A stretch of DNA of 36,344 nt from a virus. Shown in pieces: positions 1 through 36,344 of this stretch. The first letter of the stretch is position 1. Each line of letters starts with the position of its first letter. The notes below the pieces were generated by a model. That model saw only the letters and a list, made by a program, of their open reading frames with translations. It made no database searches and was not told the origin of the DNA. The stretch covers positions 1-36,344 of the IMG/VR virus record IMGVR_UViG_3300017751_000074. One strand, 5' to 3'. Both the position numbers and the translations under genes were made by a program.

Positions 1-548
1 TGAAGTTCAGATTCGATGCGAGATACTTCCTCAGACACCTTAGACTTAACGGCAGCTTCTACGATAACTGCTGCTTTGTCTTTAAAGGTCTCAGAGAGAG
101 TTGCTTCAGATTCTACCAGAGCATTCATGTCAGCAGTTACATCAACATTTACTGCTGCAACTTTTTCATGAATTTCATCTGTATCAAAATCTTCTGCGTC
201 TACATCTTCTTTCATTTTCATGGCATTCATCATTTTACCATAAGATGCTTGAAGATCAGACTTCTTCATCTTACTCATTTCGCCATACATAGCATTGATC
301 ATGCCTGCTTTTGTTCCGGGCATTTTGTCAGCAACTTGGTCACCCTTGTTTGCTTCCCCACCGGGAACAGATGCTTTGCCTTTGACTGCCTTAGCAGCAG
401 CGTCAACAGAAGCGATAGCAGCCGCTGGAGTTTCTACTCCATCTTTTGCTTCAGACACTTCTTCTGCTTCTACAGATTCTTCGGAAGTTTCTTCCTCAAT
501 AATCTCTTCAACAGATTCAATGTCTTCATACATTTCTTGATCGGACAT
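1..548 (-). CDS. 22: gp22 prohead core scaffold protein (partial, C-terminus beyond window)
   Basis: This is the amino-terminal 182 codons of the major internal scaffold of the T4-type prohead, around which the capsid assembles and which is later degraded by gp21. The frame opens at an ATG (548-546) after a clear AGGAGA ribosome site and stays open to base 1. The first 25 residues are very acidic (many Glu and Asp). A Met/Lys-rich middle follows, and then a helical segment containing LSETFKDKAAVIVEAAVKSK, which resembles the conserved LS-x-x-FK-x-KA region of gp22 proteins. It follows gp21 after a 12-base spacer, the order found in T4 and cyanophages, where gp23 (major capsid protein) comes next. 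Identity rests on this motif, composition and synteny. The rest of the gene cannot be seen. Confidence 0.9.
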   Translation of the reverse strand, partial: MSDQEMYEDIESVEEIIEEETSEESVEAEEVSEAKDGVETPAAAIASVDAAAKAVKGKASVPGGEANKGDQVADKMPGTKAGMINAMYGEMSKMKKSDLQASYGKMMNAMKMKEDVDAEDFDTDEIHEKVAAVNVDVTADMNALVESEATLSETFKDKAAVIVEAAVKSKVSEEVSRIESEL

Positions 549-560
549 TTCTATCTCCTA

Positions 561-1211
561 TTAAAGATTAATCTTAGAGAGGAAATTTTTAAACTCCCGA
601 ATCTCAACCGCAGAACGGTCAGACCTAGAAGCATTATTAATTTCAGTCTCAATTTTTTCAAGTTCTTGAGCTTCCAGAACACCATTGTTCCAAATCCACT
701 CTACACCTTCCATAATCCCATCAACGAAAGCTGACGGTGCAGAAGGGTCTTGCACGATGTCTACAGTGCTAAGAACAAAGTCTTTACCGACCATGTTCAC
801 ACCATTTCTCTGCTCAAGAGTTCCCATACCACGAGTCGAAACACCTAGCTTAACTCCACCATCTAAGAGACCTTTAACAATCTGTCCATTAGGTGTGTCA
901 AGGATAAGCGCTTTACCCATCACATCATTACCGTTCCACTTGAGTTCGGTGATACGATGGGATACTTTATCTAAGTTAATGATAGGACCAGCTGGATGAT
1001 TTAACTCACCTACTGCACGTTGTGTGCGCACCTGTTCTGTATCATACTTAGAAACTGCATTCTCCAAGATTGCTCTTGGATAAATTCTACCATTTCGGTT
1101 CTTTTGTTCAGCTTGGGCAAAAATACCTTCGATTACATAATTCTTACCGCCGCCTTCTTTGGCTTCGATAATATATTCAACATTTTCTGTATGTTCTGTA
1201 ATCAGTTTCAT
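561..1211 (-). CDS. 21: gp21 prohead core protease
   Basis: This serine-type maturation protease of T4-like phages sits inside the prohead and cleaves scaffold, core and capsid proteins before packaging. At 216 residues it is close to T4 gp21 (212). Visible family motifs are NGRIYPR at residues 40-46, GELNHP at 68-73 (candidate catalytic His72), GVSTRG at 123-128 (candidate nucleophile Ser125) and DIVQDPSAP at 151-159 (acidic member of the site). The last 40 residues are charged and helical, and may be trimmed during activation (inference). The ATG overlaps the stop of the upstream small core gene by four bases, so the two are probably translationally coupled. The gp20-67-68-21-22 order supports the call. 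Confidence 0.95.
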   Translation of the reverse strand: MKLITEHTENVEYIIEAKEGGGKNYVIEGIFAQAEQKNRNGRIYPRAILENAVSKYDTEQVRTQRAVGELNHPAGPIINLDKVSHRITELKWNGNDVMGKALILDTPNGQIVKGLLDGGVKLGVSTRGMGTLEQRNGVNMVGKDFVLSTVDIVQDPSAPSAFVDGIMEGVEWIWNNGVLEAQELEKIETEINNASRSDRSAVEIREFKNFLSKINL

Positions 1212-1486
1212 TTGAAAATTCCACCTTGTCCAATTCTTTTGCCGCCTAACTTAGAAGAGCTTGCTCCACCGAGTTTGCCCTTACTCATCATTTGTCCAAA
1301 ATTTCGGGCAGACTTCATAGCCTCCCGTTCGTTCTCTTCAGTGTCAACAGTCTGGTTATCATACATGATATGGAAAGTATTATCTTTCTTAGTAATCATG
1401 ACTTCACCACCCTTAGTGTCTAAGACCTTAACAATCTTATGACCTTTAGGGGCAATGTTGAGACTAAATTCTTTAAATGTCTTCAT
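1208..1486 (-). CDS. 68: small prohead core protein in the gp68 position
   Basis: This 92-residue basic protein lies between the gp67-like gene and gp21, exactly where T4 has gene 68, a minor prohead core protein affecting capsid shape. Residues 1-60 look like a small beta-rich domain (KIVKVLDTKGGEVMITKK, then FHIMYDNQTVD). The tail is rich in Gly, Ser and Lys (SKGKLGGASSSKLGGKR) and probably flexible. It overlaps its upstream neighbour by 14 bases and gp21 by 4, so it belongs to the core operon. It is shorter than T4 gp68 (141 residues), and I see no firm sequence similarity. The name therefore rests on position. A role in the prohead core is likely but not shown. Confidence 0.65.
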   Translation of the reverse strand: MKTFKEFSLNIAPKGHKIVKVLDTKGGEVMITKKDNTFHIMYDNQTVDTEENEREAMKSARNFGQMMSKGKLGGASSSKLGGKRIGQGGIFK

Positions 1487-1703
1487 CTGCTTCTACTTCT
1501 GAATATTCTTGTTCGGATGATAATTCTACTTCATCTTCTAGTTCAGCATCAGTAACATTATTAAAAACATAATTGGCAACACGGACCTTCTCATCATCTA
1601 AACGAGAGGTAAGTCTATCATTAACTAACTCTGCAAACTGCTTTTCAGCCTCTACAAAGTTCTTTGTTGTAACATTATTTAAAAAATCAACGATTTCAGT
1701 CAT
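1473..1703 (-). CDS. 67: gp67-like prohead core protein (PIP)
   Basis: This 76-residue protein resembles T4 gp67, the small acidic internal prohead protein that is cut to peptides during head maturation. The amino half fits the family pattern: a helix with KNFVEAEKQFAELVNDR followed by DEKVRVANYVF, comparable to the VAARKLFAEAM and EKIAIARNF stretches of T4 gp67. The last 25 residues are almost wholly acidic (ELEDEVELSSEQEYSEVEA), as in T4. Length is close to the 80 residues of T4 gp67. It is the first gene after a consensus late promoter that begins 31 bases upstream, so it heads the core operon 67-68-21-22. Confidence 0.88.
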   Translation of the reverse strand: MTEIVDFLNNVTTKNFVEAEKQFAELVNDRLTSRLDDEKVRVANYVFNNVTDAELEDEVELSSEQEYSEVEADEDI

Positions 1704-1733
1704 TTAATTGCCTCAATAAAAATTTCGTAATAT

Positions 1734-1741
1734 TATTTATA
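1734..1741 (-). promoter_or_regulatory. T4-type late promoter for the prohead core operon
   Basis: The minus strand reads TATAAATA, the exact T4 late-promoter octamer recognised by the gp55 sigma factor. It lies in the short spacer after the gp20 stop codon, 31 bases before the gp67 ATG, and points towards it. It gives the core genes their own start, separate from the sheath/tube/portal unit. No other -35-like element is needed in this promoter class. Confidence 0.85.
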
Positions 1742-1746
1742 AGATT

Positions 1747-3276
1747 CTATTCTTCGGGTTCTGGTTCTTCAATTTCACCAGATTTCTTTTCTTTATCAAT
1801 CTGATCTGCCATTGTTTTAATGTCATCATCAGATAACATCAATACTTTCTTTTGAGTCCATTCTTTAGAATAGAATACACCAACATAAGGTTCTAAGTCT
1901 CTCAGCATATTTACACGTTCTCTTAGAATCTCAGCATCTTTAAGTTCTGTGAAGTAGTTATCAGTAATATACTCTACAGTAATATCATTCTTCCAAGATT
2001 CCCAATCTTCTTCGGTAATAATACCTTTAAGAAGAAGTTGTTTCTTAAGAATGTTATAGAACAAGTCTGCAAATCTTCTACGCAGTCTGTCTACAAACTT
2101 TTGGAACTTAAACTCATCTCTAGTAATCTCAGTAGTTCTACCAAGAATACCACCACCACCTTGCTCTGGATCAAGTCTACTTACAGGAACATTAAGTGCC
2201 TTATAGAGTTTCTTTTGGAAGTAAATAATATCATCAATCTCACCCAAGTTCTGTCCACCGGGGAGTGTAGAAATCTCTGTGCCTCTACCACCTTCACGTC
2301 TAGGTAACCAGAAGTCTTCCAGCATAGACATATGCTTAGAATCATTTTTAAGATCACCTGTGTTAGCATCATAGACCATCTTATTTCTATATCTAGTCAT
2401 AATATCTTTAAGATATTGCTCAGCTTTACCTCTAGGCATATTACCTACATCAATATAGAAAATACGTCTTTCAGGCGCACGGGACAATCTGTAGATAACC
2501 AGAGCATCTTCCATCATACGCAACTGATTAATAGGTTTCAGTGCTTTATGTAAGTAAGATACAACTTTCTTACGAGTAGAGTCTAGCATACCACTAGTAA
2601 CATAACTAATAGCATCAGGATAAATCTTTACAGTAGTCCCACCCTTCATAGTACTGGCAAATCTTGTTTGGTTAGTATCAGAGTAAAGGAAATACTCATC
2701 AACCTTCTTGACAATATCTACACCAGTAGCAGGGTCTTTTTCTTTTTTGACTTCTTTTACTTTACGAATCTTTGTAGCATCAATAGGTCTAACTTCTTGA
2801 ATACCACTTTGCGGTGACTTAGGGTCTACTACTAAGTGGTGATAGACACGACCATCAACATAGTATCTACGGAAGATATCATGTGCATAGTTCTTAAAGT
2901 CTAGCATACCTAAGAGACCATCAAACTCTTCTTTGATTTGCTTCTTAATAGAATCAGTAGTTTCTACTTCATCAAGATTAAGTTCAACAATATCATCTTC
3001 ACCTGAAATAACTTCATTAACAATATCTTCAACAGCAGCATCTACTTCAGGATGCATTGCAACTGTTCTGTATTGTCTAATTAAATCTTTATCGTCTTTT
3101 GCTTGCTCACCAGTCAAGTCAACATAGGAACCATAATGGCTTCCGGCCGCAGTGACATATCCTGCGCCATCATCATCTAATGGTGGTACAATAGACGGTA
3201 GTTGTTCTTTTTTCTTTTCGTTTTTTGCTCTAGAGATTTCAAACCCAAAGAGTTTTAAACTATTATCGTCTGCCAA
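1747..3276 (-). CDS. 20: gp20 portal vertex protein
   Basis: The portal is a 12-subunit ring at one capsid vertex. It starts prohead assembly, docks the terminase and is the channel for DNA. At 509 residues it is close to T4 gp20 (524). Typical cyanophage/T4 gp20 stretches are visible: IRQYRTVAMHPEVDAAVEDI near residue 65, FRRYYVDGRVYHHLVVD near 135-151, YRLSRAPERRIFYIDVGNMP near 262-281, and LEDFWLPRREGGRGTEISTL near 320-340, followed by LPGGQNLGEI. The tail is acidic. The start is a TTG at 3276-3274, six bases after a GGAGA ribosome site. The nearby ATG at 3281 is out of frame. It is preceded by a strong hairpin after gp19 and followed by the late promoter of the core operon. Confidence 0.96.
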   Translation of the reverse strand: MADDNSLKLFGFEISRAKNEKKKEQLPSIVPPLDDDGAGYVTAAGSHYGSYVDLTGEQAKDDKDLIRQYRTVAMHPEVDAAVEDIVNEVISGEDDIVELNLDEVETTDSIKKQIKEEFDGLLGMLDFKNYAHDIFRRYYVDGRVYHHLVVDPKSPQSGIQEVRPIDATKIRKVKEVKKEKDPATGVDIVKKVDEYFLYSDTNQTRFASTMKGGTTVKIYPDAISYVTSGMLDSTRKKVVSYLHKALKPINQLRMMEDALVIYRLSRAPERRIFYIDVGNMPRGKAEQYLKDIMTRYRNKMVYDANTGDLKNDSKHMSMLEDFWLPRREGGRGTEISTLPGGQNLGEIDDIIYFQKKLYKALNVPVSRLDPEQGGGGILGRTTEITRDEFKFQKFVDRLRRRFADLFYNILKKQLLLKGIITEEDWESWKNDITVEYITDNYFTELKDAEILRERVNMLRDLEPYVGVFYSKEWTQKKVLMLSDDDIKTMADQIDKEKKSGEIEEPEPEE

Positions 3277-3287
3277 AACATGTCTCC
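3274..3287 (-). promoter_or_regulatory. Ribosome site and TTG start of gp20, with an overlapping out-of-frame ATG
   Basis: The minus strand reads GGAGACATGTTTTGGCAG. GGAGA (3287-3283) is six bases from the TTG that opens the gp20 frame. An ATG at 3281-3279 is only one base from the ribosome site and out of frame; it would make an 8-codon peptide ending at 3255. No in-frame ATG lies between the ribosome site and TTG. The spacing favours TTG. The ATG could act as a weak decoy that lowers portal output (inference). Confidence 0.7.
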
Positions 3288-3296
3288 AAATATAAT

Positions 3297-3326
3297 AATA
3301 GGGGAGAGTTCATTCTCCCCCCTATT
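3297..3326 (-). terminator. Hairpin between tail tube gp19 and portal gp20 (terminator or attenuator)
   Basis: In the transcript, arms AATAGGGG(GG)AGA and TCTCCCCTATT form an 11-base-pair stem with a two-G bulge and a six-base loop (ATGAAC). The 3' side continues ATTATATTT, which is T-rich but not a pure T run. It lies 11 bases after the gp19 stop and 10 bases before the gp20 ribosome site. Partial termination here, or protection of the sheath/tube mRNA 3' end, would suit the large excess of tube over portal subunits in a virion. The fold is seen; the effect is inferred. Confidence 0.65.
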
Positions 3327-3337
3327 TAGCACTTCTG

Positions 3338-3865
3338 TTAGGAAGTTGTGTTGGATTCCCAGTACTGGACTTGGAAAGTCACACCGAATTCCTCAATAGC
3401 TGCCGCTGGATCGTAGGACAGGTCAATTGGATCAATGTTAGTAGGAAAACAACCACGGAAGTTGTAAGTCTTAAGTGTAGAACCATCTCTATCTAGTTGT
3501 TCTACAATCAAGTCAGCCTGATAGTCTACAGGGTTAGTAAGACCACTGTTGTCAGAGTGAGCATTAATCCCATTCATCCAACGTTCCATTGCATTTCTTA
3601 CATCAAAGTCAGTGTCGTTAATAATCGTTGGTGACCAAACATCAAATGTTCTGTCCCCAGCAATCTTAAGTTCACGACCCCTGAAAGGCACAATGATTTC
3701 AGACATGATAGAACCGGGCAGTTGAGCTGCCCGACACATAAACGAGGTAAGTTCTACGTTACCCCCTGCGTAACCCGGAAAGTTGATCGTTGCCTTGAAT
3801 AGATTAGGTCTAGCACCGCCACCTTTCAGTTTTGCTTTGAAGTCATCGACTCCTAAAATAGCCAT
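3338..3865 (-). CDS. 19: gp19 tail tube protein
   Basis: This protein stacks in hexameric rings to form the inner rigid tube of the contractile tail. Its 175 residues compare with 163 in T4. It carries recognisable gp19 features: FKATINFPGYAGG near residues 23-35, MCRAAQLPGSIMSEIIVPFR near 43-62 with the RELKIAGDRTFD stretch after it, and a carboxyl end FGVTFQVQYWES. It sits 26 bases after gp18 with a strong AAGGAG ribosome site nine bases before the ATG, as expected for a highly made protein. It shares the gp18 transcription unit, and a hairpin follows its stop codon. Confidence 0.95.
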   Translation of the reverse strand: MAILGVDDFKAKLKGGGARPNLFKATINFPGYAGGNVELTSFMCRAAQLPGSIMSEIIVPFRGRELKIAGDRTFDVWSPTIINDTDFDVRNAMERWMNGINAHSDNSGLTNPVDYQADLIVEQLDRDGSTLKTYNFRGCFPTNIDPIDLSYDPAAAIEEFGVTFQVQYWESNTTS

Positions 3866-3891
3866 CTTTTATATCTCCTTAGTTAAGCGGT

Positions 3892-5715
3892 TTAGAATGA
3901 CAGACCAACTACTTCTTCAAAGTCCACACCAGTTCTTACAGCCACAAAGTTAAGTGTGATGTAGTTAATAGAACGAGCAGGTTTGATGAAGATAGTAGCA
4001 ATGAATTCGTTGCGGTCAATAATCTCAGGTGTGTTGTTTGTTTCGTCACAAATAACTCTGAAATCAGTGATACCACGGCGACCTTTTACTTCTCTCAGGA
4101 AAGGTTCTACAATGTTTACAAACTCTGCTCTTGTAAATTCATCGTTGAATTCAAAGAGAACAGACTTAGCAGCACGGGAGATTGCTCTTTCAAGAGTAAG
4201 GAACAAGCGGCGAACGTTAATACGGTCAAACGCAGAAGGTCTACGAAGCATGGTCTTATCACCAAACAAAGTAATACCAGAACCCGGAATGTTAGCAATT
4301 GGGTTTACGTTTGCTCTGTAGAGTCTGTCACGTTCTGCCTTTACAGGAGAATGTGCAATATCTACAGCACCAAAGTATTGTCCTCTTCTCAGACCAGCTG
4401 GTGAGAACCAAGGAGCAGTATTAAAGTCAGACTGTGCCATCAGACCAGCAGTAGACGCAGCAGCTGGAATATTGATGTATTCGTCGTTATACTTGTCAAA
4501 TACTTTCAACCAGTTGTTATCCAAGAAGGTGTAAGAACTAGAAGGAAGTGTATTTGCAAATGCAATAGTATCTGTTACAGGAGTTGTAGTATTGATTACT
4601 GCATGCTTAGGTGGAGACGCAACTACGATACAATCTTTACGAGTTGTAGCAGCAATGCTATTCAAGTCTGTAATGATAGCATCTGCTTTTGTATTTTGAG
4701 CAGTATCAGTGCCACCACTAACTGCCGGAGCAATCAAGAAGTCTACCTGATATGCATCAGCATCTTCGATTTTATCAAATGCTGTAGCATAAGCACCAGC
4801 ACCTAAAGATTGAGCATTTGCACCATTAGCAAGACTAACAATCTTTACTATCTGCCTGTCTGTAGTCAATGCAAAATCAGTGTTTGTATCAGCATCTGTG
4901 CCAGCACCAGCAACTCTATAGTCAGAGTCAATGTTAGCAGCATCAGCAAGCCATACATAGGAAGACTGATTGTTGATTACATCTGCAATGTAGTTGGTAG
5001 AACCATCTGCGTTCTTTGCATTAGATGCCAAAGATACGAATGGGAATGCTTCAAGAACAGTGCCTTTAGTTCCAGTAAACTCGCCATCCCTATCTACTAC
5101 AGCAACATGAACTTCATCGTTGGTAGCAGTTTTGCCTGTTGCAAAAGGAGATGTAGCAGGAGCTTCGTTGAAACTATTTACAAGTCCCCAAGACGTAAAT
5201 GCCGAATCTGCACCAGCATTAAATGGGCAGATTTGAATGTCAAGAGAGTTGCCCAAAGTTCCCGGATACTTTGCTAAGAACCCGTGGAAACCTTTAGAAG
5301 CAGTATCCAGCACAGTTCCACGTCTATTGTCAAAGTCTGCTTCGTTAAGAATAGCAGGAGCATTGGAGTCTCTAGTTGAACCTACAGCGTTGGCAAAACT
5401 GGAAACAGTATCGACATGGTATGCATTAAGTGCTGTGGAAGAACCACTATCTAAGGCACGAATTACTAAAAGTTGATCAGAATATTTTGAGAAGTATGCA
5501 GCGGAATGGAAGTCCACTGAATTATTGGTGTCAGGAGAAGCAAATTTCTCTACAAGGTCTGCTTCATTAAACACATATGTTGGTACATCTACTGGACCCC
5601 AACGGAAGTTACCTGCGAAAACACCTGTGGTGGTTCCGACATTTGGCACATACCCTGTGAGGTCAATCTCACGGGTTACTACAGCTGGAGACAGAGAAGG
5701 CGTGAAAAAAGCCAT
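3892..5715 (-). CDS. 18: gp18 contractile tail sheath protein
   Basis: This is the sheath that contracts around the tube to drive injection. The 607 residues compare with 659 in T4. The amino end has the usual SPAVVTREIDLTGYVPNVGT strand-rich start and FRWGPVDVPTYVFNEADLV. The carboxyl third is the conserved interlocking domain: SAFDRINVRRLFLTLERAIS, then the RAAKSVLFEFND and FLREVKGRRGITDFRVICDE segments, ending FIKPARSINYITLNFVAVRT. The middle (roughly residues 120-330) is rich in Ala, Asp, Ser and Thr and is the part that varies most among T4-like sheaths. It is the first gene after a consensus late promoter 70 bases upstream. Its ATG follows an AGAGGAAG ribosome site. Confidence 0.96.
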   Translation of the reverse strand: MAFFTPSLSPAVVTREIDLTGYVPNVGTTTGVFAGNFRWGPVDVPTYVFNEADLVEKFASPDTNNSVDFHSAAYFSKYSDQLLVIRALDSGSSTALNAYHVDTVSSFANAVGSTRDSNAPAILNEADFDNRRGTVLDTASKGFHGFLAKYPGTLGNSLDIQICPFNAGADSAFTSWGLVNSFNEAPATSPFATGKTATNDEVHVAVVDRDGEFTGTKGTVLEAFPFVSLASNAKNADGSTNYIADVINNQSSYVWLADAANIDSDYRVAGAGTDADTNTDFALTTDRQIVKIVSLANGANAQSLGAGAYATAFDKIEDADAYQVDFLIAPAVSGGTDTAQNTKADAIITDLNSIAATTRKDCIVVASPPKHAVINTTTPVTDTIAFANTLPSSSYTFLDNNWLKVFDKYNDEYINIPAAASTAGLMAQSDFNTAPWFSPAGLRRGQYFGAVDIAHSPVKAERDRLYRANVNPIANIPGSGITLFGDKTMLRRPSAFDRINVRRLFLTLERAISRAAKSVLFEFNDEFTRAEFVNIVEPFLREVKGRRGITDFRVICDETNNTPEIIDRNEFIATIFIKPARSINYITLNFVAVRTGVDFEEVVGLSF

Positions 5716-5784
5716 GAGTCTTCCTCTTTTTCGTTTGGATTAATAATAAGTTATCCATAATAAGGTAGTTTCAAAACACGATAT

Positions 5785-5796
5785 TATTTATAAATA
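5785..5796 (-). promoter_or_regulatory. Palindromic T4-type late promoter for gp18-gp19-gp20
   Basis: The sequence TATTTATAAATA is a perfect 12-base palindrome, so it holds the late octamer TATAAATA on both strands: minus 5792-5785, pointing to gp18 70 bases away, and plus 5789-5796, pointing into gp17 antisense. The minus copy lies in the gp17-gp18 spacer and is the obvious promoter for sheath and tube. Whether the plus copy works is unknown. Confidence 0.82.
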
Positions 5797-5803
5797 TCTG
5801 ATC

Positions 5804-7384
5804 TTAGAACATTTCTGTTCTTTCTGAGGTCCAAACATCACCTCCAACTACTTCTGTTTCGTCTCTGTCTACACCATCATCAATGATACCTACAGGGACA
5901 ATATCGTCTTCAATCTCTTTATTGCGCTGCTCATAAAGCATTTGTTTTATTGTCATATCAGTTTGATTGACAAATGCTTCACTGCCAACATACCATGCAA
6001 ACATAACCAAGTTCATTACTAGGTCATCATGGTTGCCATCAGATGCTTCAAAAGAATTACCTCTTGCTTCAAATGTAGAACATTCACTAATCGTGTCTAG
6101 GTCTATAAGTTCAAGTCTCTTTTCTTCTACCAAGTCTTTAAGGTTAGAACAACCGATACGTTTGACTTTTCTATTCATAGTCATACCAATAGCACCAGCT
6201 TTGATCATTGACTCTACATGAACATTTTCATATTCAATATCATAGTATAGTCCATTAGCAACTACAGAACCTGCATCATTAGATTCAATAATAGCATATG
6301 CTTCATTATATCTCTTTGCCCACTTATGAATAATATCAGGGAAAAGAATAGGTGAAATCATATTGTTTCTATAACAAGCAACTTGCTTAAAAGGATTAGT
6401 AGAAATATCAATAATATTAAATGTAGAATAGTCCTGTCCACGACCTTTAGCAACATCTACTGTCATAATATAGTCATGGTTCTTCTTAGGTTCTTCATAG
6501 ACTTTAACATTACCAAGGTCAGCAAGTGGAGATGCAGCCTTCATATTCATTAGTGCATCAGCAGAGATAAGTGTATTACCTGTTCCAAAAAACGTATTTC
6601 CAAATTCTTGCTGAAATTGTAACTCTGAGGTATTAGATATGGTTTGCTTCTTCCACTCTTCATCACGTCCCGGAACGTCCCACCAGTCCACTCTGAAGGG
6701 TTTAAATTCATTTGTGGACTGTAATGCACCCTCATAAATTTTATGGAAAATATTACCAATACCATTAGCAGTAGAAGTAATAATAACTCTAGAAGTTTTA
6801 CCGGATGATACTACAGGATAGGTAGAGGTATAGAAGGTAGCAGCATCATCTACAAATGCAAACTCATCTAGGAACAAAAGGTTTACAGACAGACCACGAA
6901 TAGATGAACCAGAAGTAGCAGCTGCAATAATACGAGAGTTATTTGAAAACTCTAAAGAACCTTTGTTTAGTGCTTTAGTGCCGGGTTGTAAAAAGAAAGG
7001 AACATTTTCTAGTGCAAGAGTAATACGAGAAAGCATTTCTCTAGCAGTTGCACCTTTGTTTGCTAACACAGCAATAGTCTGGTCAGGATGAAATAATGCA
7101 TACCAAAGAATATACATACACGAACTGATAGACTTACCAGACTGTCTACAGGCAAGAACAATAGAAAATCTATTATCTTCAAAATGCTTAAACATTTCTT
7201 TTTGGTAAGGATACATCTTGAAAGGTGTTAGACCTTCATCAAGGTTAATTACCTTGCCGTAAGTCTCAGCAAAGTATACAGGGTCAGTCATGCATTTCTG
7301 ATATTCTAGGATATCTTCTTTAGACCATCCCTGCTGCACACCATCTTTCTTGACCTGTGCATTACCGAGGTAAGTTTCATTCAC
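5804..7384 (-). CDS. 17: gp17 terminase large subunit (packaging ATPase and nuclease)
   Basis: This motor protein pumps DNA through the portal and cuts concatemers. At 526 residues it is shorter than T4 gp17 (610). The ATPase domain shows a Walker A-like CRQSGKS at residues 79-85, Walker B LLFLDEF at 169-175 (Asp173, Glu174) and coupling motif TSTANG at 203-208. The RNase H-like nuclease shows TVDVAKGRGQD with Asp310, IIESNDAG with Glu367, and NHDD at 451-454. These are candidate metal ligands matching the D-E-D pattern of T4. The start is GTG (7384-7382), embedded in GTGAATGA so that it overlaps the stop of the DUF2061 gene. The next in-frame Met is residue 32, too late for the family. Confidence 0.97.
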   Translation of the reverse strand: MNETYLGNAQVKKDGVQQGWSKEDILEYQKCMTDPVYFAETYGKVINLDEGLTPFKMYPYQKEMFKHFEDNRFSIVLACRQSGKSISSCMYILWYALFHPDQTIAVLANKGATAREMLSRITLALENVPFFLQPGTKALNKGSLEFSNNSRIIAAATSGSSIRGLSVNLLFLDEFAFVDDAATFYTSTYPVVSSGKTSRVIITSTANGIGNIFHKIYEGALQSTNEFKPFRVDWWDVPGRDEEWKKQTISNTSELQFQQEFGNTFFGTGNTLISADALMNMKAASPLADLGNVKVYEEPKKNHDYIMTVDVAKGRGQDYSTFNIIDISTNPFKQVACYRNNMISPILFPDIIHKWAKRYNEAYAIIESNDAGSVVANGLYYDIEYENVHVESMIKAGAIGMTMNRKVKRIGCSNLKDLVEEKRLELIDLDTISECSTFEARGNSFEASDGNHDDLVMNLVMFAWYVGSEAFVNQTDMTIKQMLYEQRNKEIEDDIVPVGIIDDGVDRDETEVVGGDVWTSERTEMF

Positions 7385-7622
7385 TCTTAAAATATCTCTT
7401 TGCTAATTTATGAAGTGCATAGAACCAGAAACCATTAATGATTGGTTCAATAATAGCATCTAATGCTGCTAACTCCATAGCTGCACCTGTAATTAACCAG
7501 TTACAGATTGTAGCAATAATAATATGCCCAATAGTATAAATTATTGCTAGTAGGACACTAGACTCACCAATGAGTCTTTTAAGGAGTTTAAATATTCCTC
7601 TGGTCAGTTCTGTCATATACAT
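7377..7622 (-). CDS. DUF2061-like small membrane protein
   Basis: This protein of about 81 residues has two hydrophobic stretches, VLLAIIYTIGHIIIATICNW and an AALDAIIEPIINGFWFYAL segment separated by GAAME. The pattern (K-R at the front, I-x-x-T-I-x-N-x-x-I-T-G in the first helix, E-x-x-x-N-x-x-x-Y-x-x-H-K near the end) resembles the DUF2061 family, found in bacteria and several marine T4-like phages and of unknown function. The frame can open at a TTG at 7628, but the ATG at 7622 is better spaced from AAAGG. Either start overlaps the end of gp16, and its stop overlaps the gp17 start. A membrane protein inside a terminase operon is odd, and I assign no function. Confidence 0.75.
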   Translation of the reverse strand: MYMTELTRGIFKLLKRLIGESSVLLAIIYTIGHIIIATICNWLITGAAMELAALDAIIEPIINGFWFYALHKLAKRYFKSE

Positions 7623-8001
7623 TATCAATTACCTTTTCATTATCATCGCCCCGCAGCATTTTTTGTAACTCTGCTGTGGAACCTACAAATACATTTTGTG
7701 TAAGAGATTTGGTATCATCACCGATATTACCTTTAGTTTGAGTAACATTAATCTCTTGGTGTTTTTTATGCATTGCTAATAGTGCATGTGCATTATCAGC
7801 TTGTTGTTTAATCATCCCTGTCAAGACTTCAATAGCACGGGGATGTTCAGACTCTTCTGCCAAGTCTTGTGCCATTCTCAGACCTTCTTCACCTGAGTGC
7901 AGAAGAGACCTAAGAGTAGAACGAATAAGGTCTAGGTCTTCATCATAACTAGAATGAACACTCTCAGGAATATCTCTCTTTGGCACAATACTACTAGTCA
8001 T
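7588..8001 (-). CDS. 16: gp16 terminase small subunit
   Basis: This is the DNA-recognition and regulatory partner of gp17. The 137 residues compare with 164 in T4. The protein is largely helical. A central heptad-like region includes LRMAQDLAEESEHPRAIEVL and TGMIKQQADNAHALLAMHKK, the central helical-hairpin region that in T4 gp16 mediates oligomerisation, followed by a polar tail. The ATG shares one base with the gp15 stop (TAATG), and its 3' end overlaps the DUF2061 gene. Placement directly before gp17 is the normal T4 order, apart from the inserted membrane protein. Confidence 0.9.
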   Translation of the reverse strand: MTSSIVPKRDIPESVHSSYDEDLDLIRSTLRSLLHSGEEGLRMAQDLAEESEHPRAIEVLTGMIKQQADNAHALLAMHKKHQEINVTQTKGNIGDDTKSLTQNVFVGSTAELQKMLRGDDNEKVIDNVYDRTDQRNI

Positions 8002-8807
8002 TATACACTGTCCCCTTCACCCGGAATAATAAATGTTTCAGTAAATCCATAGTCACTATCAGGACTTACATTCAAAGGATTGGGTTCAATAATAATGCGT
8101 TCAAACAAGTTGTCTGAATCTGTAAGACTGTAAGAACCTACAGTTGGAATGTCTGGATCACGGAAGTCAACAATAGCCTTACGGATGATAGAACTATCTG
8201 CAATCGGACCATAGAAGTTAGTTTTGATTTCAAAGTCTAATGTATATATGATAGTTCTTCTGTTCTCTAATGAACCTTCATAATCATCACTAAAAGAAAT
8301 ACCAATCAAAGAAATAGGAATATCTTCTTTGATATTAGGATAATCACTAAACTGTTTCATAGTAATAGTAAAGGTAGGATTGAAGAAAGGTATAATCTGC
8401 TCAAGTATTTGAACAGCATCTTCATTTGTCTTTGCCAGAATATTCAATTGAAAGTTTAGAATATAGGGAACAGCAGTAAAGAACTTAGTCTTTTTATTGT
8501 TATCTGAAACAACAGTTTCTGTAAAGTTATTTGTTTTAGGTAATTGTCTAGTAGGATCAAAGTAAAGAGACGACATTTCAAATCCCATTCTAGGGAGTTT
8601 GATTGCTAATTTCTCATCAGTCAAATCTCCTGTTTCACGAATACGATCCAAGAACTTTTGTTTTGGAGAGTAACTTAGTGGGACTTTGATTTGACTGATA
8701 GCACTACCACTAGAGTCTTTACGAACCAAGTAAATATTATTAAATAGTGTTCCAAATACAGCTACGCATTTACGAATCTTTTCATGGTAGAAGTGCTGAT
8801 TTAGCAT
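8001..8807 (-). CDS. 15: gp15 tail terminator / sheath stabiliser
   Basis: This protein forms the hexameric ring that caps tube and sheath and joins tail to neck. Its 268 residues nearly equal T4 gp15 (272). It starts MLNQHFYHEKIRKCVAVFGT, a characteristic opening of the family, followed by LFNNIYLVRKD. Later come IKVPLSYSPKQKFLDRI near residue 40 and, after residue 110, FTAVPYILNFQLNILAKTNE followed by DAVQILEQIIPFFNP; these are well conserved in cyanophage gp15. The gene follows gp14 after one base and overlaps gp16 by one base. Confidence 0.95.
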   Translation of the reverse strand: MLNQHFYHEKIRKCVAVFGTLFNNIYLVRKDSSGSAISQIKVPLSYSPKQKFLDRIRETGDLTDEKLAIKLPRMGFEMSSLYFDPTRQLPKTNNFTETVVSDNNKKTKFFTAVPYILNFQLNILAKTNEDAVQILEQIIPFFNPTFTITMKQFSDYPNIKEDIPISLIGISFSDDYEGSLENRRTIIYTLDFEIKTNFYGPIADSSIIRKAIVDFRDPDIPTVGSYSLTDSDNLFERIIIEPNPLNVSPDSDYGFTETFIIPGEGDSV

Positions 8808-8808
8808 T

Positions 8809-9705
8809 TTATGTCACCTCTCCAAACGGATTACCTTCACTAAAGTCAATAATATTATCACCTTCAGTTTCAAAGATATCATTTTGTTGTGTTACTTGAA
8901 TTTGATTATTTTCTCTGGTAGAAATTACAGTGTAAGATGCACTATCGGTGCCAAGACCAGTTGAGAAGATGTTCGAAACACTACCCGTTGTAAAGACATG
9001 ATACTTACCATCATCTGCTCCAAGATGGACAAGTGATATTTCATTGGAACTATCATTCCACTTAGCAATCTCAGCAGAGAGTGTAACGTTGTTAGCAAGA
9101 CTTTGCTGGATAGTTGTGCCTATTTGTAATGCATCACTATCATAGGCACTATCAAATAGAGTCAGGATATACTGGTAAGCATAGTCCTGTTCAATCTGAT
9201 CAATCTGTGCAATGTCAGTATCAAAGTCTTCATCATTGTATTCAAACAGTTCAATCTCTATACGGAATGTTGGAAGATTAGATAACTGATAGAATGGTTG
9301 ATCATCAATCACTCGCATGATTTCAAAGATTTGATTTGATAATGGAAGGAAGATCAAGTCACCTTCATTTGGTCTGCTCTGTGAAGATGAATGGTCAAAG
9401 GCAACTTCTTGCCATCTACGTCTAGAAACATGAAGTGTAGCTCTGTCTCTGATTTCTACACCAAACTTACTAAAGAGTTCTTGGTCTCCATCAAAGTTAT
9501 CAATGTTTTCCAGATACATTTCAATCTGGTAAGCATCTTCAAACTTAGATGCAACATCTTCACCAAAGATTTTATCTTCTGCTACAAGTGTTCTAGGCAT
9601 ATAGAATATATCTTGCCCATACATCTTGAGAGATTCGATAACAATATTTTCGTATAAATCTTGTTCTGATTTTACTGATTGACTAAAGTAAAGATTAGTT
9701 GCCAT
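8809..9705 (-). CDS. 14: gp14 neck protein
   Basis: With gp13 this closes the filled head and makes the site for tail attachment. The 298 residues compare with 256 in T4. The opening YFSQSVKSEQDLYENIVIES followed by LKMYGQDIFYMPR is the typical gp14 signature. The segment FSKFGVEIRDRATLHVSRRR followed by W is also conserved, and PNEGDLIFLPLSNQIFEIM matches the core. The last 100 residues, with SLVHLGADDGKYHVFTTG, are less conserved and may form an added beta domain, explaining the extra length. It lies between gp13 and gp15 with spacers of six bases and one base. Confidence 0.95.
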   Translation of the reverse strand: MATNLYFSQSVKSEQDLYENIVIESLKMYGQDIFYMPRTLVAEDKIFGEDVASKFEDAYQIEMYLENIDNFDGDQELFSKFGVEIRDRATLHVSRRRWQEVAFDHSSSQSRPNEGDLIFLPLSNQIFEIMRVIDDQPFYQLSNLPTFRIEIELFEYNDEDFDTDIAQIDQIEQDYAYQYILTLFDSAYDSDALQIGTTIQQSLANNVTLSAEIAKWNDSSNEISLVHLGADDGKYHVFTTGSVSNIFSTGLGTDSASYTVISTRENNQIQVTQQNDIFETEGDNIIDFSEGNPFGEVT

Positions 9706-9711
9706 TATACC

Positions 9712-10464
9712 CTATCCTACAAAAAAGTCAACAGGCAACTCATATGTATTACGCAGTTTATCTTCTAACCGCAACATTTCCTGAGTAGCATCATCATACA
9801 ACTGTCTACCATTTAAGGTAACACCACCCGGAAGTTGCACACCTTCAAACTTGATTAGGTTTGCTCCCCACTGCTGTTTGATAGCCTGTGTAAGATATTC
9901 TTTTACAAACAAATCATTATATACATCTGTATGAGTTTCAGGGTCTACAGTCTTGAATGTTTCAAAGACAATATACTCACCTTCAATAATATCCTGTTCT
10001 GCAAACTTACCGTGAATGTATACTCTGTTCTGGTGTCTATTAAAGTCAATATGTGGATAACCAGTCAGCTGAGCATCTAACAAGGCAAGATATTGTTTGG
10101 TCTGCTCATAGTAGGCGAGATCACCAATATAGGTATTCAAATCATAGATATCATTCAAGGACATTTGATACTTAATATCAAACATTCCAGCAGAGTTACC
10201 TGAACCTTTTACCATAAACAGTTTCTTAATATAGATGATACTATCGTCTACAGTAATATAACCATTAGTAATATCAGTAGATGTTACTTGATGTTTGAGG
10301 AAAGTTCTGACTACTGCATCAGAATGATACTCCTGATACAACTGGAGTGTATCATCAGTTCTATCTTCTAACTGATCAATATCTACGTTGATTTCAATGA
10401 CAGGTGCGCCAAGTCTTCTTAGACAGTGATCTATGAGTTGGTCTCTTGTACTTGGTTTGGCCAT
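9712..10464 (-). CDS. 13: gp13 neck protein (head completion)
   Basis: This is the head-completion protein that binds the portal after packaging. Its 250 residues are shorter than T4 gp13 (309). Family features are the start TRDQLIDHCLRRLGAPVIEI, then INVDIDQLEDRTDDTLQLYQ and EYHSDAV, all within the first 50 residues. Further on come YITVDDSIIYIKKLF and, near the end, LFVKEYLTQAIKQQWGANLI followed by KFEGVQLPGGVTLNG. It is the first gene of the neck/terminase operon, 32 bases after a GATAAATA late-promoter variant, with an AAGGAAAAG ribosome site. Confidence 0.95.
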   Translation of the reverse strand: MAKPSTRDQLIDHCLRRLGAPVIEINVDIDQLEDRTDDTLQLYQEYHSDAVVRTFLKHQVTSTDITNGYITVDDSIIYIKKLFMVKGSGNSAGMFDIKYQMSLNDIYDLNTYIGDLAYYEQTKQYLALLDAQLTGYPHIDFNRHQNRVYIHGKFAEQDIIEGEYIVFETFKTVDPETHTDVYNDLFVKEYLTQAIKQQWGANLIKFEGVQLPGGVTLNGRQLYDDATQEMLRLEDKLRNTYELPVDFFVG

Positions 10465-10495
10465 GTCTTTTCCTTAGATGACTACATTTATTATA

Positions 10496-10503
10496 TATTT
10501 ATC
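10496..10503 (-). promoter_or_regulatory. Variant T4-type late promoter for gp13-gp17
   Basis: The minus strand reads GATAAATA, one base off the T4 late octamer, followed by TATAATAAATG. It ends 32 bases before the gp13 ATG and overlaps the stop of the upstream 128-residue gene. The same variant recurs at 34410-34403 at the same distance (33 bases), which supports use. Such variants are generally weaker in T4. Confidence 0.65.
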
Positions 10504-10888
10504 AATCTGAAGAGTCTAGACTAGAATCAACTAGTGGTGCATTAGCACGATCGGAATCACTCATTGCTAGCCATGCATCATCTGCACCGGGTACTTTATA
10601 TGGAGATGGAATTCCACCACTACCTTTAGTATTGACCAAGAAGATTTGTGAACTGTCAAGAAGTTCATTCAAAACTGGTTTGTCATAGCACTTTACGAAA
10701 ACCCATGCCTCTCCAGAATCACCTACAAATGATCTTCCAATATCAAAACCGCTTCTAGCATAAGTCATAGCTTGCTTTTTAACGGATTTATTATTTCTTC
10801 GCATGGCATACATATACTCTTTTCGAGTAGCAGTATTCATACTTCCTTGCGCAATTTCTTTTAATTCTTGCGTTAGTGTGAGAGACAT
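10502..10888 (-). CDS. Unidentified small protein at the end of the fibre cluster
   Basis: I do not recognise this 128-residue protein. The first 50 residues are basic and probably helical (KEIAQGSMNTATRKEYMYAM, then RRNNKSVKKQAMTYAR). A compact section follows with DIGRSFVGDSGEAWVFVKCY and LLDSSQIFLVN. The end is Ser/Asp-rich (DSSLDSSD). No signal peptide or membrane segment is seen. An AGGAG ribosome site lies ten bases before the ATG. It is the last gene of a three-gene unit after the DUF6065-like copy A and a Gly-rich protein, just before gp13. It could be a virion component or an assembly factor for those proteins, but nothing in the sequence decides this. Confidence 0.7.
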   Translation of the reverse strand: MSLTLTQELKEIAQGSMNTATRKEYMYAMRRNNKSVKKQAMTYARSGFDIGRSFVGDSGEAWVFVKCYDKPVLNELLDSSQIFLVNTKGSGGIPSPYKVPGADDAWLAMSDSDRANAPLVDSSLDSSD

Positions 10889-10916
10889 TTTAATATACTC
10901 CTATGTCATATCTCTA

Positions 10917-12662
10917 TTATACTGGTGTAATCGTATCACCAGCACGACTTCTAATGATAACTTGCTTGAGTTCATCGCCACCCGGACCATATCCTCTTAC
11001 ATCATTTGGATCAGTAGCACCTACTGTAGAGTTGCCATTTGAATCTATATATGGAGAATTAGTAATAGTGGACTGTAATGCAGTTCCAATAGAGTTTGTA
11101 AATACTCCAAATACTGTCAATCTACCAGAACCAATTGTTATAGAATCTAATTGTCCTAATGCAGATATTACATCACTATCTGTTCCTCTATTAGAACGTG
11201 CAGTCAGAATACCAGTAGCAGAATCTCCGGTCAATAATACATCATTAAATGGATTTATATCAACTCCTGAATAACTAATTGGTCCTAGATATGACAAAGA
11301 GACTGTAGATGCTGTTCCAGAATCACCATCAGCCCCTCCAGAATCGCCACCTATACCACCTACACCACCTGTAAGAGTAATAGTAGAACCTTCAGATACA
11401 GCAACAGAGTTGATCCATGATAGACCACCGCCACCACCGCCACCACCAGCATTAGAACCGTTAGAACCACCTGAACCGCCACCCGGACCAATAGCAACCA
11501 TACTAACTGAGTCTACACCCGCAGGAATAGTAAAAGTAGTAGGACTAGTAGTAGTTGTTGTAGATATCGTAGGAGTCCAAGTAGCTGTACCATCAGAAGA
11601 ACCTCGGTTAGTTGCACTAGTACCAGAGCCGCTAGAAATATTACCGCCGGTCGCATCAGCAATAGTAAACGTGATAACGTGGTCCCCTGATCCATCAGCG
11701 GCTGCTGAATATGTTGCTGTACAGTTACTAGTAGAACTTACATCACTTGCCAATTGAGAAGCGCTGTATGTTACTGTGCTAGGTATTCTAAAGACGGTGA
11801 TACCCGAAGCACCATTACCACCAGCAGAGTAGTCGCCACCACCGCCACCACCACCGGAACCAGTGTGGGCTAAAGCGTCACCGGCATATGTACCATTGCC
11901 AGATGCAATCGTGCCATTACCAGCACCGCCTCCGCCGTTGGTTCCTACCCAGCTATATCCAGATAAAAATTGGCCTCCGCCGCCGCCACCAGCTCTTGCT
12001 ACAGAAGCACCAGTGATCGAAGAAGTTCTGGATGCTCCGCCTCTAGCATTCTGATATCCAGTCTGGCCTGCGCCACCTGCACCGCCACCACCGCCACCGA
12101 CATAAGGATTGCCAGTTGAACCAGAAGCGCCACCAGCATGTCCTTCGTCGGTTAACGAATGTGCAGTGGCTGAAAGTGTGGCGCTCGCACCGCCAGACGA
12201 ACCGCCTTGAGCATCGGTGGCGGTACTCTGCTCATCATTACCGCCGGCACCAAAACCACCACCGTCAACTGATACAGTAGTAATATCAGATCCAGAAATA
12301 GAAGTATCATTACCTTTAGTTACACCGGATACACCTCGATGGCCATCAAACCCGTATCGCCCGCCCCGTCCTACAGTTACAAAATAGTCAGTACCGGCGT
12401 TTAAAGTTAGAGCGGTTTTTAATGTTCCGGGAGTACCACCAGACAATTCTGAACCAGATCCAGCCCAAGAAGTTTTATAACCGCCAGCACCACCGCCACC
12501 AGCATGTCTACCACCAGCGCCACCACCACCGCCAATAAGAAGAAAGTCCGTAGTAGCAGATGTTGTGGTTGTAGAACCTCCAGAAGATAGCAGAATTACC
12601 TCGCTGTAACCATCGGTTGCGAGTTGTGCAGAATCAGCATTTGATGGAAACGAAACGGCCAT
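10917..12662 (-). CDS. Glycine-rich putative adhesin, copy 1
   Basis: This 581-residue protein has two long Gly-rich blocks. The first (about residues 40-305) opens TTDFLLIGGGGGAGG and continues with GGGGAGG-type runs broken by aromatic and Asn residues. The second (about 390-470) opens with FTIPAGVDSVSMVAIGPGGG, a common lead-in of bacterial and phage Gly-rich domains, reading roughly F-x-x-P-A-G-V-x-x-V-x-x-x-x-x-G-G-G. Between them is a Thr/Ser-rich beta segment. The last 110 residues are not Gly-rich. Glycine lacks the Gly-X-Y periodicity of collagen, so a polyglycine-helix bundle like that of the phage S16 gp38 adhesin is the more likely fold (inference). It follows DUF6065-like copy A by six bases and is probably a receptor-binding virion protein. 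Confidence 0.75.
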   Translation of the reverse strand: MAVSFPSNADSAQLATDGYSEVILLSSGGSTTTTSATTDFLLIGGGGGAGGRHAGGGGAGGYKTSWAGSGSELSGGTPGTLKTALTLNAGTDYFVTVGRGGRYGFDGHRGVSGVTKGNDTSISGSDITTVSVDGGGFGAGGNDEQSTATDAQGGSSGGASATLSATAHSLTDEGHAGGASGSTGNPYVGGGGGGAGGAGQTGYQNARGGASRTSSITGASVARAGGGGGGQFLSGYSWVGTNGGGGAGNGTIASGNGTYAGDALAHTGSGGGGGGGDYSAGGNGASGITVFRIPSTVTYSASQLASDVSSTSNCTATYSAAADGSGDHVITFTIADATGGNISSGSGTSATNRGSSDGTATWTPTISTTTTTSPTTFTIPAGVDSVSMVAIGPGGGSGGSNGSNAGGGGGGGGLSWINSVAVSEGSTITLTGGVGGIGGDSGGADGDSGTASTVSLSYLGPISYSGVDINPFNDVLLTGDSATGILTARSNRGTDSDVISALGQLDSITIGSGRLTVFGVFTNSIGTALQSTITNSPYIDSNGNSTVGATDPNDVRGYGPGGDELKQVIIRSRAGDTITPV

Positions 12663-12668
12663 CTATCT

Positions 12669-13436
12669 TTACTTCTCCAAAGTGATCTTTTTCTCTACAA
12701 TGTGGTCACGATACCAAGAAAAATTGCCAGCTACAAGGTCGTGGTCAATATTCTCTTTTTTCCATTCTAAAGAACTAGCATTCTTAACATTTACTTTACT
12801 ATATACATCTTCTCTTTTAAAAGGAATAACCTGAATAATAGGGTCACCTCTTTTAATATAAAACTCATACTCTTGTTCATTATTAGGATTCAAAATCCTA
12901 AACGGAAAGTTAATAACATTTTGATAATTATCGGTATCAACTACACCACTAAAGCATTCGAAGTATTTATTGCCAGAATTAATAGGACTTACAAACAAAC
13001 ATGAATAACCTTCACGGGTATTAATCTTCCAAGGATTATTAAACTTTAATGCCAATCCCCGAAATGGACCTTGCCCCAATTGTTTAGAATCATGTTCAGA
13101 AAGAAGTTCAACAGTATTACCTGCTAAGTTAATCTGTGATCTAGTTTCTTTAATATAAGCATGACCTGAATTACCTACCTTAATATACATATCAGCAGGA
13201 GCAGGAATAGTATATCCTATTCTCATAGCATCTAGAAAAGGAACACACTTACGAACAGTATCTAACTTCCTAGCTGGCATTGCTACATGCATACCTTCAT
13301 CAGTTTGTTCTTTCATCTTCTTGATCCAATCAGGAAGAAACTTACGAGAGTTATCTGGACTTGGAATGTAACTAAACGCAGGGTCAGTTGATACAAACTC
13401 AATCAATGGTTCTTTTTTCTTAAATAGGTTAAACAT
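12669..13436 (-). CDS. DUF6065-like protein, copy A
   Basis: This 255-residue protein is a paralogue of the next gene to the right (copy B). Shared elements are FLPDWIKKMK near residue 33, CVPFLDAMRIGYTIPAPADM near 64-83, NPWKINTREGYSCLF near 134-148, ECFSGVVDTD near 160-169, and then NFPFRILNP and GDPIIQVIPFKRE. The order W-x-I-P-x-P..., N-P-W-x-I-x-T-x-x-G-Y, G-V-V-x-T-D, G-x-P-I-x-x-x-x-P resembles the DUF6065 family of unknown function. I see no metal-binding HxD...H pair, signal peptide or membrane helix. It has its own consensus late promoter 43 bases upstream and is followed six bases later by Gly-rich copy 1. No role is known; service to the Gly-rich partner is a guess from context. 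Confidence 0.78.
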   Translation of the reverse strand: MFNLFKKKEPLIEFVSTDPAFSYIPSPDNSRKFLPDWIKKMKEQTDEGMHVAMPARKLDTVRKCVPFLDAMRIGYTIPAPADMYIKVGNSGHAYIKETRSQINLAGNTVELLSEHDSKQLGQGPFRGLALKFNNPWKINTREGYSCLFVSPINSGNKYFECFSGVVDTDNYQNVINFPFRILNPNNEQEYEFYIKRGDPIIQVIPFKREDVYSKVNVKNASSLEWKKENIDHDLVAGNFSWYRDHIVEKKITLEK

Positions 13437-13478
13437 TATATATTCCTAAGTTAATATTTTCACTACATAATTTTTGAA

Positions 13479-13486
13479 TATTTATA
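13479..13486 (-). promoter_or_regulatory. T4-type late promoter between the two DUF6065-like genes
   Basis: The minus strand reads TATAAATA, followed by TTCAAAAATTATG, 43 bases before the copy A start. It lies in the 50-base spacer just at the end of copy B. It places the two paralogues in separate transcription units, copy B at the end of the upstream unit and copy A at the head of the next. Confidence 0.85.
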
Positions 13487-14224
13487 TTAAGATTTGACAT
13501 CATGAATTTTTTCTTTATAATAGTGGTAATTGCTTGTCACTTGAATGTGGTCTTTTACATCATTATCTGTCAAGTCTCTTACAGGTAATTCCCCAAAAGA
13601 CTCTTTTCTCTTAATAGGAAAGAATTGAATAATTGGATGACCTGCTTTAATCATAAAATTATATGATTCTTTATTATCTGGATTTAAAACTCTAAATGGA
13701 AAATTTACCAAATTAGAATACTTATCAGTATCTACTACTCCAGCAAAACATTCTATGTAAGACTTCCCATGATTTACAGGATTAATAAACATTGTACTAT
13801 ATCCAGTCCTTGTCGTAATTTTCCAAGGATTGATAAACTTTAAAATTGGGGAATTTGCGTAAAGATTATTTTTACCTACTTGCTGCTGATTATGTTGCTC
13901 GATAGGCGGATTAGCTATACCCCGTGATACTTCAATTTGATTTCTAAATTCATAATTTACTTTTTTGCCATAATTTTCAACTTCAAAATAAACATCCCAA
14001 GGAGCTGGAATAATCCAACCTACAGACATAGCATCCATAAAAGGCATGCACGCTCTTACAGATTGACTAGGATACATTTTATTTGAATTTTCTTTTGACA
14101 TATTAAACTTTACTGTTTTAATCCAATTAGGCAAAAAGTTTTTAGATTGATTTGGAACATCAAAGAGATTGCGATTCATTTTTGTTGCACTAACTTCAAT
14201 CAAAGGTTTTTTGTTGAAAAACAT
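13487..14224 (-). CDS. DUF6065-like protein, copy B
   Basis: This 245-residue paralogue of copy A keeps the same order of motifs: FLPNWIKTVK near residue 30, CMPFMDAMSVGWIIPAPWDV near 59-78, NPWKITTRTGYSTMF, ECFAGVVDTDKY, NFPFRVLNP and GHPIIQFFPIKRK. By eye, roughly two residues in five are identical over the core, with the amino end and last 30 residues divergent, so this is an old duplication rather than a recent one. Its DNA is more AT-rich than the Gly-rich gene it follows, from which it is separated by 12 bases with a GAGG ribosome site. It is the last gene before the promoter of copy A. Function is unknown. Confidence 0.78.
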   Translation of the reverse strand: MFFNKKPLIEVSATKMNRNLFDVPNQSKNFLPNWIKTVKFNMSKENSNKMYPSQSVRACMPFMDAMSVGWIIPAPWDVYFEVENYGKKVNYEFRNQIEVSRGIANPPIEQHNQQQVGKNNLYANSPILKFINPWKITTRTGYSTMFINPVNHGKSYIECFAGVVDTDKYSNLVNFPFRVLNPDNKESYNFMIKAGHPIIQFFPIKRKESFGELPVRDLTDNDVKDHIQVTSNYHYYKEKIHDVKS

Positions 14225-14236
14225 TATATTTCCTCA

Positions 14237-15889
14237 TTACGATAAAGTGTAGGTCGTAGTTCCTGAAGAACTAATCACTGTTCTAGTTCTATTAGACCCA
14301 GTTGGAGTCTTATATATAATTCTCACTGCACCTGTTGCACCACCAACTCCAGTGCTTGTTTCTGAAGAACCAGCAGAACCACCACCACCACCAAATCTAC
14401 CAGATGAACCTAAACCAAGACTAGGACTTGCTTGGCCAAGATCATCCGGTTCTTCAAAAAAGATTGTACCATCCAGGCCTGGATTGCCAGCTCCAGTAGT
14501 AACTCCAGAACCACCTATACCTATATTGCTAGAATTGAAGTTAGTTAAACTAAGTGATGTTGATGTGCTTCCTACTGTCCAACCAGTAGGCACGAGGCTT
14601 GAACCACCGCCACCACCAGAACCATACTGACTTGCCCCTCCGGACCCGGCGCCACCGCCGCCACCGCCGTAGTAACCACCACCACCGCCACCAGCACCAC
14701 CAGCATTAGAACTAGTTGGTACAGCACCATTACCACCGCTTAGTGAACTACCAGCTAAACCAGTAACAGCATTACCTACACCTCCTGCGCCTCCAGCGTT
14801 TTGTGTACCACCTTGTCCAGCATTAGTATGGTTTACAGCAGCCACACCAGCAGACCCATTAGTGGATGCATCACCACCAGATTGAGAAGTGGTATTAGTA
14901 AATTGGTCAGTACCACCTTGCCCACCGCCGCCACCAGCAATTGCAAGGTACTCAGAATTGGTGTTTGAGTAGATATAAGTAAGTCCACCCCCTGCACCAC
15001 CTGAATATGACGCACTACCTCCACCTCGTCCACCAGTACTTGCATTAGTGTCAGATGAAGTAACATTAGCTTGTGACCCAATGTTACCGGCCGCAGGACC
15101 ACCTAATCCAATTTTTACAGTAATACTATTATGATTACTTAGGTCAAGTGTTCCATGCATATATGCACCATTACCACCTGTCCCTGTATTAGCAGGCGCA
15201 CCTACATACCCAGAACCGCCGCCACCTGCACCAAACATATAAACATATGTGGTAGTATAACTAGAAACATCAATCGTTGTGCCAGTGTTACCACCATGAG
15301 TAGTAAATCCAGATGAATAAGTAGCAGAATATGCTGATATTTCCGGTTCAAAAACACCATCACTATCAGCAAACCCGTCTACGCCACCTTGCCAGTCACT
15401 ATCACCAAAAGCAAAAGCCCCGCCTCCAGCAGTATTAGCACCTCCACCTGATCCAGATGATCCTACACCTGAACCATAGAGTCCGGTGCCACCTCCACCC
15501 AATAGAAGTTTACCTGTGGAATATCCACCTCCGCCGCCTCCATTAGAGGTTGTTCCTGCTGTGGTTCCTGTTCCTCCGGCACCGCCTGTTCCAGCAAAAC
15601 CAGCAGCTCCGCCGCCACCAGCGCCATTAGTAGATGATCCACCTGCTCCACCTGCACCGCCAGAATAAGCAGCGCCTGTTCCTAATGAATTATCAAAGGA
15701 AGCATTTCCACCTACACCAGCAGTTCCAGATGCAGTTCCTCCTGCACCTGAGTGTGCTACTAGGAGAGTAGTGGAAGATAAAGAACCAATTTCTGGTTGT
15801 GTATACCTAGCATTCTGCTGTGCAGCAGTTTCATTCTCAGTATAGAGAATGGAAAATGGAACGTTATCTGAGTCAAAAAGAATTCCCAT
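14237..15889 (-). CDS. Glycine-rich putative adhesin, copy 2 (ALK/LTK-like Gly-rich domain)
   Basis: This 550-residue protein is dominated by glycine. Residues 30-170 are runs such as GGAGGAGG. From about residue 195 it follows the pattern of the Pfam Gly_rich domain seen in ALK/LTK receptors and many bacterial surface proteins: TTYVYMFGAGGGGSGY, then GAYMHGTLDLSNHNSITVKI-GLGG, GGRGGGSASYSGG, and EYLAIAGGGGGQGG near 315, followed by an Asn/Ala/Gly block and GGGGGGYYGGGGGGAGSGG near 405. It ends SNRTRTVISSSGTTTYTLS. In ALK this domain forms polyglycine helices (established knowledge). The gene lies between the 923-residue orphan and DUF6065-like copy B, and shares only composition with Gly-rich copy 1. 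A receptor-binding role is inferred. Confidence 0.77.
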   Translation of the reverse strand: MGILFDSDNVPFSILYTENETAAQQNARYTQPEIGSLSSTTLLVAHSGAGGTASGTAGVGGNASFDNSLGTGAAYSGGAGGAGGSSTNGAGGGGAAGFAGTGGAGGTGTTAGTTSNGGGGGGYSTGKLLLGGGGTGLYGSGVGSSGSGGGANTAGGGAFAFGDSDWQGGVDGFADSDGVFEPEISAYSATYSSGFTTHGGNTGTTIDVSSYTTTYVYMFGAGGGGSGYVGAPANTGTGGNGAYMHGTLDLSNHNSITVKIGLGGPAAGNIGSQANVTSSDTNASTGGRGGGSASYSGGAGGGLTYIYSNTNSEYLAIAGGGGGQGGTDQFTNTTSQSGGDASTNGSAGVAAVNHTNAGQGGTQNAGGAGGVGNAVTGLAGSSLSGGNGAVPTSSNAGGAGGGGGGYYGGGGGGAGSGGASQYGSGGGGGSSLVPTGWTVGSTSTSLSLTNFNSSNIGIGGSGVTTGAGNPGLDGTIFFEEPDDLGQASPSLGLGSSGRFGGGGGSAGSSETSTGVGGATGAVRIIYKTPTGSNRTRTVISSSGTTTYTLS

Positions 15890-15902
15890 CTCTTTACTAC
15901 TA

Positions 15903-18674
15903 CTACTTCTTCAGCAACAATGCAGCTTGAGTATGGTTCATCGGAACAACCCAATGTTCTACTGAATTTGTAGGATTGACTGCATAGAAACCATCATCAT
16001 CAGTTTGAATTGATACTGCATCAAGGAAATTATACTTATGATGCTTATATGGACCAAAGATTTTTAACCCGTATGTTCTACCTAGCATAGCAAATGCTGA
16101 TAACTTTTTATCTGTTCCGCCCGGATTTCCAGCTTCAATAATACTAGCAAAATTTTGTGTGTTGAAATTAGCATTATTATTTGCAAACCACGCATTCGCA
16201 TCATTTGTTTCACTTAAGTTGGCGGAAAAACCTGCTGTGTTTGCAGTCGTGGCTCCAAACTTACTATACATTCCACCAGCTGTCATTTTCATATTTCCTA
16301 CAGAAAGGATTGGTTCGTAAACAGAATAGTTTACTTGCTGTTCAGGAGTAGGATGAAATTCTTGGAACGAGTGTCTATCACTATCTCCAGAAGCAACTAA
16401 TGTATTACCATCATTAGAGTCGAGCATATTAGCTACCATAGGAATACCCGGACCATAAGATACTATCTTATGAACATCAGATTTTCCGGGAATATGTTCT
16501 GACAAAGAACCGATAGGTTGAAGACCTTTGTTATCTCCAAACATACCATGTCTAGAACCATAGAATACTTCATTCAAAGAATAACAGGTTTGAGCATTAA
16601 GATGCCCTACATATCCCATCCAACCCATATGAAGTCTTGTAGAAGAAAGATACTGTCTACCTGATTGTGGAGTTCCATATGCATCATGCTTATTAATAGA
16701 CTCAGCAGTTTCTAATTTACGTTGATCTGTATTACCAGAACCTCTAGGAGTTGATCCAGTTCCTAAAACTCTAGTTGGGTATTCAGTAAGCATAAACTGC
16801 GCACCGTCTGCACCATACCAGTGAAGTTCTTGACCTAATTCTGCACCATCACCAATCGCAACTGCTCCATTTGTTGCAGTATTCCATCCAGCATAAGTTG
16901 ATCCACCATAAGTGTTATTCTTTGAAACATTTTCAGTTTCTGTATTACCGCTAAAAGTTCTTACTATGAAGTTACCTAAGTTTTTGTCTCTAACATTAGA
17001 ATGGGATGAGTTAGAAGCAACACCCGCAGATGACAGTGATGTATTATGAGTAGAACTACTTGGTCCCATCATGATATTTCCAGAAATCTCAATTCTAGGA
17101 CGAGTCCCATCTACAACATCTGTAACAGTATGACCCAAATCTAATAAACTAGAACCATCACCTTTTTCTCCATATTCATCGTTTTGTTCGAAATCATGGT
17201 AAAACCCGTGATCAGCACGACGGTTAGCAGTATTAGCCATATCAACATAGCCGTTGGAGAACAAATTAACAGTGCTAATAAAGTTACCAAAGTTAGTGAG
17301 GGCATTACTAGTCGCAATTGTGCCAGCTGTATTTCTATATGTTGTGCCGTGCTGCATCACGGTAAGGGCCCTATGGGTATTCTGAGTGTTAGAAGACAGG
17401 TGAGAGACGTTGCCAGCGGTGTTGATGGTGCCGTCGCTTATTGAGTAAAAGTCAGCTGAATTAAACGAGTTTGGTGTTGCCATACCATTATTCATCAGCA
17501 AACTATGGGCATTAAACTTAACACCATTATGAATAAATTCATTTGTAGGAGCAGCTTCACCAAACTCTTTCTTATATTCAGATACCATCATTACTGTATT
17601 ATAAGGAGAGTTTAATTCAGGGTCTTGATCTTGTGCCTGATTTACAAACATAGCAAGATATCGAGCCTGCGCACCTTCAGAGTCTACACCTCTAAAGTTA
17701 TCTGTTCCATGTGAAGAGTCTACATTAGTGCTTACATTATCACCATCACCAAACATCCAAAGTGTAAAGTTTCCGTCAATGTTGAATGTAAGTTCGTTAA
17801 ACTGGTTTTTATAACTTAGGTCTTTATGTCCAAATCCTGTCTGTGCATATCTATCATAGTAGATATCATACAGCATAGCGTTTCCTCTAGGAAGAACCCC
17901 ATTTGCAGACTCAGTTGAAGCAATAATAGGTGAGTTACCATCCGCAGAAGTGTTGCCGTTTGCGGCTACTAATTTATTTAACTTACTAGTATTACCACCA
18001 AAACGAGTGCCATTCCAAATCTCAGATTGTGCTTCATATGCCAAAGAACCGTCTGTCTTACCATATCCATCAGCATCTGCCATGTTAATACCACCATTAA
18101 TTGCAGCAGAATCGACAAAGGCACTTGTTGAATCTAACATATTACCTAATACGGTAGAATTCCAGTCAGAGAACATATCCCATCTCATCACCAAAACATT
18201 GTCAGAAGATGTGTATCTTGGGTCTCTAGCAGTATCATCAAATTCATTATCTAAAAGAGTTTTCTCATCTCGTTCAAAGAGTTTAAGTCTCAGATATTTG
18301 TAGTTTTCATTTGAATCACCTGAAGTTCTTGGTGAAGTTCCATAATCGTAACATCTTGCTCTTAAGAACCCATAAACTGCACTATCATTATATCCAGCTG
18401 GATCAGCAATAATATCCGCAGAGGTTCCTACATTTTTAGAACCGCCATAGATACCGTCAAAACGTTCCCATCCAAGGGGTCTTGTTTTAGGATTAGATGC
18501 AGTGTCATCAATTTCAGTAGAAATTGCTCTCTGAATGATGTGCATCAAATCTTTTTTATCTTGAAGGGTAGCAGTTCCAGTTAGAGCGCCACCACCTGAC
18601 GGAGTAGTATCAATTTTAGCATTGATATACTTCACGTTATCACTTAAGTTAAAGGTGGAGGATAAAATTGACAT
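15903..18674 (-). CDS. Large unidentified virion-type protein (923 residues)
   Basis: I cannot assign this 923-residue protein to a family. It is rich in Asn, Asp, Ser, Gly and Tyr, nearly free of Cys, and has no signal peptide or membrane helix, which fits a beta-rich extracellular virion protein. Stretches worth searching are RPLGWERFDGIYGGSKNVGT near residue 65, LRARCYDYGTSP near 103, VLVMRWDMFSDW near 159, FNIDGNFTLWMFGDGDN near 295, and the end AMLGRTYGLKIFGPYKHHKY with SVEHWVVPMNHTQAALLLKK. The carboxyl 100 residues resemble the compact end domains of marine phage structural proteins. It is second in the unit driven by the 19287 promoter and sits before Gly-rich copy 2. A host-recognition or tail-decoration role is inferred from position. 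Confidence 0.72.
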   Translation of the reverse strand: MSILSSTFNLSDNVKYINAKIDTTPSGGGALTGTATLQDKKDLMHIIQRAISTEIDDTASNPKTRPLGWERFDGIYGGSKNVGTSADIIADPAGYNDSAVYGFLRARCYDYGTSPRTSGDSNENYKYLRLKLFERDEKTLLDNEFDDTARDPRYTSSDNVLVMRWDMFSDWNSTVLGNMLDSTSAFVDSAAINGGINMADADGYGKTDGSLAYEAQSEIWNGTRFGGNTSKLNKLVAANGNTSADGNSPIIASTESANGVLPRGNAMLYDIYYDRYAQTGFGHKDLSYKNQFNELTFNIDGNFTLWMFGDGDNVSTNVDSSHGTDNFRGVDSEGAQARYLAMFVNQAQDQDPELNSPYNTVMMVSEYKKEFGEAAPTNEFIHNGVKFNAHSLLMNNGMATPNSFNSADFYSISDGTINTAGNVSHLSSNTQNTHRALTVMQHGTTYRNTAGTIATSNALTNFGNFISTVNLFSNGYVDMANTANRRADHGFYHDFEQNDEYGEKGDGSSLLDLGHTVTDVVDGTRPRIEISGNIMMGPSSSTHNTSLSSAGVASNSSHSNVRDKNLGNFIVRTFSGNTETENVSKNNTYGGSTYAGWNTATNGAVAIGDGAELGQELHWYGADGAQFMLTEYPTRVLGTGSTPRGSGNTDQRKLETAESINKHDAYGTPQSGRQYLSSTRLHMGWMGYVGHLNAQTCYSLNEVFYGSRHGMFGDNKGLQPIGSLSEHIPGKSDVHKIVSYGPGIPMVANMLDSNDGNTLVASGDSDRHSFQEFHPTPEQQVNYSVYEPILSVGNMKMTAGGMYSKFGATTANTAGFSANLSETNDANAWFANNNANFNTQNFASIIEAGNPGGTDKKLSAFAMLGRTYGLKIFGPYKHHKYNFLDAVSIQTDDDGFYAVNPTNSVEHWVVPMNHTQAALLLKK

Positions 18675-18693
18675 TATTTCTAACCTTTTATTA

Positions 18694-19239
18694 TTATGTT
18701 GAGTAGAATATTTCTACTGTTAAATCTTGGTGAGTAGTGCTACTATTGATATTATTAATATCCATTCTAATAGTATCACTAGAAGTTACTGAAGTTGCAG
18801 TAGCAAACGCTGAAGAAAATGTTGTCTGCCCTGTAGGAATTGTAAATGTTTCTAATGGTGTTCCATTTTTATTTATCTCAAAAACAATATCACCATTACC
18901 TGCTGCTCCTAATGTAGCATCTAATCTTTTAATAGTAATTGTAGATTGTGGAGAATATGTAGATGTTCCTGTTCCTACTGCAAACTGTCCAGGCTGGACA
19001 ATAGCAAATGCGTCCAACTCTTCAATAGCAGGAAGAAACTCTGTTCCGTTCCAAATCTCTAATCTATTTTGGGAAGTATCAAAGAATAATTCACCTGAGT
19101 CAGCACCAGCAGAAACACTAGGTGCGCCATTGGACGAATCCATAGATGCTTTAATTCTTGTAATGCCAGAACCATTACCTGCAATAGTTCCGCCGACTTG
19201 TAAGCCATTTTTGACTTTAAAGTCCTGATCATTCGCCAA
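18694..19239 (-). CDS. Small fibre-type protein (181 residues)
   Basis: The amino end DFKVKNGLQVGGTIAGNGSG is the short beta repeat typical of marine T4-like tail fibre proteins. Residues 40-75 contain SGELFFDTSQNRLEIWNGTE, another common fibre motif. The last 85 residues (FTIPTGQTTFSSAFATATSV, ending VEIFYST) look like a small beta-sandwich. The start is a TTG (19239-19237) seven bases after GGAGA; no in-frame ATG is better placed. It is the first gene after a consensus late promoter 41 bases upstream and is followed by the 923-residue protein. It is probably a virion protein attached to fibre or baseplate; its exact role is unknown. Confidence 0.78.
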   Translation of the reverse strand: MANDQDFKVKNGLQVGGTIAGNGSGITRIKASMDSSNGAPSVSAGADSGELFFDTSQNRLEIWNGTEFLPAIEELDAFAIVQPGQFAVGTGTSTYSPQSTITIKRLDATLGAAGNGDIVFEINKNGTPLETFTIPTGQTTFSSAFATATSVTSSDTIRMDINNINSSTTHQDLTVEIFYST

Positions 19240-19279
19240 GGTTCACTCTCCCCAATAGGCACATATTCGATTATATCTT

Positions 19280-19287
19280 TATTTATA
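19280..19287 (-). promoter_or_regulatory. T4-type late promoter for the 181-residue / 923-residue / Gly-rich copy 2 / copy B unit
   Basis: TATAAATA on the minus strand, followed by AAGATATAATCG, 41 bases before the TTG start of the small fibre-type gene. It lies in the spacer just before the stop of the 1017-residue fibre gene. Exact match to the T4 octamer. Confidence 0.85.
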
Positions 19288-19291
19288 CAAA

Positions 19292-22200
19292 TTAATCAAT
19301 CAATAATAATTTCATAACTTTAAATGTAGTTGGATTAGTTGATACTGGAGTTGCTAATAATCTTACATTTCCACCATTAATATCTACGTCATAGGTTGCT
19401 AACGCAGAACTAGTTGCTACCTGACCATATTCTGTTGCCACAGCTGTTGTGCCGTTGTGTGTAATAAGAAGTTCACTAATATATCTATTAGACTCATCTT
19501 TAGCGGTAACTACTAACTTAGCACCAGAGAAAGTAGCAGCAGTAAATGTTGCAATAGATGTTTGACTTATAGATGATGTTTGTCCACTATCAGTATCAAT
19601 TGCCATATGACCATTAGCATCTAGTGTAGCAGCAGGAGAAGCAGTGCCGATACCAACCCTGTTGTTTGCAGCATCAACAAAAAGTGTATCAGTGTCTACT
19701 GTTAAATCGCCGTTAATAGTAGCACTATCTGTAGTAATACTACCTGTTACGTCAACACCAGTGCTACTAGTTTCAAACTTCTTAACATTATCATGATATA
19801 ATTCTACAGCCCCATTAACCTTAAATGCTGCCATTTGTTCGCTGTTATTGTACTGCATAATCTTTACAGAACCATTACCACGAAGTCTTAAATCACCAGT
19901 TCCACGATCATCAACATAACTGTGACTACCATCATGGTAAATTTCAAGATCAGCACCAGTACCCATCTTAATCTTAGAATTGTCTGGCATAACAATATTA
20001 TCTGAGTCACTGAAAGTAATATCACCATTGACAGTAATATCACCAGCTACTTCAATACCATCTACTTTAGTCGAAAGCTTATTTGTACCATAGTGAGAAA
20101 GAATTGTTTCACCGGTAGAACCATCGGCTCTAACATATTCAGTTATATCGCCGGCGCCATCATCAGAATAAATGATAACATCATTATCATCTTTTCTCTG
20201 AATAATTTGTAAAGCACCAACATAGTTGTTGATTTGGCTATTAGTGCCATTATGTAAGATTTGAAGGTCAGCGCCAGTACCCATCTTAATCTTGGAATTG
20301 TCTGGCATGACAATATCACCTGTTACTTCAATAGACCTATTAAAGTCCCATCTATCAGTAGCACCATCATATGTAATAGTTGGATTAGATGCGTATGTTC
20401 CTACTGTAATACCAGCTCCAGTTGCTTGAGCTGCATTTATCGCAGAGTCTGCTAGAACAATATTCTTGTCACTGATAGAAAGATTTACAGAATTAATAGT
20501 AGTAGTTGTGCCATTGATCTGAAGGTCGCCTAAGATAACCAATGTTCCAGCACTATCTTCAGGATGTGGATCAATGAACATATTTCCAGAAGAAGTACTG
20601 CTGATAGTATTACCATCAATACGAATATTGTCAATATCTAACTGAGTGAGTCCAGCAAGTGTGGTAGAAGTTGCACCAAGTGCAATATTAGTAGAACCTA
20701 CAGTTAAAGAACTGTTTTCTAATTTAGTATTAGTGATACCACCGTCTTTTACTCTAACTGCACCAGAACCATCAGTAGCAGAAAGTTCAATTGTAGAACC
20801 ATCAACGGTAACTTCAATCTCATCTGCATTAGCAGTGATACCATCACCACCGACAACATTTAATGTTCTGTCAGACGCTATTGTACCACCACCAGTTAAT
20901 CCAGCACCAGCTGTGATACTAACACTAGAATGGTCAATATGTTCGTTTAGAACAAATCCAGAAAGGTTGTCATGAACAATATCGCCATCAGTAGTTGTAA
21001 ACGCACCTGTTCCGTTGTTATAGGTTATTCCAGTTCCACCACTAAACATAGCACGAACATTAGCAGAGTCAATATCAATTGTAACATCAGATGCAATGTT
21101 TCCACCGCCAGTTAAACCCTTACCAGCATTAATATTAACACTAGAATGGTCAATATGTTCGTTTGCAACGAAACCAAAGAAATCATCATGGTTAAAGTAT
21201 GCATAAAGATCAGCAGAGTCAATCTCTACAGTAACAGTATTACCTGAAGCAATAGTATCAATACCAACCCCAGCAGCAATCTCTAAAGAAGAGTCCAAAA
21301 GGTTGATTGAACCTGTTCCAGTCTCTGCTATTGTATTCAATACAGTTGCAACTGTAATTGTTCCTGCACTGTCAACAAAACCAGAACCATCTACAGTAAT
21401 TACAGGAATAGCAGAACCAGAACCATATGTTCCAGCTATTACTGTAGTATTTCTTCTTGTGATATTATTAGCAGAAAGACTATCATCAATAAACAAAGTT
21501 CCTGCCATACTGTCATCTTGGTCAGAACGTAGGAACTGTATACTCTGTAAACCGTCTAAGGTATCAGCGTCAATACCTGTTACAGATTTAATATAATCAG
21601 AATCTGCTCTTGCCCTAACATAGTCAGAATCGACTTTAGAAAGAATGTCGGAATCAACTCTATCGGTTGTGTAGTAGAGGTTTGATGAACCTTCAGAAAG
21701 ACTATCAGTATCAAAAGGAGCCAGACCTAATTGAACCGGGAATGACGCCACATCAGTAGTAAGTGTAATAATACCAGTGATATTATTGAATGACATACTA
21801 TCAACAGTATCACCAAGAGATGTAGTAGGAGTAACAAGACCGATACTATCAACTTGACCAAAACTATCTACGCTGATTACAGGAATTTTGTTAGCAGCAC
21901 CATAGGTTCCTGATACAACTCCACTTGCAGGAGTAGAAAATCTACCTAAACTAGAATTATAACTAATATTTCCTTCAGCTGAAAATAGACTTTTAATACT
22001 AGAAGAATCTAGAGAATTAAGAGCTAAAGTAATAGACGCATCTAAATCATCCAATACTTCACTGAGTGTAGTACCATCAGCATTTGCTAATCCAGAAGGA
22101 TCAATAGAAAAAGTTGTTTCATCACCACTTACACTATCTGCATTGACAATAAAACCATTATTAAGGTTTAGGAATAAACGTGTTCCATCAGCTAAAGATG

Positions 22201-22345
22201 CAAGAACATAACGGTCAGAATCTGGATTGCCGAGATTTGGTTCGGCATTATCAAGACTTAAGAAGTCACTTCTTCTAGTGTCTAAACTAGTTCCACTCTT
22301 AGTCTTTACTCGACCGCTAAGAAGTCTTGAATCATTTTTAGCCAT
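19292..22345 (-). CDS. Long modular tail-fibre-like protein (1017 residues)
   Basis: This virion protein is built from beta-rich repeats. After the amino domain, short DSD-rich repeats (VDSDILSKVDSDYVRARADS) lead into DADTLDGLQSIQFLRSDQDD near residue 255, a well-known fibre module. Next come two copies of NEHIDHSS...AGxGLTGGG separated by 72 residues. A GTTTTINSVNLSISDKNIVL module follows near 610, then two copies of MPDNSKIKMGTGADL with LQILHNG / LEIYHDG. The next repeat is NRVGIGTASPAATLD near 905. The last 90 residues, ending TFKVMKLLLID, form a probable compact tip. The ATG overlaps the stop of the 111-residue gene by eight bases. It is third in the unit starting at 25220. Confidence 0.82.
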   Translation of the reverse strand: MAKNDSRLLSGRVKTKSGTSLDTRRSDFLSLDNAEPNLGNPDSDRYVLASLADGTRLFLNLNNGFIVNADSVSGDETTFSIDPSGLANADGTTLSEVLDDLDASITLALNSLDSSSIKSLFSAEGNISYNSSLGRFSTPASGVVSGTYGAANKIPVISVDSFGQVDSIGLVTPTTSLGDTVDSMSFNNITGIITLTTDVASFPVQLGLAPFDTDSLSEGSSNLYYTTDRVDSDILSKVDSDYVRARADSDYIKSVTGIDADTLDGLQSIQFLRSDQDDSMAGTLFIDDSLSANNITRRNTTVIAGTYGSGSAIPVITVDGSGFVDSAGTITVATVLNTIAETGTGSINLLDSSLEIAAGVGIDTIASGNTVTVEIDSADLYAYFNHDDFFGFVANEHIDHSSVNINAGKGLTGGGNIASDVTIDIDSANVRAMFSGGTGITYNNGTGAFTTTDGDIVHDNLSGFVLNEHIDHSSVSITAGAGLTGGGTIASDRTLNVVGGDGITANADEIEVTVDGSTIELSATDGSGAVRVKDGGITNTKLENSSLTVGSTNIALGATSTTLAGLTQLDIDNIRIDGNTISSTSSGNMFIDPHPEDSAGTLVILGDLQINGTTTTINSVNLSISDKNIVLADSAINAAQATGAGITVGTYASNPTITYDGATDRWDFNRSIEVTGDIVMPDNSKIKMGTGADLQILHNGTNSQINNYVGALQIIQRKDDNDVIIYSDDGAGDITEYVRADGSTGETILSHYGTNKLSTKVDGIEVAGDITVNGDITFSDSDNIVMPDNSKIKMGTGADLEIYHDGSHSYVDDRGTGDLRLRGNGSVKIMQYNNSEQMAAFKVNGAVELYHDNVKKFETSSTGVDVTGSITTDSATINGDLTVDTDTLFVDAANNRVGIGTASPAATLDANGHMAIDTDSGQTSSISQTSIATFTAATFSGAKLVVTAKDESNRYISELLITHNGTTAVATEYGQVATSSALATYDVDINGGNVRLLATPVSTNPTTFKVMKLLLID
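19956..20316 (-). repeat. Two 43-base near-identical direct repeats inside the 1017-residue fibre gene
   Basis: Bases 19956-19998 and 20274-20316 agree at 41 of 43 positions by eye, both differences being synonymous A/G changes. They encode the twice-used segment around MPDNSKIKMGTGADL, 106 codons apart. Such repeats are sites where the fibre could gain or lose a module by recombination. Confidence 0.85.
20921..21164 (-). repeat. 28-base exact direct repeat inside the 1017-residue fibre gene
   Basis: The same 28 bases occur at 20921-20948 and 21137-21164, 216 bases (72 codons) apart. They encode the NEHIDHSSV segment of two adjacent beta modules. Exact identity at DNA level across a coding repeat suggests recent duplication or gene conversion. 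Confidence 0.9.
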
Positions 22346-22673
22346 TGAGCGATTCCAGTATACCCATTACTAGTTTTAATTTATTATCTTTATCAGAAAC
22401 CATTTTAAGTACACCATTTGACTGGATTACCAACTTTCCTACAGAACCATTTGCTGTATCACTAGCAGGAATATCAAACTGATAAAGTAGTTCAACACCT
22501 GTTGCACTAGCAGAATCATGATAGGTAAAGGTCAAGTTAGCATCAGAGTCTGACGCATTAGCAATCTGTGTGGACAATACAATACCAGTATAGTTTGCTG
22601 GTGCAGCATAGATTGTCTGGTTGCTTGTGTCAATAGTTTTTGTTATAGTTTTGAATACATTTAGTTCAGCCAT
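22338..22673 (-). CDS. Small beta-rich virion-type protein (111 residues)
   Basis: This 111-residue protein alternates polar and hydrophobic residues in strands: FKTITKTIDTSNQTIYAAPA, YTGIVLSTQIAN, DANLTFTYHDS, ELLYQFDIPASDTANG, GKLVIQSNGVLKMVS, KLKLVMGILE. It looks like a single beta-sandwich domain, of the sort marine T4-like phages carry between fibre genes. It has no signal peptide or membrane helix. It follows the 815-residue beta-helix gene by two bases and overlaps the next fibre gene by eight, so all three are likely made together and could form one fibre complex (inference). Confidence 0.75.
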   Translation of the reverse strand: MAELNVFKTITKTIDTSNQTIYAAPANYTGIVLSTQIANASDSDANLTFTYHDSASATGVELLYQFDIPASDTANGSVGKLVIQSNGVLKMVSDKDNKLKLVMGILESLNG

Positions 22674-22675
22674 GT

Positions 22676-25123
22676 TTAGTCCTCAAGTGCGAGTGAGAAT
22701 GGAGTTACACGGGCAAAAAGACTTCTATCAAATGCTTGCCCTTCAATAGTTCCGGTTGATCTTTGAATAAGGAAGTCTTCTCCAACTCTAAAGTCACCCT
22801 TTTGGTCTGTGCTAGTTACAAAGCAAAGTCCAGCTCTGTCTGAGTCTTGAACTACTTCATCTGTTTGGTTAGGAACACCACCACGATACGGGAATGCAGT
22901 TCTTACGTCTGTGCCTGTTCCAATCCACTCAAATGTGTGTCCAGAAGAAGATAATGCACTTCTTTGGTGGAATGTAGCAGAGTCATTATCTGATAAATTA
23001 ATATCAGGTGCTTCCTGAAGTTTAATTGAACCTAATCCAGTATCAGAATCATAAGAAGCAGAATCTACAGTATAGTAAAGTGGGTCAGAAGAGAACTTGA
23101 TAGCATCTGAGATATTTGGTCTCTTGGTTAAGTTCTTAAGTGTAATGATATTATCAATCTGGTCCTGATTGTTATCTACAGAAGCTTCATATAACTTTGG
23201 AGTTACACCAGTTGCTTTCAATCCAATATTACCAAAAGAACTGTTAGAGTTTGTAATAGAAGCAAATCCACCATTCTCTGCCAAGAACCCTACATCACAA
23301 TATACTGTAAAGACTGATACTAACTGACAGTATCCTCTATTGAGAAGATATACACCCTTACCACCTTGGTTAATCTGTGTAAAGGAGTCTACAACAATAG
23401 AACGAATGCCACCTACCTTAGAACCATCATTACGAATACCATCACCACCTTGTGCTGGTTTAGCAGCATCAGCAGCATCAGGATAGACATATGTTCCATC
23501 ATCATTTCTAGATAAGTCTGGTCCAGTAATAGATGTGCAGTTACGAATATATGGAGAGTTTACAATAATGTTAGAAGCAGAGTCTCCTGCTGGATTCCAT
23601 GCAATAACAGCAGCTGGTTGTAAATGGTCTCTAAATGTAATGTCTGAAATATATCCATTATTATTTACATAGAACATATCAGAAGTTTTGTTTTTAGGAC
23701 GAACACTAGTATTCTTCAGGTTGTCTCCAATAATAGATACGTTCTTTGGAACTTCTACTGGATTGTTAATAGTATAATCACCAGTCTTCAAGTAAATTGT
23801 AGATGCAATCTCAGGAGCATCAAGAACATCTACATATCTGTCACCAATACCAAACAATAATGGGTATTCACTATCTACCAAATCAATAACATTATTAATA
23901 ATAGTAGTCTTGTTTGTTCCAATAGCATCAAACGAAGTCTTTAATGCTGCTGTGTCAAGACCAGCACTACTAAAGGTAACTCTACTATCTAAGTCAGGTG
24001 TAATTCTAGAAGCAGGGAGTGACGACACACCATTTTTGATTACATTACCAATCATAGTAGTAGACGCAGAAAGTTCATCAATCTTTAACTGTCTAGGAGA
24101 AAGTCCAGTAGTATTTTGTGTGGTAGTATAATTCCCCCCCGAGCCAGACAACACCACCGCACTGTCCTTTAGAACCCCTTCTAGGACCACTGCCATTCTA
24201 TCATAGGCAGCAGCAGTTTCTGTCTTTTGGTAGGCAGGAATCTGTGCGCCATTATGGAAGAAGAAGTTAGCATTATCATAGGCACCAGCATTACCAAGAT
24301 AGGTTGCATCATAGGCAAGTGCTTCTACAGCAAATCTAATGTCTCTTTTACATTTTGCACTATCATAGGAAATATCATAGGTTGCTTTTACAAACTCGTT
24401 TACTTCTTCAGAAATAAAGACTTTGTTGTTTAAGAGTTTAACTTTTGACCTAGATGCATCATCTTCTGTTTGAGAAGAGTCATAGTAGGTAGAAGCATTT
24501 GTAGGAGTAGGATATTGTGCAGCTGCTAGAGCATCAGCATTATTTCTACCATTTTGAATAATGTCTTTGACTTCATCAAAATATGCATCTGATCTAGAAA
24601 GAGAAGTAGCATCACCACTAATAGCAGAAAGGTCATTTACAAGGTCTTTGGTTGCATCAATACTGAATAATACTTCAGTAATACCTTTAGTATATGATCC
24701 TGCTCTACCTTGGAATACTTGGTTAAACTTTGTTCCAAGTGCTACATCATATTTTGCAGCATCAATATAAAGACCTAAATCTCTGCGAGTTTTATTTTCT
24801 AATACAGAACCTTCTGCACCATCAGAATCAAGTCCAGCAGCACCTCTGCGTTCTGCTGCTACTGTTAATGCTTTATCGAGTGTAAGGAATGCACGGTCAA
24901 TGCTTGTTCCAGCATTACTATCATTACCGCTTTTGGAAACATAGAAAACGTTCTCAGCAACTGCTGCCCCGCCTAGTTCAATAATAGACAGCTCACCGTT
25001 CTTATCTCTCTTAAAGAACATCTTGCCATCATGCGTGTTGATGGCTACTTCGCCTAAATCTAACTGTGAGGTATTCGGTTTGTTACCAGATACAGCACTG
25101 CGGCGTAACTTAATAGTTGACAT
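22676..25123 (-). CDS. Beta-helix tail fibre/spike-like protein with Mtd_N-like start (815 residues)
   Basis: The start TIKLRRSAVSGNKPNTSQLD, then LGEVAINTHDGKMFFKRD, resembles the Mtd_N-type amino domain of phage tropism proteins, which anchors fibres to the tail. FYVSKSGNDSNAGTSIDRAF near residue 85 is the usual opening of right-handed beta-helix proteins. The helix itself spans about residues 435-640, with ladders such as VEVPKNVSIIGDNLKNTSVR, YISDITFRD, and GGKGVYLLNRGYCQLVSVFT. No obvious catalytic Asp/Glu pair of a depolymerase stands out. It is first in its unit, with a 5' leader of roughly 85 bases holding hairpins. A short patch of unusual codons and a G7 run lies near 24134-24190. 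Confidence 0.83.
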   Translation of the reverse strand: MSTIKLRRSAVSGNKPNTSQLDLGEVAINTHDGKMFFKRDKNGELSIIELGGAAVAENVFYVSKSGNDSNAGTSIDRAFLTLDKALTVAAERRGAAGLDSDGAEGSVLENKTRRDLGLYIDAAKYDVALGTKFNQVFQGRAGSYTKGITEVLFSIDATKDLVNDLSAISGDATSLSRSDAYFDEVKDIIQNGRNNADALAAAQYPTPTNASTYYDSSQTEDDASRSKVKLLNNKVFISEEVNEFVKATYDISYDSAKCKRDIRFAVEALAYDATYLGNAGAYDNANFFFHNGAQIPAYQKTETAAAYDRMAVVLEGVLKDSAVVLSGSGGNYTTTQNTTGLSPRQLKIDELSASTTMIGNVIKNGVSSLPASRITPDLDSRVTFSSAGLDTAALKTSFDAIGTNKTTIINNVIDLVDSEYPLLFGIGDRYVDVLDAPEIASTIYLKTGDYTINNPVEVPKNVSIIGDNLKNTSVRPKNKTSDMFYVNNNGYISDITFRDHLQPAAVIAWNPAGDSASNIIVNSPYIRNCTSITGPDLSRNDDGTYVYPDAADAAKPAQGGDGIRNDGSKVGGIRSIVVDSFTQINQGGKGVYLLNRGYCQLVSVFTVYCDVGFLAENGGFASITNSNSSFGNIGLKATGVTPKLYEASVDNNQDQIDNIITLKNLTKRPNISDAIKFSSDPLYYTVDSASYDSDTGLGSIKLQEAPDINLSDNDSATFHQRSALSSSGHTFEWIGTGTDVRTAFPYRGGVPNQTDEVVQDSDRAGLCFVTSTDQKGDFRVGEDFLIQRSTGTIEGQAFDRSLFARVTPFSLALED

Positions 25124-25144
25124 TACGTCTCCAACCCTACATTC

Positions 25145-25158
25145 GACTTATATAAGTC
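25145..25158. repeat. 14-base palindrome in the leader of the beta-helix fibre gene
   Basis: GACTTATATAAGTC is a perfect inverted repeat located 22 bases before the start codon. It could be a short hairpin near the ribosome site or a protein-binding site. Nothing more can be said from sequence. Confidence 0.6.
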
Positions 25159-25176
25159 TCAAATTTTTTATATTAG

Positions 25177-25206
25177 AGTGACGATAACTATATGAGCATC
25201 GCCACT
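25177..25206 (-). promoter_or_regulatory. Stem-loop at the predicted 5' end of the fibre mRNA
   Basis: The minus-strand arms AGTGGCGAT and ATCGTCACT pair over nine bases (one G-U pair) around a 12-base loop. The stem begins six bases after the late-promoter octamer, just where transcription would start. Hairpins at the very 5' end often protect bacterial mRNA from decay. No T run follows, so it does not look like a terminator. Confidence 0.6.
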
Positions 25207-25212
25207 TTTATC

Positions 25213-25220
25213 TATTTATA
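25213..25220 (-). promoter_or_regulatory. T4-type late promoter for the beta-helix / 111-residue / 1017-residue fibre unit
   Basis: TATAAATA on the minus strand immediately after the stop codon of the 340-residue gene. It is 90 bases before the start of the beta-helix gene, the longest leader in this window. Exact match to the T4 octamer. Confidence 0.85.
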
Positions 25221-26243
25221 CTAGTAGGTTCCACCGTCAACAGTGTCAATTGTAACAAATCCTGCAACTACATTAAATTCATCACTGTCAAATTGTGCTA
25301 CACCAACTTGTGCAGTAGTAGCAGTAGGAACTTCAAAGTCAATAGTTCCATCAACATCCTGATATGTTACAGTAATATTTGTTTCTGTATTGGCAGAGAC
25401 CATTGCTCCAACAACATCTTGAATAGCTTCTGCTTTAAGACTTGCCTGACCACTACTAAAGACAAAATCATCACTATCTAAGAACTGAGATAATGCACTA
25501 TCAGTAAATGTTGTGTTACTAATAATTGCGTTATTAATAATAGCAGAGTCTACATTAATAGCTCTACTAAAGTTCCAACGGTCATTAGTGCCATCGTATG
25601 TAATGCTTGGAGAAGTTGCTCCAAATACAGCATTTGCATCTGCATCGAAAACAATAATACCAGCACCATCAAACTCAACCTTGTCTGTTCCTGCACTATC
25701 GCCAAGAACAATAGCAAGATCATTAATAGTAACTTCAGTAGAGTTTACAGTAGTTGTAGTACCATCAACTCTCAGGTTACCTTTAATAATTACTGTACCA
25801 GAGTCTGCACTTGGGTAAGGGTTGATGATAAGAGTTTCATTAGCAGAAGTAGTTCTAATCTCATTAGACTCAAACTCAAGATTGCCAATAGAGACAATAC
25901 CTGTAGATGGATTCAAAACAAGATTGTCAGAACTTGTAGAGATTACATTACTGTCTAAGGTTAATACATCAACTTTTAACTGGTCAATTTTATTACTAGC
26001 ATCTGTAATAATAGCAGAAGATGCTGTAAGAGTGCCGGGAGTGTGGTCTAAGAATTGGGTGAAATATTCACCACCAACAATAGCAGTTCTACTTGAACCA
26101 CCATTAGGAACCCCTACGAATAATCGCTGACCTTCATTATTGTCAGTACCAGTGCCAAATGCATAGGCAAGTTCACCACGGGCAAGACTACCGTCAATTG
26201 GTTTACCGTCGCTATCCGCACGTTTTATAAGAATGACGGCCAT
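25221..26243 (-). CDS. Modular fibre-type protein with Mtd_N-like start (340 residues)
   Basis: The amino end VILIKRADSDGKPIDGSLAR, then GELAYAFGTG and QRLFVGVPNGG, is an Mtd_N-like anchor with the usual G-E-L-A pattern. Residues 139-235 repeat a module of the 1017-residue protein: NPYPSADSGTVIIKGNLRVD, GTTTTVNSTEVTINDLAIVL-GDS, and SITYDGTNDRWNFSRAINVD. It ends TIDTVDGGTY, echoing the NGGEY end of the adjacent 106-residue protein. The ATG directly follows the stop of that gene (TAAATG), so translation is probably coupled. It is the last gene of the short unit beginning at 26959 and is probably a virion protein. Confidence 0.8.
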   Translation of the reverse strand: MAVILIKRADSDGKPIDGSLARGELAYAFGTGTDNNEGQRLFVGVPNGGSSRTAIVGGEYFTQFLDHTPGTLTASSAIITDASNKIDQLKVDVLTLDSNVISTSSDNLVLNPSTGIVSIGNLEFESNEIRTTSANETLIINPYPSADSGTVIIKGNLRVDGTTTTVNSTEVTINDLAIVLGDSAGTDKVEFDGAGIIVFDADANAVFGATSPSITYDGTNDRWNFSRAINVDSAIINNAIISNTTFTDSALSQFLDSDDFVFSSGQASLKAEAIQDVVGAMVSANTETNITVTYQDVDGTIDFEVPTATTAQVGVAQFDSDEFNVVAGFVTIDTVDGGTY

Positions 26244-26564
26244 TTAGTATTCACCCCCGTTAATGGTCTGTACTTGATTCGGCCTGTCAGTTCGTCCTAA
26301 TGTTGTAGTAGTCTCGAATCTATTTAAACTTTTATTGAAAACCAGAAGGCTCCCATCTTTTACGTTTGCAGTGTTTCCACCTAAAGTAACTCCATCACTA
26401 TCAGCAACATCATTTAAGTCTCTAAGTAAGTTGCCTCTTACATCAGATAAGGATATAGGTTTTCCGACAACAATTTTTTCAACAATAGTAGTGCCGTCTT
26501 TATAACTAATCTTTACCTTTTTAGTATCAGCATTCCTTCTTAGTTCACTTACATAGGTCGCCAT
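26244..26564 (-). CDS. Small fibre-associated protein (106 residues)
   Basis: The first half has an alternating-strand pattern (KKVKISYKDGTTIVEKIVVG). The second half carries the motif LNDVADSDGVTLGG followed by KDGSLLVFNKSLNRFETTTT, a phrase common in marine phage tail-fibre proteins, and the end is QTINGGEY. It is too short to be a fibre alone, so it could be a collar or adaptor (inference). It lies nine bases after the 116-residue gene and directly before the 340-residue fibre-type gene, within one transcription unit. Confidence 0.75.
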   Translation of the reverse strand: MATYVSELRRNADTKKVKISYKDGTTIVEKIVVGKPISLSDVRGNLLRDLNDVADSDGVTLGGNTANVKDGSLLVFNKSLNRFETTTTLGRTDRPNQVQTINGGEY

Positions 26565-26573
26565 TATATCTTC

Positions 26574-26924
26574 CTACTTTGTGACAGAAGGAGTGACATT
26601 AATTTTTCCTTCTAGAATTCGTTCTACAATTTCGGTTGCATCCCCACTTACAAGTTCGATATCATAAACATATCTTCCAGATTTCATAGTATCTGTTACT
26701 GCACTTGTTAATGTAATCGTCCCAATGCCAGCTGTAGCAGGAGAATTTACAGAAGTGATCCAATCAAAAATTTGATCACTGTCAGTAGTGTCATAGTTCT
26801 TTTTAATCTTACCTCTTAATACATGACCAGACAAGTTTTTAGGACTGCCATTCTCTTCTTTGAGATGTAGTTCAACCGTAATATCAGTTCCTTGATCAAT
26901 TTTCAAATCTCTTTGCTGAGCCAT
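26574..26924 (-). CDS. Small Ig-like beta protein, possible baseplate/fibre adaptor (116 residues)
   Basis: The strand order DLKIDQGTDITVELHLKEEN, HVLRGKIKKNYDT, GIGTITLTSAVTDTMKSGRY, VYDIELVSGD and RILEGKINVTPSV fits an Ig-like beta-sandwich. This is the pattern of the amino domain of baseplate upper proteins (BppU_N type) and of related single-domain proteins in cyanophages. It is the first gene after a consensus late promoter 28 bases upstream and is followed by the two small fibre-type genes. Identification as an adaptor is by fold pattern and place only. Confidence 0.75.
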   Translation of the reverse strand: MAQQRDLKIDQGTDITVELHLKEENGSPKNLSGHVLRGKIKKNYDTTDSDQIFDWITSVNSPATAGIGTITLTSAVTDTMKSGRYVYDIELVSGDATEIVERILEGKINVTPSVTK

Positions 26925-26951
26925 GCTATCCTCTAAAAAGTATTTTCTATT

Positions 26952-26959
26952 TATTTATA
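26952..26959 (-). promoter_or_regulatory. T4-type late promoter overlapping the stop of the coiled-coil gene
   Basis: TATAAATA on the minus strand, 28 bases before the ATG of the 116-residue gene. The TAA inside the octamer is the stop codon of the upstream 80-residue gene, so promoter and gene end are fused. Confidence 0.85.
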
Positions 26960-27197
26960 CTTTAGAATCAATCAAACTTTTTACAAGTTCTTTCAATTCT
27001 GCTACTTCATCTTTCAACTCATCATTATCAGATTTTAACTTCTGCATGAGTTTCTTTTCTTCTTTTTGTTCTTCTACTAACTGCTTTCTACGTTTAGCAG
27101 CTGCTAGACCACTCTTATCATTGTTGAGGACAATCCCTGTGATTTTATCTTTTACAAGATTAGGACTGCCCTCAACCTTTACATAATCATCATTCAT
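26955..27197 (-). CDS. Small coiled-coil protein (80 residues)
   Basis: Residues 1-30 are a mixed segment (KVEGSPNLVKDKITGIVLNN). Residues 32-78 form one long charged helix with heptad spacing (AAKRRKQLVEEQKEEKKLMQ, then LKSDNDELKDEVAELKELVK), almost certainly a coiled coil. Small coiled-coil proteins of this kind follow the large baseplate gene in several cyanophages, but their function is not known to me. It starts three bases after the stop of the 1765-residue gene and its stop codon lies in the next late promoter. It could be an oligomerisation or assembly factor for its large neighbour (inference). Confidence 0.75.
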   Translation of the reverse strand: MNDDYVKVEGSPNLVKDKITGIVLNNDKSGLAAAKRRKQLVEEQKEEKKLMQKLKSDNDELKDEVAELKELVKSLIDSKV

Positions 27198-27200
27198 TCA

Positions 27201-30200
27201 TTATGTTCCCAGTGCGATTGCTCTCAAATCTTTAAGTCTAGGCACTCTAGAAGAGTTCTGTGACCTGAATACAATCTTCAACTGGAAGGTAGAGAACGGT
27301 GTTAATGTTCCTGTTGTTCCACCGATAGTATATTCATATTGTCTAAAGATATCTCTGTTATCATCAGTTTGAACACTGGTATCTTCTGTTGCCAAGACAA
27401 ACTTAACAGTTTCAATATCAGTATCAGAACCAGCTGGTAATGTTCTAAAGTAAAGGTCAAAGAAAGAACCACTAGGTCTGTTAGCAGCAAGAAGAACTTT
27501 CAGTCCAACAGCCGGTTCACCAAGATTGATAGGAATAGTAATATGCTTTGACAAAGATGAACCAGAGTTTGCTGCACTGTCTGCTACAAAATCAATAGGA
27601 TTATTAAATGTAACATTAGGTTCAGCAGCAGTTGCGGAATCAGCAGTCTGGTTATCAATAAAGTTACTTACAGCAGAAACAGATAACGTTTGTAAGTCAA
27701 TTACAGGAGAGATATATCCATCATTTGTAGAAAGTGTAGATGTAAATGTTACAGACTTTCTACCTGCTGACCCACCAGTAAACTCATCTTCTTCAATTCT
27801 AGAAGATGCAATAACTCTTGGAGATTCAAATCTAGTCAACTGATAAGGTATAATGTCAACTGCACTTAACTCTCCATATGCATTGTTAGTAGCATTGTTC
27901 GCAGTAACTAACGAAGCACCACCTGTAAGTTCAGCTGTTGTGCTAACAGTTGTTCCTGTTGATGGTAAGAAAGAGTTGATGTTTGCAAGCATCTCATCCA
28001 TTAGAATATTTCGTTCTGATGTTAAAGCAGCGCCACCTGTTAGGATAGTTTCAGTTGCAGCAGAATCTACAGTAATCTGGAATGAACGTCCATCTACTTT
28101 CTTTACAGTCTGTTCACCAATAATTGTGCTACCTAAAATACCACCATATCTGGTAGAAGAGTCCAGTCCAGAAATAAAGACTTTATCATTCTTTACAAAT
28201 CCAGAACTAGGTAACAAAATAGTAATATCACTATCACCATTAGTTGTGGAGATTGGATTGATGCCCGGATTAGTAGTAGGAATTGCTCTGTTTTCAAACA
28301 CAGCCTTACCAGAAGAAACAAAATCTGCTCTATTAACTTTGAACATCATATCTCTAAACTGATCTGGTGTCCATGTAATAGCATTTTGAGACATGAAGAA
28401 GGAACCAAGAGACGGTTGCTTTTTAACTCTTCTATCAGTATCATTGATGACAAAATCATCAAGTTTTGAAACATACACATTATAGTTCTGTGTGTTTGCA
28501 ATCAATACTAATGCATACTCAGTATTGCCCTGTAAGTAAACAGGAGCATCAAATTCGAATTTAGTAGGATTAGCACGAACTTGTTCAATAGTAGTTGTAG
28601 TAGTTAAAGGTGTGACAGATACTTCACTAGGAATCAAAGTCTTTACTGCACCCGGAACAATTGCATCCTGTGATGGAACACCACTTTCAACGGGTCTAAG
28701 TTGTAATGTAATAGGAGTATTATCATTTGCATCATTCTCGCCAGCTGAGTTCTTTGAATTTGGAGTTGTAGCAAAGAATACTTCAATACTAGTAACAAAC
28801 CCACCTTCAGTATTTTGAATTTGGAAAGACTGTGCGATTGGTTCATTAGGGGTAAAGAATGTTCGAGTTCTTTCCCTAGAATTTGTAGAACTAAATGCCA
28901 AATTAACTACAGATGCTTCTATACCCAAAGATGTATAATTTGCAAATGCAATAGAAGATGGAGCAGCTTCACTATAAGTTGCTGTTGTTTGATCTAGATC
29001 ATGGATTGTAACTTTTCTATCACCAGTATCAAATCGTAATGTATCGTTATTAGGGATAAAGAAAGACCCTTCAATAACACCAACAGTATTAGTTACAAGT
29101 GTAGACTTAGTTTCTGGATGAGCAGTTACTTCAAAATATTGCCCGTTAGTAAAGTCATCTAGGTTACTACTATCAGTAAATCTTTTGAATCCACTTGCTT
29201 CTTCTCTTACAAAATCTTTGATCGGTGTTCTATCAAAGTATAAGAAGTGTTCTCTAGTAGGAGCAAGACCTTCTGCTCTAAAGAATACTTTTCTAGAACG
29301 AACAAATGGAAGAAGCGAAAGACCAACTACTATTGAACCAAAAATACCTCTAACTGTTGTAGTGGTTCTAGTAGTTGTGACCCGGCCGGGTCTGATTTCC
29401 CCAAAGTTGTTTCTACGCCCAGCGAAGAAGCCGAAACGTTCATTAGATATTTGAGTGGAAGAACTAGTTCTATTACTTCTATTGAAATCAGTAATAATAT
29501 CACCAACACCAATATCAAGGCTTTGCGCACCTAAATCTTCAGCACTAACGAATTCACTAGGTCTAATGAGGTTTTGTACTAATCTTCGTCTAGCTGCTTC
29601 ACTGGTTCTTAACTCATTCGCTCGTCCAGTAGCATTAATGGTGTCTACTACTCTTGCTTCTCTCCACTCATCTCTTTCAGGAGAAATAGTAAGAGTGCCA
29701 TTGTAAAGAATAACATCAAATGGGTTTACATTCTCAGTTTCAGTTGCTACGTCTTGATTAATCTCATTTACTTCTGTATAATCAAGGAAGACTAAATCAC
29801 CTTTTTGGATTACACCAGAATCAGTTGTATGTGAACTATTATGTCTCATCCGCACATTGTTTTGCACGCCAAATGGTGTAATAGTATTTTCATCAAGGTC
29901 TAACCCGGCAGAATATTGATCCGAGAAAATATCAGAGAATACTAAATCTTTGAAATTATCTGCAAAGAAACCGTTCTTAAATCTATTATTACCATTAGCA
30001 TCTAGCACTTCAAGTGTAGATGTTTCAAGTTCTAATAGATTAAGTGTAACAGCTTCTTCTAAGTTATCAATTCTGCTGACAATACCACCAATATCTCTCA
30101 TAGTATATCTACGATTGTTGACAGTAGTAGCAGTCAAGTCGGATACATTATCAGTATATGGATTAAGAGTAAAGTTTGCTAGTTCCATAGCATTAGGTGA

Positions 30201-32498
30201 AATCTCAGGTTTTACTGGATTTGCACTTGGTTTACCTTCAATATAAATCAACCCACCTTCAGGTGATGCAACCAATACATCTTTTCTGGACTGATAATAC
30301 TCAATATCAGCAGTAATAATATCAGTATTAGATGGAAGTTCATGCACATACGCCTCACCACCACTAAAAGTGCCATCAGTGTGCTTTTTGCTTCTAAAGT
30401 CTAATACATTTCTAAGTTCAACTTCAGTTCCATTGCGTAGTCTATGGGTTGGAATATCTTCATAGGCAATAGAGTTTGGATACGAGTTTACAGAAAAGAA
30501 GTTTCCTGATCCAGCATGCTCAAAATGCTTGTAGTATGCTTTTGTAGAAGTTGGAATAGACTGACCACTTCTTAAGATAATTCTACCTCTGTCATAGAAG
30601 TTGTCTCTTTGACCATTATCTGTAATAAATCTATTGGTAATGCTATTGCCAGCTGCATCACCAATAGAGTCAAAACTATAAATGTCATAGTCCTGTAAGG
30701 TAAAGAATCTAAGTCCAGAACCATCACTTTCAACATCACTAGTATTGTTGAAAGTTTGAGTTTGGGTAGACAAAGTTTTGCCTCTTTGTCCTGAACCTGT
30801 CAAACCTACTGAGACATATCCCAAAATTTGATATTGATCGGTGCCATCTAAACCAGTATATTTAACTACTGAACCAGTTGGAGTTCCTTCCAATGTTGGA
30901 GTTTCGTTTACGACAATACCATCACTTACTTTTGCAATAATCCAACCTGTAACATTCGCACCAATGTCATTAGAACCCAATTCTCCACCAGTTCTAGTAA
31001 TAGACAGTTCCCCGGCAGTAGCAGCTTTTGTAAAACTTCTTTGGACAGTAAGACCATTTACATCTACACCATCCTCTATCTTGGGTCTATTGCGAGGTAA
31101 TTGGAAGAATACGTTATTGTTATTTGCTTCTTTGATTACAGCATTATTGTTTTCTAATACTAGATTAGCATAGTTATCAGAGTCTGCTGCAATACTAATT
31201 GTATTTCTAAAGTTATTGGAACCAGTCATTTGAACATCAAAAATATGGTATCTATAGTTAGCACCATCTTCAAGAACATTTCTAATTCTAGCTGTTCCTA
31301 AAATCTTAGAGTCATGGATAGCTTCTCCAGAATCACTGTAAAGATTCCACCGTTCAAGTGAACTAACATCAGGCAGACCTTTAATATCATTTGATACAAT
31401 ATAATGCCCATAGTTAGCAGCAATATTTTCATTTTCTAGAGAACCAGTAGTCGTCTGTGACCTATTCACATCAATAAGTGTGTTATCGGGTCTAGTAACT
31501 CTATAACCATTAACATATGCAGTTCCAGCAGAAACATCTAATGTAAATTCATCAGCATCTTTAGGTTTAAATTTAGATGAAAATCCACCTACTACATAGT
31601 TACCAGACTCTTCGAATGTTCGAGTAGCTAACTCCTTACCAATAACACTGTAGGTATTCTCATCAATTTCTCTTTGCAGTCTACCACTAATCAATCTATT
31701 GGTAATGATAAAGTTAGTATCTGAGTCTACAATACTTTCACTCTCAGCTGCTAAGGTAAGTGTAATTCTATACCTGTCAGCACCCGGTGCAGTTTCATTA
31801 GGAAGATCATTTTGGTTGTCATAAAGAGCATTGGTGTCATCTACAGTAACAATATCTTCTGTAATAACAAAACCAATGTTGGTTGTAGGTGTATTAGAGT
31901 ATTTTGAAATAATTTTGCTCTGTGCTTGTGTCTGAACAAACATTCCACGAATAAAGTAGGCGCCATCATTGATAGCGATTTTAGAACCTTTACCAGTTAC
32001 AGGAGTATTTCCAGATGAAAACACTTCAACTGAAACAGGTGTTGTTCCTCCACTACTACTTGTATTTGTTAATGTTCCTGCACTTGAAAAGGCAAGAGTG
32101 GTTGATCCTCCACTAGCATTACCCTGATCAATATAATCGACATATACAGTTGCAGGGTCACTACCTGTTGCTGCAATAAAATCAACTACTCTTGCCTTAA
32201 TGTTAGTCCCAGATTCAGTTAAGATATCACCAGCATAAAGTGTTGGAGTTCCTTGAAGTCTTACATATTGAATTTCATTGTCTACTTGTAGACCACCGGG
32301 AATTACAACAGAACCTTCTTTGAAGACATTTCTGCCAAAGCGTTCCATCTGCTTTTGAATGATGGTCTGCATTTGAGTAAGTTCTCTTGCCTGAAGAGCC
32401 TTACCAGAATTAAATAGAATTCGCTGGTAATTATCACCTTCACTAAAATCATCCTTATAAGTGGACGAAAAAGTATTTTCATTTTTTGTAATTGGCAT
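27201..32498 (-). CDS. Very large DUF4815-type baseplate/tail structural protein (1765 residues)
   Basis: This is the largest gene here. The start TFSSTYKDDFSEGDNYQRIL, then FNSGKALQARELTQMQTIIQ, is the hallmark of the DUF4815 proteins of T4-like marine phages, thought to be baseplate or fibre-attachment components. Further landmarks are RRYTMRDIGGIVSRIDNLEE near residue 795 (followed by a helical stretch), a Thr/Arg-rich linker and VFFRAEGLAPTREHFLYFDR near 1070, and a beta domain near 1230-1380 with FITSIEVFF-type strands (here FVTSIEVFFATTPNSKN) and LQGNTEYALVLIAN. It ends SRVPRLKDLRAIALGT. It follows gp8 by 17 bases. A function like T4 gp10 or another wedge component is possible, but sequence alone does not show it. 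Confidence 0.85.
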   Translation of the reverse strand: MPITKNENTFSSTYKDDFSEGDNYQRILFNSGKALQARELTQMQTIIQKQMERFGRNVFKEGSVVIPGGLQVDNEIQYVRLQGTPTLYAGDILTESGTNIKARVVDFIAATGSDPATVYVDYIDQGNASGGSTTLAFSSAGTLTNTSSSGGTTPVSVEVFSSGNTPVTGKGSKIAINDGAYFIRGMFVQTQAQSKIISKYSNTPTTNIGFVITEDIVTVDDTNALYDNQNDLPNETAPGADRYRITLTLAAESESIVDSDTNFIITNRLISGRLQREIDENTYSVIGKELATRTFEESGNYVVGGFSSKFKPKDADEFTLDVSAGTAYVNGYRVTRPDNTLIDVNRSQTTTGSLENENIAANYGHYIVSNDIKGLPDVSSLERWNLYSDSGEAIHDSKILGTARIRNVLEDGANYRYHIFDVQMTGSNNFRNTISIAADSDNYANLVLENNNAVIKEANNNNVFFQLPRNRPKIEDGVDVNGLTVQRSFTKAATAGELSITRTGGELGSNDIGANVTGWIIAKVSDGIVVNETPTLEGTPTGSVVKYTGLDGTDQYQILGYVSVGLTGSGQRGKTLSTQTQTFNNTSDVESDGSGLRFFTLQDYDIYSFDSIGDAAGNSITNRFITDNGQRDNFYDRGRIILRSGQSIPTSTKAYYKHFEHAGSGNFFSVNSYPNSIAYEDIPTHRLRNGTEVELRNVLDFRSKKHTDGTFSGGEAYVHELPSNTDIITADIEYYQSRKDVLVASPEGGLIYIEGKPSANPVKPEISPNAMELANFTLNPYTDNVSDLTATTVNNRRYTMRDIGGIVSRIDNLEEAVTLNLLELETSTLEVLDANGNNRFKNGFFADNFKDLVFSDIFSDQYSAGLDLDENTITPFGVQNNVRMRHNSSHTTDSGVIQKGDLVFLDYTEVNEINQDVATETENVNPFDVILYNGTLTISPERDEWREARVVDTINATGRANELRTSEAARRRLVQNLIRPSEFVSAEDLGAQSLDIGVGDIITDFNRSNRTSSSTQISNERFGFFAGRRNNFGEIRPGRVTTTRTTTTVRGIFGSIVVGLSLLPFVRSRKVFFRAEGLAPTREHFLYFDRTPIKDFVREEASGFKRFTDSSNLDDFTNGQYFEVTAHPETKSTLVTNTVGVIEGSFFIPNNDTLRFDTGDRKVTIHDLDQTTATYSEAAPSSIAFANYTSLGIEASVVNLAFSSTNSRERTRTFFTPNEPIAQSFQIQNTEGGFVTSIEVFFATTPNSKNSAGENDANDNTPITLQLRPVESGVPSQDAIVPGAVKTLIPSEVSVTPLTTTTTIEQVRANPTKFEFDAPVYLQGNTEYALVLIANTQNYNVYVSKLDDFVINDTDRRVKKQPSLGSFFMSQNAITWTPDQFRDMMFKVNRADFVSSGKAVFENRAIPTTNPGINPISTTNGDSDITILLPSSGFVKNDKVFISGLDSSTRYGGILGSTIIGEQTVKKVDGRSFQITVDSAATETILTGGAALTSERNILMDEMLANINSFLPSTGTTVSTTAELTGGASLVTANNATNNAYGELSAVDIIPYQLTRFESPRVIASSRIEEDEFTGGSAGRKSVTFTSTLSTNDGYISPVIDLQTLSVSAVSNFIDNQTADSATAAEPNVTFNNPIDFVADSAANSGSSLSKHITIPINLGEPAVGLKVLLAANRPSGSFFDLYFRTLPAGSDTDIETVKFVLATEDTSVQTDDNRDIFRQYEYTIGGTTGTLTPFSTFQLKIVFRSQNSSRVPRLKDLRAIALGT

Positions 32499-32515
32499 TT
32501 TCTATTTAACCTTTA

Positions 32516-33910
32516 TTAAAACTGAATAGTAATTTTAATGTCTTCTGTTCCTGCTGTAGTTCTTTCAACAGCAGCTCTACTCTCTACATATAACAAATCT
32601 CCAGAGTAAGGATTTACTTCACCATCAGAGTCGGAAAGAATTGTCCCTGTGTTAGCAGGGGTTGCTGAGTCTATTAATGCAGTTCCACCTACTGAAAATG
32701 GTAAAAATCCTGTATTCTCATTTTGGTGATATAAGATTGTAGCAGCAGAACTTGAACCAGTAACTTTATCAACAAATGCTCTGGACTTAGGATCAGAAGT
32801 CCCTTGAGAAATAGGATTATCTACTGGAATAACGTTAAGACCAGCTCCACTTCCAACACTCAGAATTCTTAAAGCACTTCCTGTAGTTGCTGTAAAATCA
32901 GAATCAGCAGCGGACCTACTTGTAGGAAGTTTAGGATTTCTAATAATACCTACTTGTCTAAAGTCTGCACCTGTGCCTGTCAAGAAGTCACCTGAACCAG
33001 CGTCACCTACAAGTTTAGAGTTGAACATAATAGATGTTGATTTTAAATCATCTCTAGGGTCTGTTCCAATACCATACTCAGAAATAACAGGTTCAACTGA
33101 AAGTCCAGTTCCATTACCACCGGAGAATGAAATACTTGCATGGTCATACTCAGACCCAAATGGGAATCCATTAGCAGAATCATCTACATTTACTGCTACT
33201 ACTGCTCCACCTGATACGAGAGCAACTGCTCTTGCATTACTACCATTACCATTTACTGCAATAGTAGGAGCTGCTGTAAATCCTGTGCCACCACTAGTAA
33301 CACGATAACCTACAATCTGTCCAACACTTGCAGCGTCCTGAACATTTTTCTGTGACTGTTGAATGTTACTCAGTCCAGTAGTTGCTGTAATCTTCTCTAC
33401 AGGAATAAAGTTAGATGTAGAAAATGCTGTAAGTCTAGTAGCAGATTGTGTGAACAAGAACTTCCAAACATATCCATCAGTAGTCGTTACTGGTGATGTA
33501 GTAGTTCCTGTTGTATCAGGGTTTACAGTAGAAGCATGAACAGCATTCAAGTTATTTCTACCCTGCCTCAAACAAATGTAAACACGGTTAGATTCAGTAA
33601 TTACATAGTATTGACCATTTTGAGCAGAAGTTTGATTATCATTATATGCCTGATAGATTGCGCCAGAAGTCCAATTATATCTTTTAGCAACATAACTTAC
33701 TGATGCAATTTTTTGAATTGACTGTAGGCTGTTTCTAAATTCTCTTCTAGTAGTTCCAATGTCAGTAATGGTAGTTGGAACTGTATCAGTTTCATTCCAT
33801 GCATCAGACTTACCAATACCCAAGTAGTAGTTGTTAGAATCAGCCTGTAAGTCTTCTATTAGTTTTTCTACTAGGATTTGTTTAGTGTCTGTAGTTACTA
33901 TTGCTACCAT
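32516..33910 (-). CDS. 8: gp8 baseplate wedge protein
   Basis: This wedge subunit of the T4 baseplate is longer here (464 residues against 334). The ends match T4 gp8 well: NNYYLGIGKSDAWNETDTVP near residues 26-45 corresponds to the IFITFGRSEPW region, TTDGYVWKFLFT near 144 to GDGYVWEYLFEIP, and the terminal SGDLLYVESRAAVERTTAGT followed by EDIKITIQF to the SGEMIYMENRPPI...INILFTF end. The additional residues are mostly in the middle (about 180-420), with GNGSNARAVALVSGGAVVAV suggesting an inserted beta domain. It lies between a small fibre-type gene and the DUF4815 giant in one transcription unit, as expected for baseplate components. Confidence 0.88.
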   Translation of the reverse strand: MVAIVTTDTKQILVEKLIEDLQADSNNYYLGIGKSDAWNETDTVPTTITDIGTTRREFRNSLQSIQKIASVSYVAKRYNWTSGAIYQAYNDNQTSAQNGQYYVITESNRVYICLRQGRNNLNAVHASTVNPDTTGTTTSPVTTTDGYVWKFLFTQSATRLTAFSTSNFIPVEKITATTGLSNIQQSQKNVQDAASVGQIVGYRVTSGGTGFTAAPTIAVNGNGSNARAVALVSGGAVVAVNVDDSANGFPFGSEYDHASISFSGGNGTGLSVEPVISEYGIGTDPRDDLKSTSIMFNSKLVGDAGSGDFLTGTGADFRQVGIIRNPKLPTSRSAADSDFTATTGSALRILSVGSGAGLNVIPVDNPISQGTSDPKSRAFVDKVTGSSSAATILYHQNENTGFLPFSVGGTALIDSATPANTGTILSDSDGEVNPYSGDLLYVESRAAVERTTAGTEDIKITIQF

Positions 33911-33923
33911 TTTTTATCTCTTC

Positions 33924-34370
33924 TTATGTAATTACTACGTCGGTGTCTGCGGAGTCTTTATTCCCGATCAGATACCAGTCTGAACCCGCCCACACTGCTT
34001 GTGTAGAACCATATTGACTTAGTGCGAAGTTTGTGCCATTACCGAAATTCGTTGGGGTGACTGTTGCTACAGCAGAGTTGATATTCAAAAAGATTTTATA
34101 TTCACCAGTTGATGTGCCATCACCAAGAGTCGCAGCAATTGTGCCAGTACTATTAAACAAAATCAAAGTATCAGAATCATTTACAGCGCCATCTCCGGTC
34201 ATTGTTTGAGTAGCAAAGGAAGCATTGATACCAACAGACGCAATACTGTTGCCCCCAAGAGTTGAATATAACTCATTAAAGTTATCGTTGATCTTCTCTC
34301 CACCAGACCTTAGTGTATCACCAGTTCCGTCATTAGCATTTGTGCCGATATCTAAAGTTTGTCTTGCCAT
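33924..34370 (-). CDS. Small fibre-type protein with TGDTLRS module (148 residues)
   Basis: Residues 8-38 contain GTNANDGTGDTLRSGGEKIN followed by DNFNELY, a module widespread in marine phage structural proteins and repeated in the 338-residue gene of this window. The rest (MTGDGAVNDSDTLILFNSTG, ATLGDGTSTGEYKIFLNIN, QYGSTQAVWAGSDWYLIGN) looks like one compact beta domain. It is the first gene after a GATAAATA late-promoter variant 33 bases upstream and precedes gp8, so it is probably baseplate- or fibre-attached. The exact role is unknown. Confidence 0.78.
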   Translation of the reverse strand: MARQTLDIGTNANDGTGDTLRSGGEKINDNFNELYSTLGGNSIASVGINASFATQTMTGDGAVNDSDTLILFNSTGTIAATLGDGTSTGEYKIFLNINSAVATVTPTNFGNGTNFALSQYGSTQAVWAGSDWYLIGNKDSADTDVVIT

Positions 34371-34402
34371 TTTACCTACTTACACATTGAGTTGTTTGGT
34401 TA

Positions 34403-34410
34403 TATTTATC
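34403..34410 (-). promoter_or_regulatory. Variant T4-type late promoter for the gp8 / DUF4815 unit
   Basis: GATAAATA on the minus strand, 33 bases before the ATG of the 148-residue gene. It lies in the longest spacer of the window (34371-34499, 129 bases), which is AT-rich and otherwise empty apart from a CACAATTGTG palindrome at 34474-34483. Confidence 0.65.
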
Positions 34411-34499
34411 ATAGTTTTACAGCATTAATATAAATCACTTTAATTTTGTAATGTTATCATATTATTATTGAAACACAATTGTGGGCATTTATTTCATTC

Positions 34500-35312
34500 C
34501 TATCTAACATACATCTCAAATCGCATAGTTCTGTCTACCCCAGAATATGTCTTACAACAACCGATAAAATCACCAGCAGAATAAGCAACGTTTGTATTTC
34601 TCCGCCTTGAGTTAAGACCAATGCCACTGTATACATCGTTTGTTCCAGCATATGTCTCATTGTTCCAAGCAAATCCCCATCTAGCTCTTGCACCTGCTTG
34701 TGAGATTGAACTTTCGTCTATATTAAACCCATACTTTCTGTGACCTCCCTGTGCGCTGAATGGTCCTCCCGAATGTCCTGCCCAGCTAGTTACAGCAGCA
34801 TTTTCTAGAAGATATGTATTGTTAGACGTATTGGTAAAATGATTCAATAAGGTTGTTGATGACCCACTATTATAATAATTATTTTCATGCCAAGTCCATG
34901 CACTCAATCCAGAACCTAAAGTTCCTCCAGCTGATACGTCAGGGAATCTTGCCATGATATCAGTTCCTGCAAAATAATTATAACTATTGTATTTTGCATC
35001 ACCGTCATTCAAATTAGTTTCTGTTGGATTGAGCGTATTGTTACTTTCCCAGTAACTTGCGGTATAGTCAAATGTAGTTCCTCTTGTTGCTTTCATAGTC
35101 AACATCCAACCACCACCATCATAACTAGTATTCATTATACAATAAATCTGAGTAGGACCAACAGTAGGAAGATCAATCCAGTAAACTCCATCTGTCGAGC
35201 TCGGAAAATTAGCTAGGATTTGTGCAGCGCTTACACCAGCAGTATCTGATGATAAACCATTTCGAATACCACCGCTGCCAGCAGTCAAAATCATCAATTG
35301 AGTGACACTCAT
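34500..35312 (-). CDS. Fibrinogen/intelectin-like putative adhesin (270 residues)
   Basis: The core follows the opening of fibrinogen-related and intelectin lectin domains: DGVYWIDLP at residues 41-49, QIYCIM at 55-60 and DGGGWMLTMKATRG at 65-78, matching the G-x-Y-x-I...v-y-C-x-M...G-G-G-W-T-L pattern of the family. TFDYTASYWESNNTLNPTET follows at 80-99, then NSYNYFAGTDIMARFPDVSA. The carboxyl end has paired cysteines (FIGCCKTYSG) and finishes RFEMYVR. In animals such domains bind sugars and acetylated groups, so receptor binding is the natural guess. The first 40 residues are Gly/Ser-rich and may be the attachment part. Its ATG overlaps the stop of the 338-residue fibre-like gene by one base. 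Confidence 0.75.
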   Translation of the reverse strand: MSVTQLMILTAGSGGIRNGLSSDTAGVSAAQILANFPSSTDGVYWIDLPTVGPTQIYCIMNTSYDGGGWMLTMKATRGTTFDYTASYWESNNTLNPTETNLNDGDAKYNSYNYFAGTDIMARFPDVSAGGTLGSGLSAWTWHENNYYNSGSSTTLLNHFTNTSNNTYLLENAAVTSWAGHSGGPFSAQGGHRKYGFNIDESSISQAGARARWGFAWNNETYAGTNDVYSGIGLNSRRRNTNVAYSAGDFIGCCKTYSGVDRTMRFEMYVR

Positions 35313-36328
35313 TAACCTACGTTTCCACTAATAATCATGCCAGCAGAAGTAAATGCGATACATGTAGCAATACCATAACCATCAAGAGTGATGGTGCTAT
35401 TGTTTTTGTCTGTGCCATCACCAGTAATATAAACTGTATCGGTGAAGTTAGCATCAAAGTCGATAGTCATATTAGATGATGTTGTGTTATGTAGTGTAAT
35501 AATATCACCAGCAGCAAAGTTACCCGCATTAATGTTAATGGTTGTAGTAGCAGCGCCAGTAAGTCTAAAGTACTTGCCAGAAGACCCAGAAGCAATTGTT
35601 ACAGATGTTGTTGAATTGGTCGTAACATCCAGCGCACGAACATTACCCTGTACATCTTGGATTGTGCCATCTACAGTCAAATCACTACTAATAGTTCCAG
35701 AAGCACCTAGACTAATAGTATTAGCAGTAAGGTTACCCGAAATAGTAGCAGAGTCAGCAACTAAAGAACCTGTAACTGCTCCACCAACATTTGTAGTTTC
35801 AATTCTTTTAGTGTTGTCATAGTAAAGTTCTACAGCACCGTCTTCTACAGCAGAAATAATCTGTTCGTCATTAGCAGCATTTTTAAGACTATAATTATTA
35901 GACAATAGAACTAGGTTTCCAGTCCCAACATCTTTAATGTAACTATTTGACCCATCATGGTAAATTTGTAAATCATCACTATTACCAAAATTTAGTATAT
36001 CGTTATCACCTAAGTTTACATTACCAGAGAATGTTGCACTATCAGTTACTGATAATGTTCCTAAAACTGTAGTATTGCCATCAGAGTCAATCTTGGCGTT
36101 ATTTGTCCCTACAAACTTAGAACCATTATAACGCAGAACAGAGTTAGTCTCTTTTACACCAGCAGGCCATTCTGCCCATGATGTATTGAACATAGCACTA
36201 TCAACATTTTCGAACTGAGTATTAATCTTAAGTCCAGCAGACCTTAGAGTGTCACCAGTGTTGTCGTTAGCAACTGTGCCTCTATTAAGAACATTGTCCG
36301 AATCTAATACATCTAGTGTGCTTGTCAT
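35312..36328 (-). CDS. Modular fibre-type protein (338 residues)
   Basis: Near the start the TGDTLRSAGLKINTQFENVD module (about residues 22-42) matches the 148-residue protein. Next is SVLRYNGSKFVGTNNAKIDS, and then beta repeats with DDLQIYHDGSNSYIKDVGTG near 125 and AVELYYDNTKRIETT near 165, both echoed in the 1017-residue fibre (LEIYHDGSHSYVDDRGTG, AVELYHDNVKKFETS). The last 110 residues, with FRLTGAATTTININAGNFAA and TITLDGYGIATCIAFTSAGM, look like a compact end domain. An AGGAAG ribosome site precedes the ATG. Its stop overlaps the start of the fibrinogen-like gene, so this protein is a likely carrier for that adhesin (inference). Its promoter is probably outside the window. Confidence 0.82.
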   Translation of the reverse strand: MTSTLDVLDSDNVLNRGTVANDNTGDTLRSAGLKINTQFENVDSAMFNTSWAEWPAGVKETNSVLRYNGSKFVGTNNAKIDSDGNTTVLGTLSVTDSATFSGNVNLGDNDILNFGNSDDLQIYHDGSNSYIKDVGTGNLVLLSNNYSLKNAANDEQIISAVEDGAVELYYDNTKRIETTNVGGAVTGSLVADSATISGNLTANTISLGASGTISSDLTVDGTIQDVQGNVRALDVTTNSTTSVTIASGSSGKYFRLTGAATTTININAGNFAAGDIITLHNTTSSNMTIDFDANFTDTVYITGDGTDKNNSTITLDGYGIATCIAFTSAGMIISGNVG

Positions 36329-36344
36329 TTCTACTTCCTATGAA

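Follow-up and report, generated by a model that had tools for sequence, protein, structure and literature searches.

What are two related proteins of an uncharacterised family doing between two very glycine-rich (Gly-rich) proteins in the fibre region of a phage? The window, a stretch of 36,344 nucleotides, is from a T4-like virus for which no near-identical annotated phage was found. Four genes lie on its minus strand at 10917–15889, in the order 581-aa Gly-rich protein, DUF-A, DUF-B, 550-aa Gly-rich protein (G-D-D-G). The original prediction placed them between fibre genes and the neck operon, and the open reading frames are indeed where it had put them, all on one strand. On one side are fibre-like genes (15903–25123), and on the other are the T4-type neck genes gp13 (9712–10464, minus strand; head-tail adaptor Ad2, phrog_211, E = 1e-41), gp14 (8809–9705) and gp15 (8001–8807). 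A 128-aa open reading frame between the locus and the neck operon (10502–10888, minus strand) is kept in most relatives and has no assigned family. The 923-aa fibre-region protein upstream of the locus (15903–18674, minus strand) is conserved beside the locus in relatives, with homologues in the related contigs L004, L005 and L007–L010, and had no match in Pfam and PHROG searches. Homologues of all four locus genes are conserved in other contigs.

Both DUF proteins are strong members of phrog_7084, whose profile matches about 215 residues in each: DUF-A (255 aa; 12669–13436, minus strand) with E = 4.2e-48 and DUF-B (245 aa; 13487–14224, minus strand) with E = 4.2e-41. When scored with the Pfam model of DUF6065 (PF19541; cut-off 26.6 bits), DUF-B lies above the cut-off at 31.4 bits and DUF-A below it at 21.0 bits. 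They are 43% identical, and the proposal that they are diverged DUF6065-like paralogues holds. Both are under purifying selection (dN/dS about 0.04–0.14, with dS near saturation against L008 and L011). The closest relative of DUF-B is that of L011 (66%), and in the tree the two group together (100/99), separately from the DUF-A clade (96/97). This branching excludes a recent duplication of the DUF gene within the genome, and the split between DUF-A and DUF-B therefore predates the phage group. Close relatives carry DUF-A without DUF-B. This would be explained either by an insertion of DUF-B between DUF-A and the 550-aa gene or by its loss from those relatives, with a shared start-codon sequence as the junction. 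The family has members in some proteobacteria, in dozens of sequenced haloviruses of the HF1 type and in hundreds of contigs from uncultured phages; no mention of DUF6065 was found in the literature searched.

An exact copy of the T4-type late promoter motif, TATAAATA, occurs upstream of DUF-A at 13479–13486 on the minus strand, in the predicted place between DUF-A and DUF-B. There are six copies on the minus strand of the window, compared with about 2 expected. All six are at or just past a gene end and 28–248 bases ahead of the next start codon, in a window with an intergenic share of only about 2.7%. DUF-A and DUF-B, like many of their relatives, are probably expressed late from a slot adjoining the tail-fibre genes.

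The 581-aa protein (10917–12662, minus strand; 24% Gly), a putative adhesin with matches to phrog_2295 and phrog_4474, consists of a conserved N-terminal end of about 19 aa, a poly-Gly middle and a conserved C-terminal Gly_rich_2 domain (Pfam, 44.5 bits against a cut-off of 24.3). It contains the F-x-x-P-A-G-V lead-in that had been noted, as TFTIPAGV. Its middle is swapped among relatives, and in L010 includes Laminin_G_3, a lectin domain. The second putative adhesin, of 550 aa (14237–15889, minus strand; 29% Gly), has conserved N- and C-terminal ends around an ALK-like middle of the L011 type, and domain swapping is visible in the alignment of its relatives. The ALK-type pattern claimed for this protein can be recognised by eye; none of the Pfam glycine-rich models matched it at E up to 1, in a test weakened by composition filters. 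Its AlphaFold2 model (pLDDT 35) is uninformative on the fold. Judged from their sequences, the two proteins look like separate modular receptor-binding proteins with fixed ends, whose middles are exchanged between phages. This agrees with the adhesin role proposed for them.

The further idea that the locus consists of two diverged Gly-rich/DUF pairs did not survive. The Gly-rich proteins exhibit no clear homology to one another (BLASTP E = 40; a profile comparison aligned a short Gly-rich segment at E = 0.059), the genes run G-D-D-G and not G-D-G-D, and close relatives have DUF-A only. We reject duplication of a Gly-rich/DUF pair.

dUTPases are enzymes that destroy a DNA-damaging nucleotide, and they function as trimers, as tail fibres typically do. 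The confident AlphaFold2 model of DUF-A (pLDDT 87.9, pTM 0.83) resembles them. In a comparison with the PDB, the 50 best matches of the model are all dUTPases (best Foldseek E = 6e-5, VIA Z = 10.5), with a deviation from 2py4 of 2.8 Å across 117 residues. A profile-profile comparison of the family with dUTPase gave P = 5.6e-4, whereas five decoy families gave P values of 0.25 or more. The sole match of the family profile among PDB sequences is yeast dUTPase, with E about 1 and aligned on motifs I, III and IV, and the Pfam dUTPase model (PF00692) does not match the DUF proteins. As modelled, DUF-A and DUF-B almost certainly adopt a dUTPase fold. Since the sequence similarity is weak (HMMER E about 1), we do not transfer function from dUTPases.

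Column conservation was computed over 176 family representatives. The hairpin Asp of motif III is kept (G-V-V-D167-T-D169, with D in 91% and 95% of representatives), as is the Gln of motif IV (G-x-x-I-A-Q in dUTPases; Q202 in 97% of the 176). The motif I Asp (GYD), which holds magnesium in dUTPases and corresponds to Asp42 in M-PMV (PMC3905902), is missing: the aligned position, 76, is I, L, M, V or T in the representatives, including T in DUF-A and I in DUF-B. Also missing is the Arg-Ser-Gly that follows Pro in motif II, where the family has P-x-N-(R) and the window proteins have P-I-N-S and P-V-N-H. The C-terminal Gly-rich arm of motif V (G-G-F-G-S-T-G) has no counterpart in DUF-A, DUF-B or the family consensus. 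The family has a conserved polar set of its own, which in DUF-A numbering comprises K/R62, C64, D69, D82, N153, D167, D169, Q202, R208 and Y242. Neither protein is likely to be an ordinary dUTPase. Given a dUTPase fold from which part of the active site is missing, they look like divergent enzymes and not like dedicated adhesin helpers.

The fold and the retained Asp and Gln of motifs III and IV would also suit a nucleotide-pool enzyme, i.e., a divergent dUTPase or a dCTP-deaminase-like protein that occupies the fibre-proximal slot by chance. Halovirus homologues occur near thymidylate synthase (HSTV-2) or ribonucleotide reductase (RNR; HRTV-5 and Serpecor1), and a homologue in cyanophage S-RIM4 is near both RNR subunits. 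However, such an enzyme would have to work without the magnesium-holding Asp of motif I, the Arg-Ser of motif II and motif V. Moreover, each of the five DUF-bearing bacteria tested has a canonical dUTPase gene as well, apart from the DUF gene, and halovirus HRTV-5 has a separate dUTPase-family gene besides its DUF gene. Two or three family copies per locus are found in 38 of 181 viral loci, and a context of fibres and 2OG-Fe(II) oxygenases (see below) is not one of nucleotide metabolism. We consider a nucleotide-pool enzyme fairly unlikely.

The original prediction saw the DUF proteins as partners, chaperones or virion anchors of the Gly-rich proteins. Trimeric beta-proteins, built like typical tail fibres in this respect, could help to fold, cap or anchor such adhesins. 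In all loci of the window's phage group with enough coverage, the slot between fibre and neck genes contains a DUF6065-type gene alongside Gly-rich genes, so a link between DUF protein and adhesin is conceivable. In L284, this slot is taken by a third family member that has diverged deeply (31% identical) and follows an ALK-like Gly-rich gene. Moreover, DUF-B is accompanied by the L011-type middle of the 550-aa protein in both lineages known to have them (the window and L011). The recurrence of the gene in the fibre-neck slot is thus borne out, but a dedicated role is not. Co-occurrence had been set as the refuting test, and most loci of the family lack a Gly-rich neighbour: a search within 3 genes gives one at 19 of 98, and a stricter poly-Gly criterion at 13 of 98. 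Gly-rich enrichment around the family is weak (26/672 near versus 17/707 far, p = 0.12). In the reverse count, over ALK-like Gly-rich loci, a DUF gene is missing from the stretch covered in 72 of 73. DUF-A is 99% identical in L004, although both Gly-rich neighbours are rearranged there, and bacterial chromosomal homologues adjoin TPR or transporter genes. The dUTPase fold and a conserved polar set that resembles a ligand pocket also speak against a fibre accessory, which we regard as unlikely.

Tail fibres and 2OG-Fe(II) oxygenases are commoner neighbours of the family than Gly-rich genes. Among the oxygenases, the most frequent cluster occupies +1 in 32 of 114 places, compared with 32 of 1265 elsewhere (p = 7e-20), and 24 of 114 have a tail-fibre-like protein at −2; some relatives are also near halogenases. 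The 150-aa −1 neighbour of the fibre cassette had no match in a Pfam scan, no functional neighbour was found for two bacterial DUF6065-proper proteins, and a literature search combining the dUTPase fold with phage tails returned nothing relevant. Because of their probable late expression beside fibre genes, and because relatives often occur with 2OG-Fe(II) oxygenases and sometimes with halogenases, DUF-A and DUF-B may be accessory modification enzymes, an assignment to which we give slightly less than an even chance. It is a more speculative and rather improbable suggestion that phrog_7084/DUF6065, 2OG-Fe(II) oxygenases and halogenases form a widespread tail-fibre-linked modification cassette in marine phages and haloarchaeal viruses, which would chemically alter adhesins or a decoration precursor. 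As the window itself yielded neither a 2OG oxygenase nor a halogenase, this cassette is seen only in relatives.

A dUTPase fold could also be used for protein binding. By analogy to staphylococcal phage dUTPases and the Stl repressor, the DUF proteins would then be regulatory or counter-defence proteins. Two papers (PMC9927489, PMC4914113) describe phage dUTPases that moonlight, and many divergent copies occur per phage genome region. Against this, no defence or repressor gene was recognised nearby, and the late-promoter position speaks against an early regulator. We view such a function as very unlikely.

On balance, we favour, with some reservation, the explanation that DUF-A and DUF-B belong to a large branch, so far uncharacterised, of the trimeric dUTPase superfamily and are accessory enzymes rather than dedicated chaperones or anchors of Gly-rich proteins. 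They would assemble as trimers, and a small ligand, nucleoside-like or otherwise, may bind in the retained half of the pocket, with a chemistry that would differ from dUTP hydrolysis. The widespread phrog_7084/DUF6065 family thereby gains a predicted fold and a testable active site. The question raised is why a dUTPase relative travels with receptor-binding genes and 2OG oxygenases. The Gly-rich proteins, for their part, appear to be a clear case of adhesins made by exchanging middles between fixed ends.

Several known systems resemble parts of this locus. Like S16 gp38-type polyglycine adhesins, the Gly-rich proteins belong to the tail-fibre region and have conserved ends and a variable middle, but no solved polyglycine structure matches them in sequence. 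Within phrog_7084/PF19541, the PF19541-proper proteins (e.g., L438 and L439) form a distinct sub-branch. The DUF proteins share with trimeric dUTPases (PF00692; Mycobacterium tuberculosis, E. coli, yeast) a predicted all-beta fold over residues ~9–222 (Z about 10), the hairpin Asp of motif III (G-V-V-D-T-D) and motif IV (G-x-P-x-x-Q). The Tyr/Phe of the family sits one residue past the dUTPase tyrosine position. Unlike these enzymes, the DUF proteins are longer (about 255 aa against about 150 aa) and carry an additional region at the N-terminus with K-x-C-x-P-F-x-D. The DUF6065-type gene of haloarchaeal viruses (HF1, HF2, HRTV-5 gp36, HSTV-2 gp40) differs in being single-copy, convergent to the tail genes and without a noted Gly-rich neighbour. 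Nevertheless, its product is 30–34% identical over most of the length, and the gene is found where the tail gene block ends, adjoining a region that varies with host range (PMC7230728).

The window, a virus contig of 36.3 kb from IMG/VR, comes from a T4-like phage. Nearly all of its genes lie on the minus strand, in the order prohead protease, portal, tail tube, sheath, terminase, gp15, gp14, gp13, a four-gene locus, and fibre-region genes with baseplate wedge genes. As originally predicted, the locus comprises two Gly-rich proteins of 581 aa (10917..12662) and 550 aa (14237..15889) and, between them, DUF-A (255 aa, 12669..13436) and DUF-B (245 aa, 13487..14224), all on the minus strand. The two DUF proteins are 43% identical and both strongly match phrog_7084 (function unknown), but only DUF-B reaches the cut-off of PF19541 (DUF6065). 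The DUF-B stop codon immediately precedes TATAAATA, which is the T4 late consensus. Six copies of this motif occur on the minus strand of the window (26959, 25220, 19287, 13486, 5792 and 1741; about 2 expected). Because each of the six falls at or just past the end of a gene, with the next start 28-248 bases further on, it is reasonable to read them as late promoters, and they probably serve the contig as such.

Related contigs illuminate how the locus evolved. One of them, L003, matches the window at 99.8% identity. Contigs L004, L005 and L006 have a single DUF gene (99% identical to DUF-A in L004) and are missing DUF-B and the promoter. In these contigs, TATCGTAATGAGGAAATATAATG, which precedes DUF-B in the window, joins directly to DUF-A, so DUF-B and the promoter were either inserted in the window or deleted in the other three. 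The breakpoint is a common ATATAATGTTT at start codons. In a tree, DUF-B pairs with the homologue from contig L011, and the DUF-A clade is their sister. The 550-aa protein also has an L011-like middle (70% identical), between L004-like ends; DUF-B and this middle thus co-occur in both known lineages (n=2), and a scan for the middle found no further contig besides that of L011. The same slot in L284 (283-3172) holds a third, deeply diverged DUF6065-type gene, 31% identical to DUF-A, with an ALK-like Gly-rich gene before it and a 581-type gene after it, just ahead of the neck genes. Here the slot is conserved and the DUF lineage replaced.

In proteins of the 581 type the N-end and the C-terminal domain are constant, whereas the middle varies among relatives: it is absent in L004, poly-Gly in the window, different again in L006 and a Laminin_G_3 lectin in L010. 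This architecture resembles that of exchangeable receptor-binding proteins and suggests an adhesin function. No solved relatives of either Gly-rich protein were found, the only match, a transcription factor, being to a low-complexity Gly stretch, and AF2 gave no usable fold for the 550-aa protein. In another contig (L008:8772-10091), DUF-A adjoins a 439-aa, 20% Gly protein. One of its domains shares 76% identity with the product of window 34500-35312 (phrog_1325), which lies close to the baseplate genes, so a baseplate-side protein has here been fused to a Gly-rich part.

We surveyed the neighbours of family genes in 98 dereplicated viral loci, identifying neighbour clusters by Pfam scans of their members. 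The commonest 2OG-Fe(II) oxygenase cluster occupies position +1 in 32/114 cases and other positions in 32/1265 (p 7e-20), and a second 2OG cluster occupies position +2 in 26/117. A 150-aa protein is at -1 (25/115) and a tail-fibre-like protein, so called by sequence and position with no Pfam match behind the label, at -2 (24/114). Tryptophan halogenases occur at most three genes away in 7 of the 98 loci. L158, L122, L162 and about 25 more viral loci share a recurrent cassette of a tail-fibre-like protein, often with a Gly-rich C-end, a 150-aa protein without a family, phrog_7084 and a pair of 2OG-Fe(II) oxygenases that belong to different Pfam types. Cyanophage S-RIM44 has its DUF gene in the fibre-neck gene interval, flanked by tryptophan halogenases and 2OG oxygenases, and haloviruses have theirs where the tail block ends, adjoining the host-range-variable region (PMC7230728). 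Two or three DUF copies are present in 38/181 viral loci.

Gly-rich genes (18% Gly or more) lie within three genes of a DUF gene in 19/98 loci, which is not a significant enrichment. Conversely, within the contig stretch covered, a DUF gene accompanies 1/73 ALK-like GGYYGG loci (L011's own contig); 47 of the 73 include three or more downstream genes. A softer fibre/Gly-rich link does exist, as the C-end of the -2 tail-fibre-like protein is often Gly-rich too (15% or more in 46/76). The original prediction of two duplicated Gly-rich/DUF pairs is not supported. Its proposal that the Gly-rich proteins are adhesins remains plausible, but the DUF proteins are unlikely to be their dedicated partners, although within the window's phage group they might be.

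Of greater use is the fold, which places the DUF proteins in a branch of the dUTPase superfamily whose site is altered and whose genes often adjoin phage tail-fibre and 2OG-oxygenase genes. About 300 family members were collected from viral_contigs and genome_contigs, and a 120-row alignment of them was the input for predicting the DUF-A structure (pLDDT 87.9, pTM 0.83). The best 50 PDB matches listed by Foldseek are all dUTPases (top E 6e-5). VIA-align scored dUTPases from many organisms at Z up to 10.5, and 2py4 superposed at 2.8 Å across 117 residues. Among viral models, uncharacterised phage proteins rank first and dUTP diphosphatases next. Sequence supports the relationship weakly but specifically. 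The family profile's only PDB sequence matches are to yeast dUTPase (E about 1), in an alignment covering motifs I, III and IV. When profiles were compared with each other, 13 dUTPases gave P 5.6e-4, whereas none of five decoy families did better than 0.25. At 43% identity, DUF-B presumably shares the fold.

The DUF gene is accessory, given its patchy occurrence within one bacterial family (9/41 genomes). All five DUF-gene-bearing bacteria tested also encode an ordinary dUTPase, and HRTV-5 has a separate dUTPase-family gene besides its DUF gene. Many chromosomal homologues in proteobacteria (L046-L108, e.g. L052:5695-7525) have a convergent TPR-repeat neighbour that ends in a conserved GRFFLRPSAxAxFL-like tail. 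The Bradyrhizobium genome containing L046 (G001; contigs C1, C4 and C11) has both sub-branches together, with two genes of the phrog_7084 type and one that is PF19541-proper.

We compared the family with the dUTPase motifs and their described roles (PMC3905902, PMC12524310), scoring conservation across 176 representatives (DUF-A numbering). The motif III Asp is retained (D167 in 91%, D169 in 95%), as is the motif IV Gln (Q202 in 97%), and an aromatic residue lies near the position of the sugar-stacking tyrosine. The family has its own near-invariant residues, W37, K/R62, C64, P66, D69, G74, D82, N153, G197, P199, P205, R208 and Y242, whose polar members are present in both DUF-A and DUF-B. By contrast, the motif I magnesium Asp of dUTPases gives way to I/L/M/V/T and the motif II Arg-Ser to x-Asn-(Arg), while motif V is absent. 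Judging by these residues, the pocket may have retained the nucleoside half of the dUTPase site and lost its triphosphate grip.
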